Assembly: GCA_027493055.1 (NCBI GenBank)
Contig: JAPUDO010000012.1
Location: 1 to 64,000 of the forward strand
Length of the DNA stretch: 64,000 bases
DNA from: Niabella sp.
Lineage (GTDB): Bacteria; Bacteroidota; Bacteroidia; Chitinophagales; Chitinophagaceae
Reading direction: 5' to 3'
Part shown: piece by piece, positions 1-64,000 of the stretch
How the letters are laid out: each line of letters opens with the position of its first letter
How positions within the stretch are numbered: the stretch's first letter is position 1
Position numbers and translations under genes: made by a program
Notes under the pieces: generated by a model
Database searches by the model: none
What the model saw: the letters and a program-made list of their open reading frames with translations, nothing else
What the model was told of the DNA's origin: nothing

Positions 1-319
1 ACAATCAAGCAGTTAGCCTTCGACAAGCTCAGGCTGACAATACTTTTTAGTCAACACCATATAGTTCATGGCCAAACCCGGTGAATTGAACATCGAGCAT
101 TCCTCCCCCCGTCCGTACCGGCACGGGCGGACGTCCGGACAGGCGGGGATTGTTGAGCATTGAATATTGAGTGTTCGGGTATTCTATACAAATGCGTCAA
201 ATATTCAATAATCAATTTTCAATACATCAATATTCAATCGTAGTAAAGAGCGTTCTGCTTTTAGCCTTCGGCCTTTATCCTCCGTCTTCAGACCTCGGAC
301 GTCCTGACTTTCCGACTGA
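1..319. repeat. Intergenic mosaic: GC-rich palindrome plus 7-bp-period arrays
   Basis: No gene is seen here. From about 150 to 240 the sequence is an AT-rich array that can be cut into heptamers (GTTGAGC, ATTGAAT, ATTGAGT, then ATATTCA, ATAATCA, ATTTTCA and similar). From about 262 to 318 a second array has different words but the same spacing (GCTTTTA, GCCTTCG, GCCTTTA, TCCTCCG, TCTTCAG, ACCTCGG). It runs up to the gltX stop codon. A 44-nt GC-rich palindromic element separates the arrays from the left edge. Confidence 0.7.
105..148. repeat. GC-rich palindromic repeat, copy 1
   Basis: This C/G-rich 44-nt element contains the internal palindromes GGACGTCC and CCGGTACGG-like arms. Its reverse complement matches positions 23120-23162 with a single mismatch. 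The flanks also match on both sides: a cattcct next to the C run, and attgttgag/attattgag beyond the G run. It therefore looks like one dispersed element of roughly 90 bp in two orientations. A shorter relative sits at 56592-56615. Confidence 0.7.
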
Positions 320-1849
320 TCAGCTATTCAGCAGTTTGAGCGTATTTTCAATCCGCTTTATGGTTTCCTCCCTGCCAATGAGCCGTGCAATATCAAAAAC
401 ACCCGGTCCAAATTTTCCACCTACCAGCATGATGCGCAACGGCAGCATTACCTCACCAGGTTTTAATTGGTTGACTGCAGCTATTTCTTTAAATTGATGC
501 TCCAGTTCCTGAGCTTCCCAAACAGGTGCTAATTCATAATTACGGATCAGCTCTGTAAAAAATAATGTTTTGGCCTCATTCCATTTAGGCTGTACCGCAT
601 CCAGATCCACAGTTACCGGTGCTGCAAAGAAGTATGCTGTTTGCTCATAGAAATCTGTAAGCAGGGTACAACGGTCTTTTGTCAGCTCAATAGCTTTTTG
701 CAGCATAGTTTCGTCTGAAATAATTATTTCTCTATTCTCTAAAACAGGCTTAATTACGGGCAACAATTGTTGTACATCTGATTTTTTTATCCACTCATGG
801 TTGAACCATTTGGCTTTTTCATAATCAAACTTAGCGCCTGCGCTGTGTACACGATCCATTGAGAACCTGGCTATCATCTCTTCCAATGAAAAGAGCTCCT
901 GTTCTGTACCATCGTTCCAGCCCAGCACAGCCAGCAGGTTGATAAACGCTTCCGGCAAAAATCCTTTTTCTTTAAACCCTTCTGTTACCTCGCCGGTAGC
1001 CGGGTCAGTCCAGTTCATAGCAAATACAGGGAAGCCATATTTAGCGCCATCTCTTTTACTCAGTTTCCCGTTGGGACCCAGTATCAGCGGGAAATGCGCC
1101 CATTGGGGCATCTTATCTAATCCAAACAGGTATTTCCAAAGCAGCACGTGCACCGGTGCACTTGGCAGCCATTCTTCTCCGCGAAAAGCATGAGATATTT
1201 CCATTAAATGGTCGTCCACCACTACGGCCAGATGATAGGTAGGCATACCATCTGCTTTCAGCAATACCTTATCATCCACCAGCGAAGTATTAAAGCTCAC
1301 TTCGCCACGGATCATATCATTAAAGCTTACGGTTTCATTCTCGGGCATTTTTATACGCACCACATAAGGCGTATTGCTGTGCATCAACCCGTGCACCGTA
1401 TCACCATCCAGCGTAAGCGAATTACGCATCTGCATACGCACTTTATGATCGTATTGTGGCGATGGATTTTCTTCGGTACGGTATTGCCGGCGCATTTGCT
1501 CCAGCTCTTCGGGCGTATCAAAAGCATAGTAAGCATGTCCTTCTGCTACCAGCTGATCCGCATATTTCCTGTATATTTCCTTACGTTCGCTTTGTCTGTA
1601 AGGCCCAAAAGTCCCGCCATGCTGCACACTTTCATCCGGTTCAAGACCGCACCATTTCAGACAGCTGAAAATATATGCTTCGGCGCCGGGAACAAAGCGT
1701 GTCTGATCGGTATCTTCTATCCTGACAATAAAATCGCCACCATATTTCTTGGCAAACAGGTAATTATATAAAACAGTTCTTACACCTCCCAAATGCAGGC
1801 CACCTGTAGGTGATGGCGCAAAACGTACTCTTACTTTTTTATTGCTCAT
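320..1849 (-). CDS. gltX: Glutamyl-tRNA synthetase
   Basis: Class I aminoacyl-tRNA synthetase that charges tRNA-Glu with glutamate in the cytoplasm. The N-terminal PSPTGGLHLGG segment carries the HIGH-type ATP-binding motif, and KLSKRDG near residue 260 is the KMSKS-type loop. The length of 509 residues is normal for bacterial GltX. I chose the ATG at 1849 (MSNKKVRV) over one 27 nt further upstream. The conserved fold begins there, and a TAnnTTTG promoter box lies between the two, so the longer start would fall upstream of transcription. The C-terminal third is the anticodon-binding domain. The gene stands alone, with repeats behind it and a divergent exported protein in front. Confidence 0.96.
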   Translation of the reverse strand: MSNKKVRVRFAPSPTGGLHLGGVRTVLYNYLFAKKYGGDFIVRIEDTDQTRFVPGAEAYIFSCLKWCGLEPDESVQHGGTFGPYRQSERKEIYRKYADQLVAEGHAYYAFDTPEELEQMRRQYRTEENPSPQYDHKVRMQMRNSLTLDGDTVHGLMHSNTPYVVRIKMPENETVSFNDMIRGEVSFNTSLVDDKVLLKADGMPTYHLAVVVDDHLMEISHAFRGEEWLPSAPVHVLLWKYLFGLDKMPQWAHFPLILGPNGKLSKRDGAKYGFPVFAMNWTDPATGEVTEGFKEKGFLPEAFINLLAVLGWNDGTEQELFSLEEMIARFSMDRVHSAGAKFDYEKAKWFNHEWIKKSDVQQLLPVIKPVLENREIIISDETMLQKAIELTKDRCTLLTDFYEQTAYFFAAPVTVDLDAVQPKWNEAKTLFFTELIRNYELAPVWEAQELEHQFKEIAAVNQLKPGEVMLPLRIMLVGGKFGPGVFDIARLIGREETIKRIENTLKLLNS

Positions 1850-1853
1850 GGCG

Positions 1854-1861
1854 CAAATGTA
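1854..1861 (-). promoter_or_regulatory. TAnnTTTG -7 box of gltX
   Basis: On the minus strand this reads TACATTTG and ends only 4 nt before the gltX ATG. In Bacteroidetes this box lies just upstream of the transcription start, so the mRNA would begin at or next to the start codon (leaderless). No Shine-Dalgarno sequence fits in the gap. Confidence 0.6.
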
Positions 1862-2026
1862 CAGCGCATTTAGCAAGTATCAATAGTATGATTTGGTAGC
1901 TGCTGGCCCTTAAAAGGCCCCACTTACCTGTTAAAAACTTTCATTTACCGATAAGGTCAATTCTATTCGGGCCTTAAGAAATATATTACGCTTCGTAATT
2001 ACTTTATACATTCTTAAAATATCAAG

Positions 2027-2719
2027 ATGCCAGCTTATTTTAAATATAGTGCCATACTATTGGTTTACATACTAAACATTCCTTCGCTTTCTGCCCAGAA
2101 TATTATATGCAATGACCTGGACAAAATAAAATCGGACATGAAAGCTATAAGGGAAAAAGACCAGGGAATCCGGTCAAAAATCATAGCAGTTATGCAGGAC
2201 GCTGAAGGCTCGTCACGTGATTCGCTGCCATTATTTGCTCAGCAGATGAAGATAATAGATAAAGAGAATCAGCAGTATATAGGAAAATTACTTGATAGTT
2301 GCGGCTGGCCCGTTAGCCTTACATCAATTGAAAATAATACTATTTTTTTAGTGATTGACCATGCTGATATTTCGTTTATGGATAAGTATTTTCCTGTTTT
2401 AAAAACACAAATGGAGAAAGGTACTGTAACTAAAACAGATTTTTTTACATTGGAAGACAGAATGCTAATGCGCAAAAACCAGAAGCAGCGTTATGGCACT
2501 CAAAGCATTAAAGCTGATGGGAAAATAATGATCTGGCCAATTGAAGACCCTGATAAACTAGACGATAGAAGAAAATCTGCAGGCTTCTTACCAATGCATG
2601 AGTACATGAAGATGCTTGAATCAACGTATGGTAATAATGCTGTTTGGGATAAGAACTTAACTGTTGATGAGGTGCAACATTTAAAAAGTAAAAGTCCAAC
2701 AAAAATATCTGATCAATAA
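2027..2719 (+). CDS. Exported DUF6624-like protein
   Basis: A 230-residue protein with an N-terminal signal peptide (about residues 1-23, ending PSLSAQ). The body resembles the DUF6624 family, with an early REKDQGIRSK helix, a central VIDHADISFMD segment, an EDRMLMRKNQKQRYGTQ block and a C-terminal DDRRKSAGFLPMHEY motif. The function of this family is not known to me. It is a single gene divergent from gltX and probably periplasmic. The family assignment rests on recalled motif order, not on a search. Confidence 0.75.
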   Translation: MPAYFKYSAILLVYILNIPSLSAQNIICNDLDKIKSDMKAIREKDQGIRSKIIAVMQDAEGSSRDSLPLFAQQMKIIDKENQQYIGKLLDSCGWPVSLTSIENNTIFLVIDHADISFMDKYFPVLKTQMEKGTVTKTDFFTLEDRMLMRKNQKQRYGTQSIKADGKIMIWPIEDPDKLDDRRKSAGFLPMHEYMKMLESTYGNNAVWDKNLTVDEVQHLKSKSPTKISDQ

Positions 2720-2740
2720 GATAAGGGGGTGCATTAATAA

Positions 2741-3337
2741 TTACAGCTCCGTTATTATAATATCCTTCCAGCGCACTTTTATGCCGCCGCCATCATGGAT
2801 CTGCAACGCAATAAATCCATCTCCGGCACCAATCTTGGAATCGGCCAGGTTTATTATTTCATGACCATTTAGAGAAGTAGTGACCTGGTCGTTCACCACC
2901 CTGATCTTCATAGTATTCCATTTGCCGGGCTTCAGCCATTTCTCGTCTTCAGCTTTGGGCTTTGCAAGCCAGCCGCGCCCGTACGATTCATAAATACCTC
3001 CCGTATGGTTATTCAATGGCGCAACTTCTACCTGCCAGCCGCTTATCTTTACCCCTTCAATAGAGGAGCGGAAAAATACACCGCTATTCCCGTTGGCCTC
3101 CTGTTTAAACTTCAGGCTCAGTTCAAAATTTTTATACTTTTTATCTGTTGAAAGATAACCATACTGCTTATCGGGCCCGCTTTCGCAAACCAGGTCTCCT
3201 TTTTCTACATACCACTTTTCTGTGCCATGTACTGTCCAGCCGTTTAAATTTTTTCCGTTAAACAGCCAGGAAGATTTTTGACTGTACATTACTATGGAGC
3301 ACAAGCTAAAGAGCGCTACTGTAAAGAGACGTTTCAT
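2741..3337 (-). CDS. Secreted DUF1080 (3-keto-disaccharide hydrolase-like) protein
   Basis: This 198-residue secreted protein has a signal peptide (MKRLFTVALFSL, cleaved near YSQ). It is followed by one DUF1080 domain with the typical LFNGKNLNGW opening, a GVFFRSS strand, GIYESYGRGW and the closing LQIHDGGGIKVRWKDI. The fold is a concanavalin A-like sandwich. Some family members hydrolyse 3-keto sugars, and others may only bind carbohydrate. I start at the ATG at 3337 because the signal peptide begins there. The frame is open 24 codons further upstream, but that stretch is not signal-like. It converges with the DUF6624 gene, leaving 21 bp between them. Confidence 0.85.
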   Translation of the reverse strand: MKRLFTVALFSLCSIVMYSQKSSWLFNGKNLNGWTVHGTEKWYVEKGDLVCESGPDKQYGYLSTDKKYKNFELSLKFKQEANGNSGVFFRSSIEGVKISGWQVEVAPLNNHTGGIYESYGRGWLAKPKAEDEKWLKPGKWNTMKIRVVNDQVTTSLNGHEIINLADSKIGAGDGFIALQIHDGGGIKVRWKDIIITEL

Positions 3338-3702
3338 AAACCTTAATATTTTCGGCAAAAGATAACAAATGATTTTTAATGTTACCAAACGTAACATTAA
3401 ATTTTTCATTCATAAAATCATACAAAGGATGAATGAGCCCCGAATTCCAAAAAAAATCGGGCAGGATATGGGAGTTCTCCTATTCAAAAACGATAATAAA
3501 TAGTTTTTTTTAAATATATTTATGCCACAGGCTCAATAAAAAGGGTTTTTGTATCTTTAACTATACTATTAAAAAAACTAAACGACAAGTAGTACCATTA
3601 CAATTAACCGCTTTTAGGCTTCTTTTTAAAATATGTGTATAACCCGGCTATAAAAGTTTTGAATATTCAGCTTTTAGATAAAGGAGAACTAATCTTTGAG
3701 AT
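3338..3702. other. AT-rich divergent intergenic region
   Basis: No gene is seen. The stretch is strongly AT-rich and separates two divergent genes, so it should carry both promoters. Candidate plus-strand boxes of the TAnnTTTG kind are imperfect (for example around tttgtatctttaac near 3550). No heptamer array and no stable hairpin were noticed. Confidence 0.4.
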
Positions 3703-4239
3703 ATGCGAACGGTAAAAACAACAGGTCTTATATTATTGGCGATTGCAGTGATATTATTACTGGCAGCGCTATTTATGAAGGGGGAAATACACATAGAGCA
3801 ATCTGTAGAAATTAATGCCCCGGTATCAAAAGTATGGGATTATACCAGCTCAATCCGCGACATGAATGCCTGGAGCCCCTGGTTTACGAAAGATGAAAAT
3901 ATGCAAACAAAAATCAGTGGAATAGATGGCAGGCCAGGTGCACAATTTTGCTGGGAAAGCAAAACCACCATCATCAGTAAAGGGTGCTTATCTATTGCAG
4001 ATATCAAACCACAACAACAGGTAGATATCAAGCTCAGCCTTTATATCCCTTACCAGACTTCAGCTAAAGGTTATATAAAACTGGAGCCTAAAGGCACTTC
4101 TACTAAGGTCACCCTAATGTTTTATGGCAAAAGGCCCTATCCGCTCAGGGTCATGAAAATATTTGGCGTTGTTGAAAAAGCCGTAAATAACAATTTTACC
4201 ACAGGGCTTCAAAATTTAAAAATACTCTGCGAGGGATAG
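3703..4239 (+). CDS. SRPBCC (START-like) membrane-anchored protein
   Basis: A 178-residue protein with one N-terminal membrane segment (about residues 8-26, LILLAIAVILLLAALF). An SRPBCC/polyketide-cyclase-type domain follows, recognisable by the opening EINAPVSKVWDY strand-helix, a WSPWF loop and the long C-terminal helix. Such domains bind small hydrophobic ligands, but nothing here indicates which one. It is a single gene. The next gene is on the opposite strand and ends about 95 bp away. Confidence 0.8.
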   Translation: MRTVKTTGLILLAIAVILLLAALFMKGEIHIEQSVEINAPVSKVWDYTSSIRDMNAWSPWFTKDENMQTKISGIDGRPGAQFCWESKTTIISKGCLSIADIKPQQQVDIKLSLYIPYQTSAKGYIKLEPKGTSTKVTLMFYGKRPYPLRVMKIFGVVEKAVNNNFTTGLQNLKILCEG

Positions 4240-4332
4240 ATGACAACGTCTGGATTGTACAGGCAAGCAGGGCATTCTGAAAAAAAGGCTTACAACCAAC
4301 CTGTACTTCCCTGCTTCCAGAATTTCTTTAAG

Positions 4333-5280
4333 CTACTTCTTTTTTTGCATTGAGGTCTGCACTTTTTTTACAAAAGCTTCGGTAACATTAGCCAGTGACG
4401 CAACTTTAGCAATAGTAAAGTTGGTATTGGAAAGCAGGTTTTTCACAAACTCATAGCTTTTTTGTTGTGCGCCCTTTTCAATACCTCTCTCAATACCTTT
4501 TTCAAAAGCTTCTTCCCTCTCTATTTTCTTTATGGTTTCTATAATTCCCATAGTCTCTTTTTTACCTGTTAATTTATCTACCTCTTTATCAAAATTACGA
4601 TTTATCTCCTTGTTTTCGATATACACAAAATTTTTAAGGAAAAATAAGAACCGGGCTATGTGCTCATGATTATATTTTTTACTTTGTATAAGCGCCCGCG
4701 CTACGGTTAGCCGGTGCTGAGCCAGCTCATCCTCCGGTATTTTGCCCGTCAGCAGTGCTTTTTGGGCAGCCAGCACTATCAGGGCAAAAGGATTGTTCAT
4801 AGCCAGCAATTCCTGTTCCGTATGGCTTAGAATGTGGTAAACATTATATTCATAGGTGATTTGCGTACCCATAAATGATTTGTGAAACCGGGCAGGACAT
4901 TTTTGCTTCTTGTCACCGGTAAAGACGGCCAGCGCCGTAATATCTACCCGGTACCGGTCGTAGATGCGATACCAGTATTGAAGCATACGATGTGTGAAAT
5001 TTTTATCAGTGGTTTTCTGAATTTCGATATGCACTAAAATCCACTCTTCCTCCCCGGTGTTTAAATATGCTTTTGCCAGCAGATCAACAAACCTGCTGCC
5101 ACCCTGCCTTTCCGGCTCAGGAAACAGCTCAGCTAATTCTTTGTCCAAGAACTCAAAACCCCGCCGCATGTCAAAAACGGCATCAGCATCCGGATAATAA
5201 AACCGGAGCAGATCCGGGAAAAATTCCTCAAAAGCGCTCTTTAGCAGTATATCGTCTTTTCTTCGAAACATGGTTAGCAA
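4333..5280 (-). CDS. Rpn/PD-(D/E)XK-type nuclease, putative recombination-promoting transposase
   Basis: A 315-residue protein of the Rpn family (PD-(D/E)XK nuclease fold, often labelled putative transposase). The nuclease core is in the first 130 residues: FVDLLAKAYL supplies the metal-binding Asp and VHIEIQKT the ExQ strand, followed by the typical HRMLQYWYRIYDRY helix. The C-terminal third is charged and repetitive (EKGIERGIEKG), which is usual for the family and variable between copies. Known relatives increase RecA-independent recombination. An alternative start lies 9 nt downstream. The 3' flank contains paired complementary segments (4257-4323). Confidence 0.85.
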   Translation of the reverse strand: MLTMFRRKDDILLKSAFEEFFPDLLRFYYPDADAVFDMRRGFEFLDKELAELFPEPERQGGSRFVDLLAKAYLNTGEEEWILVHIEIQKTTDKNFTHRMLQYWYRIYDRYRVDITALAVFTGDKKQKCPARFHKSFMGTQITYEYNVYHILSHTEQELLAMNNPFALIVLAAQKALLTGKIPEDELAQHRLTVARALIQSKKYNHEHIARFLFFLKNFVYIENKEINRNFDKEVDKLTGKKETMGIIETIKKIEREEAFEKGIERGIEKGAQQKSYEFVKNLLSNTNFTIAKVASLANVTEAFVKKVQTSMQKKK

Positions 5281-5338
5281 TTTTTTGTAAAAAACGGTGT
5301 TTGATGTTAGTACCAGCCTTTCCCTCTAAGAAAAGTTG

Positions 5339-7507
5339 CTACTTTTTCCATAGCCTCTTTAAATATTTGCCGGCTTTATTAATAGCGCCAAACTGCTCGC
5401 TAATAGTCTCTATAAGCTTACCGTCAGCCTGTTGAATATCTGCCATATTGATGCCGGTTTCCAGCTGTTCAGGATACAGGATAATATAGCTATACCTGGA
5501 AAAATAATTTGATAAATAATAAGGAAGCTTATTGAACTGCGGCAAATAGGAGTTATACCCTTTACGCGATGAAATAATAATGAAAAGGTCATTCAAATCC
5601 AATTCCCTGGTAAAGATCAGGAAGTCGTCCCAGTTCGTAAACTCTGTGAATAATGCCTGTAGCGCGCCGTTATTTTTTTGTGTAATATTTTTAATTTCAG
5701 TAAGCGTTTTTTCTGTACCACAGAAATTTACTTTCATGCCCGCTTCTTTGGCAAGATTTGAAACTTTCTGAACCCAATGGGTAAATCCGGGTTCCGTTTC
5801 TGCCTCGGGCGGAACCGCCACCATCATCCGTTTAAGTGTATTGAAAGGTTGCGATGGCTTATACACATAAATGGTTTTATATATCCTCCTGATAATATTC
5901 TCTGTGATCTCACCAAAAAAAACTTTTTGATCAGCGCCTTTGTGCAGGCCAATCACTATATCTGTTATCTGTTGCTCTTTTATGGTATAAATAATACCAT
6001 TGCTTATACTGGAGTCATATCTTATTAAAGGGTTGATTTTGTTTTCAGATGCAGCGGCGTGAGATAAAGCTTTATCTAATATCTTCTTTCCCTTTCCTGC
6101 TGTATTCTGCGCCTCAGCCGCATCATCCACAATATGCAACCCGTATAAGGATATATTGCTTTTTTTAGGTTTCAGCATCACACCAAAATCAACAAGGTCT
6201 GTAGTGATCTCCGGATAGGGCAGCGATATCAGTATCTTTTCTTCATTAGCCATATCTTCAACCGCTGTATCCTTTTCCTCTTCCAGCAAGGCCAGTTCTT
6301 TAGCTGAACGCTCCGTCACAAAAGAGCCTACGCCGCAGCTTACTAATATTAACAGGATGGTTCCGTTCAGCACATCCTCGTCCAGGAAGCGGATAGGCTC
6401 ACCCGTAGAGGTTTCGCCAATAATAAGGTTATATCCTACCAATATAATAGCCAGTGTGGCAGCAGCATGAGAGGCGCTGAGGCCAAAAAGCATCTTCCCT
6501 TCTGTAGCAGTTAATTTGAATATTTTTTGCGTAAGCCATGCGGCAACATACTTCGTAACCAGCGCTACTACAATGATAACGCCCGCAACCTTTACAGCGC
6601 CCCAGCCTTTAACCAGCACTTTTACATCTACCAGCATGCCTACACTGATTAAGAAGAAAGGTATAAACAGTGCATTGCCCACAAAATTGATACGATTCAT
6701 TAAAACGGAACTGTGCGGCACAAAGCGATTGAGCACCAGGCCTGCGAAAAAAGCGCCTATAATAGCTTCTATACCTGCTGCTTCCGCAAGAAAAGAAGCC
6801 AGGAATACCATACCCAGCACAAAAATATACTGCGAAACACTGTCATCAAACCGTTTAAAGAACCATCTTACAATAACAGGGAACAGAAAAAGCACAATAC
6901 ATACAAAAACAACAGAAGACAGGCCCAGCTGTATCCAGAATTGGGAAGAGACCTGCTCTTTAGCCATCCCCGATATGGCCGCAAGCAAAAGCAGCGCTAC
7001 CGTATCTGTGATCATGGTTCCCCCAACCGCCATTCCTACCACCCTGTTGCGTATAACACCATATTTGCTGGCAATGGGATAGGCCACCAGCGTATGCGTG
7101 GAAAACATACTCGCCAGCAACATAGACGACAAAAAACTATACCCCAATATATAGCGGGATGCCAATGTTCCGAATACGAAGGGTAATAAAAAAGTGATAA
7201 TACCAAATACCAGTATTTTCTTTTTATTCTTCCTGAATTCGGCCAGGTCAATTTCCAGACCGGCTAAAAACATAATGTACAGCAGTCCCACTGTACCAAA
7301 CAAAACAATGCTGGTATCACGCTTTAACAGGTTCAGCCCGTACGGCCCCACTATAACACCTGCAATAATAAGCCCGATAATATGTGGCACTTTTATCTTG
7401 CTGAACAGGATGGGTGCAAACAATATAATAAAAAGCACCAGTGCAAAAATGATAACCGGGTTGGTCAACGGTAAAGTAAAATCCAAAGATGATAGTAATG
7501 CTACCAT
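5339..7507 (-). CDS. Kef-type cation:proton antiporter with C-terminal stress-protein-like domains
   Basis: A 722-residue inner-membrane antiporter of the CPA2 family. Residues 1-400 form about 12 membrane helices, with the Na+/H+ exchanger pattern and the conserved glycine-rich helices (PHIIGLIIAGVIVGPYGL, GAFFAGLVLNRF). No TrkA-N nucleotide-binding domain follows. Residues from about 425 to 722 instead look like two soluble universal-stress-like units (ILISLPYPEITTDLVDFG and MMVAVPPEAETE). It probably exchanges K+ or Na+ for protons. It lies 19 bp downstream of a lipoprotein gene on the same strand, so the two are likely co-transcribed. Confidence 0.88.
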   Translation of the reverse strand: MVALLSSLDFTLPLTNPVIIFALVLFIILFAPILFSKIKVPHIIGLIIAGVIVGPYGLNLLKRDTSIVLFGTVGLLYIMFLAGLEIDLAEFRKNKKKILVFGIITFLLPFVFGTLASRYILGYSFLSSMLLASMFSTHTLVAYPIASKYGVIRNRVVGMAVGGTMITDTVALLLLAAISGMAKEQVSSQFWIQLGLSSVVFVCIVLFLFPVIVRWFFKRFDDSVSQYIFVLGMVFLASFLAEAAGIEAIIGAFFAGLVLNRFVPHSSVLMNRINFVGNALFIPFFLISVGMLVDVKVLVKGWGAVKVAGVIIVVALVTKYVAAWLTQKIFKLTATEGKMLFGLSASHAAATLAIILVGYNLIIGETSTGEPIRFLDEDVLNGTILLILVSCGVGSFVTERSAKELALLEEEKDTAVEDMANEEKILISLPYPEITTDLVDFGVMLKPKKSNISLYGLHIVDDAAEAQNTAGKGKKILDKALSHAAASENKINPLIRYDSSISNGIIYTIKEQQITDIVIGLHKGADQKVFFGEITENIIRRIYKTIYVYKPSQPFNTLKRMMVAVPPEAETEPGFTHWVQKVSNLAKEAGMKVNFCGTEKTLTEIKNITQKNNGALQALFTEFTNWDDFLIFTRELDLNDLFIIISSRKGYNSYLPQFNKLPYYLSNYFSRYSYIILYPEQLETGINMADIQQADGKLIETISEQFGAINKAGKYLKRLWKK

Positions 7508-7526
7508 ATAATATTTTTAAACCAGC

Positions 7527-8084
7527 TTATAACCGATCAGCAGTGATTGAATAAGTAGTTTTACAGTCGGTAAGCACAATTTCCCTTATGCCGTCTAATT
7601 TTTTCTCGTTAAGTATCCTCAAAGTCACTTCAATCTTTGCAGCACCTGGTGTATTATTATCTGTCAGCTGCAGGCCTCTCTGCGTATAATTACCGTTGTA
7701 TATTCTTGTAAGATTTTTGCCCACGTAAGCTTTCATCACAATATCATTGCCGGAACTAGTAAACTCCCATTGCTCCGTTTTAACATCACCAATGGCCGAA
7801 CCGCTGCAGGAGGTTTCCACACACTGCATTTTAACCTGCCATTTACCTACAATGGACGGGCCATGGATAACTACAGAGTCCATTTCCCTCTTGGTGCTAT
7901 CCAGCTTATATTCACGCTCCTGCAGCAATTTTTCTTTTTGTGTAAGCTGCTGCTCTAACAATAATAAGGTTTGCTGCTTTTCATTCAGCACTGTTTCTCT
8001 TTCTTTTATCGCCTTTTCACGCTCGCTCAATCCGCAGGAGCAAAACAATAAGGCAATAATGAATATGGGCTGTCGCAATTTCAT
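7527..8084 (-). CDS. Small coiled-coil lipoprotein
   Basis: A 185-residue predicted lipoprotein, with a short signal and a lipobox (IALLFCSCGLSE). A strongly charged helix with heptad character follows (about residues 20-65, with KEREQ-like repeats) and then a beta-rich C-terminal domain with paired cysteines (CVETSCSG). The ATG at 8084 is preferred because the signal peptide begins there, although the frame stays open for another 52 codons upstream. The family is not recognised. Its placement directly upstream of the antiporter suggests a shared operon. Confidence 0.7.
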   Translation of the reverse strand: MKLRQPIFIIALLFCSCGLSEREKAIKERETVLNEKQQTLLLLEQQLTQKEKLLQEREYKLDSTKREMDSVVIHGPSIVGKWQVKMQCVETSCSGSAIGDVKTEQWEFTSSGNDIVMKAYVGKNLTRIYNGNYTQRGLQLTDNNTPGAAKIEVTLRILNEKKLDGIREIVLTDCKTTYSITADRL

Positions 8085-8256
8085 AGTTACTGCAATAAGG
8101 TTCAATAAACAATAGGAATCAGGGTAAAAATAAGGAACTCTTTCAACAATATGATAACTTTGCTGTTCTACAGTTCCATAAAACAGGCTGTAAAAAGGGA
8201 GCAGCATATTTTTAAGCGCAAACCTCAAAAATGGCCCCACCTTTAAAAAAGCAATA

Positions 8257-8610
8257 ATGAATAATACATTTTCTGCAGACAGTATTAAAATAAGCGATCC
8301 GGCAAAGGCCCGTATAGAACAAATACTGGCCGAAAACCAAAGCCAGGGGAAAAACAGCTTTTTGCGTGTAAGCGTTGTGAGCGGAGGCTGCTCCGGCCTG
8401 AGCTACAAGCTTGATTTTGACAGCGAGGAAAACCCTAAAGACCAGGTATTTGAAGATAATGGCATTAAAATAGTTACAGATATGAAAAGCCTGCTTTATC
8501 TTTTAGGAACTACCCTTGATTTTTCTGAAGGTTTGAGCGGAAAAGGATTTTTCTTTAATAATCCCAATGCCTCGCGCACCTGTGCCTGTGGCGAAAGCTT
8601 TGCTGTTTAG
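8257..8610 (+). CDS. IscA/HesB-type iron-sulfur cluster assembly protein
   Basis: A 117-residue A-type carrier that receives Fe-S clusters from the scaffold and passes them to target enzymes. The three conserved cysteines are present: one in GGCSGLSY and two in the C-terminal RTCACGESF. The length is normal for the family. Whether it corresponds to IscA, ErpA or SufA cannot be decided from sequence alone. It starts a plus-strand run that continues with terC and murF-alr, with gaps of about 40 bp. Confidence 0.93.
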   Translation: MNNTFSADSIKISDPAKARIEQILAENQSQGKNSFLRVSVVSGGCSGLSYKLDFDSEENPKDQVFEDNGIKIVTDMKSLLYLLGTTLDFSEGLSGKGFFFNNPNASRTCACGESFAV

Positions 8611-8652
8611 CAGGATGCCCTAAACTTAAACTACATACATTTATTTAATTCA

Positions 8653-9624
8653 ATGACAAACGAACAAATTACCTATCTTGTTTTCGGGATAGTGCTGGTG
8701 CTGGCAATTATTGTAGACTTGGGGCTGTTTACCAAAAAGAACCAAACCATATCACTTAAAAACGCCTTATACACCAGCATTTTCTGGATAGTCCTGGGGC
8801 TGGGGTTTGCCGTATTTGTATGGTTCGAGGATGGAAAAACCTACGCTATTGAGTATATTAGCGCCTACCTGATGGAAAAAAGCCTCAGCATCGATAATAT
8901 ATTCGTCTTTATCCTGATCTTTTCTGCCTTTAATGTTAAGGAGCAGTTCTTTGGAAGGGTACTTTTTGCAGGCGTTTTAATGGCGATCATTTTTCGTATC
9001 ATATTTATTACAGTAGGAGTAGCCCTGGTAGAACGCTTTGAGTGGATACTGTATATTTTTGGCGCGTTTCTCTTATACACCGGTGTTAAAATGTTTGTTG
9101 CTGATGAAGATGGGGAAAAGGACCCGCACGACTATACCGCTTATAAATGGATAAAAAAGGTAATCCCAATGGTGCCGCATGACGGTAATGGTAAATACGT
9201 AGTACGCGAAAACGGGAAACGTAAATACACCATTTTGTTTGTAGTAGTGCTCATGCTGGCGTTTATTGATATTGTTTTTGCAGTGGATTCTATTCCCGCA
9301 GTAATGGGTATTTCAAGAGAACCCATGGTTATTTATACCTCTAATATCTTTGCCGTTCTGGGGCTACGTTCTTTATTTTTCCTTTTGAGGGGCGCTGCCG
9401 ATAAGTTCGACTACCTGCAGCAGGGCATTGCCGTTGTTCTGGTATTTATTGGGTTAAAAATGTTGGGCGCGCATTGGTTAAATCAATGGATCAGCAAGGA
9501 TCAGCAGGTGGTATTATCCCTGGCCGTGATTGTATTGTGCATTTCAGTAAGTATCTGGTATTCTATTCATAAAAAGAAAAAAGGAGTGCCGGAAGAGGTG
9601 GAAGACGGGACGATTGATTTGTAG
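8653..9624 (+). CDS. TerC/Alx-family integral membrane protein
   Basis: A 323-residue membrane protein with about nine hydrophobic helices. The TerC family motif pairs are visible: SLSIDNIFVFILIFSAF near residue 80 and VFAVDSIPAVMGISRE near residue 210, each with the conserved acidic residue inside the membrane. The long form with a cytoplasmic loop resembles Alx, which has been linked to manganese export and pH response. Substrate specificity here is inferred, not shown. It sits between the Fe-S carrier and the cell-wall fusion gene in one apparent transcription unit. Confidence 0.9.
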   Translation: MTNEQITYLVFGIVLVLAIIVDLGLFTKKNQTISLKNALYTSIFWIVLGLGFAVFVWFEDGKTYAIEYISAYLMEKSLSIDNIFVFILIFSAFNVKEQFFGRVLFAGVLMAIIFRIIFITVGVALVERFEWILYIFGAFLLYTGVKMFVADEDGEKDPHDYTAYKWIKKVIPMVPHDGNGKYVVRENGKRKYTILFVVVLMLAFIDIVFAVDSIPAVMGISREPMVIYTSNIFAVLGLRSLFFLLRGAADKFDYLQQGIAVVLVFIGLKMLGAHWLNQWISKDQQVVLSLAVIVLCISVSIWYSIHKKKKGVPEEVEDGTIDL

Positions 9625-9669
9625 CCAGTACCTGTTTATCACAAAATTTACTGTTTTTCTAATACAGGA

Positions 9670-12141
9670 ATGTTTACACTCAAAGAAATAGCGTCTATTT
9701 TACATTCGGGAAAGCAAAAGCTCCCCAATGTGGCTATAACTACATTGCTTACGGATAGCCGTAAAGTTACCCATACCGAAAGCTCCCTGTTCTTTGCACT
9801 ACCCGGCCCCAGGCGAGACGGGCATCAGTTCATTCCCGAATTGTATAATGCCGGCGTAAGATATTTTGTAGTATCAGAAAATACGGCTACGGCTAAATAT
9901 CCCGGCGCGTTTTTTTTAAAAGTAGAGAGCGTGCCAGATGCTTTACAGAAAATTGTGATAGCGCACCGCAATACATTCGGCTTAACTGTGATTGGCATTA
10001 CCGGCAGCAACGGCAAAACCATTGTAAAAGAATGGCTTTACCAGCTGTTACACCCCCAATATAATATTGTAAGGAGCCCCAAAAGCTATAACTCACAAAT
10101 AGGGGTGCCCCTCAGTGTATGGGAAACAGCACCTGCCAATAACCTGGCTATTTTTGAGGCAGGCATCAGCCAGCCGGGAGAAATGGAGAAGCTGGAACCT
10201 GTTATACAACCCGGCATTGGCATACTTACCAATATCGGGACAGCGCATAGCGAAGGCTTTAAAAGCAACCAGGAAAAGCTCAGGGAAAAGCTAAAACTGT
10301 TTATTTATTCATCGGTTATCATTTTCAATGGTGATAATGAAATGGTAAAGAGCGGAGTTGCTGCAATAAACCGGCCTTCTTTCTCATGGGGGAAGCAAAA
10401 GCACAACCCGCTCCGCGTCATCAGCATAAAAAGAGAAAACAGCGCTTCAAAAATAAAGCTTACCCATAAAAAGCAAATTTTTGAAATAGTAATACCTTTT
10501 ACGGATGAGGCTTCTTTAGAAAATGCCATTACCTGCTGTGCTGTGCTGATTTATATGGGGGTGGACACAGCTGTTATACAGGAACGCATGAAAATACTTC
10601 AACCCGTAAACATGCGGCTTGAGTATAAAAAAGGAATTAATAACTGTATTATTATTAACGACAGCTACAGCGCAGATACAGACTCGCTTTCCATTGCGCT
10701 AGATTTTTTAAAGCAACAGGCAAAGGGGCTGAAAAAAACAGTTATCCTTTCCGACTTTTTGCAAAGCGGGGACAGCACCATCCATCTTTACAGCAATATC
10801 CTTGAGCAGCTTCAGAAACATAATATCAGCCGTTTTATTGGTATTGGAGAACAGATGATCAGCCTTGTACCCCGGCTCATAGCGGGAAAGAAGCAAAAAA
10901 TTGCTTTTTCGCCATTTCTCACCACCGAAGATTTCCTGCGCCAACTTCATACACCTGACTTTAAAGAGGAGGCTATCCTGATCAAAGGTGCGCGTTTGTT
11001 TGGATTTGAAGAGATTGCTGCACAGCTGGAGCAAAAAGCCCACCAAACCATTCTCGAAATCAACCTCAATGCCATTGCCCATAACTATAAGGCCTTTCAG
11101 CAAATGCTGAACCCGGCCACTAAAATGATGGTAATGGTAAAAGCTTTTGCTTATGGAAGCGGCGGCAGCGAAATTGCCGGGCTATTACAATATCATAAAG
11201 CAGATTACCTGGGCGTTGCCTATGCAGACGAAGGCGTAGAGCTACGCAAAGCCGGCATTACACTGCCTGTTATGGTTTTAAATCCCGAAGAAAATGCCTT
11301 TGACGCTATTACAGACAACTACCAGGAACCTGTTGTTTTTTCTTTTAAACAACTGGCTGCTTTTCAAAAACATATACAGCAGGTAGGACTAAAAAATTAT
11401 CCTGTACATATTGAAGTAGAAACAGGCATGAATCGCCTGGGCTTTAATACTGCCGATATCAAAAAACTTGGGAAGCTTTTAAAAGAGAACGGCTTTATTC
11501 GTGTACAATCCGTTTTTTCCCATCTTGCTGCCAGTGAAGATGAAGTGGAAGATGCATTTACCCTTGGACAATATGAGCTGCTGTTACAGGCGGCCAAAGA
11601 GCTGGAAACCGCTATTGGCTACTCTTTCTTAAAACATATTGCCAACTCATCGGCCATAGCCCGTTTTCCATTACTCCAGATGGATATGGTTCGCCTGGGA
11701 ATTGGCCTTTATGGTATTGGAGATAAGCATGCCGCTAAAAAACTTCAGCCCACGCTTACCTTAAAATCAACCATTGCGCAGGTAAAGCAGCTTAAAAAAG
11801 GCGATACGGTAAGCTACAACCGCAGGGGCGTTGTACAAAAAAATGCTGTAACAGCCACCGTTCGTATTGGTTATGCCGATGGATATTCGAGGCGTTTAGG
11901 CAACGGCGTAGGGTATATGCTGGTAAAAAACAGGAAAGCGTATGTAATTGGCACTGTTTGTATGGATATGGTGATGATTGATGTAACCCATATTAAAGGG
12001 GTGAAAGAAGGCGATGAAGTGATTGTTTTTGGCCCCGGCCTGCCCTTGCAGGAACTTGCTGAAGCCATAGGCACCATCCCTTATGAAATAATGACAGGCA
12101 TTTCCCAAAGAGTAAAACGCGTGTACTGGAGTGAAGGGTAA
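9670..12141 (+). CDS. Bifunctional MurF ligase / alanine racemase
   Basis: An 823-residue cytoplasmic fusion of two peptidoglycan enzymes. Residues 1 to about 450 are MurF, which adds D-Ala-D-Ala to the UDP-MurNAc tripeptide; the ATP-binding loop GITGSNGKT lies near 109-117. Residues from about 455 to 823 are alanine racemase. The pyridoxal-phosphate lysine lies in VKAFAYGSG (near 491) and the catalytic tyrosine in RIGYADGYSR (near 735). The fusion makes D-Ala and uses its dimer in one polypeptide, and this arrangement is common in Bacteroidetes. pdxJ, which makes the cofactor of the racemase half, lies 1 kb downstream. Confidence 0.95.
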   Translation: MFTLKEIASILHSGKQKLPNVAITTLLTDSRKVTHTESSLFFALPGPRRDGHQFIPELYNAGVRYFVVSENTATAKYPGAFFLKVESVPDALQKIVIAHRNTFGLTVIGITGSNGKTIVKEWLYQLLHPQYNIVRSPKSYNSQIGVPLSVWETAPANNLAIFEAGISQPGEMEKLEPVIQPGIGILTNIGTAHSEGFKSNQEKLREKLKLFIYSSVIIFNGDNEMVKSGVAAINRPSFSWGKQKHNPLRVISIKRENSASKIKLTHKKQIFEIVIPFTDEASLENAITCCAVLIYMGVDTAVIQERMKILQPVNMRLEYKKGINNCIIINDSYSADTDSLSIALDFLKQQAKGLKKTVILSDFLQSGDSTIHLYSNILEQLQKHNISRFIGIGEQMISLVPRLIAGKKQKIAFSPFLTTEDFLRQLHTPDFKEEAILIKGARLFGFEEIAAQLEQKAHQTILEINLNAIAHNYKAFQQMLNPATKMMVMVKAFAYGSGGSEIAGLLQYHKADYLGVAYADEGVELRKAGITLPVMVLNPEENAFDAITDNYQEPVVFSFKQLAAFQKHIQQVGLKNYPVHIEVETGMNRLGFNTADIKKLGKLLKENGFIRVQSVFSHLAASEDEVEDAFTLGQYELLLQAAKELETAIGYSFLKHIANSSAIARFPLLQMDMVRLGIGLYGIGDKHAAKKLQPTLTLKSTIAQVKQLKKGDTVSYNRRGVVQKNAVTATVRIGYADGYSRRLGNGVGYMLVKNRKAYVIGTVCMDMVMIDVTHIKGVKEGDEVIVFGPGLPLQELAEAIGTIPYEIMTGISQRVKRVYWSEG

Positions 12142-12146
12142 TTGCC

Positions 12147-12226
12147 GTGGCATAGTGTTATCACCTGCCACAATTTGATTAAGAGTTAAGAATTACGAAT
12201 TGCTGCCGTAGCGCGGTGTTATCACC
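12147..12226. repeat. Two copies of a GTGTTATCACC word
   Basis: The 11-mer GTGTTATCACC occurs at 12155-12165 and 12216-12226. The first copy is framed by inverted GTGGCA/TGCCAC arms (12147-12152 and 12166-12171). The same word, in both orientations, recurs at 34489-34499 and 34523-34533. A 10-nt version is at 61411-61420. Confidence 0.55.
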
Positions 12227-12268
12227 AACATTTTAAAAAATTAAACACTAAAAATTAAAAATTAAAAG

Positions 12269-12276
12269 CATCTTTG
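12269..12276 (+). promoter_or_regulatory. Probable -7 box of lspA
   Basis: CATCTTTG differs from TAnnTTTG by one base and ends 7 nt before the lspA ATG. The ten-base stretch CATCTTTGCA is identical in front of folD (21294). The transcript would have almost no leader. Confidence 0.5.
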
Positions 12277-12283
12277 CACCCTT

Positions 12284-12979
12284 ATGAAGGCTGGAAAATT
12301 AAGTACATCGGTATTAATTATTGTATTGATTTTGATTGTAGACCAGATATCGAAGATCTACATTAAAACCCATTTCCCTATTGGGGAGGTTACCCGCATT
12401 TTAGGGATGGACTGGGCGCGCATCCATTTTATAGAAAACAGCGGTATGGCCTGGGGCTGGAAATTTGGCGGCGAGTTTGGTAAAATAGGGCTCACCCTCT
12501 TTCGCCTGGTTGCTGTTATTTTTGGCAGCTGGCTACTGGTTAAGTTTGCCAAAGAAAAGTATTCCCGTGGTTTTATGGTATGTGTGGCGCTTATTTACGC
12601 CGGTGCGCTGGGAAACCTTATTGACAGTATGTTTTATGGAATGCTCTTTGATAAAGGAAGTATCTATGATATAACGCTGGGCAGGGAAATACCTTATGAA
12701 GGCATTGCTGCTTTGGACGGCAAAGGATATACTTCCTTTTTACATGGAAGTGTGGTAGATATGCTTTACTTCCCCATGATTAAAACCACTTACCCTAACT
12801 GGCTGCCCTGGGTAGGCGGTGAGCCTTTTGAATTCTTCAGCCCCATATTTAACATCGCGGATATGGCTATATCTACCGGCGTTATTACACTCCTGGTTTT
12901 TCAGAAGCGTTTTTACAGAAGGGTTGATACGGTCAATACAAACGGTGCAGCAGAACAGGTAAACAGCATTTCAGCATAA
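12284..12979 (+). CDS. lspA: Lipoprotein signal peptidase (signal peptidase II)
   Basis: An inner-membrane aspartyl protease that cleaves the signal peptide of prolipoproteins at the lipobox. The N-terminal helix (LSTSVLIIVLILIVDQISK), the GNLIDSM motif and the C-terminal FNIADMAISTG motif supply the catalytic aspartates and four membrane helices. At 231 residues it is longer than the 160-170 of Proteobacteria. The extra segment lies between the two Asp motifs, which is usual for Bacteroidetes. Many lipoproteins in this window (the SusD proteins and others) would be its substrates. Confidence 0.94.
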   Translation: MKAGKLSTSVLIIVLILIVDQISKIYIKTHFPIGEVTRILGMDWARIHFIENSGMAWGWKFGGEFGKIGLTLFRLVAVIFGSWLLVKFAKEKYSRGFMVCVALIYAGALGNLIDSMFYGMLFDKGSIYDITLGREIPYEGIAALDGKGYTSFLHGSVVDMLYFPMIKTTYPNWLPWVGGEPFEFFSPIFNIADMAISTGVITLLVFQKRFYRRVDTVNTNGAAEQVNSISA

Positions 12980-13204
12980 AAAAATCCGCTGGGAAATAAA
13001 ATCTTGCAGCGGATCCTGGTGTTTCTCTGAATATTTTTGTGTTTTTAAAGTCCGCAAGCATTTTTTCTGTCTTCTTATTCATCACTTCTAAGAAGAGATG
13101 AAGATAACTTAAATGAATGCTTTCACAAAAAAAGCAGCATCACTAATTTAGGTGATAGGCATTTTTAATAACCTGCAAAAGCAAAGAGCGAAAATGTTTT
13201 CATA

Positions 13205-13924
13205 ATGACAAAACTCTCAGTAAATATAAATAAAATAGCTACTTTAAGAAATTCGCGCGGCGGCAATAACCCCAACCTTATACAAATGGCGCTGGACGCG
13301 GAAAAATTTGGTGCAGATGGCATAACCGTGCATCCCAGGCCGGATGAAAGGCATATACGGTATGCCGATGTACGGGAACTGAAGCCTTTGCTTGCTACCG
13401 AATTGAACATTGAAGGCAACTGCACCGAACAAAAATTTGTTGACCTGGTGCTGGAAGTAAAACCCCGCCAGGTTACATTAGTGCCGGATGCCCAGGGACA
13501 GCTTACCAGCGATCATGGCTGGGATACCATCGCACATAAAGATTATCTTACCCATATTATTGGTATTTTTAAGGCCGCAGGCATAAGGGTTTCGATTTTT
13601 GTTGATCCCGATGAAAAAATGGTGGAAGGCGCTGCCGCTACAGGAACCAGCAGGATAGAGCTATATACCGAAAGCTATGCCAGCCACTACCATGAAGACA
13701 GGGATAAAGCAATTGAACCGTATATAAAAGCCGCTAAAAAGGCCCGGGAGCTGGGGCTGGGACTGAACGCAGGTCACGATCTTGACTTAAAGAATCTTGG
13801 TTTTTTTGCCGGCTGCATTCCCTGGCTGGACGAAGTAAGCATTGGCCATGCCATTATTTGCGATGCCCTGTACCTGGGTTTTGAAAATACGATACAGCTT
13901 TACAAAAGGCAGCTCTTTGTTTAG
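13205..13924 (+). CDS. pdxJ: Pyridoxine 5'-phosphate synthase
   Basis: Cytoplasmic TIM-barrel enzyme that condenses 1-deoxyxylulose 5-phosphate with 3-amino-2-oxopropyl phosphate to give pyridoxine 5'-phosphate. The family pattern is complete: [16 protein letters not shown] at the N-terminus, [20 protein letters not shown] and [10 protein letters not shown], where the conserved His and Glu line the active site. The length of 239 residues is normal. Nothing downstream looks co-transcribed; a hairpin-rich, heptamer-containing spacer follows. Confidence 0.96.
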
Positions 13925-14160
13925 AGGACAGATGTCAGTGGACGGATGACAGATAACAGCAAACCTCGATGCTCAGCGAAACATTTTGTTTCGCAGGACT
14001 ATTTTGTAGCCTTTGGCTACAGAGTTTCAGAACTACAAGGTCCCTAAAAGGGATGTTAAAACGACATTGCTCTCCAGGGCCTTAAACAAAAAATATGATG
14101 TCCCTACAACAGCAAACCTTTTGTTTTGATTTCTCGTCAATTGTATGGAAATTTAAGCGT
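13925..14160. repeat. Heptamer array followed by three small hairpins
   Basis: From about 13925 to 13962 the reverse strand can be cut into heptamers of the CTGTCAT type (CTGTTAT, CTGTCAT, CCGTCCA, CTGACAT). Three compact stem-loops follow within 80 bp: 13976-13994 (GCGAAAC/GTTTCGC), 14005-14021 (TGTAGCC/GGCTACA) and 14041-14053 (TCCCT/AGGGA). No gene is seen. Confidence 0.55.
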
Positions 14161-14541
14161 ATGAACTACTTCCTCACATTTATTCTTTCTTTTTGGGTAT
14201 TCGGTGCCCATGCGCAGCGGGTAGAAAGTATTCATTTTCATTTATATACAGACAGCCTTAAAAAAGGTACGCATAATTATATTAATGTAGACGGGAAAAT
14301 GAGCAATGGCAGCTGGCAACCACTTACCGCTAAGGAACTTGACTTTAAAACTGACTATGGGAAATTCAAGGGCAATGACCTGGTTCTGCCTGAAAATCCT
14401 TCGGTTAGTAAGGTATGTGTTACCGCTACTTTAAAAGCCGATAAACAAACTACCCAACAAATAACTATCTGGATAAAACAAAAACCCGATCCTCCGCTGC
14501 CTGTGTACAGCAGTGAAGCGGAAGCGAGAAAACGGAAGTAG
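14161..14541 (+). CDS. Hypothetical exported protein
   Basis: This 126-residue protein of unrecognised family has a clear signal peptide (MNYFLTFILSFWVFGAHA, cleaved before QRV). The remainder is beta-rich, with a YINVDGKMSNGSWQPL segment and a positively charged tail ending in RKRK. Such short all-beta exported proteins are common in Bacteroidetes without a known role. I start at the ATG at 14161 because the signal begins there; the frame is open 22 codons upstream. A heptamer array starts directly after the stop codon. Confidence 0.6.
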   Translation: MNYFLTFILSFWVFGAHAQRVESIHFHLYTDSLKKGTHNYINVDGKMSNGSWQPLTAKELDFKTDYGKFKGNDLVLPENPSVSKVCVTATLKADKQTTQQITIWIKQKPDPPLPVYSSEAEARKRK

Positions 14542-14855
14542 ATACTGGATGCAGGTTACTGGATACTGGTTGCCAGATCCACTTAACATCCTACATTTAA
14601 TTGAGTATAGAATTTCTGCCCTATATGGTTTATAGCTTAGGGCCGGAGGCTTAAGGCAGGAGGCTTTTATCTTTTTGCTTCCAGCTTTCTGCTTTTGGCT
14701 TTCATATCGTACACCTTACATTGTACATTTACATCATCCTGTTTACTGGATTGTGCATCCAGCTTTTGGCTTTCAGCCTTTTGCTTCCGGCTTTCATATC
14801 GTACATCGTACACCTTACATCGTACATTATGCGGCTTACCCTCACCAGCTAACTC
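14542..14855. repeat. Long composite 7-bp-period array
   Basis: This spacer between two converging genes is almost wholly readable as heptamers, with the word changing in blocks. 14544-14575 has GATACTG, GATGCAG, GTTACTG, GATACTG, GTTGCCA. About 14636-14668 has GCTTAGG, GCCGGAG, GCTTAAG, GCAGGAG. About 14679-14703 has GCTTCCA, GCTTTCT, GCTTTTG, GCTTTCA. About 14705-14735 has CCTTACA and TTGTACA. About 14762-14796 repeats the GCTTTTG block. About 14799-14830 has TCGTACA, TCGTACA, CCTTACA, TCGTACA. No open reading frame in it is convincing. Confidence 0.75.
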
Positions 14856-15173
14856 TTACGCCTGTGCTGTTGGTCCGCCAAAGTTTACCGGGATCTGCAC
14901 TTCATCCAGGTCTTTTATGGGTCCCTGAATAGCTTCAAATTTCTCAATATTATCTATCATAGCCTTCATGAAACGCTTAGCGTGCTGCGGCGTTAATATA
15001 ATGCGTGCTTTTACTTTACTTTTTGGCGTGCCCGGCATAATATTTACAAAGTCAAACACAAACTCAGCATGTGAATGCGTAATGATAGCAAGATTGGCAT
15101 AAGTGCCTTCTGCCACTTCTTCTGATATCTCTATGTTAAGCTGATTGGGTTGTTGATCCTGCATGAAATTCAT
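14856..15173 (-). CDS. DUF3467 family protein
   Basis: A 105-residue cytoplasmic protein matching DUF3467, found widely in Bacteroidetes and some archaea, with no established function. Family features seen are the early EEVAEGTYANL segment, HSHAEFVFDFV, the PGTPKSKVKARIILTP stretch and the helix AKRFMKAMIDNIEKFE. An internal ATG at 15164 is an equally possible start. It stands alone on the minus strand, between the Sus locus terminator and a heptamer array. Confidence 0.88.
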   Translation of the reverse strand: MNFMQDQQPNQLNIEISEEVAEGTYANLAIITHSHAEFVFDFVNIMPGTPKSKVKARIILTPQHAKRFMKAMIDNIEKFEAIQGPIKDLDEVQIPVNFGGPTAQA

Positions 15174-15273
15174 TTTGTTTAGAACGAAGGTAATGAAAAA
15201 GAAATGGGCGCTATACCCGATTATTTAGCCTGGACAAACATTTGCTTTTTCAATAAAAAAGGCGTATAAATGA

Positions 15274-15305
15274 GAATGCCGCCTCACAAACAGGAGACGG
15301 CATTT
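15274..15305 (-). terminator. Hairpin terminator of the small Sus locus
   Basis: Inverted arms AATGCCG/CGGCATT extend, after one mismatch, by CTC/GAG around an ACAAACA-type loop. It lies about 100 bp beyond the last gene of the SusC-SusD-lipoprotein operon. A T-rich stretch (TCATTTAT...) follows on the minus strand. Confidence 0.65.
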
Positions 15306-15406
15306 CTTATTTCAGTTTATTAGCGAAATAGCCAAGCCAACAACGTAAGAATAAAAAATTCTGATTTTTTCATACTTTGATGACTTTAAAAATAGTCAAA
15401 ACACTA

Positions 15407-16246
15407 CTATGGCAAGGTGATAATTTCTTTACCTGGTCCAAAAGACCCGGCAGAAACAGTGAAGGCCCCAACATTTAATGTAACGACTTTGCCTGATATT
15501 GTTCCGGTAACATTAGTCATAGAAACTAAACCGTAACCATACTCTTGTTCATTGTATATCACCTGATTCGGGCATACTACTGTTTTCCCATCAGACTTAA
15601 TCATAAAGGCAAAACTTCTATGGCCAAAAGGTGATACAACTTTGTAAACATTAGCTCCTTTTGCCTTCTGGACATTTACCTCAAATTCTGTTTGAGAAAG
15701 TATTGTAGGCTCCTCATACACAGCTACCCAACCATTTGCAGAATTGAACCTTGCTTTTACCGGCGCATCAAATTCAAGCGTATTAGAAGCATTAATATCT
15801 ATTTTCTTTTTATTGGCAGGTGCTATATTAGCGTCTGCTATATTTAGCGAAAAGGGAAACGCCAACCCTACATTCACATCGGTTCCAGAAGCTGCGGTTA
15901 CAGACAAGGTACTGGGATCGATAGTTGAAAAATCGCCGTACTTTACTACTGCATAAGATTTGGCCTCACCACTGGCAAAATTTACCGGCCCGGCCATTGT
16001 AAATACATTGGTGTAGCCGGTTCCGGATGCCGTAACAGTAACAGGCACCGACAATTCTCCTGATGTGGAAGTGCGGCCTACAGGTACCTTCAGCTCTCCG
16101 CCAGTCATGTTTAAGCTGGTAGCAGTAGAAAAGAAGCTGATTTTATTGGGTTCTCCGCTATAAAGCGCGCCATCGGTTTTTTTGCAGGAAGAAAAAAACA
16201 ATAAAACCGTTAACGCTCCAAGTATATTTATATAAACTCTTTTCAT
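15407..16246 (-). CDS. SusD-associated surface lipoprotein (candidate glycan-binding)
   Basis: A 279-residue predicted lipoprotein with lipobox LLFFSSCKK near residue 21. The rest is beta-rich and low in cysteine. It has repeated strands rich in Thr, Ser and Gly in the first half, such as GELSVPVTVTASGTGY, resembling the Ig-like or DUF1735 modules found in SusE/SusF-like proteins. It is the third gene of a SusC-SusD-X operon, 18 bp after susD, the place normally taken by a surface glycan-binding protein. Ligand and exact family are not recognised. Confidence 0.65.
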   Translation of the reverse strand: MKRVYINILGALTVLLFFSSCKKTDGALYSGEPNKISFFSTATSLNMTGGELKVPVGRTSTSGELSVPVTVTASGTGYTNVFTMAGPVNFASGEAKSYAVVKYGDFSTIDPSTLSVTAASGTDVNVGLAFPFSLNIADANIAPANKKKIDINASNTLEFDAPVKARFNSANGWVAVYEEPTILSQTEFEVNVQKAKGANVYKVVSPFGHRSFAFMIKSDGKTVVCPNQVIYNEQEYGYGLVSMTNVTGTISGKVVTLNVGAFTVSAGSFGPGKEIITLP

Positions 16247-16264
16247 CCGTTTATTTTTTAATTT

Positions 16265-17809
16265 TTAAAGTGGGTTTTGATCTGTTGTAGCGTTCATATT
16301 AGGGTTACCATCAAATTCTTTTTGAGGAATGGTTAAAATAAACTCTTTGCTGGCAGCCTCCAGTGTGTTCCAGGTTGGCTTAGAACTATGATTGGAGCCT
16401 GTAACATTCCTGTTAAACCCTGTTTTAAGGCGCAGGACATCAAAAATACGCTCTGCTTCACCCCAAAGCTCAATCCGGCGCTGCAATATGATATGGTCCA
16501 TCAGTGTTACCGGGGAACCGGTAGAACCCATAGTAAGCTCCTTAGATAAAGTGGCCTGGTCTAAAGTAGCCTGGTACCCTGTTGGGTTTCTAAGTTTCCA
16601 TAGTGCTGCTAAAGCGTCTTTAGCCTCCGCATACCTTTCGGCATGACACAGGGCCTCTGCTTTAACCAGCTGCATTTCCTCGGCGCGCATAAAAACATAA
16701 TCACCCAGATCTGCTGCCACATCTGAATACCTGAATTTAACCTGGTTATAAGGCTTGGTAACATTGGTGCCCCCGTCTGTAGCACCATTCCACCATTTTT
16801 TACGGGCATCAGCTGCAGGTATCATACCATACAACCAGCTATAGATACATTTACGGGATGATTTGGCATAACGGTCAGCTGATGCATCCATGTGTGAGAA
16901 AAAGGAAGAATATATGGTAGACTGATCGGCAATAATCTCGGCTCCCCACATTACATTTTTTAACTTGGTGCTGTTAAACCCTGAATACAGGTCATCTCCG
17001 CTAATCATAGCCAACCCCGACTTTGATAATGCTTCAGTAGCTGCTGCGGCTGCTTCGGTCCATTTGTTCTGCACCAATGCTACATTAGCTTTTATAGCCT
17101 GTGCCACATAATAATCTACATGCGATTTGTGAGATTGTTTTCCTTTTGCAGCAAATAGTTCTATAGCTTTATTGATATCTGCATTTATCTGTGTATAGAC
17201 ATCTTCCACTGTTCCTCTTCCCTTACCTTCAGCAGCTGATGTGGTAGGTTCGGTATAAAGAGGTACCCCCGGAGATGTTTGATGACCAATATAAGTTTGC
17301 TGGAAAGACTGGATCAGCTGGAAATAAGCATAGGCACGCATAGCATAAGCCTGCGCCATAATATTATCTATTACAGCCTTATCGCCCGGTATCTTACCAT
17401 CTTCCGCAAGGATATAATTTGCATTGCTAACCAGAGAGTAATAGAAGTTCCAGGTAGCATACGGCCTCCATGTAGTTAAGGTATAACGGCTTCTTACATC
17501 GTAACGGTAATCAAAATAAAACCAGCCATTACCCTGGGCATCCTGAACCATATCCTCACCCATAAGTGAAGTGTACAGCTTGGTTGACATAATACCAAAA
17601 TTCTGGCCATTATTACCGGTAGCCCACCCTGAAGAATATAACATACGGTAAATACCATCCATTGCAACCTGCGCACCATCCGCAGTCTCAAATAACGTGG
17701 GTGCTGCTACTCTGTCTGTAGGGCTGGTCTCTAAAAAATCCTTTTTACAGGAAACAAGGCTCAGCCCCATAAAAAGTGTTGATATATATATGTACTTTTT
17801 CATTGTCAT
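16265..17809 (-). CDS. RagB/SusD family nutrient uptake lipoprotein
   Basis: A 514-residue outer-membrane lipoprotein that forms the lid of the SusC transporter and captures ligand. The lipobox (LSLVSCKKDFLE) and the SusD opening TSPTDRVAAP are clear. Tetratricopeptide-like helices (QAYAMRAYAYFQLIQ) and the C-terminal LQRRIELWGEAERIFDVLR motif are also present. Only 4 bp separate it from the upstream SusC gene, so the pair is translated together. No sugar-active enzyme is adjacent, so the ligand could be a peptide or glycan. Confidence 0.94.
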   Translation of the reverse strand: MTMKKYIYISTLFMGLSLVSCKKDFLETSPTDRVAAPTLFETADGAQVAMDGIYRMLYSSGWATGNNGQNFGIMSTKLYTSLMGEDMVQDAQGNGWFYFDYRYDVRSRYTLTTWRPYATWNFYYSLVSNANYILAEDGKIPGDKAVIDNIMAQAYAMRAYAYFQLIQSFQQTYIGHQTSPGVPLYTEPTTSAAEGKGRGTVEDVYTQINADINKAIELFAAKGKQSHKSHVDYYVAQAIKANVALVQNKWTEAAAAATEALSKSGLAMISGDDLYSGFNSTKLKNVMWGAEIIADQSTIYSSFFSHMDASADRYAKSSRKCIYSWLYGMIPAADARKKWWNGATDGGTNVTKPYNQVKFRYSDVAADLGDYVFMRAEEMQLVKAEALCHAERYAEAKDALAALWKLRNPTGYQATLDQATLSKELTMGSTGSPVTLMDHIILQRRIELWGEAERIFDVLRLKTGFNRNVTGSNHSSKPTWNTLEAASKEFILTIPQKEFDGNPNMNATTDQNPL

Positions 17810-17813
17810 TGGA

Positions 17814-20800
17814 TTAAAAATTAACGTTGATTCCCATAGAAATTATCCTGTTAGGGGTAAAAACATAGTCAGTTGTTCCGGTAAAATTATACTGGGGGTT
17901 CATACCCTGGCGGGCTGAAAACATAACTAAATTATCGCCCTGTATAAAGTATCTTACAGAGTTAAGCCCTATGCGGTTAATATCAAAGGTATATCCTGCG
18001 GATACGCTTTTGATAGAGAAATAAGAAGCATCAACTATGGCCCTGTCATTTATAGTATGCGTTACTTCTTTTTGCATTCTGGGCACATCTGTTATATCTC
18101 CTGGTTGTTTCCACGCCCTTAATACTTCCCTTGAGAGGTTATTTCCTATATACAGCGGGTTCAGGTAATTGTATCCTACCACATCGTATATTTTACCTCC
18201 TATAGAATATGCTGTGAGTAAAGAAAAATCAAGTTTTTTAAAGTTTAATGTAGTTCCTAAAGAACCATATAATTTAGGGATCCGGTTGCCTGCAATTACC
18301 CTGCTGGCAGCCGCCTTATTTTTATCGCTTGAGATATAATGTTTGCTGCGGTCAAATTCATCTTCCTTCTTGTCATACACCCAGTATAACTGGTCTCCTG
18401 TAGCTGGGTCAACCCCTGCACTCCTTGCCATATAGAAAGAATTGATAGGTTCTCCTACCCGAATGATCGTAGTACCGCTGATAATTTCTTTCTGATCACC
18501 AGTCAGTTTAAGCACTTCATTTTTCACTTTGGATGCCATGGCCGTTATATTCCATGTTACATCTCCATTCCTTATGACATCATAGCCAACAGACACGTCA
18601 ATACCAGAGTTCTTCATATCTCCCACATTGTCATTAAACCCGTCAAAGCCCAGGGACAAAGCCAATGGCCTGTTCAATAACATGTCCGTAGTTTTACGTG
18701 TGTACCAGTCAAAACTTACCGTAAGCCTGTTCTTTAAGAACCTGCCATCAAAACCTATATTAAGGCTCTGGTTCTTTTCCCAGCTCACTTTTTTGTTTTC
18801 CACTGAAGTTACTATACCTCCATTATTATTAGCGTTATTCCATGTAAGGTCATAAAAAGCCTGCCAGGCATAATAGGCTGAAGCAGCATCATACAGCAGA
18901 TCATTGTTACCCTGTCCGCCATAGCTGGATTTAACAGTAAAGCTGTTCAGCCAGGTAAGCCCCTGAAGAAATTCTTCTTCAGAAATTTTCCATGCACCAC
19001 CTATGGACCAAAACTGTCCCCACCTGTTATCTTTGAAGAACCTGGAAGAACCATCTGTACGGAAACTACCCGACAAATAGTATTTTTTAGCGAAGTTGTA
19101 TTCTACCCTTGATAAATAGGATTCCAGGTTATCATTATTTTCATAAGAATTGGCATCGGCAATGGATGAACCGGGAGCCAGCTCATAAAGACCACCAAAC
19201 GGGAACCCTGTTTTTTGCGCGCTCAGCAAATTAAACTTATAGGCATAGCTTTCATGCCCTGCTAAAACATCTACGGCATGATCACCAAAACTCCTGTTCC
19301 AGGTTAACAGCTGGTTAAAGGTATAAGAGAAAGTTTTGTTCCATTCTTTATTCAGGCGGCCCGATCCGGCTGCATTACCGAAATAAGGGTTATAATAATA
19401 AGTATAAGCCCTGTCAATATAATCAGCCCCAAGGTTGAATGTTAAAGCAAATCCCTGGAAAGCGCCATATTTCTGGTCCCTTGTATTAAACTCTACAGAC
19501 GCCCTGCTCCCTACGTTGTTTCTAAAGTCATAATATTTATCATCGTACAGAACAGCTATAGAGTTAAAGTTTTGCTGAGCACCGGCAGCCCTGTTCACAC
19601 TATAATCAAACAGCTTCTCACCATTAGCGCCCAGTTTATAGGTGCCGTCCGCATTACGCTGATAAATAGGATAAATAGGCGCCATTTGCTCGGCAGAATA
19701 CCACACATTCGAAGTTGAACTGCCCGTAACACCCAACATATTTGATGTTCCTTTAGAAAGGTTCATTGATAAGCTTGTCTTAAACCAGTCTTTGGGTGTA
19801 AATTCAGTATTAGCACGTCCGGTGAACCTGTTAAATGAGGTTGTTTTCAACAATCCGTCCTCCCTTAGCACATTTATGGATGCAAATCCCTTCATTACAT
19901 TGTTGCCCCCGGAAAGATCAAGCTGATATTCCTGGCGTACAGGATTTTTAGCCATTACTTCATCCAGCCAGTTGTCGTTCCATTTCAGCTGTGCAGAAGG
20001 ATTCAATTTTCCGGTAACGGGATCTATCAGCTGGTCTACCGGTACATTGTACGGGTTAAACTCTTCATTCACACCAAAGATGGGATCTACCGTACCTTTC
20101 ATCCGGTTTAATGCATTAATGCCTGCCTGGCTTTCAGGAATTCCTTTTTCAAAGATCTCCTGGTTCTTATATGCCATGAATACTGTTTCCAGGTACTCCT
20201 GTGCATTCATTACATCATACCTTTTAACAGCACGGGAAGCTACCCCTACATTTGCTTTAAAGTTTACATTTATTTTACCTGCTGTATTTCTTCCTGATTT
20301 GGTAGTGATCATTACCACACCGTTTGCTGCCCGGGAGCCATAAAGAGTAGAGGCCGCCGCATCTTTCAATACAGTAATGTTCTCCACATCATTAGGGTTG
20401 ATAGAGTTCAAATCACCTTTGAACGGAACTCCGTCAACTACATATAAAGGATCAGCAGAGGCATTGATAGAACCAAATCCTCTTATCCTTACTCCTGCGT
20501 TAGCACCAGGCTGTCCCGAGCCCAGGGTGGAAACCACGCCCGGCGCAGCACCATCTAAAGCTTTTGTGATGCTGGTTAAAGGACGCCTTTCAATTGCCTC
20601 TGCATTTATTGCCGTAGCCGCACCCGTAAATGTTGATTTTGTTGATTTTCCGTAAGCGGTAACAATAACTTCATCAATGACCTGCCCTTCTCCTTTTGTA
20701 AGAACTGCATTAACCGTATTGCCCCTTACTGTTACCTCAATTGTGGTAAAACCTGTGGCTGAAAACACCAAAGTGCTTCCAATAGAAGCATTGATGCTGA

Positions 20801-20975
20801 AGTTACCATCAGCATCCGCCGAAACACCGGTATCCGTGCCTTTGATAGAAACAGAGGCAAAAGGTACCGGGTTGGCAGCTTCGTCCACCACCGTACCTGT
20901 AACCGTCCTGGTTTGAGAAAAAGCCAGAAACGAAAATCCCATAAACATTGCTAAAAGCAATAGAATTTTTCTCAT
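17814..20975 (-). CDS. SusC/RagA family TonB-dependent outer-membrane transporter
   Basis: This 1053-residue transporter begins with a signal peptide (MRKILLLLAMFMGF) and a carboxypeptidase-D-like beta-sandwich (TVTGTVVDEAANPVPF). A plug domain with the SusC signature (GSINASADPLYVVDGVPF) and a beta-barrel ending GINVNF follow. It imports the substrate captured by the SusD partner, powered by TonB. I chose the ATG at 20975 because the signal peptide starts there; the frame is open 26 codons upstream. No anti-sigma or sigma gene is adjacent, so local regulation is not apparent. Confidence 0.95.
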   Translation of the reverse strand: MRKILLLLAMFMGFSFLAFSQTRTVTGTVVDEAANPVPFASVSIKGTDTGVSADADGNFSINASIGSTLVFSATGFTTIEVTVRGNTVNAVLTKGEGQVIDEVIVTAYGKSTKSTFTGAATAINAEAIERRPLTSITKALDGAAPGVVSTLGSGQPGANAGVRIRGFGSINASADPLYVVDGVPFKGDLNSINPNDVENITVLKDAAASTLYGSRAANGVVMITTKSGRNTAGKINVNFKANVGVASRAVKRYDVMNAQEYLETVFMAYKNQEIFEKGIPESQAGINALNRMKGTVDPIFGVNEEFNPYNVPVDQLIDPVTGKLNPSAQLKWNDNWLDEVMAKNPVRQEYQLDLSGGNNVMKGFASINVLREDGLLKTTSFNRFTGRANTEFTPKDWFKTSLSMNLSKGTSNMLGVTGSSTSNVWYSAEQMAPIYPIYQRNADGTYKLGANGEKLFDYSVNRAAGAQQNFNSIAVLYDDKYYDFRNNVGSRASVEFNTRDQKYGAFQGFALTFNLGADYIDRAYTYYYNPYFGNAAGSGRLNKEWNKTFSYTFNQLLTWNRSFGDHAVDVLAGHESYAYKFNLLSAQKTGFPFGGLYELAPGSSIADANSYENNDNLESYLSRVEYNFAKKYYLSGSFRTDGSSRFFKDNRWGQFWSIGGAWKISEEEFLQGLTWLNSFTVKSSYGGQGNNDLLYDAASAYYAWQAFYDLTWNNANNNGGIVTSVENKKVSWEKNQSLNIGFDGRFLKNRLTVSFDWYTRKTTDMLLNRPLALSLGFDGFNDNVGDMKNSGIDVSVGYDVIRNGDVTWNITAMASKVKNEVLKLTGDQKEIISGTTIIRVGEPINSFYMARSAGVDPATGDQLYWVYDKKEDEFDRSKHYISSDKNKAAASRVIAGNRIPKLYGSLGTTLNFKKLDFSLLTAYSIGGKIYDVVGYNYLNPLYIGNNLSREVLRAWKQPGDITDVPRMQKEVTHTINDRAIVDASYFSIKSVSAGYTFDINRIGLNSVRYFIQGDNLVMFSARQGMNPQYNFTGTTDYVFTPNRIISMGINVNF

Positions 20976-21293
20976 GTAAAACTTTTTTGTTAAAAATGAA
21001 TTAAATCGGATTAAAAAAGAAATCTGGTATAAAGCATACGCAGTTCTTTTCATTCAAAGGAGGGAAGTTATATTTTTTTTAACAAAACATTGGTTTCTTG
21101 TTAATATTTTTTTCAGATTAAATTATTACTGCTTTAGAAGAATTTTTATAAAAAAATGATAATCAATGACATATTTTTGTATATAAAAAAAATAGTATAT
21201 AATAAATTGACTAAAATCAACCGGCTATTTTCAGCATTTTTTACCTGAGCTGTCAAAATAAAATTATTTCCCCCGGCCTTCACAAACTTTATG
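20976..21293. other. AT-rich divergent promoter region
   Basis: No gene is seen between susC (minus) and folD (plus). The part from 21060 to 21240 is over 75% A/T with several T runs, typical of an upstream promoter region of a strongly expressed SusC gene. I could not fix a minus-strand -7 box with confidence. The folD box is listed separately. Confidence 0.4.
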
Positions 21294-21301
21294 CATCTTT
21301 G
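21294..21301 (+). promoter_or_regulatory. Probable -7 box of folD
   Basis: CATCTTTG (one base off TAnnTTTG) ends 4 nt before the ATG at 21306. The sequence CATCTTTGCAC is identical to the lspA box. The short distance implies a leaderless mRNA. Confidence 0.5.
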
Positions 21302-21305
21302 CACG

Positions 21306-22181
21306 ATGCAATTATTAGATGGAAAAAAGACGGCCAAAGCTATCTTAAATACAATTAAAATAGACGTGGCCCAGCGTGCTGCAACAGGGAAAAAAGTGCC
21401 TCATTTAGCAGCTATTTTAGTAGGAACCAATGGAGCGAGCCAGACTTATGTGAATTCGAAAGTTAAAACCTGCAACGACATCGGGTTTATATCTACCTTA
21501 ATAGAATATGAGGAAGATGTGAGCGAAATGAGGCTGCTTGACAAAATACAGGAACTGAACGAAGATATATCAGTGGATGGCATACTGGTGCAATTGCCCC
21601 TGCCTCCTCATATTTCAGAAGAGAAAGTAATAGAAGCCATTGCTGTTTCAAAGGATGTGGACGGTTTTCACCCCGAAAATATGGGTAAAATGATCATGAG
21701 CGAAGACGCTTTTATTCCTGCCACGCCTTATGGCATTATGCTTTTACTGGAACATAATAATATTCAAACCAAGGGCAAACATGCCGTGGTGCTGGGCAGG
21801 AGCCATATTGTGGGCCGCCCTATAAGTATATTATTAAGCAATAATTCCAACCCCGGCAACTGTACGGTTACCGTTTGCCACTCTAAAACGGAGAATCTGG
21901 AGGAAATATGTAAGCAGGCCGATATTATTGTGGCCGCTATTGGCAGGCCTGAGTTTTTAAAGGCTGAAATGGTAAAAGAGGGCGCTGTGGTGATTGATGT
22001 AGGTATTACCCGCCTCGAAGACGCTACCAAAAAATCGGGTTACAGGCTGGCAGGCGATGTGGATTTTGAGCATGTAGCGCCCAAATGCGCTTTCATCACG
22101 CCCGTTCCGGGTGGTGTAGGCCCCATGACCATCGCCGCATTGATGAAAAATACGTATAAATCTTGTGTGGATAGGGATTAG
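21306..22181 (+). CDS. folD: Bifunctional methylenetetrahydrofolate dehydrogenase/cyclohydrolase
   Basis: Cytoplasmic enzyme of one-carbon metabolism. It oxidises 5,10-methylene-THF with NADP+ and hydrolyses the product to 10-formyl-THF for purine synthesis. The signature segments are present: [13 protein letters not shown] with the catalytic Lys, [13 protein letters not shown], and the Rossmann motif [12 protein letters not shown]. The C-terminal [18 protein letters not shown] is also seen. The length of 291 residues is normal. The ATG at 21306 (MQLLDGKK) fits the family start; one five codons upstream would lie within the promoter box. Confidence 0.96.
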
Positions 22182-22301
22182 GGGAAATGCAGAATATTGA
22201 ATATTAAATGTAGAAGGTAAAACCAAGCATCAGATATCAGACATCAGACATCTCAAATAACATCCACAGTACTTGCTTCTATAACCGGGACACTTCCCGT
22301 T
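22182..22301. repeat. 7-bp-period array between folD and queE
   Basis: About 22191-22221 reads as heptamers ATATTGA, ATATTAA, ATGTAGA, AGGTAAA. About 22226-22253 reads as AGCATCA, GATATCA, GACATCA, GACATCT. The word changes between the two blocks but the 7-bp period is kept. Confidence 0.65.
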
Positions 22302-22883
22302 ATGGAACATTTTTACACCCTGCAGGGCGAAGGCTTTCACCAGGGAAGGGCGGCTTACTTTATACGGCTGGGGGGCTGCGATGTGGGCTGTGTATGGTGC
22401 GATGTGAAGGAAAGCTGGCCTATGGAGGGACATCCTGTTCTGAGCATTGAAGAGATTGTTTCAACGGTAAAGCAATCAGGTACCCCATTAGCCGTTATTA
22501 CAGGCGGTGAACCCCTGATGCACAACCTGGATACCCTTACAAAATCCTTACAAAAGGAGGGCATTGAAACTAATATTGAAACATCAGGGTCCTCCCCTCT
22601 TTCCGGCAGCTGGGACTGGATTTGCCTTTCCCCAAAAAAGTTTAAAGCGCCATTGCCTGAAATTTTACCTGTAGCCCACGAACTCAAAATAATTATATAT
22701 AACTCATCAGATTTTTCCTGGGGAGAACGCTTTGCAGCACAGGTTTCTGAAAAATGCAAATTATACCTGCAACCCGAATGGAGCAAGGCTGATAAAATGA
22801 CGCCCCTTATTGTAGATTATATTAAAAATAACCCTAAATGGGAACTCAGCCTGCAGCTACATAAGTATATTAATGTACCGTAG
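22302..22883 (+). CDS. queE: 7-carboxy-7-deazaguanine synthase
   Basis: A radical SAM enzyme that converts 6-carboxytetrahydropterin to 7-carboxy-7-deazaguanine in the queuosine/preQ0 pathway. The N-terminal FYTLQGEG and the CDVGCVWC cluster motif (CX3CX2C, the QueE form) bind the 4Fe-4S cluster. AVITGGEPLM is the SAM-binding GGE motif. The 193-residue length suits the Bacteroidetes form. The family usually starts a few residues earlier (LPVMEHFY is encoded here too), but no upstream ATG, GTG or TTG is in frame, so ATG 22302 is kept. Confidence 0.94.
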   Translation: MEHFYTLQGEGFHQGRAAYFIRLGGCDVGCVWCDVKESWPMEGHPVLSIEEIVSTVKQSGTPLAVITGGEPLMHNLDTLTKSLQKEGIETNIETSGSSPLSGSWDWICLSPKKFKAPLPEILPVAHELKIIIYNSSDFSWGERFAAQVSEKCKLYLQPEWSKADKMTPLIVDYIKNNPKWELSLQLHKYINVP

Positions 22884-23502
22884 AGGAGATGACAGATGAC
22901 AGATGACAGGGGACAGATGGGAGGTTGATAGGTTGAAAAGTTTAAGGTTTAAAAGTTGTTGAAGATGGTTGTTAGTTAGTATTTAGACGTTAGTATTAAG
23001 ACGACAGACGGTTTGAGGTTCAAAGTTCCAGCATCCAATATCCAGCGGCCAGTAACCAACATCTCTGAACTATGAACCAAACAGTACAGAAATTCTATAC
23101 TCAGATAATACTCAATAATCCCCGCCTGACCGGACGTCCGCCCGTGCCGGTACGGACGGGGGCAGGAATGTTCAATGCTCAATATTCATCGGATACTCAT
23201 TCAACATTCTACATTCAATATTTTACATTCCCTATATTCTGTCATCTGTCATCTCAAAACTGTCAACTAAAAAAAAGCACCCCTTATAGAAATAAACGGT
23301 GCACTCTCGAAAACTATCTGCTTAAGGAAAACTATACTTTTTTTGTCGGGACAACTCTCTAAAAACTACCTGCTGTTTACAAGAGAAAAAGCCGGAGAAG
23401 CCCTGATTGCTTTTGTTAACACAAAAATAGACGGCCTGGTTAAAGGTGGTTGTCGAAATCGGGAAAAACCATTTACGAGATCGGGAAAATTTAAGCGGCC
23501 CA
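22884..23502. repeat. Composite 7-bp-period array region with GC-rich element
   Basis: This gene-free spacer lies between converging queE and an ABC exporter gene. 22884-22920 holds heptamers of the CTGTCAT family (reverse strand). About 22977-23012 has TTAGTAT, TTAGACG, TTAGTAT, TAAGACG, ACAGACG. About 23014-23085 has GTTCAAA, GTTCCAG, CATCCAA, TATCCAG, CGGCCAG, TAACCAA. About 23165-23232 has TGTTCAA, TGCTCAA, TATTCAT and CATTCTA, CATTCAA, TATTTTA. About 23238-23265 returns to CTGTCAT. A GC-rich element interrupts at 23120-23162. From 23280 to 23502 I see no array and no gene, apart from an imperfect repeat of ctctcgaaaactatctgct (about 23304) near 23355. Confidence 0.75.
23120..23162. repeat. 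GC-rich palindromic repeat, copy 2 (inverted)
   Basis: Reverse complement of 105-148 with one mismatch over 43 nt. Both flanks also match the first copy. The 16-mer GAGTATAGAATTTCTG that lies next to this copy (reverse strand, 23087-23102) also occurs at 14603-14618 inside another array. Confidence 0.7.
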
Positions 23503-25320
23503 TTATAATGAACCGGTCCTGCTTAATGATTTGGCCAAACGCTCAATATTCATACTCCTGGCTGACGCGTCAAATATATCTTTGTACACCCCATCTTTCT
23601 TTACCAGGTCTTCATGCTTGCCGCTTTCCACCAGCCGGCCCTGCTTTAATACATAAATAATATCCGCATCTACAATCTGGGAAATAGAATGCGAAATAAT
23701 TACAACGGTCCTGTTTTGTTTGATGGCATCCAGGCTGTTCTTGATCTGTTCTGTAGCAATAGCATCAAGACTGGCGGTAGGTTCGTCTAAAAATATAATG
23801 GGCGGATCTTTTAAAAACAACCTGGCAATAGCAATGCGCTGCTGCTGGCCGCCGCTTAGTAATTGCGCATCACTTTTATACTGCATAGGCAATTCCATTA
23901 CCTGGGTGTGCAGGTAAGCCTTTTTTGCAGCAGCTGTTATTTCTTCATAGGAGGCATCTGTTTTCCCATAGCGGATATTATCTTCTATGGTGCCTTTAAA
24001 AATATGATTCTTTTGAAGCACCAATCCTATCTCACTTCTTAATGAGCCGTTTTCATATTCTGATAAAGGCATGCCATCAAGTAATATTTCCCCACTGTCC
24101 GGCTGATAAAACTTGTTAAGCAAATTGAGTATAGTGCTTTTGCCGGCACCGCTTAAACCCACAAGCGCCGTGGTTTTGCCACGTTCTATTTTCAGGCTTA
24201 TATCATACAACGCTTTGGTTCCATTGGGATAGGTAAAATCTACATGGCGCATTTCAAACGTTCCTTCTGCTTCTGTTACAATATGTTTGCCGCTTTGTTC
24301 TATTCCATCATCGTCTTCAATAATCTGGAAATAAGCCTCGGCATAAATAAATGCATCGTTCACCTCATCATAGATCCTGTGCAGCTGCCTGATAGGGGCC
24401 GACACATTGTTGAACAACATAATGTGCAGCATGATGGCTCCAATGCTTATCTGGTGCATGAGTACCAGGTAAGCGGTAAGAATGATGATTAATACAACAC
24501 CAATCTGTTCTATAAAGCTCTTTACACCATCATAAGTAAAGTTGGTTTTGCGGGTGTACAGCTGGTTATCTGTCAGCTGCTGCTGGATGTCCAGCTGCTT
24601 CTTTTCTTCCACATCTTCCTTCACAAAGCTTTTGATAACCGTCATAGAGTCGATGATATTGAGTAAGCCGTTGCTTTTATTTTCCCTGCCGCCGCGCAGC
24701 TGCCGCCTTACGCCCTGTAATTTTTTGGCCTGCCTTGCGCTTACATAGAAATAGGCCGGCAGTATGGTAATGGCTATCAAACCAACATACACATTGGCCA
24801 TAAACATAATAATGAGCGCCAGTATGGAGTTACAGAAAAGTGGCAGAATATCTATAAAAAAATTCTGCACCAGGCGGGTAAGGCTTTCAACGCCTCTGTC
24901 TATACGGGTTTGCAGCTTGCCCGACTGGTTTTCGGGCGATGCAAAAAATCCCATGTGATAGGTGAGTATGCGACTGATGGCTTTTTGTGCCAGGCTATTG
25001 CTTACATTGATACGGATCTTTTCCCCGTAAAATTTTTGCCCGAACTGGATAAAAATATTTACGATTTCTTTTGTGAAAAGAACAACGGAAATAAAGATCA
25101 GCAGCTTCGCCCCTTCCTTCATAGGAGCCGGCGCTTGCAGTAAAGCATCTACATGATCAATCGTATATTTTAAAATAAGCGGGTTCACCTGCGCTGCCAG
25201 CGCCCCTATCAGTGTTAACGTAAGCGTACCGAATACCATGGTACGATATGGCTTTACAAAAGGCCATAGCTGCTTTACTATGTTAACAAGATTTAAGGTT
25301 TTGGAAAAAGGTTTGGCCAC
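23503..25320 (-). CDS. ABC exporter, fused permease and ATPase
   Basis: A 605-residue half-transporter with six membrane helices (residues 1-330) and a C-terminal nucleotide-binding domain. Walker A is GLSGAGKST, the Q-loop follows in GLVLQKNH, the signature is LSGGQQQR and Walker B is IIFLDEP, with the switch His in IISHS. The layout matches MsbA-like or multidrug exporters that act as homodimers. The substrate (lipid or drug) cannot be told. It stands alone on the minus strand, with heptamer arrays on both sides. Confidence 0.92.
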   Translation of the reverse strand: MAKPFSKTLNLVNIVKQLWPFVKPYRTMVFGTLTLTLIGALAAQVNPLILKYTIDHVDALLQAPAPMKEGAKLLIFISVVLFTKEIVNIFIQFGQKFYGEKIRINVSNSLAQKAISRILTYHMGFFASPENQSGKLQTRIDRGVESLTRLVQNFFIDILPLFCNSILALIIMFMANVYVGLIAITILPAYFYVSARQAKKLQGVRRQLRGGRENKSNGLLNIIDSMTVIKSFVKEDVEEKKQLDIQQQLTDNQLYTRKTNFTYDGVKSFIEQIGVVLIIILTAYLVLMHQISIGAIMLHIMLFNNVSAPIRQLHRIYDEVNDAFIYAEAYFQIIEDDDGIEQSGKHIVTEAEGTFEMRHVDFTYPNGTKALYDISLKIERGKTTALVGLSGAGKSTILNLLNKFYQPDSGEILLDGMPLSEYENGSLRSEIGLVLQKNHIFKGTIEDNIRYGKTDASYEEITAAAKKAYLHTQVMELPMQYKSDAQLLSGGQQQRIAIARLFLKDPPIIFLDEPTASLDAIATEQIKNSLDAIKQNRTVVIISHSISQIVDADIIYVLKQGRLVESGKHEDLVKKDGVYKDIFDASARSMNIERLAKSLSRTGSL

Positions 25321-25541
25321 TGAGGAAATGTTGAAAGGTTGAAAAGTTCAATAGTTAAAAAGTTGAAAGGGTAAAATCTCGTTGCAAGTTGCAGGTTACT
25401 GGATACTGGTTGCTGATCGTGCATTATACGCCTTACATCGTACATTATCCCCGATACTGGAGGGTGGTTACAGGATGCGGGTTACTGTCTAACGTCTAAG
25501 TACTAATATCTAATGTCTTGAACACAGAAACCTGGAACCCG
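25321..25541. repeat. Continuous 7-8-bp-period array between two minus-strand genes
   Basis: The whole spacer can be read as short tandem words. About 25328-25370 has an 8-bp variant (GGTTGAAA, AGTTCAAT, AGTTAAAA). 25383-25415 has GTTGCAG, GTTACTG, GATACTG, GTTGCTG. About 25423-25450 has CCTTACA and TCGTACA. About 25452-25490 has GATACTG, GAGGGTG, GTTACAG, GATGCGG, GTTACTG. It then passes without a break into TCTAACG, TCTAAGT, ACTAATA, TCTAATG, TCTTGAA, CACAGAA, ACCTGGA. It ends at the stop codon of the thiolase gene. Confidence 0.75.
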
Positions 25542-26714
25542 TCACAGCCTTTCAATTACCCCTGCTATGCCTTGCCCTCCACCAACACAGGCAGTTACCA
25601 TACCGTATTTTTTGCCTAACCTTTTTAGATCCCCAAGTACCTGGATCGTAAGCTTGGTACCGGTACAGCCTAAAGGATGCCCTAATGCAATTGCCCCGCC
25701 GTTGATGTTTACTTTTGACGGATCAAGACCTGCCTCGCGGATAACCGCCAAAGATTGCGAGGCAAATGCTTCATTCAATTCTATGAGATCTATATCGCCC
25801 AGGCTTTTACCGGCCTGCTCCAACGCTTTGGGAATAGCCGCCACAGGGCCAATACCCATAATGCGCGGATCAACTCCTGCCACGGCAGAAGCAACCAAAC
25901 GACCGATCGGTTGCAATTGTAATTCATTTACCATTTTTTCGCTCATCACTAGTACAAAAGCAGCGCCATCACTGGTTTGGGAAGCGTTACCGGCCGTAAC
26001 CGTTCCGCCGGCAGCAAATACCGGTTTTAGCCTGGCAAGAGCGTCTATTGAGGTATCCGCGCGGGGGCCTTCATCTGTATCTACAGTGTAACTGCGCTTT
26101 TGCTTTTTACTTTTTTCATCCAGGTAAATTTCCTCTACATCAATGGGCAAAATACCTTCTTTAAAATAACCCTTACTGATTGCCTCTATAGCTTTCTGAT
26201 GCGAATTATAGCTGAACTCGTCCTGCGCTTCACGACTGATGTTGAAATCCCTGGCCACCGCCTCGGCTGTTAATCCCATATTCAGGTAATAGTCCGGGGC
26301 ATCGCTGGCAATACTATAGGAAGGCACGGTTTTCCAGCCGGATGCCGGCACCAGGCTCATACTTTCTGTACCACCGGCAATAATACACTGCGCCATGCCA
26401 CTGCGAATTTTGGCTGTAGCCATTGCTATAGTTTCCAACCCCGAAGCACAATAACGGTTCACTGTAACGCCAGGCGTTTCAATACCCAACGCGCGTGCTG
26501 CAATAATACGGCCTACCTGCAGGCCCTGTTCCGCTTCGGGAACAGCATTGCCTACCATTACATCATCTACCCGTTTGGCTTCCAGCTGCGGCACACTGGA
26601 CATCAGCCCTTTGATGACTTCTATGGCCAGATCATCGGGACGAAAAAAGCGAAAGCCTCCTTTTTTGGCTTTGGCCACCGCTGTTCTGAACCCGGCTACT
26701 ATATATGCTTCCAT
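25542..26714 (-). CDS. Acetyl-CoA acyltransferase (thiolase)
   Basis: A 390-residue thiolase that cleaves 3-ketoacyl-CoA in beta-oxidation, or condenses acetyl-CoA in the reverse direction. The nucleophilic cysteine lies in NRYCASGLE (near residue 89), the His in GGAIALGHPLGCTG and the second Cys in VTACVGGGQG. The N-terminal AFRTAVAKAKKGGFRFFRPDDL resembles FadA/PcaF-type degradative thiolases. No fadB partner is next to it. Its stop codon is embedded in the end of a heptamer array. Confidence 0.94.
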   Translation of the reverse strand: MEAYIVAGFRTAVAKAKKGGFRFFRPDDLAIEVIKGLMSSVPQLEAKRVDDVMVGNAVPEAEQGLQVGRIIAARALGIETPGVTVNRYCASGLETIAMATAKIRSGMAQCIIAGGTESMSLVPASGWKTVPSYSIASDAPDYYLNMGLTAEAVARDFNISREAQDEFSYNSHQKAIEAISKGYFKEGILPIDVEEIYLDEKSKKQKRSYTVDTDEGPRADTSIDALARLKPVFAAGGTVTAGNASQTSDGAAFVLVMSEKMVNELQLQPIGRLVASAVAGVDPRIMGIGPVAAIPKALEQAGKSLGDIDLIELNEAFASQSLAVIREAGLDPSKVNINGGAIALGHPLGCTGTKLTIQVLGDLKRLGKKYGMVTACVGGGQGIAGVIERL

Positions 26715-26766
26715 ACTATTTGTTTATAAGGTTCTTATCCAATAGTTGCATAAGCAACTTGTGTTT

Positions 26767-26774
26767 CAAATTTA
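26767..26774 (-). promoter_or_regulatory. Candidate -7 box of the thiolase gene
   Basis: Reads TAAATTTG on the minus strand, a full match to TAnnTTTG, about 52 nt upstream of the thiolase ATG. No clear -33 TTG was fixed. Confidence 0.4.
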
Positions 26775-26856
26775 GATAAATTATATTTTCGCCTGCCAGA
26801 TTTTATTAAAATCAGTAAATTAGTTTTTTAAAATATCTTAAACCGTTAGAATAGAT

Positions 26857-26864
26857 TAATTTTG
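26857..26864 (+). promoter_or_regulatory. TAnnTTTG -7 box of the ADP-ribosyltransferase module
   Basis: TAATTTTG ends 5 nt before the ATG of the small first gene. It would start a nearly leaderless bicistronic message covering 26870-27712. Confidence 0.55.
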
Positions 26865-26869
26865 CTAAA

Positions 26870-27049
26870 ATGAGTGAAAAAGACCTGAAAATACTAACCA
26901 ATCTGGCCAAGAAAGAACTTGCGCGCGCAAATACCATGACAAAGGAGGAAGCCTTCCAAAGGCTGGTAGATGCAGGCATATTCAGGAAAAACGGTAAATA
27001 CGCCAGTCCTTATTCAAATTTGTCAAAAGCTGTTAAAAAAGCCAGCTAA
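26870..27049 (+). CDS. Small basic protein upstream of the predicted ADP-ribosyltransferase
   Basis: A 59-residue, lysine-rich protein (MSEKDLKILTNLAKK...). It is predicted to be helical, with a middle EEAFQRLVDAGIF segment and a C-terminal GKYASPYSNLSKAV tail. The pattern 'helix, AGI, short turn, Gly-Lys, Pro-Tyr' looks like known small conserved bacterial proteins, but I cannot name the family. It ends 6 bp before the next gene and shares its promoter. The position and size fit an antitoxin or immunity partner; that role is inferred only. Confidence 0.65.
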   Translation: MSEKDLKILTNLAKKELARANTMTKEEAFQRLVDAGIFRKNGKYASPYSNLSKAVKKAS

Positions 27050-27055
27050 TATTTT

Positions 27056-27712
27056 ATGCTTTACACCGCCGGTCCAAACCTGACAATCGGCTTTCATGGG
27101 TGTGATGAAAAAACACGCGACAAACTGCTTGTCAACCCTAACGAAGTAAAAATCAGCCGGGAAAAATTTGACTGGCTCGGGAATGGTATGTATTTCTGGG
27201 AGAATAATTATGAACGTGCCCTGCAATGGGCAAAAGATAAACAAAAGCGAAGCTCTATAGACAAACCGGCTGTTATTGGTGCTGTACTGCAACTAAATTA
27301 TTGCTGTGATTTTTTGGATAGTGAATACATCAATACCCTCCGGCACTATTACAAGTTGATGGAAACCTTTTATGAAAATGCCGAACAGCCATTACCTAAA
27401 AATAAAGACCTGCCTTCTGATAAGTATAAAGATAAAATCATAAGAGAATTAGATTGTTCTGTAATTGAATTTATGCATTCAGAGGTTCAACGGCAAGCCA
27501 GGGAAGAAATACAGGTCCGGGGCTACACCGGCATAAAAATTTTTGATTCCGTCTGTGGCGTCTTTACAGAAGGCGGTCCTGCTTTTGAGGGAGCAGGACT
27601 GTTCGAGAAAAGTCATATCCAGGTTTGTATAAGAAATCCCAATTGTATTAAAGGCTTTTTTATCCCACGCAAAGAGATTGATTTTCTAAACTACCTGAAT
27701 ATAGCAGGATAA
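27056..27712 (+). CDS. Predicted ADP-ribosyltransferase (H-Y-E class), putative toxin
   Basis: A 218-residue cytoplasmic protein with no signal peptide. GFHG (His14) followed by WLGNGMYFWENNYERALQWA (Tyr46) closely follows the 'HG ... GxGxYF' NAD-binding pattern of PARP- and diphtheria-toxin-type ADP-ribosyltransferases. The third catalytic acid could be Glu172, Glu178 or Glu184, in the segment before KSHIQVCIRNP. A middle LDCSVIEFMH motif is probably family-specific. It follows a 59-residue gene by 6 bp, an arrangement typical of toxin-antitoxin pairs, and an integrase remnant lies next to it. Target and toxicity are inferred, not shown. No matching Pfam name is claimed. Confidence 0.65.
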   Translation: MLYTAGPNLTIGFHGCDEKTRDKLLVNPNEVKISREKFDWLGNGMYFWENNYERALQWAKDKQKRSSIDKPAVIGAVLQLNYCCDFLDSEYINTLRHYYKLMETFYENAEQPLPKNKDLPSDKYKDKIIRELDCSVIEFMHSEVQRQAREEIQVRGYTGIKIFDSVCGVFTEGGPAFEGAGLFEKSHIQVCIRNPNCIKGFFIPRKEIDFLNYLNIAG

Positions 27713-27739
27713 AGCAAACTATATCGCCCATCCTTTCAG

Positions 27740-28030
27740 ACAGTCATTATGCTTCCGTGTCTTGCATTTGGCCATAGCCAGATATGTCTCTCTTAATTGA
27801 ATCAACAGGAAAGCACAGCACTTGCTTGCCGATATATGTACCACAGTACAAGTGAGCCCCAATAAATCTTATCGTACAGGCATATTTTTTAGGTGAACCA
27901 CTTCTATTGATTCATAGTCCACATCACCCCAACAAAGTCTCCGAATATCTGAGACGCAGCTACCCCTCTCCATCGAACACGCTGATTGTTTGAGTCGTAA
28001 CAAAGTGAGGGGATAGAAAATGCAGAGAAA
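27740..28030 (-). pseudogene. Probable remnant of a tyrosine recombinase
   Basis: No intact frame exists, but the minus strand contains broken pieces that resemble a Bacteroidetes integrase. One frame (about 27990-27880) reads ...ACSMERGSCVSDIRRLCWGDVDYE, close to the usual 'FTGLR-SDIRxLxWxDVD' block around the first catalytic Arg. After a stop, another frame (about 27897-27745) reads GTYIGKQ and PVDSIKRDISGYGQMQDTE, loosely like the 'HTxAT ... VSKxLGHxxxxTTE' C-terminal block with the key residues lost. The assignment is by eye only. Confidence 0.35.
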
Positions 28031-28145
28031 AAGACCACAGATTTTTTATAGCAGGTATTTGTGTCCACACAATAAGGCCCACCGGGGCAAGACGCCGGGA
28101 AGAGTTCAACTGTTGATAACATCATTATACAATCTTAACTTGAAC

Positions 28146-28153
28146 TATATTTG
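28146..28153 (+). promoter_or_regulatory. TAnnTTTG -7 box of pyrD
   Basis: TATATTTG, a full match, ends 6 nt before the pyrD ATG at 28160. The message would be leaderless or nearly so. Confidence 0.6.
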
Positions 28154-28159
28154 CATCCG

Positions 28160-29206
28160 ATGTATTCACTACTCCGCAAGATCTATTTTATGTTCCCGCC
28201 TGAAAAGGCGCATTATATGGCTATGAACCAGTTGAAACTGCTTACGGCAACATCGGCAGGGAAAGCGCTGGTCAGCTCATTCACGCATTCTAAAAACCCC
28301 TCTTTAGAAACACGCTTTTTAAACATGGCTTTTAAAAACCCCGTGGGACTGGGTGCAGGGTTTGATAAAAACGCAAAATATTTAAACGAGCTGGAAGCCC
28401 TCGGCTTTGGCTTTGTAGAGATAGGAACAGTAACCCCACTGGCCCAGGATGGCAACCCGCAGCCCAGGCTGTTCAGGCTGCCGGCTGATAAGGCCCTTAT
28501 TAACCGCATGGGTTTTAACAACGAGGGCGCTGATGTAATTACCGAAAGGCTGCGTTTGTGGCGCGAAAAGAAAGCCGGCAGCAATGAAAAATACCCGTTG
28601 ATCATTGGCGGCAATATTGGCAAGAACAAAGTAACGCCTAATGAAGATGCCTGGAAGGATTATGCTACCTGCTTTAATAAGCTGCATCATTACGTGGATT
28701 ATTTTGTGGTGAACGTAAGCAGCCCTAACACACCGGGGCTACGTGAGCTGCAGGAAAAAGAATCCCTAAGGAAAATTATATGGAACCTTGCTATGATCAA
28801 TAATGGCAAAGCGGTTGCCAAACCTATATTATTAAAAATAGCACCCGACCTTACGCAATCGCAGATTGACGATGTAATAGAACTGGCAGCTGAAGTGAAA
28901 CTGGATGGGCTGGTAATATGCAATACCACTATTGACCGGAATGGCCTGAACACCCCCGTTGCCGAACAGGAAAAGATTGGGGCGGGAGGTTTAAGCGGCA
29001 AACCCGTGAGGGCTAAAAGCACCGGTATTATTGAATACGTGCATAAACAAACCGGCGGCGGTATCCCTATCATTGGCTCAGGCGGTATTTTTACCGGCGT
29101 TGACGCCAAAGAAAAAATGGCAGCCGGCGCCTCCCTGGTTCAAGTATGGACAGGGTTTATTTATCAGGGCCCCGGCATTGTAAAGCAAATCTGTGATTCT
29201 TTATAA
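28160..29206 (+). CDS. pyrD: Dihydroorotate dehydrogenase (quinone), class 2
   Basis: Membrane-associated FMN enzyme that oxidises dihydroorotate to orotate in pyrimidine synthesis and passes electrons to quinone. The N-terminal amphipathic helices (YSLLRKIYFMFPPEKAHYMAM) are typical of class 2. The barrel has GLGAGFDKNAK, EIGTVTPLAQDGNPQPRLFRL, the active-site Ser in NVSSPNTPGL, and IIGSGGIFTG for the phosphate of FMN. The length of 348 residues is normal. The ATG at 28160 is preferred to an upstream TTG, which belongs to the promoter box. Confidence 0.96.
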   Translation: MYSLLRKIYFMFPPEKAHYMAMNQLKLLTATSAGKALVSSFTHSKNPSLETRFLNMAFKNPVGLGAGFDKNAKYLNELEALGFGFVEIGTVTPLAQDGNPQPRLFRLPADKALINRMGFNNEGADVITERLRLWREKKAGSNEKYPLIIGGNIGKNKVTPNEDAWKDYATCFNKLHHYVDYFVVNVSSPNTPGLRELQEKESLRKIIWNLAMINNGKAVAKPILLKIAPDLTQSQIDDVIELAAEVKLDGLVICNTTIDRNGLNTPVAEQEKIGAGGLSGKPVRAKSTGIIEYVHKQTGGGIPIIGSGGIFTGVDAKEKMAAGASLVQVWTGFIYQGPGIVKQICDSL

Positions 29207-29214
29207 ACCTGACT

Positions 29215-30030
29215 ATGGACTTATTATTTATCTCCGCTTCTGAGCTGTTTACATTTGACTCCCTGGTAAGCTTTGTTATACTTGTTATACTTGAAGTTGT
29301 GCTGGGTATAGACAATGTGATCTTTGTAAGTATTATCCTGAACCGGCTGCCACAGCAACTGCAAAAAAAAGGCCGCACCACCTGGATGGTAACCGGTATA
29401 ATAAGCCGCTGTCTGCTGCTGGCCGCGCTCAGCTGGCTGCTGGCCCAAAAAGGGAAATACATCATCCCTGAAAGCTGGTTTGGCAAAGGCTTTGACCTGG
29501 CAAGCATCGTAATGCTGGCAGGAGGTTTATTCCTTATTTATAAATCCGTAAAAGAGATCCACCATAAGCTGGAAGGAGAAGATCCGTCAGCCAATGTACA
29601 AAATCAAAAAAAACTGAGCTTTGGCCAGGCTATTGCACAGATACTGGTAATAGACGCTGTGTTCTCTTTCGACAGTGTTATAACAGCAGGCGGAACGGCC
29701 AGGCATCTTGAAATAATGGTTGCGGCGGTTATTGTTGCCATGATCGTTATGTTCACCTTCAGTCCTAAAATTGCTGCTTTTATAGAAAAGCACCCAACGT
29801 TAAAAATGCTGGCATTGTCATTCCTGGTGATGATTGGTGTAAGTCTGATTGTGGAAGGATGGAACTCCGAAATGGCCCACGAGCTGCATTTGAAAAACTA
29901 CATTTATTTTGCAATGGCATTCTCCTTTATTGTTGAAGTACTGAATATGGTAATGCGGAAAAGAGCAGGCTCACACGTGGTAAAATTGAATGCACCGAGG
30001 CTGAAAGAAGAAGATCGTTCACAGGAATAA
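29215..30030 (+). CDS. TerC family membrane protein
   Basis: A 271-residue integral membrane protein with about seven helices. The TerC signatures are present: EVVLGIDNVIFVSII near residue 25 and VIDAVFSFDSVITAGG near residue 140, each with a conserved Asp pair. It is the short form, without the extended loop of the other TerC protein at 8653, so the two belong to different subfamilies. It follows pyrD by 8 bp and is probably co-transcribed. A metal-export role is inferred from the family. Confidence 0.9.
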   Translation: MDLLFISASELFTFDSLVSFVILVILEVVLGIDNVIFVSIILNRLPQQLQKKGRTTWMVTGIISRCLLLAALSWLLAQKGKYIIPESWFGKGFDLASIVMLAGGLFLIYKSVKEIHHKLEGEDPSANVQNQKKLSFGQAIAQILVIDAVFSFDSVITAGGTARHLEIMVAAVIVAMIVMFTFSPKIAAFIEKHPTLKMLALSFLVMIGVSLIVEGWNSEMAHELHLKNYIYFAMAFSFIVEVLNMVMRKRAGSHVVKLNAPRLKEEDRSQE

Positions 30031-30200
30031 TTTATGTATTTATTGTGTAACTTGCTGACCTGTTTTTCCAGGCGTAGCGCAGCTTATAGAAAATCAATAT
30101 GAGGTACGCGTATTATCCCGCAGCAGGCGGGACCGCGGGCAAGCGTTTTGAGTTTGAGGCTCTTGCCATACCGGTGCTAAAACCCTATGATCACAATTTT

Positions 30201-30277
30201 CGGGATGTAGCGCAGCCCGGTAGCGCGCTTCGTTCGGGACGAAGAGGCCGCTGGTTCGAATCCAGTCATCCCGACCA
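30201..30277 (+). tRNA. tRNA-Pro (anticodon CGG)
   Basis: A complete cloverleaf. Acceptor arms CGGGATG/CATCCCG, a D arm with AGCGCAG...GGTAGCGC, an anticodon stem CTTCG/CGAAG with loop TTCGGGA (anticodon CGG), and a T arm containing GGTTCGAATCC. The discriminator base is A and the 3' CCA is encoded at 30275-30277. Confidence 0.95.
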
Positions 30278-30280
30278 CTT

Positions 30281-30309
30281 ACGAAGCTATTGATTTTCAA
30301 TAGCTTCGT
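30281..30309 (+). terminator. Hairpin terminator after tRNA-Pro
   Basis: A 13-bp perfect stem (ACGAAGCTATTGA with its complement) around a 3-nt T loop begins 3 nt after the tRNA CCA end. Confidence 0.7.
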
Positions 30310-30366
30310 TAAGTATCAACATGTATCGCTTTTAACACCTGCCTGTTAATCACAAATTTTTTAATT

Positions 30367-30501
30367 ATGGCTACTCACAAGAAAGGAAGGAGCGTTTTAG
30401 TGATCAAACATTTGTTGAAGCGCATAAACAAACGTACTATAGCATCAAGTGATGATACGAGTGCTATTTATCTCGCTTTTTTTCGTAATTCCTGTATGTA
30501 A
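30367..30501 (+). CDS. Possible small basic protein (44 residues)
   Basis: The open frame begins MATHKKGRSVLVIKH and is rich in Lys and Arg for its first 23 residues. It then runs into SSDDTSAIY and a tail. It overlaps the last 34 bp of the converging response-regulator gene. The first 35 residues look protein-like, but there is no family match I recognise and no clear ribosome-binding site. The call is tentative. Confidence 0.3.
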   Translation: MATHKKGRSVLVIKHLLKRINKRTIASSDDTSAIYLAFFRNSCM

Positions 30502-31247
30502 TCAGAAGGATACATTCCAAACTGTTTATAAAAATTTCTGCTAAACTGCCTGTAAGATCCAAAACCCACCTTTTCACTTACTTCATATACTTTGTAACCT
30601 TCTTCGGCAAGCAGGCTGACAGCATACTTTAGTCTTGTTTCTCTTATCAGGTCATTTGGGGAAAGATCCGAAACTTCAGCAATTTTCCGGTAAAGCGTAG
30701 CCCTGCTCATGTTCATCATAGAAGCCAGATGATCTACATTCAGATCAATATTATCTATATTATCATGTATAAGCCTGCCGATCCTGTTCCGGAAAGCTTC
30801 TTCCTCTTTATTATGCACGGTTGTGTTTATATGAACAACAGGAGTATTCACAAAATAGTGTCTGAGCTTGTCACGGTTCTGTAAAAGCGTGGCCACCTGC
30901 ACTTTTAAGTACTTTGGAGAAAAAGGTTTTTCGATATAAGCATCAGCGCCTAGCTCAATACCTTCTATTTTTGATTGCAATGTGTTTTTTGCCGTTAATA
31001 TAATAACAGGGATATGACTATACGTTACCTCCGATTTAATGATCTTGCAGAGCTCAAACCCATCCATTTCCGGCATCATTACATCTGTAATTACCAGGTG
31101 CACTAAATTATCCCGCATTACTTTCAGTGCTTCCACACCGTTCAATGCGGTAAGTATCATATACTCATCTATAAGGTCTTTTGTTACAAACCTTAATATA
31201 TCCTCGTTATCCTCTACCAACAATACGATCGGCTTTTCCTGTACCAT
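30468..31247 (-). CDS. Response regulator: receiver plus AraC-type DNA-binding domain
   Basis: A 259-residue cytoplasmic transcription factor. Residues 5-125 are a receiver domain with the acidic pocket VEDNED, phospho-acceptor Asp55 in VITDVMMPEMDG and the Lys in YIEKPFSP. Residues from about 150 to 255 form an AraC-family double helix-turn-helix (LNVDHLASMMNMSRATLYRKI and VGFGSYRQFSRNFYKQFGMYPSDY). In classical hybrid two-component systems of Bacteroidetes these two domains are the C-terminus of the sensor. Here they are a separate gene 52 bp after the kinase. The likely targets are the PUL promoters just upstream. Confidence 0.94.
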   Translation of the reverse strand: MVQEKPIVLLVEDNEDILRFVTKDLIDEYMILTALNGVEALKVMRDNLVHLVITDVMMPEMDGFELCKIIKSEVTYSHIPVIILTAKNTLQSKIEGIELGADAYIEKPFSPKYLKVQVATLLQNRDKLRHYFVNTPVVHINTTVHNKEEEAFRNRIGRLIHDNIDNIDLNVDHLASMMNMSRATLYRKIAEVSDLSPNDLIRETRLKYAVSLLAEEGYKVYEVSEKVGFGSYRQFSRNFYKQFGMYPSDYIQELRKKAR

Positions 31248-31299
31248 ATTAAACTAATAATTTCGCAATCTGCCAAAAAGTATTACAGCAATTTAATAC

Positions 31300-34200
31300 C
31301 TAATGATCATTAACCGGCAAGGTTAATACAAAAATATTCAAAGATTCCTGGTTCTCCATTAAAATAAGATTACCTCCATGTAGCTGTGCTAAAGAACGCG
31401 CCAGCGACAAGCCAATGCCTGATCCTGACAACCTTTCCGTTTCTTTTAACCGAAAAAAAGTTTCAAAAATTTTATCCATCATTTTGGCGGGGATCAGGTT
31501 GCCATCATTCTTAAAAAGAATAGTAAATTCAGTATCTGACGCTGTTAAAGGCAACAACTCAACAACCACACTTTTGTTGGCGTATTTAATTGCGTTATCA
31601 AATAAATTGCTGATTATTTTATTCATTGCCTCAATATCTACAAATGCCGTGAAAGAAGAAGGATGGATCAGCTCAAAATCAATATTTTTTTGCTCTGCCG
31701 ACATCAGGAACCTAAGATAATGATCGTTCAGCAATGCCACCATATCTGTTTTCTCTGCATTAATATTGAAGGCGTCTGCTTCAACTTTCCTGAAATCAAG
31801 CAACTGATTGGTAAGCTCTATCAGGCGATCGGTATTTTTTTCTATGATCTTAAGATTGGCCTTAACCGAAGAAGGGTCTCCGGCATCATCTATTATTTTT
31901 TCCATTGGCCCTTTTATAAGGGTAAGGGGCGTTTTTATCTCATGCGCTACATTGGTGAAAAAATCTACTTTCGCCTGGCTGATCTCTTTTTGCTTTTTAA
32001 ATTCGATCAGTTCTAACCGACGTTTATTTTTTGCGAGGTGATAACTGTGATAACTTCGTATGGCAGCGAACACCGCAATAATTACCAATACTGTATATAT
32101 GAAATAAGCCCATTTGCTTTTCCAAAATGGAGGAAGCACCCTGATAGTAAGCAGCGCATACTCCGGACTCCATGCGCCCCTGCTCACTGCGCTTTTTACC
32201 ATAAAAGTGTATATGCCGGAAGAAAGCTCGGTGAAGAAAACCTTCCTGTTTGATTTCAGATAGATCCAATCCTGATCCAGCCCTTTCATCATATAGGCAT
32301 ACTCTGTGGCATCAGGAGTAGTAAAACTAAGCGCCGCAAAATCAATGCTGAAACTTGACTGATCATGCCTGAGCGTAATTTCTTTGGAATAAATAATGGA
32401 CTGCTTTAACGGAGAACCGGAAGGGGCCACACTTACTTCTTTATTATTTATCTGAAAGCCGGTAAGGTATGTGGGCGGCTTGTAGGTGTTTGCTTCAAAT
32501 GAATTGGGCATAAAACTTATCAGCCCCTTAACACTGCCAAAATATAACGTTTTACCCTGATCATTAAAGGCTGAATTATAATTGAACTGATCTGTTAGAA
32601 GGCCATCTGATTTTGTATATACTGCCCGCACTTCTTCTGTAACCGGAGAGAAATTTACCAATCCTTTGGAAGTGGTGATCCAGAAATCTCCTTTACCGTC
32701 TTCCAGAATCGCATAAATAAGATTACCCGGAAGACCATCTTCGGTTGTATAGTTAGTAAAAGTATTTTTATTACGGTTGAAGCGGCTTAGCCCACCTTCC
32801 GTTCCCACCCACAACTGCTTACGGGAATCTTCAAAGATCCAGTTGATCCTGTTATTAATGATAGCGTTTTTTGATGCTGATTCATATTTGAAGTTTCCCT
32901 TTGTGTTTGTATGAGGATTGAAATAAAACAAACCCTCGCTATAAGAACCTGCCCATATAGTACCATCATCAGCTTCGTAAATATGCTTATAAAACAGGGG
33001 CGGAATATCTTTAACGGGATCAAACTTATTTTCTGCCGGATTAAAATAACAAAGCCCCCTATCGGTCGCCACTAAAATCCTGCCAGCCTTCGTTTTTATT
33101 AAATCACATACGAAATCGCTTTTCAGCGAATGTTTAAGAGCGCTGTAGTGCCTTAACAGTTTCCCTGAATTGATATCAATCACATCAAGCCCGCCGTGAA
33201 AAGTGCCTACCCAAATCTCGTTTTCATTTACTAAAAGGCCATGAATATTGGTATGAGATACTTTATACCGGGCAGAATAGGGAGTAAACTGCGTGAATAT
33301 ACCGGTGGCCGGATCTAACCTGTTTAAACCTGCATCTTCGGTGCCTATCCATAAATTACCATTTCCGTCCTTACATATCTCGTGTATAGCATTCCCATTT
33401 ATAGCATTGCCTGCAGATTGTGGAAAGTATTTTTGAAAACAGGTAAGCTGTTTGGGATAATAATTGATACCCCCGAAATATGATCCTACCCACATACCTC
33501 CTTCTCTGTCGGGCCATAAGGCATATATTGCATTATCTGACAAAGAATACGGATCTCCATGGTGTTTCTTAAGATGGGTGATTTTGTTGTTCCTGAAGTT
33601 ATAAACAAATATGCCGGACTCACTTGCTATCCAGTATTCATCTTCACTGAACCGGGCAAAGTCTCTGATAAAAACCTGGCCACTACCTTCTTCAGGTAAA
33701 TCCTTCTTCAGAAAGCGTTTTGTTGATGTATCAAAAACATACAACCCATGACTGGCAGTACCTACCAATAAAAAACCTTTCCCGGTGTCATATACTTTCT
33801 GAATTCCCCTGGTGGTGGATGATGTATGGGAGTCAAATACATTAAAAGTTTCAGTAGCCGAAGAAGAGGGATCCAGACTGTGAATAACTCCTTTTGCAGT
33901 AGTAACCCAAATCCTTCCACCGGCAGATAAAGAAACAGACGTTACTTCCTCTCCCCGAAACTGCTTATAGAAAGAAAATTTTTTACTTCTGAGATCCAGC
34001 CACCCCAGCCGGTTTCGTATTATAAGCCAGAGCCGCTCCTTATCATCAAGAACAATTCCTCTTATTAGTTCCGCCGGCACCTGCGGCTGTAAAAAAAATT
34101 CCTCTTTTTCCGCATTATACCTGAAAAGCCCGTGGTCAGTTCCCACCCAAAGCTGCCTGTTCTTATCCTCATACAATGAGATTATGAAATTACTGCCGAT

Positions 34201-34434
34201 ACTGTTGGGATTCCCGCTTTGATTCTGAAACACTTTGAAAGCATAACCATCAAACCTGTTCAGACCGTCTTTCGTTCCAAACCACATAAACCCTTTATGA
34301 TCCTGGAGCATACAACCTACTGTATTATTTGAAAGACCGTTCTCTACCTGGTAATGCCTGAAATAATACGGCTGGGCTGCAGCAACAACAGCAAGCAAAA
34401 TAAAAAGCAGCACTCCCAAAAAGACTTTGCTCAT
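31300..34434 (-). CDS. Periplasmic-propeller sensor histidine kinase (split hybrid system)
   Basis: A kinase of 1044 residues. A signal sequence is followed by about 14 'regulator propeller' repeats (for example NGLSNNTVGCMLQDHKGFMW, ENRINWIFEDS-like blocks) and then a Y_Y_Y domain near residue 740. One membrane helix comes next (about 785-805), then HisKA with His near 831 in NVAHEIKTPL, and an ATPase domain with ISNLFDNAIKY and GSGIGLSLAR. It senses an oligosaccharide in the periplasm and phosphorylates the regulator encoded next. The usual fused receiver and AraC domains are absent. ATG 34434 is chosen over an upstream GTG at 34452. Confidence 0.93.
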   Translation of the reverse strand: MSKVFLGVLLFILLAVVAAAQPYYFRHYQVENGLSNNTVGCMLQDHKGFMWFGTKDGLNRFDGYAFKVFQNQSGNPNSIGSNFIISLYEDKNRQLWVGTDHGLFRYNAEKEEFFLQPQVPAELIRGIVLDDKERLWLIIRNRLGWLDLRSKKFSFYKQFRGEEVTSVSLSAGGRIWVTTAKGVIHSLDPSSSATETFNVFDSHTSSTTRGIQKVYDTGKGFLLVGTASHGLYVFDTSTKRFLKKDLPEEGSGQVFIRDFARFSEDEYWIASESGIFVYNFRNNKITHLKKHHGDPYSLSDNAIYALWPDREGGMWVGSYFGGINYYPKQLTCFQKYFPQSAGNAINGNAIHEICKDGNGNLWIGTEDAGLNRLDPATGIFTQFTPYSARYKVSHTNIHGLLVNENEIWVGTFHGGLDVIDINSGKLLRHYSALKHSLKSDFVCDLIKTKAGRILVATDRGLCYFNPAENKFDPVKDIPPLFYKHIYEADDGTIWAGSYSEGLFYFNPHTNTKGNFKYESASKNAIINNRINWIFEDSRKQLWVGTEGGLSRFNRNKNTFTNYTTEDGLPGNLIYAILEDGKGDFWITTSKGLVNFSPVTEEVRAVYTKSDGLLTDQFNYNSAFNDQGKTLYFGSVKGLISFMPNSFEANTYKPPTYLTGFQINNKEVSVAPSGSPLKQSIIYSKEITLRHDQSSFSIDFAALSFTTPDATEYAYMMKGLDQDWIYLKSNRKVFFTELSSGIYTFMVKSAVSRGAWSPEYALLTIRVLPPFWKSKWAYFIYTVLVIIAVFAAIRSYHSYHLAKNKRRLELIEFKKQKEISQAKVDFFTNVAHEIKTPLTLIKGPMEKIIDDAGDPSSVKANLKIIEKNTDRLIELTNQLLDFRKVEADAFNINAEKTDMVALLNDHYLRFLMSAEQKNIDFELIHPSSFTAFVDIEAMNKIISNLFDNAIKYANKSVVVELLPLTASDTEFTILFKNDGNLIPAKMMDKIFETFFRLKETERLSGSGIGLSLARSLAQLHGGNLILMENQESLNIFVLTLPVNDH

Positions 34435-34772
34435 AAAGTTTATTGTTCGCACTGTAATTTAGCAAATAGTGACCGATATTTTGTGGCGGGTGATAACACC
34501 CTGCCACGAACACCGCTGTTGCGTGTTATCACCGACAGCAAAATGTTATGCACCCGACGATCATAACAGGACAGACGCGTAAATTTATTTCTTTAAATAC
34601 CCGAACAACGTTGCGCAGCTATGCAGCGCTTTTAACCGGGGAATTTATCATCTTCTTCTACAAAATATATTACCACTCCACGGTAAAAGAAAGTATTAAT
34701 TCATCCGCATAGGAGCGGTGATATATTTCAATTTATACGTTCGTCCTGACAATCTTAACGATCTCAGATAAT
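34435..34772. promoter_or_regulatory. Upstream region of the sensor kinase with inverted GGTGATAACAC repeats
   Basis: A gene-free spacer between the last PUL enzyme and the kinase. GGTGATAACAC (34489-34499) and its exact inverse GTGTTATCACC (34523-34533) could form an 11-bp stem with a 23-nt loop. The first copy is itself framed by GTGGC/GCCAC. The same word occurs at 12155, 12216 and 61411, so it is a dispersed repeat rather than a private operator. The rest is AT-rich, without a clear gene. Confidence 0.5.
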
Positions 34773-35870
34773 TTATCTCTTTAACCTTATGACTTCGCTG
34801 GCTGCCAATAGAAATGCCCCGGTTCCATATACTTCCCAGCTATCAGCATTAAAGTTCGTTCCCGGGCTTGCCCCAATTGGCTGCACCCATCCCACACGGC
34901 CTTCTTCGTTAACACAATTAATAAGCGCTTTCCATGCTTTTTCCACAACAGGCAGAAATATGTTTTTATCCAGGATCTTATTATTAATACCCCACGCTAA
35001 AGCATAACAGAAGAACCCTGAACCGCTTACTTCCCCTCCAGGGTAGGCTGCCGGGTCTAACAGGCTCGCTCTCCATAATCCGTCTTCCTGCTGAAGCGGG
35101 GCCACTCTTGTTGCCATTTCTTTTAACAGCCCTTCATAAAAAGGACGCTGAGGATAATCTGCCGGCAACTCCTGAAGTATGCGTACCAGACCGCCCATTA
35201 CCCAGCCATTTCCTCTTGACCAGAATATTTTTTGGCCGTTGGCTTCTCTCTTACCGGATCCATCGGGCTTTATAACAAAATTCAGATCCCTGGCAAAAAG
35301 CTTTTCTTCTTTATTATAAAGCAAATCGTAGGTTTCCTTAAAATACTGATCGTTAGTTTCAAGATATTTTTTATCTCCTGTTATAAGACCTAATTTTACT
35401 AATACAGGCGGCCCCATAAATAAGGCATCGCACCACCACCATTTAATAACTTCCACATCATTTTTCCGGGGGTAAGGCCTTGAAAGGAGCAGATTGACAG
35501 TATCTATAGTTGGTTGAATCATCTCCTGCTTTTTCTCTTTCCGGTACAGATCTAAATATGTTTGACTGATAGCGATATCATCTGCATGATACCAGCGTTT
35601 ATAAGGTTGCCACTTCTCCATCTTTCCCATATTCATTAACGACTTGTAAATATCCCCTGACCTTGTGGTTTGCCATGCAGCCACCACACCCGCGTAAAAA
35701 GCGCCATTTGTCCAGTCCCTGGGATCATGCTTGGGATGTGCCAACTGCCATTGAACAGCTTTTTTCATTGTCTGTTTAATGTACTTCTTATTGAAGGCTT
35801 TACCATCTGCCTGGGAAAAGGCAGCAACAGAGAATGCCAGAAATGACATTACGGTGAATAACTTTTTCAT
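34773..35870 (-). CDS. GH105 (GH88-like) unsaturated uronyl hydrolase
   Basis: A 365-residue secreted or periplasmic enzyme with a signal peptide (MKKLFTVMSFLAFSVAAFSQ). The (alpha/alpha)6-barrel motifs match GH105/YesR-type hydrolases: YHADDIAISQTY, the catalytic Asp in WWWCDALFMGPPV (near residue 148), FWSRGNGWVMGGL and VSGSGFFCYALAWG. These enzymes remove the 4,5-unsaturated uronic acid left by polysaccharide lyases, by hydration of the double bond. It is the last enzyme gene of the PUL. The exact polymer (rhamnogalacturonan, ulvan or glycosaminoglycan) cannot be fixed. Confidence 0.9.
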   Translation of the reverse strand: MKKLFTVMSFLAFSVAAFSQADGKAFNKKYIKQTMKKAVQWQLAHPKHDPRDWTNGAFYAGVVAAWQTTRSGDIYKSLMNMGKMEKWQPYKRWYHADDIAISQTYLDLYRKEKKQEMIQPTIDTVNLLLSRPYPRKNDVEVIKWWWCDALFMGPPVLVKLGLITGDKKYLETNDQYFKETYDLLYNKEEKLFARDLNFVIKPDGSGKREANGQKIFWSRGNGWVMGGLVRILQELPADYPQRPFYEGLLKEMATRVAPLQQEDGLWRASLLDPAAYPGGEVSGSGFFCYALAWGINNKILDKNIFLPVVEKAWKALINCVNEEGRVGWVQPIGASPGTNFNADSWEVYGTGAFLLAASEVIRLKR

Positions 35871-35913
35871 TACTATTAATTATAAATCGGAATTTGAGTG
35901 AAACAATTTTTTT

Positions 35914-37206
35914 TTAATTTTTGATGGCGTGGTCTGCCGGCATATCTTTTCCGGTCCATATTTTTTTCTGGGTCCATTCAGCATTGGGTTTTTTCCAGAA
36001 ATCATCATCCGGTGACAGGCCCAGCACTAAATAGGCAACCGAGCACAAATACAGGCTGCCGGTTGAAATATAATCCTCTCCTATGCCGGGCTGGCTTCCG
36101 TAAATACCAATACGCAACCAACCATTCTGATCGAACGTACCCGAAGCTTCTATTTGATTTTTAATTACACTATACAACGCGCAACGAACCTGCTGTGGCG
36201 TAATTTCAGAGGGGAGCTGATGCAGGAGTGCGATCTGCGAGAGCGACTGAAACGCGCCAAAACGATATGCGAGTGAACGCCCTATAGGAGGATAAGTGCC
36301 TTCGGGAGAGATCAGGCGTTCCTGTACAGCCGCGTAGCGTTGTGCCCGTGTCATCACGAGCGTGTTGATACGCTCATCTTTAAAGCCTGCCTCTGTTAGC
36401 GTCCGGGTTACATCCACCAGCATAGGCTGAATAACAAAACTGTTATAGTAGTCCCAATGAAATGCGGCACCATCGCCATACGCGCCATCACCTTTATACC
36501 AGTTCATGTGCATTCTAATAGCATAATCCATACGCATACGGTCTCCGGAGTTATCAAATTTTAACAAAGCCGCCTCCACAATAGCACTGAACAAAAGCCA
36601 ATTACTTTGTGAAGGAAGGATGACACGGCTGGACTTCAGCTCACGCACTACATTCGCTTTTGTTGTTTCATCAAGACGGCCCCAGAGTTGTACAGGCGCC
36701 CTTAATAAGGCCTGGGCAAGAAATGCGGCATCAACAAGTGGCTGCCCTCCCTTGTTAAAATTCATATAATCCGGAGAACCGGGATCTGTAGCATTTTTAA
36801 TACCTGCCAATGCAAGCTTTATATACTTTTCTCTTAACTGACCTTCAGCAGTAGCGTCGGGCCCAAGCTCCAGCCATGGCGCCATCCCTGAAAGCAAACG
36901 TCCTAATGCCTCCAGATAGGTGTACCGGCTTCTGTCCGTCGCTACTGTTGCAGCTTCTACCGGCATGTTCTTTTTCAATTCGCCTTTGCTCAATGCCTGT
37001 AAAACCGGATCTCCGATTTTTATTAACGTTTGAACAAAATAGGCGCGCTGCTGTAAACCATCCGGCTCCTGTGCTGTAATCTTTTGTTTAACTGCTGTAT
37101 GTTTTGCAGCTTTTACGGGTCTCTGAGCCGGCGCAGCACCGGCAACCAGCATGCTCATCACTAATAAAAACAATCCTGTGTAAGCTTTTACTCTGTCAGA
37201 CATCAT
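35914..37206 (-). CDS. DUF2264 family protein, putative glycoside hydrolase
   Basis: A 430-residue exported protein with an N-terminal signal (GLFLLVMSMLVAGAAPAQ). It has the DUF2264 hallmark NWYKGDGAYGDGAAFHWDYYNSFVIQPML near residue 235, here with conserved Asp, His and Tyr residues. The fold is predicted to be an alpha-helical toroid. Some members are thought to be uronide-active glycosidases, which would suit its place between a phosphoesterase and GH105 genes. I recall but cannot verify a CAZy assignment. Confidence 0.82.
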   Translation of the reverse strand: MMSDRVKAYTGLFLLVMSMLVAGAAPAQRPVKAAKHTAVKQKITAQEPDGLQQRAYFVQTLIKIGDPVLQALSKGELKKNMPVEAATVATDRSRYTYLEALGRLLSGMAPWLELGPDATAEGQLREKYIKLALAGIKNATDPGSPDYMNFNKGGQPLVDAAFLAQALLRAPVQLWGRLDETTKANVVRELKSSRVILPSQSNWLLFSAIVEAALLKFDNSGDRMRMDYAIRMHMNWYKGDGAYGDGAAFHWDYYNSFVIQPMLVDVTRTLTEAGFKDERINTLVMTRAQRYAAVQERLISPEGTYPPIGRSLAYRFGAFQSLSQIALLHQLPSEITPQQVRCALYSVIKNQIEASGTFDQNGWLRIGIYGSQPGIGEDYISTGSLYLCSVAYLVLGLSPDDDFWKKPNAEWTQKKIWTGKDMPADHAIKN

Positions 37207-37234
37207 AGATATATTCTTTGTATAATGCTCCTGT

Positions 37235-38221
37235 TTATTTAGCGCTTAATGTTACATTACTGAATGAGAAATTATGATGAGGGCTTTCATGATACCTTTT
37301 TAAATGAGTGGAATAGGTCTTCACATCCAGGGTTTTATTTTTCTTATTGTATTCAACAATCCTGATATAGCCATTTCCTCCACGCTGCGACCCCACAACG
37401 CCACCCTGAAAGTTTGCGAGCATCTGGTACACTTTGTTCCCATGCGCTCCGTCAGCAACCAATGTACCAACACCTGAATTCAATACATGGCCGCAAACCA
37501 CCATCAATATATTAGGGTGTTTCGACACAAATTTTTCCCATATCTGTGCACCGTTATTCGCGGCAGAGTCGCCTTTTGCTTTTCCAATACCATAACCTGA
37601 CGGTTGCCATTTATCATCACCATCCATTAAGGTACTATCAGAATAAAGATAAGCATGTGTATTCACGATAATAGTTCTGTCGGGATACCGGTCTGCGATC
37701 TTATTCGCCCAATCAAGAACAGCATTGCGGGGGCCAAACTCCAGGGTCATGATCATCCATTTTACACCACCCGCATCCAGCAAGTGGTACATATTATCAA
37801 TTTTACCATGTTCAAAAGCGCCTCCAAATGTTTTATCTTTCTCAAATATTTCTAAAGGAAAATATTTGTTAGCCATCCTGGAATTACGAACATCTGAAGA
37901 TTTACGAGGGGCAGATCCCATATCATGGTTGCCCAATGCCATAGTAAAGGGAATTTTCCCATTGAGCCTGTCCATTATTTTTCTTGCAGCATACCATTCA
38001 GGTGCCGAGTTGTTCTGGGTCATATCACCAACGTGGATCACATAATCAAAATGCTTCTTCTTTGATGCGATCCAGTTTATCTCTTCTTCGTACATTTCAG
38101 GAAAGGACTCTATATAATTCTGCGGATCGGGAATGATCACAAAACGGGAAACCTGAGCATTAATATTCCCGGTCAGCAATATCAGCGCCGCAATTATAAA
38201 AGGATAAATTTTAACTGACAT
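37235..38221 (-). CDS. Secreted calcineurin-like metallophosphoesterase
   Basis: A 328-residue exported protein with a signal peptide (about residues 1-22, ending NAQ). The metallophosphoesterase metal ligands are in order: PDPQNY, HVGDMTQ, ALGNHDMG, TIIVNTHAYLY and VVCGHVLN. Family members cleave phosphomono- or diesters, and PUL-encoded copies may dephosphorylate a glycan decoration. It lies between the sulfatase and DUF2264 genes with short gaps (28-47 bp) on the same strand. The substrate is unknown. Confidence 0.88.
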   Translation of the reverse strand: MSVKIYPFIIAALILLTGNINAQVSRFVIIPDPQNYIESFPEMYEEEINWIASKKKHFDYVIHVGDMTQNNSAPEWYAARKIMDRLNGKIPFTMALGNHDMGSAPRKSSDVRNSRMANKYFPLEIFEKDKTFGGAFEHGKIDNMYHLLDAGGVKWMIMTLEFGPRNAVLDWANKIADRYPDRTIIVNTHAYLYSDSTLMDGDDKWQPSGYGIGKAKGDSAANNGAQIWEKFVSKHPNILMVVCGHVLNSGVGTLVADGAHGNKVYQMLANFQGGVVGSQRGGNGYIRIVEYNKKNKTLDVKTYSTHLKRYHESPHHNFSFSNVTLSAK

Positions 38222-38268
38222 ACTTATAACTTCTTATTATTAAAATCCTTACAGCTTATTGTTACTCA

Positions 38269-39750
38269 TTACTTATCATACAGGCCGGTATTTCCTTTAT
38301 CCCATAAAGGCAACAAACTGTTTAGAATACCAGGATTCGTATCCGCTATATTATTGTTCTCAAAGGGATCGGCTTTATGATCGTATAATTCCAGCGCAGG
38401 TTCTTCATTCCTGAAATACTTTGTGAAGCGGTAATCCTCAGTACGTACAGTTATGCCCCGACTGTAGTAGCTGTAGGCTACATTGCTCCAGTTTTTATCT
38501 GCCGGGTTCCTGATTAATGGCACCAGGCTTTTTCCATCTGTTTTATAAGCCATTTTGATACCACACAGCTCCATTAATGTAGGATATACATCAACAGAAC
38601 TTACGATCTTATTACTACGTGAAGACCCCTTTCGGTCACCAGGTGTTTTGATAACCAAAGGACTTCTAAGCGCCCATTCAGAAAGGGTGTGCTTACCCCA
38701 AACCTTATCGTCACCAAGGTGCCAGCCATGATCGCCCCATATAACCACAATAGTGTTCTGTTCCAGTTTCAATTTCTTTAATTCAGCAAGCACTTTACCT
38801 ACCTGCGCATCCACATAGCTTACGCTGGCATAGTAGGCATGCCTTAGCTTACGGGCATAATTGTCAGATACGGGTTTGTTCAAAGAGGCTTTTTCTTCTC
38901 CCAGCTTATACCCGTTAAACTCTCCACTTTGATGAAAGCTGGCAACATTTACATTCTTTGGAATTTCGGGTGAAGGAGTCAGGGCAATTTCCGATTCGTT
39001 ATACATATCCCAATATTTCTTAGGAGCGTTAAAGGGGAGATGAGGTTTAAAAAAGCCTACGCCAAGAAAAAAGGGCTGGCCTTTAGCTGCTAACTCCTGC
39101 AGTTTCTGAACTGCAAGCCCTGCTGTCAGGCCGTCAGGGTAGCTTTCATCCCCTGCATCAGCGCTTTCGTAAGGTTTTACAGCGCCTTTAAGCGTATTGC
39201 GATTGGTACCGTTAGCATAGCCGAAAAAGGCATTCCATCCTGTTCCCCATTTGCCCGGGTTGAATAACATTTCATTCCAGCTTTCGGGCAATTCCGGTTT
39301 TTCGCTTTTGGGTTGCAGGTACTTATATACATACCCGTCAGGAGAATGGCTGATCTTACCAATGCCTACTGTATAATAGCCACTCCGGCGCAACGCATGG
39401 ATAAACGTTTCGGGCACATCGCTTTTCTTCCTGCCTGCTATTTTATACTCCATAGCTTCATTACCAATATCCTGTACAGAGCGAGGCCACCTGCCGGTGA
39501 GTATACTTGCCCTGGAAGCCCCGCATGTAGGTACGGCAACAAAGTGATTTAAAAATACCACTCCGCCGGAAGCCAGCCTGTCTATGTTTGGAGAATGAAT
39601 ATATTCACGACCATAACACCCCAATTCAGGGCGCAGATCATCTACCGCAATAAAGAGCACATTGAAACGGCCTTCCTGCTTCGGCTTTTGACTATAAACA
39701 AAAGACGTGGCAAAAAATATCGCTATTGATACGATCGCTTTCTTTGTCAT
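38269..39750 (-). CDS. Sulfatase, iduronate-2-sulfatase-like (S1 family)
   Basis: A 493-residue secreted sulfatase with a signal peptide (ending FVYSQ). The metal-binding pair is in AVDDLRPELG (Asp37, Asp38). The formylglycine precursor is Cys76 in CGASRASILTGR, a Cys-type site that needs an anaerobic or FGE-like maturase not encoded here. WGDHGWHLGD and the order of the C-terminal motifs resemble iduronate-2-sulfatases. This suggests removal of a sulfate next to a uronic acid, fitting the GH105 gene downstream. Polymer specificity is inferred. Confidence 0.92.
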   Translation of the reverse strand: MTKKAIVSIAIFFATSFVYSQKPKQEGRFNVLFIAVDDLRPELGCYGREYIHSPNIDRLASGGVVFLNHFVAVPTCGASRASILTGRWPRSVQDIGNEAMEYKIAGRKKSDVPETFIHALRRSGYYTVGIGKISHSPDGYVYKYLQPKSEKPELPESWNEMLFNPGKWGTGWNAFFGYANGTNRNTLKGAVKPYESADAGDESYPDGLTAGLAVQKLQELAAKGQPFFLGVGFFKPHLPFNAPKKYWDMYNESEIALTPSPEIPKNVNVASFHQSGEFNGYKLGEEKASLNKPVSDNYARKLRHAYYASVSYVDAQVGKVLAELKKLKLEQNTIVVIWGDHGWHLGDDKVWGKHTLSEWALRSPLVIKTPGDRKGSSRSNKIVSSVDVYPTLMELCGIKMAYKTDGKSLVPLIRNPADKNWSNVAYSYYSRGITVRTEDYRFTKYFRNEEPALELYDHKADPFENNNIADTNPGILNSLLPLWDKGNTGLYDK

Positions 39751-39788
39751 CTTATACTATTGTACATTAAAAATACACATTCCATCTA

Positions 39789-41594
39789 TCACCATCCCGG
39801 AGCCTGGGTTAAATTCGGGGAATTCAGGATCTCATCCTTCTTTATCGGCATTAAGTACATTTCGGGTCTGAAAATACGCTTTCTTGCTTCACTTACAATT
39901 GATATCTCTTCATAAGTAAAAACACGGTTGGTGGCTGTACCGGTATTTGTGATCTTCATCGCCATGTTGTTTTTGTTCAGGGAATCTACAGCGATCATCC
40001 ACCTCCGCACATCATAAAAGCGACTATCTTCAAAAGCCAGCTCTATTCTACGCTCATTCCTGACGATCTCTCTCATTTCTTCTTTTGTCATACCAGATTT
40101 TAAACCATACATGTTATCCGGGCCGGCGTCTATGCCTGCACGTTCCCTGATCTTTTTGATCATTTCATAAGCCTCAGCAATATGCCCTGCTTCATTGCTC
40201 GCCTCGGCATAATTAAGTAAGATCTCGGCATAGCGAAGTAAAGGTGCAGACCGTTCTACCCTGGTCTTATTCACATTTGAAGTTTCTTCCTTACACATCT
40301 TCCGGCAGTAGTAGCCTGTAGAAGTAACGCCTGTAGATGAAGTGAAAGCAAGATCTAATCCATCATTTGTTTTTCCCGGCCCGTTATATGTCCATACCTC
40401 TTCTAATGTAGCTGTGTTCCTTGACCATTTTGAGCCATTATACATTACAGAATAACCCAGGCGCGGATCCCTGTTGGCATAGGGGTTCTGAGGGTTATAT
40501 CCTGATCCGGGTTCGCTGATCGCCTTGCCATTTTTCATGGGAAAACAGTTTACGAGGTTATGAGTAGGATGACCATAAGATCCTCCCGACCGGGTGAGCG
40601 GGTTCCAGAAATTCTCATATTCAAAATTAGATGTCTGAGGTATAAAAAAGACCAGCTCGGTAGTGATTTTCTTAATAAATAAATCGTAAAAACCATAGCC
40701 GGGTTTTGTAGTATTGTCTATCTCCAGGGTATAATATCCGGAATGGATCACCGCCCTGGCAGCATCTGCAGCTTTTTGCCAGCGGTTTTGATCGTAATTG
40801 TGATAAGTAGCTGCTTTAATTCTTTCGTCTAACTGATCCTGTACCCGGTACTGAGATTTGATATTCATTAACCCCCCGTTAAACAAAGGACTTGCGGCAA
40901 ATAAAAGAACGCGGGATTTTAAACCGAGGCAAGCTCCCTTTGTAACCCTTCCAAAATCTTTCGGATCGTACTGCTCGGGGGCAGGCACCAGCTTTTCAGC
41001 TCCTTCCAACTCCTTCACTACGTAATTCACACATTCCTCATAAGGTGTTCTGGGTACATTCAAATCGGCCTCTGCATCAAAAACAACATCACCCAAAACC
41101 GGAACAGCACCAAAAGCATTCAATAAGTAGGAATAATACCATGCCCTCAAAAAACGGGCTTCTCCTTCTAACCGGGCCCTCAACTGCTCATCGAGCGGCA
41201 TATCATTAATATGGCTCAGGAACAGGTTAACCCTTCTTATATTCCTGTAGGGTACCACCCACATATTCCAGATCTGGGCATTATAGTTGGCAGAAGGGGA
41301 AAGCGTTGCATTTACAAATGCCGACACCTGCTGCGTATTCCCATAATACCTCGATTCTTCGTCATCTACTGTTTGTTCTTTATTGGTTTGCCCATTATAG
41401 TCTCTTTTTATAAAAGAGAACCTGGTGTCTGCATATATAGAGTTGAGGAACTCAAATATCTTGGTACTATCACTGAAAACCTGAGCTTCATCAATAACCT
41501 CCAGGTTCTTGGATTTATCTAAAAAATCTCCCTTTTTACATGACACGTACAACAATAATAAAACTACAATACCAAAAAAATAATGCTTTTTCAT
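39789..41594 (-). CDS. RagB/SusD family lipoprotein (second pair)
   Basis: A 601-residue outer-membrane lipoprotein. It has a signal and lipobox (LLLYVSCKKGDFLDK), the helical SusD core (LEGEARFLRAWYYSYLLNAFG) and the C-terminal NERRIELAFEDSRFYDVRRW signature. It pairs with the SusC gene 28 bp upstream and precedes the sulfatase gene by 39 bp. It shares the long-loop form of the other SusD here (44951) but is clearly a different sequence, so the two pairs probably bind different parts of the substrate. Confidence 0.94.
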   Translation of the reverse strand: MKKHYFFGIVVLLLLYVSCKKGDFLDKSKNLEVIDEAQVFSDSTKIFEFLNSIYADTRFSFIKRDYNGQTNKEQTVDDEESRYYGNTQQVSAFVNATLSPSANYNAQIWNMWVVPYRNIRRVNLFLSHINDMPLDEQLRARLEGEARFLRAWYYSYLLNAFGAVPVLGDVVFDAEADLNVPRTPYEECVNYVVKELEGAEKLVPAPEQYDPKDFGRVTKGACLGLKSRVLLFAASPLFNGGLMNIKSQYRVQDQLDERIKAATYHNYDQNRWQKAADAARAVIHSGYYTLEIDNTTKPGYGFYDLFIKKITTELVFFIPQTSNFEYENFWNPLTRSGGSYGHPTHNLVNCFPMKNGKAISEPGSGYNPQNPYANRDPRLGYSVMYNGSKWSRNTATLEEVWTYNGPGKTNDGLDLAFTSSTGVTSTGYYCRKMCKEETSNVNKTRVERSAPLLRYAEILLNYAEASNEAGHIAEAYEMIKKIRERAGIDAGPDNMYGLKSGMTKEEMREIVRNERRIELAFEDSRFYDVRRWMIAVDSLNKNNMAMKITNTGTATNRVFTYEEISIVSEARKRIFRPEMYLMPIKKDEILNSPNLTQAPGW

Positions 41595-41621
41595 AATCGA
41601 AATTTTAAACCATTACTATCA

Positions 41622-44600
41622 TTAAAAAGTAAGGGAGGCTCCAATATTTAATGTGCGCTGTGGCGGATAAACAGACCGGTCGTTTCCTGAAGCTGCCTCC
41701 GGATCAAACTGATATAGTTTTGACAGCTTAGACCAGGTAAGTAAGTTATATCCCGAAATATAGATCTTTACATCCTGGAACTTCAGCTTATTTCCCCAGT
41801 TCCTGGGAAGCGAATAGCCAAGTTCTAAAGTTTTCAAACGGAGATAATCGCCCGGGATCAGCCAAAAAGTTGACGCATAATTAGTCCCTTCTGAAGTATT
41901 ATTGACCGACAACCTCGGGTATTTTGCATCGTCGCCCAACTCAGGTGTCCAGGCTTGTTTATGAATGGGCTGCATATTTGACAGGAATGCCTGTATGGCG
42001 CCCTGCCTTGCTCTGAACGAAAAGTTTTTTGCGCCCTGTAAGAGAAAACTGATACTAAGATTTTTATAGCTGCCTCCTAAGGACAATCCGTAAGTGGTAG
42101 TAGGGAAGTTCGGCTTCCCGAAAAACGCTCTGTCATTTTCCGTAATTGTTCCATCTCCATCATAGTCTTCGAACTTCAGATCTCCCGGCAATGCCCCAGC
42201 TGTAGGCTTCACCACGTTTGGATCGTTTATATCGCCCAGAGAATAAAATCCTATCCATTTATAAACCAATAGCTGTCCCATGCTCTGGCCGGTTGATTGT
42301 TGCCAGGGAGCATCCAGATTCGCCGGTTCATCCAATTCCAGAACCTTATCTTTTACATAAGAATAATTGGCATTGATAAAGTAGCTGAAATCATTTCCCT
42401 TCCGGTTCTTGAATGAGAGCTCTGCCTCATAGCCTGAATTTTTCACTCTGCCCTTATTCGCTTTGGGAAGAGCTACGCCAATCATATTGGGTACACTTTC
42501 CCTGCTAATAATGATATCATAACGCAGGTGATCAAAATAATCAATATTTAAGGACAGCTTATCTTTTATAAAAGAAAATTCTGACCCAACATTAAACTTA
42601 CGTTCTTTTTCCCAGGAAACATTGTCATTTCCCAACGCCTTTTCCCTCAGCAGCTTTAAAACAGATGTTCCTCCCGAAGTACCGAAAACAAGGCCCGGAT
42701 AATAGTTTGCATCGCCGGCTTCGGAACCTGTTGCATAAATAAATTCGTGAACATAGGTAGTCTGAATTCCAGAGCCTATATTATCGCTACCCACTATTCC
42801 GTAAGACCCTTTTATTTTCCAACGGCTCAACCAGCTTCTCAATGGTTTCATAAATGATTCTTCTGTAATATTCCAGCCCAATGATCCTGATGGAAAGAAT
42901 CCATATTTTTTTCTTGCAGCGAACACATCCGAACCGTTATAAGCGCCGTTAAACTCAAGCAAATATTTTTGCCTGAAGTCGTAACCAAAGCGTGCTGCAT
43001 AGCCCCGCGTATTAGAAGGTATATAGTTACTTGTAACAGCAGAGCTGGAGCTTACAGATGTTTGCCGGTTGACCAAAAACATACCTATAAAATGATGATC
43101 GGAAAAACGCCTGTCATAATTCAGGAAAGCCTGCAGGTTCAATCTTCTTAAAGGATTGCCGGCATTATATGTTAAAGTGGGATCAACAATCCTGTAAACA
43201 TTATCATTCCAAAGCTGATAGGAATCTGTTTCCCTGTCATAGCTATACGATGGGAAAGAGCTAGGTGCGTTATTATCAGGAACACCCATATTACGGCTAA
43301 ATGACTGTAAGGAGGCATAGGAAACAACCCCTTTTAAAGATAAGCCCTTTGTAATAAAATCTAATTTTTGCGAAGCATTCGACGCTAAATAAATATTATT
43401 CTCAAAACTCCTGTTATACCCGTTATAGGTAAGCCTGCCCACAACATTGTTCTCACCTCCCAATCCCGGGCTGATTTCTTTTACAGGGTGATTGAATGTG
43501 CCATTAGGATTATAAACAGCATAAGCGAATGGCGACAGGGTTCTGAAATTTATATAATCCTGGAACAGGTCTGTGTGCGGATTGGGGGCATTTCTTTCCC
43601 CGTTGTTACCATAAAGGTCAATCCGGATATCAAGCGTTTTTGAAGCCTTTATGTCTAAGTTCGACCGGTAGTTAAATCGTTTATAATAAAAGTCTGTTCG
43701 TAATCCGTTCCGCGAGCCAAAATCATTAAGCATACCATTTTGCCATAAATATCCTCCTGAAATAAAATACTTAACATTCTGGCTTCCGCCGCTAATATCT
43801 ATATTGGTTCTGTTAGTGGTGCTGAAATCCCTGAACAGGGTTTCTTTCCAATCCACATTCGGATGTCCCCAGGGATCTTCTCCTGACTTAAACAACCTTA
43901 AATCTTCATCTGAAAAACGGCGCTGGGGTAAGGGCGTATTGAGATATATACTGTCATTTACCTGTGCCTGGTTGTATAATAAAGCTGATTCGTATGCATC
44001 AAGCACTTTAGGGAATATAGTCGGCTGCGAGAAACTTAATTCCGAACGGGCGCTAACTTTTGGCTTACCAACCTTTCCCCTTTTAGTTGTTACCAAAACA
44101 ACTCCATTGGCCCCTTTAATACCGAAGATGGCTGTCGTTGAAGCGTCCTTTAGTATACTGATCGTTTCAATCTCATTAGCGTCAAGGCGTGAAAACTGAT
44201 TATAAGAATATTCGATATCATCCACCAGGATCAACGGGCTGTTATCTCCGTTAGGGGAACTGCGCCCTCTTATAAAAAACGCGGCTCCATCATCGCCGGG
44301 CACACCAGTTCGCTGCTGCGAAGAAAATCCGGGGATCCTGCCACTTAAAGCATTTTGTAAACTTGGCGTGGGAATATTTTGTATCTCATCACCCTTAATA
44401 GAAGAAACAGCTCCGGTAAGGGTAACTTTCTTTTGTTTTCCATACCCCACTATAACTATATCTTCCAGCTCTGATGCGCTTTGGTCAATTTCCAATGTAA
44501 TATTGAGCTCTTCAGCTGATGATATACTTACCTCCTTTGATTCATGCCCTACAGCAGCCACTACAATAGTTTGCGACTTGCCGGACAACTTAATTTCAAA

Positions 44601-44771
44601 GTACCCTTTTTCATCGGCTGATGTGCCATTACCCGGCAAATCTTTTTCAGTTATGGAAGCGCCCGGTAACGGACCTTTTTCATCTTTTACCCATCCTTTT
44701 ATAAGTTGAGCATTGCTAAAAAGAGTAAAAAAAGCAAGGATCAAGGTGAAGAAAAAATATTTCATCCGCAT
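41622..44771 (-). CDS. SusC/RagA family TonB-dependent transporter (second pair)
   Basis: An outer-membrane transporter of 1049 residues with a signal peptide (KYFFFTLILAFFTLFSNAQ) and a carboxypeptidase-D-like N-terminal domain (IKGWVKDEKGPLPGASITE). The plug has IVGYGKQKKVTLTGAVSS and the SusC box RGRSSPNGDNSPLILVDD, and the barrel ends NIGASLTF. The frame is open 40 codons further upstream, but that part is not signal-like. ATG 44771 or 44765 is the likely start. About 180 bp separate it from the previous SusD gene, enough for an internal promoter. Confidence 0.94.
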   Translation of the reverse strand: MRMKYFFFTLILAFFTLFSNAQLIKGWVKDEKGPLPGASITEKDLPGNGTSADEKGYFEIKLSGKSQTIVVAAVGHESKEVSISSAEELNITLEIDQSASELEDIVIVGYGKQKKVTLTGAVSSIKGDEIQNIPTPSLQNALSGRIPGFSSQQRTGVPGDDGAAFFIRGRSSPNGDNSPLILVDDIEYSYNQFSRLDANEIETISILKDASTTAIFGIKGANGVVLVTTKRGKVGKPKVSARSELSFSQPTIFPKVLDAYESALLYNQAQVNDSIYLNTPLPQRRFSDEDLRLFKSGEDPWGHPNVDWKETLFRDFSTTNRTNIDISGGSQNVKYFISGGYLWQNGMLNDFGSRNGLRTDFYYKRFNYRSNLDIKASKTLDIRIDLYGNNGERNAPNPHTDLFQDYINFRTLSPFAYAVYNPNGTFNHPVKEISPGLGGENNVVGRLTYNGYNRSFENNIYLASNASQKLDFITKGLSLKGVVSYASLQSFSRNMGVPDNNAPSSFPSYSYDRETDSYQLWNDNVYRIVDPTLTYNAGNPLRRLNLQAFLNYDRRFSDHHFIGMFLVNRQTSVSSSSAVTSNYIPSNTRGYAARFGYDFRQKYLLEFNGAYNGSDVFAARKKYGFFPSGSLGWNITEESFMKPLRSWLSRWKIKGSYGIVGSDNIGSGIQTTYVHEFIYATGSEAGDANYYPGLVFGTSGGTSVLKLLREKALGNDNVSWEKERKFNVGSEFSFIKDKLSLNIDYFDHLRYDIIISRESVPNMIGVALPKANKGRVKNSGYEAELSFKNRKGNDFSYFINANYSYVKDKVLELDEPANLDAPWQQSTGQSMGQLLVYKWIGFYSLGDINDPNVVKPTAGALPGDLKFEDYDGDGTITENDRAFFGKPNFPTTTYGLSLGGSYKNLSISFLLQGAKNFSFRARQGAIQAFLSNMQPIHKQAWTPELGDDAKYPRLSVNNTSEGTNYASTFWLIPGDYLRLKTLELGYSLPRNWGNKLKFQDVKIYISGYNLLTWSKLSKLYQFDPEAASGNDRSVYPPQRTLNIGASLTF

Positions 44772-44950
44772 ATTTTTTTTATTTGCCGTTAAGTGGCCAT
44801 TTTTTTGGCCGGATGGAACTACGCGTATACATTCTCCAATCCGAAGGACTCCTTTTGGAGTTTGAGAATAATTTATCATGCTTCGTTTCATGAACTTATA
44901 TTTATCTATTAAGCTAACCGCATACTATTTGGTACCTGGATATAAGAGCC

Positions 44951-46699
44951 TTACCATCCTTCGTTCTGAATAAAGCTTTTATTCTTTGAAATTTCACTGT
45001 AAGGAATAGGCATCCTGTACAACCGCTGATTGAACTTAACATTTGCTACTTCCTGCTGTGCATACGTGAATGAGTTATTTGCAGCTTTAGTAATCGATAT
45101 GCCATGAAGTTTCCCGTTAAGCGCATCTCCGGCAACTTTCCAACGCCGCAAATCCCAGAATCGATGTTCTTCGAAAGCCAGCTCCACCCTTCGTTCCTTC
45201 CGGATAAGCGTGCGCATTTCTTCCTGAGTAATTCCCGTCTTTATTCCATACCTGTTTGCAGCAACCTTACTGGGTTCTATTTTTGCCCTTTTCCTTAATT
45301 CGATAATACTTTTTACAGCTTCTTCTGTTTGCCCCATTTCATTAACTGCTTCTGCATAATTCAAATAGGCTTCAGCTAAACGGAAAATAATGAAGTTGTG
45401 AAACTGGGTGGTGTAAGTAGTATTCGTATTGGTGGGGTTATCGAAATAGCCCATAAACTTTCTGAGATAATAACCGGTTTTCGTTTGTATAGCAGTGCCA
45501 CCAGGCCGGTCTTTTCCTCCGTTGTAGGTTTCAACAACACCGGGAGTAGCTAACCACCTGCGGCCATTATACAACACCGTCCACCCTAACCTCGGATCCC
45601 TTTTAGCGTATGGATCAGTATTAGCATATACGGTACCCGGCTCAGAAATATTTCTGCCTGTCGTGTCTGTAAATGCATCCACTAATTCCTGTGTAGGGCT
45701 TGTATATCCTCTGCTGACAACAGTTGGGGAAGCGAAACCAACAGGGCCATGATTTTGTTCAAGATTCGCAGTTTTGGCTTTTAAATTAGCAAGAAATACT
45801 TCTTTAGGATTGATCGTTGTAAAAACATCCCTGAATTCTGCCTGAAGCGTCAGGCCCTTTTGTGAAGCATAATCTAAAAGATCTTTTGCGGCTTTTGCTG
45901 CACTATCCCACCTGGATGGCTTATAATCAAGATAACTGTTCAATTTCCTCAGGTTCTCATTCTGCTCAAAGCCACCGCCATTAAATAACGGGCTTGCAGC
46001 ATATAATAATACCCTGCTTTTTAATGCCAGTGCTGCCGCTTTTCCCACCCTTCCCCAATAGTTCACATCCATTGGATCTGTGCGCAGAGAGTCTTGGATA
46101 GCGTCGCACTCGTTAACTATATAGTTAATACATTCTTCATAAGTGCTTCGTGGTAATTGCAAATTATCTTTTAAAGAAAAAACCTGGTCTCCGATAAGTG
46201 GTACTCCTCCATATCGCCTGACCAATTCCCAGTAACACATGGCTCTTATAAAACGTCCTTCGGCTTTCCAATACTTACGTAAAGCTTCATAGGAACCATC
46301 AGCTGTAACTTTAAATGGTATCTTATGAATATTCATGAGTAGAATATTGACCGCCCTGATGCCTTCATAGCCTTTTGCAAAAAATGCATCGGGATAATTC
46401 TGGGCATTTAAATAACCATTGGCGAAATAAGCAACCGAAGAGCTGTTCCTTGACGGAATGGCATCGTCAGTGGCAGCATCTAAAAAATCTCCTCCTATCC
46501 GGTCAAACCCATCCGGCAAATAGTTATAAAGATTATTTACAAATTGCGTTGCATAGGTACCAAGGCTATCAGTAACATCCCATACGAGATCTTCGTCAAT
46601 ATCATTAGCCCTTCTGTCCTCAATGTCCTTCTTGCAGGATACGGCAATAATACTCGCTGTCAGCACAAATAAGCATATTAACAGTAATCTGTTTAGCAT
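44951..46699 (-). CDS. RagB/SusD family lipoprotein (first pair)
   Basis: A 582-residue lipoprotein, with lipobox near ASIIAVSCKKDIED. The SusD helical repeats are visible (YWKAEGRFIRAMCYWELVRRYGG) and it ends with KERRVELAFEEHRFWDLRRWK and MPIPYSEI. It lies 10 bp after the first SusC gene and so is translated with it. It should cover that transporter as the substrate-binding lid on the cell surface. Ligand is unknown; PUL context suggests a sulfated, uronate-containing glycan. Confidence 0.94.
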   Translation of the reverse strand: MLNRLLLICLFVLTASIIAVSCKKDIEDRRANDIDEDLVWDVTDSLGTYATQFVNNLYNYLPDGFDRIGGDFLDAATDDAIPSRNSSSVAYFANGYLNAQNYPDAFFAKGYEGIRAVNILLMNIHKIPFKVTADGSYEALRKYWKAEGRFIRAMCYWELVRRYGGVPLIGDQVFSLKDNLQLPRSTYEECINYIVNECDAIQDSLRTDPMDVNYWGRVGKAAALALKSRVLLYAASPLFNGGGFEQNENLRKLNSYLDYKPSRWDSAAKAAKDLLDYASQKGLTLQAEFRDVFTTINPKEVFLANLKAKTANLEQNHGPVGFASPTVVSRGYTSPTQELVDAFTDTTGRNISEPGTVYANTDPYAKRDPRLGWTVLYNGRRWLATPGVVETYNGGKDRPGGTAIQTKTGYYLRKFMGYFDNPTNTNTTYTTQFHNFIIFRLAEAYLNYAEAVNEMGQTEEAVKSIIELRKRAKIEPSKVAANRYGIKTGITQEEMRTLIRKERRVELAFEEHRFWDLRRWKVAGDALNGKLHGISITKAANNSFTYAQQEVANVKFNQRLYRMPIPYSEISKNKSFIQNEGW

Positions 46700-46709
46700 A
46701 GCATTATAT

Positions 46710-49613
46710 TTAAAAATTAATGGTTAGTCCTCCGCTGAATGTTTTAACAATAGGATATACATATCCGTAAACTTCAGGATCCACACCTTTATATGCGGAA
46801 GCGGTAAACAGGTTGGTAGCGTTAGTAAAAATCCTGAACGATTCAATTCTGATATTCCTGGTCCAGTTCCCGGAAATATTGTAACCGAGCTCCAGGAACT
46901 TCAGGCGCCCGTAACTTCCATCTTTATACCAGTAGGATGAGTTTGATATATGATTGTTAATATTCGTACCTACAGTAAGTCTCGGATAGGAAGCATTGGG
47001 GTTATCGGGAGTCCACCTGTCAAGATGATGTTCAAACGCCTGTCCTAATCCCCGGTTCTGAAATTCCCATTGGGAAGCGCCGGTTAACGTGATATTGCGG
47101 TGAAGCGCTCCCTGCAGCAATGCCCTGAAGTCAAATCCTTTATAAGCCAAATGAATATCGGAGCCAAAAAACACCAGGGGTTTTGTTGTACCAATCGGTG
47201 CTTCGTCATAAACCGTAATCCTGCCATCCATATCATAATCCTTATACATAATATCTCCTAACTGTGGCGTATAGCCATCTATAGTTGCCACACCCGGCCT
47301 GTTAAAGTCTTGCGGAGTACGGTATAAACCAACCGCTGTATATCCAAACGCCTGCCCTACCTGGCCGCCGGTACGCCTCATCCATGCATACGGCTGATCG
47401 ACTTCATCAATAAACACTACCTTGCTTTTTGCAATATTTGCATTAGCTGAAACATTGTAGAAGAAGGAAGAACCGCTTTTGCCATTATAACCAACAAGCA
47501 TGTTCAAACCGGAGTACCTGCTTTTACCCAGGTTTTCAGCCGGATAGCTATTCCCTATAATAGTAATGCTTGTACCCCTTGTTCTTATCAGGTTGTAATA
47601 ATTGTTAATATAGTATTCAAAAGAAAAGTACAGCCTGCTTTTTAGCACAGCGCCTTCAATACCCAGGTTCAGCTTACCGGCCTTCTCGTAATCAAGATGG
47701 GGATTTGCCAAGGCACCTTCTGCAACAGTGGCATTACTGCTGGGGGTTGTACCAAAGTAAACGCTGGTGCCACCAACATAATATTGCTTAAAGGAATAAT
47801 ATCCATTTCCATCGTTCCCTGTTTTACCGTATGAGCCGTACAGCTTCAGCCGGTCTACCCATGAAACATTTTCAAAAAACTGCTCTTTATGTATATTCCA
47901 TCCCAATCCTACAGCAGGGAAAAATCTTAACCGGAATCCTTCGGGATAGCGGTTAAACCCATTATATCCAAAAACAGCTTCGGCCATATATTTTTCGTCA
48001 TAATTATATGCCACGCGGCCTGATATGCCTTTAAACCTTAACGGCAGATTGGAATTAATTCTTGTGCTGATACTATTGTATAACAGCAAACCATTGAAAC
48101 CGTGTTTTCCGAACTTCCTGTCGTATCCCAGATCAAATTCGGTATAGCTTTGTATCCACTGATCAGCTATTGCATCTGTATTATTTTGCTCTCCGTCACT
48201 ATTAAACCTTCTGTAAGTGGTATCATTTAAACCAGAAGTCTCATTTGGCATCACATTCATCTGGTATACAGCAAAAGTTTTGCTCCTGTTAATATTTTGT
48301 ACAAAAGCCCCGCTGAACGACACCAGGCCTTTTACCCATAAACCGTTTACGATATTATCAAGGTTCCTTTTTAAGCTTACATCAGACAAAACATTCCTTT
48401 CATAACCCTGCCTGTACCCCGACCTGTTTAATTGCCCGTATGTGTTGTCTTTGAACTCCAGTACCCCACCTAAAGATCCATCAGGGTTGAACCTGGGATA
48501 AGCATTATTAGGAGTATTGTAAATACTGTTTCTGATAGTGTTCGTAGTAGGTCCGGGCTGGGATGATTCAATTACCCTGCCCAAAACATTGATGCCAACA
48601 ACGGTCCGCTGATCAAGATTTACATCTACGTTTGTCCGCAGCATATAGCTGCTGAAATCATTGTTTGTATTATACGTGTTCTCATCCTTATTTGTGTTGA
48701 AAATACCTCCCTGATGCAGGTATTCTCCAACTGCAAAATATCGCGCCACCTTGTTACCACCGGTAACATTCATTGTAACACGATCCATGCGGGTAGTATT
48801 TTTGTATGCGAGGTCAGTCCAGTCTATATCCGGATGCCCGTAAGGATCGGTATGGTTTTTATACGCGTCCAGGTCAGCCGGGGTATATACAGGTTCAATG
48901 CCATCATTAGCGAGTGCCTCATTATACAATGTTGCATAATCGTAAGCATTTAAACCGCGTAAGAATTTACCGGGCTTTTGAATACTGCTTTGCCATGATG
49001 CTCTTATTCTTTGTTTACCGATCTCTCCTTTTTTAGAAGTGATCAGCAGCACTCCATTAGATGCCTGAGGGCCATACATAGCTGTAGCCAAAGCGTCGCT
49101 CAATACAGAAACAGATTCAATCTCTTCAAAATCAAAAATGCTTATATTTTGAGGAATACCATCTATAACAATTAACGGAGATTGTCCTCTTAAAGAAAGT
49201 GAGAAAGCGCTCTCATTGGTAGTACCGCTGTTTGAGCTGGACTGATTTACAAATAACCCCGGCAACAGCCCGGCTAATACACCCTTTAGCTGATTACCAG
49301 GCATTGAAGCCAGCTTCTCACCGGAGATACTCCGTATTGAAGCGATATTCAAATGGGCCGGTGATTTCATGTTATAGAGCATCGGCACTACAGAATCTTT
49401 TCCGGGAACATTAAGCTGTACTAAGGCAGGAGCGTCTGCTATCTCTGATAGCGTATCTTTTCCCCCATTATGCTGAGCATACCCCTGAAAGGTGTATAGA
49501 AACAGGGAGGCTAAAAGCAAGTGCCTTTTAAAAAAGAAAAGCCCGGCAATATTTTCTTTTATTGCCCACTTATAATTATGCCTGAATCCCGAGAATGAAA
49601 AAGATTGTTTCAT
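46710..49613 (-). CDS. SusC/RagA-like TonB-dependent transporter lacking the usual N-terminal sandwich
   Basis: A 967-residue transporter at the head of the PUL. The long N-terminus (about 45 residues) contains a signal-like helix (LLLASLFLYTFQGYAQ). After about 50 residues of linker it goes straight into a plug (LKGVLAGLLPGLFVNQ; LRGQSPLIVIDGIPQNIS; YGPQASNGVLLITSKKG). The carboxypeptidase-D-like domain found in the other two SusC proteins of this window is missing. The barrel is complete and ends SGGLTINF. The loss may alter how it docks with SusD or TonB. Confidence 0.92.
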   Translation of the reverse strand: MKQSFSFSGFRHNYKWAIKENIAGLFFFKRHLLLASLFLYTFQGYAQHNGGKDTLSEIADAPALVQLNVPGKDSVVPMLYNMKSPAHLNIASIRSISGEKLASMPGNQLKGVLAGLLPGLFVNQSSSNSGTTNESAFSLSLRGQSPLIVIDGIPQNISIFDFEEIESVSVLSDALATAMYGPQASNGVLLITSKKGEIGKQRIRASWQSSIQKPGKFLRGLNAYDYATLYNEALANDGIEPVYTPADLDAYKNHTDPYGHPDIDWTDLAYKNTTRMDRVTMNVTGGNKVARYFAVGEYLHQGGIFNTNKDENTYNTNNDFSSYMLRTNVDVNLDQRTVVGINVLGRVIESSQPGPTTNTIRNSIYNTPNNAYPRFNPDGSLGGVLEFKDNTYGQLNRSGYRQGYERNVLSDVSLKRNLDNIVNGLWVKGLVSFSGAFVQNINRSKTFAVYQMNVMPNETSGLNDTTYRRFNSDGEQNNTDAIADQWIQSYTEFDLGYDRKFGKHGFNGLLLYNSISTRINSNLPLRFKGISGRVAYNYDEKYMAEAVFGYNGFNRYPEGFRLRFFPAVGLGWNIHKEQFFENVSWVDRLKLYGSYGKTGNDGNGYYSFKQYYVGGTSVYFGTTPSSNATVAEGALANPHLDYEKAGKLNLGIEGAVLKSRLYFSFEYYINNYYNLIRTRGTSITIIGNSYPAENLGKSRYSGLNMLVGYNGKSGSSFFYNVSANANIAKSKVVFIDEVDQPYAWMRRTGGQVGQAFGYTAVGLYRTPQDFNRPGVATIDGYTPQLGDIMYKDYDMDGRITVYDEAPIGTTKPLVFFGSDIHLAYKGFDFRALLQGALHRNITLTGASQWEFQNRGLGQAFEHHLDRWTPDNPNASYPRLTVGTNINNHISNSSYWYKDGSYGRLKFLELGYNISGNWTRNIRIESFRIFTNATNLFTASAYKGVDPEVYGYVYPIVKTFSGGLTINF

Positions 49614-49739
49614 AAGACTTATTAGAAATAATATACAGATGAATAAAGGTATATTGTCCTCAAAAGCGCTTCATGGCAAGATTCTTCAAAATCATCTCCT
49701 AAAATATCTGAACTTTGGCAAGCCTCATACATAAATTTT

Positions 49740-49781
49740 TACACTTACTCCAAATAAGTGTATCGCTTTGAGGCAAAAATA
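49740..49781 (-). promoter_or_regulatory. Candidate PUL promoter with 8-bp dyad
   Basis: TACACTTA (49740-49747) and TAAGTGTA (49755-49762) are perfect inverted arms around a 7-nt spacer. A minus-strand TATTTTTG box (TAnnTTTG) lies at 49774-49781, about 160 nt upstream of the first SusC ATG. The dyad would fall just after the transcription start. It is a candidate site for the PUL's regulator or a leader hairpin. Confidence 0.4.
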
Positions 49782-49932
49782 AAAATTAGAAAAAGGAACC
49801 AGAGTCCATTTTGTATCAGTTTTGTTTTATTTTGTTGCAATAGCGGTATTTTGACATGTAAAGCACATCTCCCGGTTAGTGTTATTCTTAAAGGCTTAGA
49901 CAGAAAGCTATGTATCTATTGAAAGGCAATTA

Positions 49933-49964
49933 AAAAGCTGTCCGCAATACTCCGGACAGCTTTT
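49933..49964 (-). terminator. Bidirectional hairpin terminator after the M49 peptidase gene
   Basis: A 12-bp perfect stem AAAAGCTGTCCG/CGGACAGCTTTT with an 8-nt loop, flanked by A and T runs on both sides. It lies 39 bp beyond the peptidase stop codon. Confidence 0.75.
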
Positions 49965-50002
49965 GTTTTTAAAAGAGCTTATATTATTTTGGCGAATCCT
50001 GA

Positions 50003-52075
50003 TCAATTCTTCACCGGCAGCAAAGAATAATCCCTGGCATATTCCATCATCTGTTCGTAAAAAGAATTGGGAAACTCAATCCGTACATCCTTCACTTTAT
50101 CACCATCCATATGGGCTGTAAGACGCGGCTGTATAAACCCTTTATAAGGCTTTATGTTGAGCGTTGCATAGCGTTCCAGCACTTCTTTATGCAGATTGGA
50201 ATCTACGTTCACTCCATAAGTTTCAACCAGGTTTTTACCGGCGTTGAAATCTCCTTCCGATTTGATGCGCTGTATCTCTTTCAGCAGCTCACCAAATAAA
50301 GTGCGTAACTTGTTATAATCATTGATCTGCACATAAGTTTTGCCATCTCTTTTGATCAGCTCCACCACCTTATCCTTCTTTCCTTTTTCATAAACCCAGT
50401 AAGCATTTAAGGCACGGTTGCGCATATGCGCTTCTTCTATTTTATCGCCTAATTTCAACCGTACCAGCTGGGTCATCAATCCGTTCATCATATAATTGTA
50501 ATACTCGGCCTTGCCTACTTCCAGGGAGGGCATTACACCTATTTCCACCAGCTTGGGATCCATGATATAATAGAGCGCTACAAGATCAGCACGGGCTTCT
50601 TCCAGGCAGGAGGCGTAATTTTTCAGGGTTTTGTCGGGCGTGGCTATACCGGGATTGATCTGGCCCGATGCGTGGCCGATACACTCGTGCATATCCGTAT
50701 GCAGGTCGCTACCCAGGCTGCCGTACTGTTTGATGCGATCCATGTCTTCTTTGGTATCCACAAATTCTTCCAGCATACCGTTGCTGGCGCTGCTCAGGTT
50801 GTAGGCCTCCACAATATTGGACAGGGCTACAGATTTAGAACCATACTCTTTTCTTAACCAATCTGAATTAGGCAGGTTAATTCCAATTGGTGTACTGGGG
50901 GCTGCATCGCCGGCTTCTACAATTACATTTATTGCTTTGGCATTGATTCCTTTTACATTTTTCTTTTTATGTTCGGGCATAAGGGGTGAGTTATCCTCAA
51001 ACCATTGCGCCTGTGCCGCTATTTTTTCAATGCGCTTTGAGGCTTCAAAATCTTTAATGGAAACAATAGATTCGTAGCTTCCTTTTTTACCAATAGCATC
51101 GTTATACACTTCTATAAAACCACAGGTAAAGTCAATCACACTATTAGTATTCTGAGTCCAGGCAATATTATACTCATCCCATTTTTTCAGGTCGCCGGTT
51201 TCGAAATATTCCACAAGCAGCGTCAACGCTTTTTTCTGTATGTCATTTTCAGCTAACGGGATCGCTTTTCTGATCCAGAAGATCATTTTGTCAATAGCAG
51301 GTGCATACATACCGCCGCTCTTCCATATTTTTTCTGTCAGTTGCCCGTTCTCTTTAATCACTTTGCTGTTTAGTCCCCATTCAGGTTCCTGGTCGCTATG
51401 CGGAAATTTAGCATAAAAAGCTTCTACTTCTGCCTGGGTAACCCCTTCATAAAAATTGTTGAAGGAGTTGGCCACATTATCAATACCGGCACGCAGATCC
51501 ACCATTTTAGGCTCAAACTTTGCATCGAAAATAATTGGCCTGATACGGGTTAAAAAGGCATCAACAGTTTCGCCATCATCCACGGGTAATTTGCTGGCAT
51601 CGCTTTGCTTTACCAGCCCGCTAAAGTATTCAAAGCTACAGGCAGGAACAATTTTGTCGGTGCTATAATGATGGTACACCCCATTGCTGAACCAGACCTG
51701 CCCGGCATAGGTTTTAAATTTTTCCCAATCATCGCCACTCTTATTAGCTTTAGTCGTTTGCCATATTGCTTCCAGTGTTTTACGCACTAAAAGATTGTAC
51801 TTACCACGTTGATCATAGATAATATCCCGGCCTGAAAGAGACGCCTGGTAAAGATAATAGGCTAACTCTTTTTGTTGTGCTGAAAGCTGGTCCCAGCCTG
51901 GTACCTGGTAGCGCAGCAGCTGCAGGTCAGCAAACGATTCAGCGGCCACATTAAATGCTTCAGATGAAGCAGCATTTCCTTTGTCTTTTGTTTCACCGGA
52001 TGGCGCTCCGCATGAAGCAAAAAACAGAGAGCCTGATACAAGTGTTATCATCATTATATTTTTATACATCATCAT
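50003..52075 (-). CDS. Dipeptidyl peptidase III-like (M49) lipoprotein
   Basis: A 690-residue zinc peptidase, predicted lipoprotein (SGSLFFASCGAPS). The M49 zinc motifs are HECIGH near residue 460 and EEARAD about 50 residues later, so both His ligands and the Glu are in place. DPP III enzymes release dipeptides from the N-terminus of short peptides. Family members in databases are often mislabelled dihydrofolate reductase; nothing here supports that name. Bacteroidetes copies are extracytoplasmic, consistent with the lipobox. The gene precedes (5' to 3') the PUL but has its own terminator. Confidence 0.93.
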   Translation of the reverse strand: MMMYKNIMMITLVSGSLFFASCGAPSGETKDKGNAASSEAFNVAAESFADLQLLRYQVPGWDQLSAQQKELAYYLYQASLSGRDIIYDQRGKYNLLVRKTLEAIWQTTKANKSGDDWEKFKTYAGQVWFSNGVYHHYSTDKIVPACSFEYFSGLVKQSDASKLPVDDGETVDAFLTRIRPIIFDAKFEPKMVDLRAGIDNVANSFNNFYEGVTQAEVEAFYAKFPHSDQEPEWGLNSKVIKENGQLTEKIWKSGGMYAPAIDKMIFWIRKAIPLAENDIQKKALTLLVEYFETGDLKKWDEYNIAWTQNTNSVIDFTCGFIEVYNDAIGKKGSYESIVSIKDFEASKRIEKIAAQAQWFEDNSPLMPEHKKKNVKGINAKAINVIVEAGDAAPSTPIGINLPNSDWLRKEYGSKSVALSNIVEAYNLSSASNGMLEEFVDTKEDMDRIKQYGSLGSDLHTDMHECIGHASGQINPGIATPDKTLKNYASCLEEARADLVALYYIMDPKLVEIGVMPSLEVGKAEYYNYMMNGLMTQLVRLKLGDKIEEAHMRNRALNAYWVYEKGKKDKVVELIKRDGKTYVQINDYNKLRTLFGELLKEIQRIKSEGDFNAGKNLVETYGVNVDSNLHKEVLERYATLNIKPYKGFIQPRLTAHMDGDKVKDVRIEFPNSFYEQMMEYARDYSLLPVKN

Positions 52076-52123
52076 GGGGTATTTAGTTCCGATAAAAGTA
52101 AGAAAAATAGTAGCCTGTGTAAC

Positions 52124-54337
<2,214 letters not shown>

Positions 54338-54420
54338 TCATTTAAAAATCTATAAAAACTAATGCTGCATTGTTAAGGAGCTGGCTGGCAGATCAGGTAG
54401 CAAGCAACATTTACGAGCTT

Positions 54421-54453
54421 CAAAAATATACTATTGTGTATATAGTACACAAT
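54421..54453 (-). promoter_or_regulatory. GH97 promoter with overlapping palindromic operator
   Basis: On the minus strand TTGTG is followed 19 nt later by TATTTTTG (54421-54428), matching the Bacteroidetes -33 and -7 pattern. The perfect dyad ATTGTGTA/TACACAAT (54433-54440 and 54446-54453, 5-nt spacer) fills the space between the two elements. This is a classic repressor position (LacI-, GntR- or similar). No matching regulator gene is in the neighbourhood. Confidence 0.6.
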
Positions 54454-54578
54454 TAATTTTTTGAACCTCTGAATAAAAATGTTACATAGCTTCTGCTATT
54501 ACTTATTTGAACTGGTTATTTTTACCAGGTTATATCATTGCCGGCTATTGTATAACCGGCACGATGACGTTATAAAAA

Positions 54579-55259
54579 ATGAAAATGGATACTTCAAATA
54601 ACGAAAAGAAAATGGCAGCACTTGAAGCTGTTAAAGAAATTAAGGATGGAATGGCAGTGGGCCTGGGAACAGGTTCTACCGCTTATTACGCCATACAGGC
54701 TGTTGGAGAAATGGTAAAACAGGGCATGAAGCTGCAAACCGTTCCCACATCAGAACAAACCAGGCAAATGTGTATTGAGCTGGGGATACCCATGGTGGAT
54801 ATGAATACAATTGACACTATTGATATTACTATCGACGGGGCCGATGAGTTTACTTCCAACCTGGAGCTGATAAAAGGTGGCGGCGGCGCCCTGCTCCGGG
54901 AAAAGATCGTGGCTTCCATCACCAAAAAACAGGTCATTATTACCGATAGCTCTAAAATGGTGCACCTGTTAGGCAAGTTTAAGGTACCGGTTGAGGTAAT
55001 ACCAATGGCTTACAGCTATGTATTACGTTGCCTGAACGCTATTGGCGGCATTGGCCTGGTACGAAAAAAAGAAGGTGCAACCTATATTACCGATCAGGGT
55101 AATTATATTATTGATGCTGATTTCGGGTTAATAGAAGATCCTGCTGCTCTTGATCAAAAGCTAAACAATATAGTGGGAGTAGTGGAGCACGGGCTGTTCA
55201 TAGGTATGGCGCATAAAGTAATTATGAGCAAGGATGGAGAATTGATCACGTTTTCCTGA
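54579..55259 (+). CDS. rpiA: Ribose-5-phosphate isomerase A
   Basis: A 226-residue cytoplasmic enzyme of the pentose phosphate pathway that interconverts ribose 5-phosphate and ribulose 5-phosphate. The full motif set is present: GLGTGSTAYYAI (phosphate loop), TVPTSEQT, DGADEFT with the catalytic Asp, KGGGGALLREKIVA and KVPVEVIPMAY. It is a single gene divergent from GH97. A heptamer array begins right after its stop codon. Confidence 0.97.
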   Translation: MKMDTSNNEKKMAALEAVKEIKDGMAVGLGTGSTAYYAIQAVGEMVKQGMKLQTVPTSEQTRQMCIELGIPMVDMNTIDTIDITIDGADEFTSNLELIKGGGGALLREKIVASITKKQVIITDSSKMVHLLGKFKVPVEVIPMAYSYVLRCLNAIGGIGLVRKKEGATYITDQGNYIIDADFGLIEDPAALDQKLNNIVGVVEHGLFIGMAHKVIMSKDGELITFS

Positions 55260-55379
55260 AATATTGAATAGTAAATGATCAAATATTCAACAGTCAATGC
55301 TCAATATTCATTGAGCGTTGGTCTTCGGAGACATAATTGAGCATTGATTATTGCATATTGAAAATTGAGTGCTTTTACC
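55260..55379. repeat. 7-bp-period AT-rich array
   Basis: The spacer between converging rpiA and a small membrane-protein gene reads as ATATTGA, ATAGTAA, ATGATCA, then ATATTCA, ACAGTCA, ATGCTCA, ATATTCA. After a short GC-rich break (about 55316-55332) it continues with ATTGAGC, ATTGATT, ATTGCAT, ATTGAAA, ATTGAGT. The words overlap those at 150-240 and 23165-23232. Confidence 0.7.
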
Positions 55380-55694
55380 TTACCTTCCGCACCTGTTCCT
55401 CCAGGCTTCCTTAAGTTTTTCCTTTTCTTCATCGGTCATATTCCTGAACCTTTCACGAAAACCTCTTGACGGGCCACCACATTTCTTGCGTCCCCCGCCA
55501 AAACCTCCGAATAATATTTTACTCAGCACCAAAATACCCAAAGCCTGCCAGTAGGTAATAGCCGATACATGTAATACATCAGGCAATATGGCGTTCCACA
55601 GTAACATCACTATAGCCCCGAAACCAAAAACAGCGGCAACACCACATAGTGCAATAACAAATTTTGGTGGGCCAAATCTTCTTTTATCATTCAT
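55380..55694 (-). CDS. Small two-helix membrane protein downstream of an ECF sigma factor
   Basis: A 104-residue protein with two membrane helices (about residues 10-32 and 40-62) and a basic C-terminal helix (RERFRNMTDEEKEKLKEAWR). It begins 10 bp after the sigma factor gene, so it is probably co-transcribed. It is not a classical FecR-type anti-sigma factor. A role in holding or sensing for the sigma factor is only suggested by position. The family is not recognised. Confidence 0.65.
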   Translation of the reverse strand: MNDKRRFGPPKFVIALCGVAAVFGFGAIVMLLWNAILPDVLHVSAITYWQALGILVLSKILFGGFGGGRKKCGGPSRGFRERFRNMTDEEKEKLKEAWRNRCGR

Positions 55695-55704
55695 AATATT
55701 ATTT

Positions 55705-56277
55705 TTAATAAGTTATCAATTCGTTGTATAAATATTGTAAGCGCTTGCGCAAATGCAGTACGGCATAGCGTTTCCGGCTGATGATCGTTTTAATGCTTTC
55801 CCCTTTTTTATCCGCGATCTGCTGCAGTGTTACATCTTCCATTTCATTCAATATGAACACTTCCCGCTGCGCTTCAGGCAATTCATCGAGGGCCTGGAAC
55901 AGCTCTTCCCAAAAAAGCTCTTTAAAATCTTCCAGCTCAGGGTTGTCTTTTATAGCCAGCAACATTTCCCTGAACTGCACTTCGCCGTCTTCATTCTCAT
56001 ACTGGTAATCATCCAGCAGCTCGGGTTTTTTCTTGCGGTATTTATCAGTGATCTTGTTGCGCGCCACTCTAAACAGCCAGCCGCTCACTTCTTCAATGGT
56101 TTGCGTGGAAGACACATTGGTAAACTGGTACCACACATCCTGCAGAATATCTTCCGCATCAGCATCGGTATTCACCTTGCCCCGGATAAAGCCAAAAAGC
56201 CGCTTACTGTAATCTCTTACAGTATCTATAATATTTTGCTTCCTGTCATCGGCCATTATTGCTATACCATCGCTCAT
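55705..56277 (-). CDS. ECF-type RNA polymerase sigma factor
   Basis: A 190-residue sigma-70 family protein. Region 2 is seen in GKVNTDADAEDILQDVWYQF (about residues 34-55) with the following WLFRVARNKITDKYR, and region 4 in LPEAQREVFILNEMEDVTLQQIADKKGES with its helix-turn-helix. Region 3 is absent, as in ECF factors. An alternative ATG 21 nt downstream (MADDRKQN) is possible. The partner is the small membrane protein encoded next; no periplasmic FecR gene is present. Confidence 0.92.
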   Translation of the reverse strand: MSDGIAIMADDRKQNIIDTVRDYSKRLFGFIRGKVNTDADAEDILQDVWYQFTNVSSTQTIEEVSGWLFRVARNKITDKYRKKKPELLDDYQYENEDGEVQFREMLLAIKDNPELEDFKELFWEELFQALDELPEAQREVFILNEMEDVTLQQIADKKGESIKTIISRKRYAVLHLRKRLQYLYNELITY

Positions 56278-57018
56278 TATAATAAGGGAAACGACGGAAG
56301 GAGAAAATTACTTTAAATTATTGGAACTATATTTCCGGGAAGACAATAATTATTGGGCCAGCAGCTGAACATTGCTCATCGAAATTGCGACGCTCCGTTT
56401 TTTTGTGGAATATGGGCCGGGCAGATAATGCTATTGTCATTTCGGAGTTCCGATGACTATCGGAAAAGAAAGCTCAACGTTTAGTTGAATTGCGATAATA
56501 ACAGGCTTTTCGTTGAGGCTTCCCCTTCTTGCTCAGATCTCCTGACTACTACTGATCGAAACCTAAAAACATGTTTTAATCAAGCCTGAAAGCCCGCCTG
56601 CCGGACGGGCAGGGCTAATATTATTATAAAAAAAGCATATACACCGATTACAAACCCCGAAGGGATAGCATAATATCCTGTGTCACCCCTTCGGGGTTTT
56701 CGTCCAAAATCCAAACGATTTTTCTATAATAATAACATCTCTTCGAGATTTTTCTAAGGTTTCGAACACTTAAGGCCGGGAGGCCAGCGCGAGGAGAGAA
56801 TTGCGATGGTAACAGGCATTTCGTTAAGACATCTCTCCCCGATCGATGTGACGACACTTATATATCCTCGCCCTTCTTGCTCAAATCTCCTCCGGACCTG
56901 ACCTGGGCATACCCGTTACTAAACCAATGAGATTTATACTAAGTAACCTTAACGCACTGGCCGGGAGGCCAGCGCGAGGATACATAATAAACCAGTCAAA
57001 CCGGGGCGGTCAGACTGG
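56278..57018. repeat. Gene-free region with several imperfect direct repeats
   Basis: No convincing gene in 740 bp. Two segments resemble each other: 56487-56545 and 56798-56892 share GAATTGCGAT, TAACAGGC, TTTCGTT and CTTCTTGCTCA with small changes. A separate 22-bp stretch, starting GGCCGGGAGGCCAGCGCGAG, is identical at 56774-56795 and 56959-56980. A GC-rich palindrome (56592-56615) resembles the element at 105. Hairpins near 56652 and 56990 serve as terminators for hisS. Confidence 0.6.
56652..56699. terminator. Strong inverted repeat, possible terminator
   Basis: A 13-bp perfect stem (AAACCCCGAAGGG at 56652-56664 with its complement at 56687-56699) and a 22-nt loop, followed by a T run on the plus strand. 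It lies between converging or tandem transcripts of hisS and the ECF operon. Its exact role is uncertain. Confidence 0.45.
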
Positions 57019-57020
57019 TT
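56990..57020 (-). terminator. Hairpin overlapping the hisS stop codon
   Basis: AACCAGTC (56990-56997) pairs with GACTGGTT (57013-57020) around a GC-rich loop. The right arm contains most of the hisS stop codon. T-rich sequence follows on the minus strand. Likely terminates hisS. Confidence 0.6.
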
Positions 57021-58383
57021 AAAATCCTGCTTCAGCCAGTTGCTCAAAAGTTACCTGCTGCTGCTCACCGCTTGCAAGGTTTTTAATATTCACAATACCC
57101 TGCTCCAATTCCCTGCTGCCCAAAATAGCCACATAAGGAATGGCCTTTTTTTCAGCGTATTTAAACTGCTTGTCAAATTTTGCATTTTCGTGAAAAACCT
57201 CGCAGCTGATATTTTTACTTCTTAATTGTTGTGCCAACTCCATCGCTTTAGCTGCTTCGGCTTCTCCAAGATTAAAAAACAGGATCTTTGTACCGGCAGC
57301 TGTTTCCCCGGGAAAAAGATCCAGTTCGCTCATGACGTCATAAATTCTATCCACACCAAAAGAAATGCCCACCCCCGGCACATCCGGCACTCCAAACAAA
57401 CCGGTAAGATCATCATAGCGGCCACCGCCGCCAATACTGCCGATCTGCACCCCCAGGGCTTTCACTTCAAAAATGGTTCCGGTATAATAATTCAGTCCGC
57501 GGGCAAGGGTCACATCGAGGGACAGCTGACAGTTGGCAGTTGACAGATGACAGTTATCTACAATATATTTCAGCTCTTCCACGCCTTTTAAGCCGGTTTC
57601 GTTTCCCGTAAAAATGGCTTTTAGCTGTGTAAGCTTTTCTTCATTGCTTCCTGTAATATTTAAAAAAGATTCAATGATCTGTACCTGCGTATCATCCAGT
57701 CCCCTACCCCGCAACTCTTCTTTTACTTTCTCTATCCCGATCTTATCCAGCTTATCAATAGCAATGGTTATATCCGTCAGCTTTTCTGCACCACCACATC
57801 TATCAGCTAAAGCAGCCAATATCTTACGGTTGTTGATCCTTATTTCTACCGGAATATGCAGCTTTTGAAAAACCGTGGCATACATATTAACCAGTTCCAG
57901 CTCATTCAGTAAAGACCTGCTTCCCACCACATCCGCATCACACTGGTAAAATTCGCGGTAGCGGCCTTTCTGCGGCCTGTCGGCCCGCCATACCGGCTGT
58001 ACCTGGTACCGTTTAAAAGGCATAGCTAATTGCTGATGGTTCATGGCTACATAACGTGCAAAAGGAATGGTAAGGTCATAGCGCAGGGCCCGTTCCGTAA
58101 TATCCTTGCTGGATTTCCCCCCCATTATTTTTTCAAATCCGGCTTTGGTTTTTTCAAACTTGGCTTCATTGTCCAGCCCATTATTCAGGATCTTGAAAAT
58201 GAGCTTATCCCCTTCTTCACCATATTTGCCCATGAGAGTATCCAGGTTTTCCATGGCCGGTGTTTCCAGCGGCTGAAAACCGTACAGCTCAAAAACGGTT
58301 CTTATGGTATTAAATATATAACTGCGCTTACGCACTACTTCCGGGCCAAAATCACGTGTGCCCTGTGGTATGGTTGGTTTCAT
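57019..58383 (-). CDS. hisS: Histidyl-tRNA synthetase, carrying an in-frame heptamer array
   Basis: A 454-residue class II synthetase that charges tRNA-His. The motifs are intact: KPTIPQGTRDFGPE at the start, RYDLTIPFARYVA, FKRYQVQPVWRADRPQKGRYREFYQCD (motif 2), LARGLNYYTGTIFEV and GSIGGGGRYDDLTGLFG. I start at ATG 58383. The frame is open 18 codons further, but those codons lie in a heptamer array and do not look like HisRS. At about residues 277-288 the segment NCHLSTANCQLS has a seven-residue period and is encoded by five imperfect copies of CTGTCAN. This occurs where relatives have a variable linker before the catalytic LARGL motif. Confidence 0.93.
   Translation of the reverse strand: MKPTIPQGTRDFGPEVVRKRSYIFNTIRTVFELYGFQPLETPAMENLDTLMGKYGEEGDKLIFKILNNGLDNEAKFEKTKAGFEKIMGGKSSKDITERALRYDLTIPFARYVAMNHQQLAMPFKRYQVQPVWRADRPQKGRYREFYQCDADVVGSRSLLNELELVNMYATVFQKLHIPVEIRINNRKILAALADRCGGAEKLTDITIAIDKLDKIGIEKVKEELRGRGLDDTQVQIIESFLNITGSNEEKLTQLKAIFTGNETGLKGVEELKYIVDNCHLSTANCQLSLDVTLARGLNYYTGTIFEVKALGVQIGSIGGGGRYDDLTGLFGVPDVPGVGISFGVDRIYDVMSELDLFPGETAAGTKILFFNLGEAEAAKAMELAQQLRSKNISCEVFHENAKFDKQFKYAEKKAIPYVAILGSRELEQGIVNIKNLASGEQQQVTFEQLAEAGF
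57521..57553 (-). repeat. Five-copy 7-bp array inside hisS
   Basis: On the coding strand the DNA reads CTGTCAT, CTGTCAA, CTGCCAA, CTGTCAG, CTGTC. The first 13 bases are identical to the intergenic array at 23238-23250. The same family occurs at 13925, 22226 and 22884. Confidence 0.7.
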
Positions 58384-58455
58384 TATTTTCTGTTCATAGT
58401 TCATGGCCTGTCGTTCATGGTGTTGTCTATGGACCATAAACTATTGACTATGGGC
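58384..58455. repeat. 7-bp-period array upstream of hisS
   Basis: The spacer between the phosphatase stop and hisS reads GTTCATA, GTTCATG, GCCTGTC, GTTCATG, GTGTTGT, CTATGGA, CCATAAA, CTATTGA, CTATGGG. It could encode an 18-residue N-terminal extension of hisS, but that is not needed for function. Confidence 0.65.
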
Positions 58456-58911
58456 TTATTTATATTTATCAATTATTGCATCACATGCTTTGTCTATCAT
58501 ATCATATACTTCGTGGTAACCCGGCTCGGGGCCATACCAGGGATCAGGCACATCCCTGTTTTTACCCGGGTAGACTTCGTTCATGAGCAGGTCCACTTTG
58601 GATGCGTCAAACTTTTCCCCGGCGATCCATTTCATCTCATCTATCACATCATCTGCCATGGCGTATATTTTATCGAAGCGGTCAAAGTCAGCTGCTGCAA
58701 AACGGCGGGCGCATTGTCCGCTGATGTCCAGCCCTTTTGCCCTGGCCACTTTTTGCGAAAGCCGGTGCGGTGCCTCACCTACATGATAGCCGTTGGTTCC
58801 GGCGCTGTCCACCTTCCAGTCCAGTCCTGCTTCTTTTATTTTATGCTGCAAAATACCTTCAGCCAGCGGGCTCCGGCAAATATTTCCCAGGCATACCATC
58901 AAAATATTCAT
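58456..58911 (-). CDS. Low-molecular-weight protein-tyrosine phosphatase
   Basis: A 151-residue cytoplasmic phosphatase. The catalytic P-loop CLGNICRSP (CX5RS) is at residues 7-15, and the general-acid Asp lies in DVPDPWYGP near residue 120. Family members dephosphorylate tyrosine kinases of exopolysaccharide synthesis or small substrates; no such kinase is adjacent. It precedes hisS on the same strand, separated by a 72-bp repeat spacer. Its promoter box sits 5 nt from the ATG. Confidence 0.94.
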   Translation of the reverse strand: MNILMVCLGNICRSPLAEGILQHKIKEAGLDWKVDSAGTNGYHVGEAPHRLSQKVARAKGLDISGQCARRFAAADFDRFDKIYAMADDVIDEMKWIAGEKFDASKVDLLMNEVYPGKNRDVPDPWYGPEPGYHEVYDMIDKACDAIIDKYK

Positions 58912-59225
58912 GCGCGCAAAGATAAGCGCATTTCAGATTGGGGGTAGGAAATTAGGCAAGAAGGGTGTAGGACAAATCTCCTTTTTTTGTGAGCTTTTGT
59001 CTATCGCCAGTTCGAGGCGAGGACACCTCGAACAACTTTTAGTAAGCACATTTCAGATTTGGGGCGGGGAATCCGGTAAGAAGCAGGAGTATTGAATGCC
59101 ACGGATGCATAGATGAGTACAGAAAGATGTTTTTGAAAAAGCTGAAGCATCTGAAGACTTACGGGGTTTAACAAATAAATCCTGCGTGGAGTTCGACCCG
59201 ATGGATGGCGAGGTGTATAGTTTTT
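58912..59225. repeat. Spacer with a 120-bp-spaced direct repeat and a hairpin
   Basis: 58924-58966 and 59044-59086 are imperfect direct copies (TAAGC-CATTTCAGATT-GGGG...AAGAAG) exactly 120 bp apart. Between them is an 8-bp hairpin GTTCGAGG/CCTCGAAC at 59010-59033. The remainder (from 59090) contains 'ccacggatgcatagatg', a kind of word often seen in Bacteroidetes spacers. No gene is seen. Confidence 0.55.
58917..58924 (-). promoter_or_regulatory. TAnnTTTG -7 box of the phosphatase gene
   Basis: TATCTTTG on the minus strand, a full match, ends 5 nt before the ATG at 58911, again implying a leaderless transcript. Confidence 0.6.
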
Positions 59226-59723
59226 CTATACTGCATTTTCATCAAATGATAAAGCAATATTGCCTATGCTGGTCTCTACCCGCCTGATACTGACACCGGC
59301 CTTTTCAAGCATTTTCCGGGAAGCTACAAAACTGTTATCATCAGCATATTTATCAGACAGGAAAATAACTTCGCAGATACCAGCCTGTATAATGGCTTTG
59401 GTGCATTCATTGCAGGGAAAAAGGGCGGTATATATTTTACATCCCTGTAAACTGATACCAATATTGTTGAGTATGGCATTTAACTCTGCATGGCATACAT
59501 AAGGATACTTGGTCTCTAAAAAATCCCCCCGCTTTTGCCAGGGAAACTCATCATCGCTGCAGCCTATGGGCAGCCCATTATATCCTACACCAACAATTTT
59601 ATTCTGAGGATTTACTATACACGCTCCTACCTGGGTGGAGGGATCTTTGCTACGCTTGCCAGAAAGCAGCGCCACGCCCATAAAGTACTCGTCCCAGCTT
59701 ATATAGTTTTCCCTTTTACCCAT
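59226..59723 (-). CDS. dCMP deaminase-like zinc deaminase
   Basis: A 165-residue enzyme of the deoxycytidylate deaminase type, making dUMP for thymidylate synthesis. The zinc site is CHAELNAILN (His and catalytic Glu) with PCNECTKAIIQAG (two Cys). The N-terminal SWDEYFMGVALLSGKRSKDPSTQVGACIV is the usual ComEB/dCMP deaminase opening. A TACTTTTG promoter box (minus strand, 59750-59757) lies 26 nt upstream of the ATG. It stands alone. Confidence 0.92.
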   Translation of the reverse strand: MGKRENYISWDEYFMGVALLSGKRSKDPSTQVGACIVNPQNKIVGVGYNGLPIGCSDDEFPWQKRGDFLETKYPYVCHAELNAILNNIGISLQGCKIYTALFPCNECTKAIIQAGICEVIFLSDKYADDNSFVASRKMLEKAGVSIRRVETSIGNIALSFDENAV

Positions 59724-59749
59724 ATCGGCTATTTTAAAATATATGCATG

Positions 59750-59757
59750 CAAAAGTA
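59750..59757 (-). promoter_or_regulatory. TAnnTTTG -7 box of the dCMP deaminase gene
   Basis: TACTTTTG on the minus strand, a full match, 26 nt upstream of the ATG at 59723. Unlike the boxes close to starts elsewhere, this leaves room for a short leader. Confidence 0.45.
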
Positions 59758-59893
59758 TTGTAACAAAATTAATGGGGGTATAACATTTTTACATGTAGAA
59801 TGGTAACAGCGATAAGGCGAAGCATGGATACCCCTCAGGGGCCTATCGTGTGAATACATTTCTGATTTCCTATTTTTCTGAGATTATACATAT

Positions 59894-59930
59894 CCTCCCC
59901 TGGGGGAGGTGGCCGCAGGCCGGAGGGAGA
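59894..59930. repeat. GC-rich REP-like element abutting the DUF559 gene
   Basis: CCTCCCC/TGGGGGAGG forms a compact hairpin, followed by GGTGGCCGCAGGCC and GGAGGG. The element ends exactly at the stop codon of the DUF559 gene. A related GC-rich stretch (CCCCTCTGAAGGGG, about 60390) lies on the other side of the gene. Confidence 0.55.
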
Positions 59931-60320
59931 CTATAGCTGTTTCATCTTCTGATCAATCCAGTCCGAAAGAAAAGCGTGAACATTGCTGATGTTATTCAAT
60001 ATTTGACCGTCATCAAACCGCAACACAGTAAAACCAGCCGATTCCAGCTCTTTTTCACGGATATCATCTTTTTTTAAAGCCTCTTCCGAATGATGTGTAA
60101 TACCATCAACCTCTATTATCAGCATCAGCTTTTTACACATGAAATTGGCTATGTACTTCATCACAGGTCTTTGCCGTTTAAATGAATATCCTTTTAGCTG
60201 CCTGGCTCGTAAAATGTATTTCCACAGGCAGGCTTCAGCTTTGGTCATTTCCTTTCTAAGGCGGCTGGCATAGGGCTGAAGAGCCTTGTTGTAATGGTGA
60301 TTTTCAAACTGGTTTTTCAT
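59931..60320 (-). CDS. DUF559 endonuclease-like protein with a substituted catalytic position
   Basis: A 129-residue DUF559 (Vsr/PD-(D/E)XK-like) protein. The pattern LRKEMTKAEACLWKYIL, FKRQRPVMKYIANF, LIIEVDGITHH and AGFTVLRF is complete. The metal-binding Asp usually found in 'YIVDF' is Asn here (YIANF), so catalysis may be impaired, although EVDG and His are kept. Function is unknown. GC-rich palindromic elements flank the gene on both sides, as for REP-associated genes. It is read away from DUF4846. Confidence 0.85.
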   Translation of the reverse strand: MKNQFENHHYNKALQPYASRLRKEMTKAEACLWKYILRARQLKGYSFKRQRPVMKYIANFMCKKLMLIIEVDGITHHSEEALKKDDIREKELESAGFTVLRFDDGQILNNISNVHAFLSDWIDQKMKQL

Positions 60321-60621
60321 AACTGTGAAGTTAGCAATTTCCTATCCTCCCCCTTCATCTGCTGTCTAAATAATAAGCATTCCGACAGCCCCTCTGAAGG
60401 GGACATCCTTTCGATTGTCCCTGCTTTCCTCCATTCACCTTCAGTTGGTGTGTGATACCCAGAAATGTGCCCACACGATAACTCAAAGGCGGGAGACATT
60501 TTGTTTTCAAAAAATATTGAGGACAAAATGTTCAGCTTCTACTTTAAATAACTTTCTGTTAAAGTGATGGCGCCCTGTATGGAGTAAAAATAAAACTGCA
60601 TCTCAACTTAATAAAAAAGGT
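60321..60621. other. Divergent spacer with GC-rich palindromes
   Basis: No gene is seen. The part next to the DUF559 gene holds CCCCTCTGAAGGGG and a nearby TGTGTGATAC...GTGCCCACACG pair. The inverted words ACATTTTGTTTTC and GACAAAATGTTC occur near 60500 and 60525. The promoter of the DUF4846 gene must lie in the AT-rich end. Confidence 0.4.
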
Positions 60622-61386
60622 ATGCAAAAAATACTGTTCTTTTTCCTGATCGCTTATGGAGGATGTGGCGCTACAGAACATAACACCAGCCAACTTCCTT
60701 TTACCAGTTCTTTGCCTGCTTCGCCGGTTTATCATACCATTGGCGCTATACCTGTCCCCGAAGGGTTTGTGCGCGTAAAAAGCGGAACCGGTTCCTTCGG
60801 CTATTGGCTCCGGAATATAAAGCTGAAAAAAGACAATACTGTGTATTTGTATAATGGTAAGACTAAACCTAACCAGTCTGCACAGTATGCAGTGGCAGAC
60901 ATACCTGTTGGCAAAAAAGACCTGCAACAATGTGCTGATGCGGTGATGCGGCTGCGCGCGGAATACCTCTTTGACCAGAAACGGTTTTCTGAGATCGTGT
61001 TCAGCGATAATTCAGGTAAAAAATATAGCTGGAAAGGCGGCGCTGATCCCTTCTCCTTCCCTCAATACCTGGAGCGTGTATTTGGCATGTGCGGTACGGC
61101 CTCTTTAGAAAAACAACTGAAGCCACTATCTGTAAAAAATATAAAACCCGGCGATGTGTTTATAAAAGGCGGATTTCCCGGCCATGCCATGATGGTTGCT
61201 GATGTTGCCAAAAACAAAAACGGCAAAACCGTATATATGCTGATCCAAAGCTATATGCCTGCCCAGGACATACATATTGTAAAAAATCCTGCAATACCTG
61301 GCAGTCCCTGGTTCGAGGTTAATGAAGGGACTGAAGTTGTAACGCCGGAATGGACATTTTTAAGCTCCCAGCTAAGAGAATGGTGA
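60622..61386 (+). CDS. DUF4846 lipoprotein
   Basis: A 254-residue predicted lipoprotein (lipobox LIAYGGCGAT) of the DUF4846 family. Family features are an early GFVRVKSGTGSFGYWLRN, YLYNGKTKPNQSAQYAV with DIPVG, CADAVMRLRAEYLF, and a C-terminal GDVFIKGGFPGHAMMVADVA strand pair, which looks like an NlpC-like or AMIN-type beta core. Molecular function is not known to me. It stands alone on the plus strand. Confidence 0.85.
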   Translation: MQKILFFFLIAYGGCGATEHNTSQLPFTSSLPASPVYHTIGAIPVPEGFVRVKSGTGSFGYWLRNIKLKKDNTVYLYNGKTKPNQSAQYAVADIPVGKKDLQQCADAVMRLRAEYLFDQKRFSEIVFSDNSGKKYSWKGGADPFSFPQYLERVFGMCGTASLEKQLKPLSVKNIKPGDVFIKGGFPGHAMMVADVAKNKNGKTVYMLIQSYMPAQDIHIVKNPAIPGSPWFEVNEGTEVVTPEWTFLSSQLREW

Positions 61387-61493
61387 AGCCCAATAGCTTA
61401 AAATGGCCGGGGTGATAACAATCATTTAGTAATTTGAGTTTAGTCATAACTAATAATAGCCGATACTGATAGTTTTACACCACCTTGGCTAAA

Positions 61494-61844
61494 ATGGAAC
61501 TATATATATCGGAGAATACCCGACCTGAAGATGTGAAACGATATTTCTCATCCTGCTATCCATTTCTGAAAATTGAGCTGTACAGAATGTGGGATAAGAA
61601 TGAAATGCCGCAAAAGAAGCATATACCTGTTACCTATAAGTTTGCCGGCCTGCTAAGAGAGGGCCCTGTGGATATTAACAGCGACATAACCGTAGCGGAA
61701 CTGGGCAATAGTTTTGCTGGTTTTGGCCTGAGAATTGAAGTTTTCAGGAAAAGCGGCAATGTTTGGGTAGAAACTTTTTTAACTGAAAGCTGGACCCTGC
61801 AACAACAAAACAAAGCCGGAGAAGAAATTTCCACTCCGGCCTGA
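61494..61844 (+). CDS. Small conserved hypothetical protein
   Basis: A 116-residue cytoplasmic protein resembling a small family widespread in Bacteroidetes, beginning MELYISENTRPEDVKRYFSSCYPFLKIELYR. It has no signal, cysteine pair or known motif, and the function is unknown. ATG 61494 is preferred to a TTG 9 nt upstream. It converges with the receiver-Crp regulator gene, leaving 9 bp. Confidence 0.75.
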   Translation: MELYISENTRPEDVKRYFSSCYPFLKIELYRMWDKNEMPQKKHIPVTYKFAGLLREGPVDINSDITVAELGNSFAGFGLRIEVFRKSGNVWVETFLTESWTLQQQNKAGEEISTPA

Positions 61845-61853
61845 AGCAGGCCC

Positions 61854-62927
61854 TTAATAAGGAAGGTTTCGTAATTTGCTTTCGTTCAATATAATAATAC
61901 TTCCGCCTTTTATATCAATCAGTTTCTCGGCTTTAAAATCAGATAAGGTTCTTATCAGGGATTCGGTTGCAATACCGGTTGCCTGCGCCAGGTTATCCCT
62001 GGATAGCCGTATTTCTTTTGTGTCGCCCGATTCACTTTTAAACTTTTCAAGCATTACAACCAGCTGGAAAGCTACTTTTTTCCTGAGCGAGTTATAGGCT
62101 ATATTTAAAAGGCTTTCTTCTTTTTCTAATACATTGTGTGTAATGAGACTGATAAACTGCCTGGCCACCTGCATATCGGCCGACATGAGCACCAGGAAAT
62201 CTTCTTTGGGGATGGTCATAATTTCTGCATCTTCCAGCACTTCCGCATTTTCTTTGTATACAATGTTTTCAAGTACATAAGTGTACCCCAGAAAATCGCC
62301 TTTGCCCAAGATATTTGTAATAAGCTCCTTACCATCATCATTTGATTTGAAAGTTTTTACTTTACCGCTTTTGATGTAGTAAACTGCTTTAGGCCTTTGA
62401 TCTTCGGCATATATCTGCTGCTTTTTCTTGTAGCTGTACACTTCCCTTTCATCAGAAAGCAATGGAATATGGCTTACACTTTTTACATTATCTAAAAAGT
62501 TGCTTAGCTGGTCTCCGTCAGGGTTATGATTGGATGCAGCCAGCTGCTGCTTAATAGTTTCGGCTTTATTTAACCTCATTTCTACCGCTTTTAAAAGATC
62601 CACCCCCTCAAATGGTTTAGTAATATAATCATCAGCGCCCAGCTCCATCCCTTTCCTGAAGTCGGATTTTTCCGATTTTGCTGTAAGGAATATAAACGGA
62701 ATGCTGTTGGCTTTAGGATGCTGGTTCAGCAGGTACACTACACCATACCCGTCCAGCACCGGCATCATAATATCGCAAATGATCAGGTCGGGCATTTGCT
62801 CTATTGCTATTTCAGTTCCTATTTTTCCGTTTGGCGCTGTTATAACATCATAGTTGGAGAGTTCCAGGATCTCTGCGATGTTATCCCTTACCTCATCGTT
62901 ATCTTCTATTACCAAAATTTTTTTCAC
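61854..62927 (-). CDS. Response regulator: receiver fused to Crp/Fnr-type cNMP-binding and HTH domains
   Basis: A 357-residue cytoplasmic regulator. Residues 1-125 form a receiver (IEDNDEV pocket, Asp52 in CDIMMPVLDG, Lys in YITKPFEG). A linker leads to a cyclic-nucleotide-binding-like barrel (about 165-280, with the GKGDFLGY turn), and then a Crp-type winged HTH (RDNLAQATGIATESLIRTL). It thus joins a phospho-switch to a small-molecule-sensing domain. The partner kinase is encoded 74 bp upstream on the same strand. Which signal, if any, the barrel binds is unknown. Confidence 0.92.
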   Translation of the reverse strand: MKKILVIEDNDEVRDNIAEILELSNYDVITAPNGKIGTEIAIEQMPDLIICDIMMPVLDGYGVVYLLNQHPKANSIPFIFLTAKSEKSDFRKGMELGADDYITKPFEGVDLLKAVEMRLNKAETIKQQLAASNHNPDGDQLSNFLDNVKSVSHIPLLSDEREVYSYKKKQQIYAEDQRPKAVYYIKSGKVKTFKSNDDGKELITNILGKGDFLGYTYVLENIVYKENAEVLEDAEIMTIPKEDFLVLMSADMQVARQFISLITHNVLEKEESLLNIAYNSLRKKVAFQLVVMLEKFKSESGDTKEIRLSRDNLAQATGIATESLIRTLSDFKAEKLIDIKGGSIIILNESKLRNLPY

Positions 62928-63001
62928 CTGTAATTTTTTTATGGTTTTAGTGGCCGGATGGAACTTTTCTGATATAAACGTTTACTTCCCCGGTTTATAA
63001 T

Positions 63002-64000
63002 TTATTGTGGAATGCGGACCGTAAAAACAGAACCGCTGTCTAAATTGCTTTCAAATTCTATGCTTCCGTTCATTAGCTGAACATACCTTACCACGATGTT
63101 CAAACCCAGCCCTGTTCCCTGTATGTTTACTGCGTTCTGAGCACGGAAGAATCTTTCAAACAGGTGTTTCTGATCCTCCTCCGAAATACCAATACCATTG
63201 TCCCTGATCGAAAGTACAACCTCTGATGGATTAATAGTGCAACTAATTTTAATTACACCATATTCCGGTGAAAATTTTATTGCGTTGGAGAGCAGGTTGA
63301 TACAAATATTTTTGAGCAAACGCTCATCTACAAAAATGACACCGGTTCCCTGGTAATTGGTTTCTATAGTTTGCCCCTCTTTACGGTGCGCTGCCATTTC
63401 CTGCACTACATCGTTCAGCTCTTCAAAACATTTTTCAGCGCTGATATAAATGGGCTTGGTCTGCACAATTCCCTCGTCCAGCTTATCCGAAGAAAGGAAA
63501 TCGTCCAGTATCATTTTCATATCGTTGACCGCATGTTTGATACGGTTAATATGTTTAATACGTTTGGCAGGCTCGTTGAGGTCATTGTATTTTTCCAGCA
63601 AAAACGAAGAGGAGAGAATAGTGCTTAAAGGGGTTTTAAACTCATGGGAAGCCATGGATACAAATTTTGATTTCATATCGCCCAGGTCTTTCTCCTCTTT
63701 TAATGCATCGCTTAGCTCCAGCTTTGACTGTTCAAGGGCAGATAAGGTTTCCCTCAGCATTTTGGTACGGTCGTCTATTTTCTTTTCCAGGGATACATTC
63801 ATTTGTTTAATTTCCCTGGTAACCTTTTCCAGCTCCATTTTCTGCTCCAGCACTATTTGCTCGTGCTGCTTACGTACCGTAATATTAATTATAAAAGCAA
63901 TTACAAACAGCTCACCGTCCAGGATATAATTGCTCAGGCTTACTTCAACAGGAAAGACACTACCGTCCTTCTTTTCCGCGTACAGATCTCTTCCATGCCC
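63002..64000 (-). CDS. PAS-domain histidine kinase (partial, cut by the window edge)
   Basis: The C-terminal 332 residues of a sensor kinase whose N-terminus lies beyond 64000. The visible part begins inside a PAS domain (LYAEKKDGSVFPVEV..., ILDGELFVIAFI). A coiled coil follows (VRKQHEQIVLEQKMELEK and on), then HisKA with MASHEFKTPLSTI and HATPase with NICINLLSNAIKF, DNGIGISEED and GTGLGLNIVVRY. No membrane helix is visible in this part. It is the likely partner of the receiver-Crp regulator downstream. Confidence 0.9.
   Translation of the reverse strand, partial: GHGRDLYAEKKDGSVFPVEVSLSNYILDGELFVIAFIINITVRKQHEQIVLEQKMELEKVTREIKQMNVSLEKKIDDRTKMLRETLSALEQSKLELSDALKEEKDLGDMKSKFVSMASHEFKTPLSTILSSSFLLEKYNDLNEPAKRIKHINRIKHAVNDMKMILDDFLSSDKLDEGIVQTKPIYISAEKCFEELNDVVQEMAAHRKEGQTIETNYQGTGVIFVDERLLKNICINLLSNAIKFSPEYGVIKISCTINPSEVVLSIRDNGIGISEEDQKHLFERFFRAQNAVNIQGTGLGLNIVVRYVQLMNGSIEFESNLDSGSVFTVRIPQ

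Follow-up and report, generated by a model that had tools for sequence, protein, structure and literature searches.

The 7-bp tandem arrays that occupy many gene junctions in a 64,000-nucleotide stretch of Niabella sp. DNA (contig JAPUDO010000012.1; hereafter the window) are probably terminal inverted arms, either intact or in decay, that belong to small stem-loop elements; in its complete form, such an element encodes a PF05635 protein. PF05635 is the 23S rRNA intervening-sequence protein (S23/IVP, or "four helix bundle protein"; IVP below). The original prediction treated the arrays as free-standing tandem repeats; instead, they look like mirrored arms of a defined element, and they track PF05635 genes. 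The window itself has no PF05635 hit and contains gene-less arrays only, which we interpret as arms and remnants derived from IVP stem-loop elements.

The predicted 7-bp period proved real and specific, as judged by the lag-7 autocorrelation proposed with it and by shuffled and lag-6, -8, and -9 controls. Across the 35 spacers of the window (8,073 bp), matches at lags 7, 14, and 21 exceeded dinucleotide shuffles (z = 7.2, 7.5, and 4.1), versus z values from -1.6 to 1.4 at lags 5 to 6 and 8 to 13. Lags 2 and 3 (z = 4.2 and 5.2) and lag 22 (z = 2.5) were likewise elevated. The same test gave no lag-7 signal in the coding DNA of the window. On the genome scale (514 spacers totaling 104.5 kb, defined by crude gene calls in 864 kb of the window's own genome), 51 spacers held arrays at lag 7, versus 2, 13, and 1 at lags 6, 8, and 9, respectively; 749 kb of coding DNA from this genome held 5 lag-7 arrays. 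The match excess in the 514 spacers fell with distance (0.027, 0.019, 0.011, 0.006, and 0.002 at lags 7, 14, 21, 28, and 35), and the period is therefore kept while the word drifts, as had been claimed. Intergenic periodicity in this Niabella-like genome also drifts in phase and switches words. The word repertoire is not unlimited, as TCGTACATCGTACA occurs 36 times in the genome, versus 0 in the reversed control.

Seven of the eight sites originally named (150-318, 13925-13962, 14544-14835, 22188-22255, 22884-23265, 25325-25541, and 55260-55375) were recovered, and the eighth, 58384-58455, was not called by the detector. The occasional 8-bp unit was found, at 25325-25376. Arrays at 12179-12267 and 57521-57553 had been overlooked. 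The features are listed below, none with an assigned strand. Scores give the similarity of a window array to the flanks of IVP genes (L-numbered loci); G003, a sister species, and G001 are comparison genomes.

200 to 303: heptamer cluster, AATATTC and then GCTTTTAG and CGGAC words, on the 3' side of the gene ending at 320; 200-223 scores 18 against IVP flank L243, and 250-303 scores 11, no better than controls.
12179 to 12267: heptamer arrays TTAAGAA and AAAATTA between two plus-strand genes; the orthologous G003 and G001 spacers differ.
13923 to 13964: arm-like array, word TGACAGA, immediately 3' of the pdxJ stop codon (pdxJ by Pfam); score 21 against the flank of own-genome IVP gene L166.
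14541 to 14569: arm-like array, word GATACTG, beginning at the stop codon that ends 14095-14541; the flank of G003 IVP gene L183 matches it with a score of 16.
14664 to 14827: composite arrays of GCTTTTG/GCTTTCA and TCGTACA/TTACATC words; 14762-14827 reaches 20 with IVP flank L240 but as much as 38 with own-genome gene flanks holding gene-less arrays, and 14664-14729 scores only 14 against IVP flanks. The spacer at this junction measures 69 bp in G003, where its words are mirrored, and 35 bp in G001.
22192 to 22252: arrays GAATATT and CATCAGA in the folD-queE spacer.
22887 to 22916: left arm, word AGATGAC, 3' of the queE stop codon; score 20 against IVP flank L166; the orthologous sites of G003 and G001 have words of this family as well.
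22917 to 23237: spacer interior with arrays GGTTGAA, GTTTAAG, GTTAGAC, CATCCAA, and CATTCAA, which may be nested insertions, and a GC-rich palindrome at about 23120-23168; missing from the short G003 and G001 versions of the spacer.
23238 to 23254: right arm CTGTCATCTGTCATC, reverse-complementary to the left arm at 22887; in G003, the two mirrored arms form a compact pair.
25325 to 25541: 8-bp array GTTGAAAA, then heptamers GTTACTG, TACATCG, and GTCTAAC, filling the spacer between ABC transporter and thiolase genes; 25466-25518 scores 20 against IVP flank L171. This spacer has other words in N. aurantiaca, N. drilacis, and Niabella sp. BIN29 and no array in N. ginsengisoli.
55260 to 55310: CAATATT/CAATGCT words forming the left arm of a gene-less hairpin that is intact and lies between convergent genes.
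55336 to 55368: right arm of this hairpin (55260-55368), score 29 against the flank of own-genome IVP gene L243; the two arms have an inverted score of 18, and the DNA fold of 55250-55385 has z = -2.96.
57521 to 57553: in-frame TGACAG-type array within the hisS coding sequence, matched by IVP flank L176 with a score of 21; no net insertion relative to solved HisRS sequences.
58384 to 58455: degenerate GTTCATG/CTATGGA-like words at the hisS start, too degenerate for the lag-7 detector.

Overall, the best scores of 18 window arrays averaged 18.1 against Niabella IVP flanks and 11.8 against array-free spacers, and were higher against the former in 16 of the 18. Own-genome gene flanks holding gene-less arrays were nearly as good (mean, 15.3), and some window words, such as GCTTTTG, were unmatched by any IVP gene found. 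Within the genome, 46 of 378 11-mers were common to IVP arms and gene-less arrays, compared with 5 of 880 for random DNA. Word sharing is not genus-specific: 69 of 916 11-mers from plasmid IVP arms, mostly cyanobacterial, were common to arrays of the window's own genome. Some words recur across families, though lineages differ in their words.

Linkage of the arrays to PF05635 genes and mirroring of the arms are established across phyla. The family was present in 232 of 296 sampled Bacteroidota and in 76 of 369 sampled genomes belonging to the same class as an Acinetobacter. Among Bacteroidota loci (the best 60 by score), 49 had inverted arms, versus 4.8% when partners were swapped between loci. 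The lag-7 match there was 0.355 to 0.391 within 100 bp of the gene on both sides and 0.24 to 0.27 beyond 150 bp, with lags 5, 6, and 9 nearly flat; lag-7 arrays lay within 300 bp upstream at 27 and downstream at 30 of the 60 loci, compared with 5 and 3 at 800 to 1,100 bp. Some of these arms had 8-bp units. Gammaproteobacterial loci had arms in 18 of 22 cases (9.5% swapped) and a lag-7 match of 0.429 near the gene and 0.254 far from it, other lags except 14 being near background. For plasmid loci (Cyanobacteria, the majority, with Bacillota, Spirochaetota, Chloroflexota, and Bacteroidota), arms were found at 17 of 18 (17% swapped), with a lag-7 match of 0.47. In the window's own genome, all 17 IVP loci examined had arms scoring at least 14 (8 loci, plus 9 without a control). 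Twenty Bacteroidota genomes without an IVP hit yielded 2 lag-7 arrays in 384 kb, and eight IVP-rich genomes yielded 5 in 96 kb, from three of the eight genomes, with three of the five from one. Array density did not track IVP copy number: with 2 IVP hits, G055 reached about 21 arrays per 100 kb. IVP proteins were not unusually basic (median pI of 8.69 versus 8.2).

Amplification of the arms is established as well. A perfect 33-bp arm of one element was present in 414, 166, and 148 copies in three sibling genomes of one genus (reversed control, 0), most without an IVP gene. Adjacent arms of opposite orientation faced inward in all 36 pairs listed (+-, with none -+), and 34 of the 36 were less than 400 bp apart, and therefore too close to hold an IVP gene; many arms had no near partner (6 of 20 loci). 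More generally, a mirrored partner was found for 18 of 26 arrays in G025 (control, 7.9%) and 19 of 71 in G055 (control, 5.8%). Pairing in the window's own genome was weak, with a score of at least 14 in 12 of 88 arrays (control, 9.9%) and of at least 20 in 1 of 88, below the 3.9% of the control. In 20 paired-arm records, the cores of gene-less elements showed no relationship to each other or to the IVP body, a core being shared only between orthologous or duplicate records, and these elements are therefore not plain internal deletions. Target-site duplication was absent beyond chance: flank repeats averaged 1.56 bp versus 1.50 bp when swapped, and 1 of 16 elements reached 5 bp.

Turnover of the arms is equally a direct observation. 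Between sibling species, arrays at a given gene junction have been exchanged or lost, with differences in element, word, or loop content. In G003, the folD-queE spacer is 588 bp long and contains a PF05635 gene flanked by inverted GGATACTG/CCAGTATC arms. When sibling species were compared at one orthologous site, both arms had switched word and retained phase; at another, arm words were kept while the interior changed. This change of word with phase retained makes plausible the copying mechanism, preserving period rather than sequence, that the original prediction had suggested; simple slippage, its other proposal, explains neither mirrored arms nor fixed 33-bp ends.

From these patterns we infer a role for IVP in maintaining the 7-bp spacing and a way in which copies might arise. 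The element would spread as DNA, with IVP acting in cis and also in trans on gene-less copies. An arm pair could form a hairpin or cruciform in which one arm is copied onto the other, and this would keep the arms matched. One-unit slippage would alter copy number, and point changes would propagate along and between arms, so that the word drifts while the 7-bp spacing remains. That spacing would be held because a putative IVP oligomer touches the arms at 7-bp intervals, largely irrespective of the letters. More tentatively, PF05635 proteins may recognize, and perhaps help rewrite, element ends through 7-bp spacing rather than sequence. This would define a word-blind, multi-phylum family of DNA elements with coevolving arms, free word turnover, and loops exchanged while arms stay at gene junctions; its traces would be the heptamers long familiar from cyanobacteria and perhaps also the Xanthomonas and Beggiatoaceae repeats.

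Alternatively, the arms may be selected for pairing in the transcript, where RNase III or another nuclease would remove or cap the insertion and the DNA repeat would be a by-product. Gene family and layout resemble those of the Coxiella 23S intervening sequence (IVS), with its 28-bp terminal stem and RNase III processing (excerpts of PMC4990558), and IVP lies on the strand of both annotated neighbors in many of the 18 plasmid records. However, mismatches that would be G.U in sense RNA were no commoner than A.C in 83 elements (126 versus 119; P = 0.70), and in two plasmid records IVP genes sit between cas2 and cas1, antisense to both. We consider this explanation somewhat unlikely. It is also unlikely that the arrays are gene-boundary punctuation made by the host (an insulator, terminator, or nucleoid-protein site) into which parasitic IVP genes preferentially insert. 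Such a role would suit the six codirectional G055 spacers with both mirrored arms no more than about 10 bp from the neighboring genes (crudely called), the many other arrays that abut one gene end, and arm words outlasting changing interiors at an orthologous site; it fits poorly with mirrored arms close to IVP genes across unrelated phyla, the few arrays in IVP-free genomes, and the exchange or loss of arrays at the same junction among sibling species.

A classical transposon or MITE family with heptameric terminal inverted repeats and a DDE or HUH transposase appears very unlikely. PF05635 is, to our knowledge, no known transposase family, the 16 elements lack target-site duplication beyond chance, and cores are not common to the copies, even though terminal inverted repeats, high copy number, gene-less copies, and IVP genes inside operons would all be expected of it. 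Ordinary microsatellites, with 7-bp replication slippage, neutral drift, and a coincidental IVP neighborhood, are scarcely credible given the matching drift of mirrored arms in relatives, hundreds of copies with fixed 33-bp ends, the strictly inward polarity among the pairs listed, and the near absence of arrays at lags 6 and 9. What speaks for them is unit-to-unit drift, decay with distance, the weak pairing in the window's own genome, and the overrepresentation of heptameric repeats in many bacteria (excerpts of PMC4692102).

Arms of IVP stem-loop elements thus remain our preferred reading of the arrays, and our literature search found no report linking heptamer repeats to PF05635. We know of no accepted explanation for the heptameric repeats of cyanobacteria and other bacteria and of no test of S23/IVP function; these two orphan facts now each predict the location of the other. 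The link offers a testable explanation for a puzzling class of bacterial repeats, for which one protein and one DNA fragment suffice, and a candidate protein whose recognition of DNA may depend on period instead of sequence. Some of the "spacer" DNA in genomes of this kind may be element derived, which matters for promoter and terminator prediction.

Among known systems, a simple microsatellite does not couple inverted partners as seen in G025 and G055, although the window's own genome departs little from its control. REPIN/RAYT and MITE families comprise hundreds of copies of short inverted repeats around variable loops. The elements described here share these properties, including terminal inverted repeats in many copies (the 33-bp arm, 148 to 414 per genome in one genus), but their arms are periodic arrays, their linked gene is PF05635, and they show neither target duplication nor internal sequence common to gene-less copies and the full element, as a MITE/DDE transposon would. 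GxxExxY (PF13366) genes in the same genomes likewise form small genes between inverted arms (18 of 26; control, 5.5%), with arms that are not heptameric (lag 7, 0.278; highest, lag 8 at 0.308; words CACAGAGG and CGCAAAGG).

Ralph and McClelland (1993) are reportedly the source for 23S rRNA IVS with an S23/IVP open reading frame. Complete elements resemble such IVS in having a PF05635 gene in a stem-loop with terminal inverted repeats of about 28 to 35 bp; by contrast, protein-coding frames lie on either side at the 18 plasmid loci and at the G003 and L178 loci, arms are heptamer arrays without RNA-strand bias, and many copies are gene-less. The Coxiella IVS, 428 nt long with an S23/IVP open reading frame, is called a selfish element in excerpts of PMC4990558, whose text has 0 occurrences of "heptanucleotide." Excerpts of PMC4679880 report TAACTGA repeats in Beggiatoaceae, cyanobacteria, and five Bacteroidetes, so heptamer assemblages were already on record from other Bacteroidetes, and those of PMC4692102 report GGGAATC-type repeats in Xanthomonas and Nostoc. 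G-quadruplexes or translational regulation are themes discussed in these excerpts, which do not tie PF05635 to heptamer repeats. The arrays resemble cyanobacterial short tandemly repeated repetitive (STRR) heptamers in their intergenic 7-bp tandem units and several drifting, partly inverted words. Unlike free-standing STRR arrays, they cluster beside PF05635 genes and mirror one another. The cyanobacterial parallel drawn in the original prediction is nonetheless apt, because heptamers of Nostoc, Anabaena, and Dolichospermum flank the same gene family, and at the plasmid loci cyanobacterial heptamers next to IVP genes are themselves mirrored arms.

The 7-bp period proposed for the intergenic DNA in the original prediction was borne out. 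Across 35 spacers of the window, lags 7, 14, and 21 stood above dinucleotide shuffles (z = 7.2, 7.5, and 4.1), lags 5 to 6 and 8 to 13 had no excess, and the coding DNA of the window gave no lag-7 signal. In 464 kb of the same genome, 55 segments scored at least 12 at lag 7 and 42 did so at lag 14, whereas one shuffled copy had 2 at each of these lags; lag 8 gave 15, and no other lag from 3 to 13 gave more than 5. The comparison with lags 6, 8, and 9 that had been suggested likewise favored lag 7: over 864 kb, arrays (called tandem heptamer stretches) were found at lag 7 in 51 of 514 spacers and at those lags in 2, 13, and 1. All sites originally listed were recovered except 58384 to 58455, which is too degenerate for the lag-7 detector. 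The lag-match excess over the 864 kb, 0.027 at lag 7, has dropped to 0.002 by lag 35, meaning that units are most like their close neighbors. An EM search returned a putative common skeleton, W-Y-V-A-W-R-G, with 2.61 bits versus 2.19 (SD, 0.04) for permuted columns, although related words were kept in and 14 of the 169 arrays have the same word. A strong preference for convergent spacers was rejected, with arrays making up 5.1, 3.6, and 3.2% of the base pairs of convergent, tandem, and divergent spacers in this genome.

In a Niabella relative (G003), the orthologue of window spacer 22182 to 22301 holds a small gene flanked by inverted heptamer arrays, and this gene matches PF05635 (23S_rRNA_IVP), the family of the 23S rRNA intervening-sequence protein (IVP). 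We therefore refer to such a gene between inverted arms, that is, mirrored terminal arrays of 7-bp units, as an IVP element. The loci compared, 60 from Bacteroidota and 30 from Gammaproteobacteria, were the best-scoring PF05635 matches and not a random sample. At the 60 Bacteroidota loci, the lag-7 match was 0.355 to 0.391 within 100 bp of the gene on both sides and 0.24 to 0.27 past 150 bp; lag 8 rose to 0.31 to 0.33, and lags 5, 6, and 9 were nearly flat. Lag-7 arrays lay within 300 bp upstream at 27 of these loci and downstream at 30, and farther off at 5 and 3. Inverted arms scoring at least 14 were present at 49 of the 60, versus 4.8% in a control that set the left flank of one locus against the right flank of another. 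The genome of the window has 20 PF05635 hits, of which 19 were examined and the one at C76:58341 was left out; as two genes account for two hits apiece, the 19 represent 17 loci. All 17 loci reached an arm score of 14, 8 of them with a control and 9 without; locus L251 was omitted from the arm-pair count as near-identical to L250 and L252.

The same arrangement was seen in other phyla. PF05635 is present in 76 of 369 genomes of the Gammaproteobacteria, the class of an Acinetobacter genome. Using the 22 of 30 loci with full flanks (8 were without), arms were found at 18 (control, 9.5%). The lag-7 match there was 0.429 close to the gene, compared with 0.254 far from it, and the remaining lags, 14 excepted, were at about background. 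The plasmid set comprised 18 of 26 matching records, from Cyanobacteria (14), Bacillota, Spirochaetota, Chloroflexota, and Bacteroidota. Arms were found at 17 of the 18 (control, 17%, as high as this because several records have words in common), lag 7 was 0.47, and by our own count lag-7 arrays stood at both sides in 16. Thus, Nostoc-type heptamers such as CAATTCG, GTAATTC, and GAAGTCG are arms of IVP elements at the plasmid loci examined. IVP genes also occur within operons. One, for instance, separates hsdS from hsdR, and two plasmid records have an IVP gene between cas2 and cas1, in antisense orientation to both. A 2013 paper described IVP genes in 18 cas loci, its section 15 being silent on repeats (PMC3936711). 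Contig C1 of G683, a 1.5-Mb genome, has eleven PF05635 matches, mostly weak and near-identical in score, which look like a recent expansion.

The window itself contains no PF05635 hit. We compared its 18 arrays with the flanks of 32 Niabella PF05635 loci and obtained a mean score of 18.1, versus 11.8 against array-free spacers of the same genome, the IVP flanks being better for 16 of the 18. Gammaproteobacterial IVP flanks, a smaller set, gave a mean of 14.2, with the Niabella flanks better for 13 of 18 arrays and equal for 1. Other gene flanks of the same genome, arrays included, gave a mean of 15.3 and locally scored above IVP flanks.

Best IVP matches of window arrays (window position, then matching PF05635 locus)
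55336: L243
23198 and 22192: L245
13923 and 22887: L166
57521: L176
25466: L171
14762: L240

The GCTTTTG words of the window had no match among the IVP genes found. Arms of IVP elements in the same genome have 46 of 378 11-mers in common with its gene-less arrays; the figure was 5 of 880 for random DNA of this genome and 117 of 8,030 for the starts of its array-free spacers. Arms from elsewhere also have 11-mers in common with these arrays (other Bacteroidota, 90 of 2,082; plasmid, 69 of 916; Gammaproteobacteria, 12 of 986), which shows that some words are widespread. Of 59 related genomes, 8 contained the word TCGTACATCGTACA, including three from outside the genus.

The window has several other features. 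At 57521 to 57553, a TGACAG-type array lies in frame within hisS; an inserted arm was rejected here, as the array takes the place of homologous residues with no net insertion. The stretch at 23265 to 23502 (GCACCCCTTATAGAAATAAACGGTGCACTCTCGAAAACTATCTGCTTAAGG...), which adjoins the array, has about 60 bp that are identical in three Niabella genomes while the surrounding spacer DNA differs; Rfam gave no credible match on 23250 to 23510, and the stretch is possibly an unannotated RNA or a regulatory site. A GC-rich, REP-like palindrome at 23120 to 23168 (CCTGACCGGACGTCCGCCCG...) occurs at several places in G003 with up to 93% identity. Rfam on the whole window returned one tRNA.

One arm is abundant in three sibling genomes of one genus (G025, G065, and G066), the first from the family of Niabella. 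The IVP element at locus L178 of G025 is 531 bp long, with inverted ends perfect over 33 bp; its left arm contains the stop codon of the preceding frame, and its right arm is immediately followed by the start codon of the succeeding one. Allowing up to 3 mismatches, the 33-bp arm has 414 copies in G025, 166 in G065, and 148 in G066 (reversed control, 0), and zero in the other three of the six genomes searched: that of the window, G003, and G055, which belongs to another family of the order. G025 has 6 PF05635 hits; therefore, nearly all of its copies are gene-less. Orientation was counted for an 18-mer near-identical to this arm, on 150 of 300 matches in G065 and G066. Among the matches listed, neighbors less than 700 bp apart were plus then minus 36 times, minus then minus once, and minus then plus never, and 34 of the 36 plus-minus pairs were less than 400 bp apart, which leaves no room for an IVP gene. 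Unpaired arms exist as well, with no partner at 6 of 20 loci examined.

Many clusters contain a word together with its own reverse complement. In G025 and G055, arrays form mirrored pairs enclosing unrelated loops, and one pair matches at 27 of 27 letters. An inverted partner scoring at least 14 was found for 18 of 26 arrays in G025 (control, 7.9%), 19 of 71 in G055 (5.8%), and 12 of 88 in the genome of the window (9.9%), where 1 of 88 reached at least 20, under the control of 3.9%. By crude gene calls, six spacers of G055 that separate co-directional genes have both mirrored arms about 10 bp or less from the flanking genes, and the remaining G055 arrays adjoin one gene end or none. DNA folding gave a hairpin in the window for 55250 to 55385 only; neither a lone arm at 13920 to 13970 (z = -0.14) nor a lone L178 arm (z = 1.56) folds by itself.

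Array density was 5 lag-7 arrays in 96 kb from 8 IVP-rich Bacteroidota versus 2 in 384 kb from 20 Bacteroidota genomes with no PF05635 hit. Three of the 8 IVP-rich genomes supplied the 5 arrays, with 3 arrays in a single genome, and the one-sided binomial P value of about 0.005 is too small given this clustering. Array density was not proportional to the number of IVP copies: G055, with 2 PF05635 hits, had about 21 arrays per 100 kb.

Gene junctions show turnover of these elements. At one junction, G025 and G065 have an IVP gene in the loop and G066 has a different kind of hairpin with arm remnants. At C1:74464 of G025, TTGAAAA is in both arms; at this site in G065, the left arm opens with TTGAAAA and continues in phase as TTGAGAG, with the complementary new word in the opposite arm, and only a stub is left in G066. 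For the window spacer after queE, left arms of the TGACAG type are present in three Niabella genomes, and the interiors differ. The cores of 20 paired-arm records were unrelated, save for orthologous or duplicate records. Spacers of the three siblings (L163 to L165 and L226 to L234) also hold hairpins with non-7 arms, such as TTTTCATGATTGTCATGATT, CACTAAGGGCACTAAG, and CTTCGACAAGCTCAGC.

Several processes might account for these arms. Slippage alone was rejected as the origin of the arrays, and classical transposition was rejected because the 16 elements examined showed no target-site duplication beyond chance. Drift is mirrored between arms, which indicates that the two arms inform one another. 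If selection acted on an RNA stem, G.U pairs would be expected on the sense strand, yet arm mismatches in 83 elements comprised 126 of G.U type versus 119 of A.C type (P = 0.70). With this bias absent, RNA-stem selection was rejected as the main force and a DNA-level process is favored, in which, for example, a hairpin might allow one arm to be copied onto its partner. The arms also have a polarity, the one upstream of the IVP gene being purine-rich in 60 of the 83 elements.

Because words vary freely and the spacing is fixed, a common protein, IVP, is the simplest holder of the period; judging from sequence, it may contact DNA at 7-bp intervals. Basic charge was rejected as a sign of nucleic acid binding, the charge of IVPs not being special (pI count on the 39 of 82 loci with a clean ORF). 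A profile of 34 IVPs searched against PDB sequences returned 2RLD, 2GSC, and one chance hit; both are PF05635 structures with five chains each as deposited. IVP is presumably homologous to Avd, a relationship that this profile did not recover. Genes of PF13366 (GxxExxY) in the same genomes (L264 to L289) had inverted arms at 18 of 26 loci (control, 5.5%), and these loci are a second family of gene-in-hairpin elements. Their arms have non-heptameric words of their own and a different grammar, with weak lag 7 (0.278 near and 0.244 far), which suggests that the period of the arms tracks the family of the protein encoded between them.

In the open-access PubMed Central literature, we found no report linking heptameric repeats to PF05635, which does not prove absence elsewhere. 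Heptamer repeats are known from cyanobacteria, Xanthomonas, and Beggiatoaceae (PMC4692102; PMC4679880), and S23-coding IVSs in 23S rRNA have terminal inverted repeats (PMC4990558). The repeats and the S23-coding IVSs are the known pieces; what appears to be new, as far as that literature goes, is a link between heptameric repeats and PF05635.
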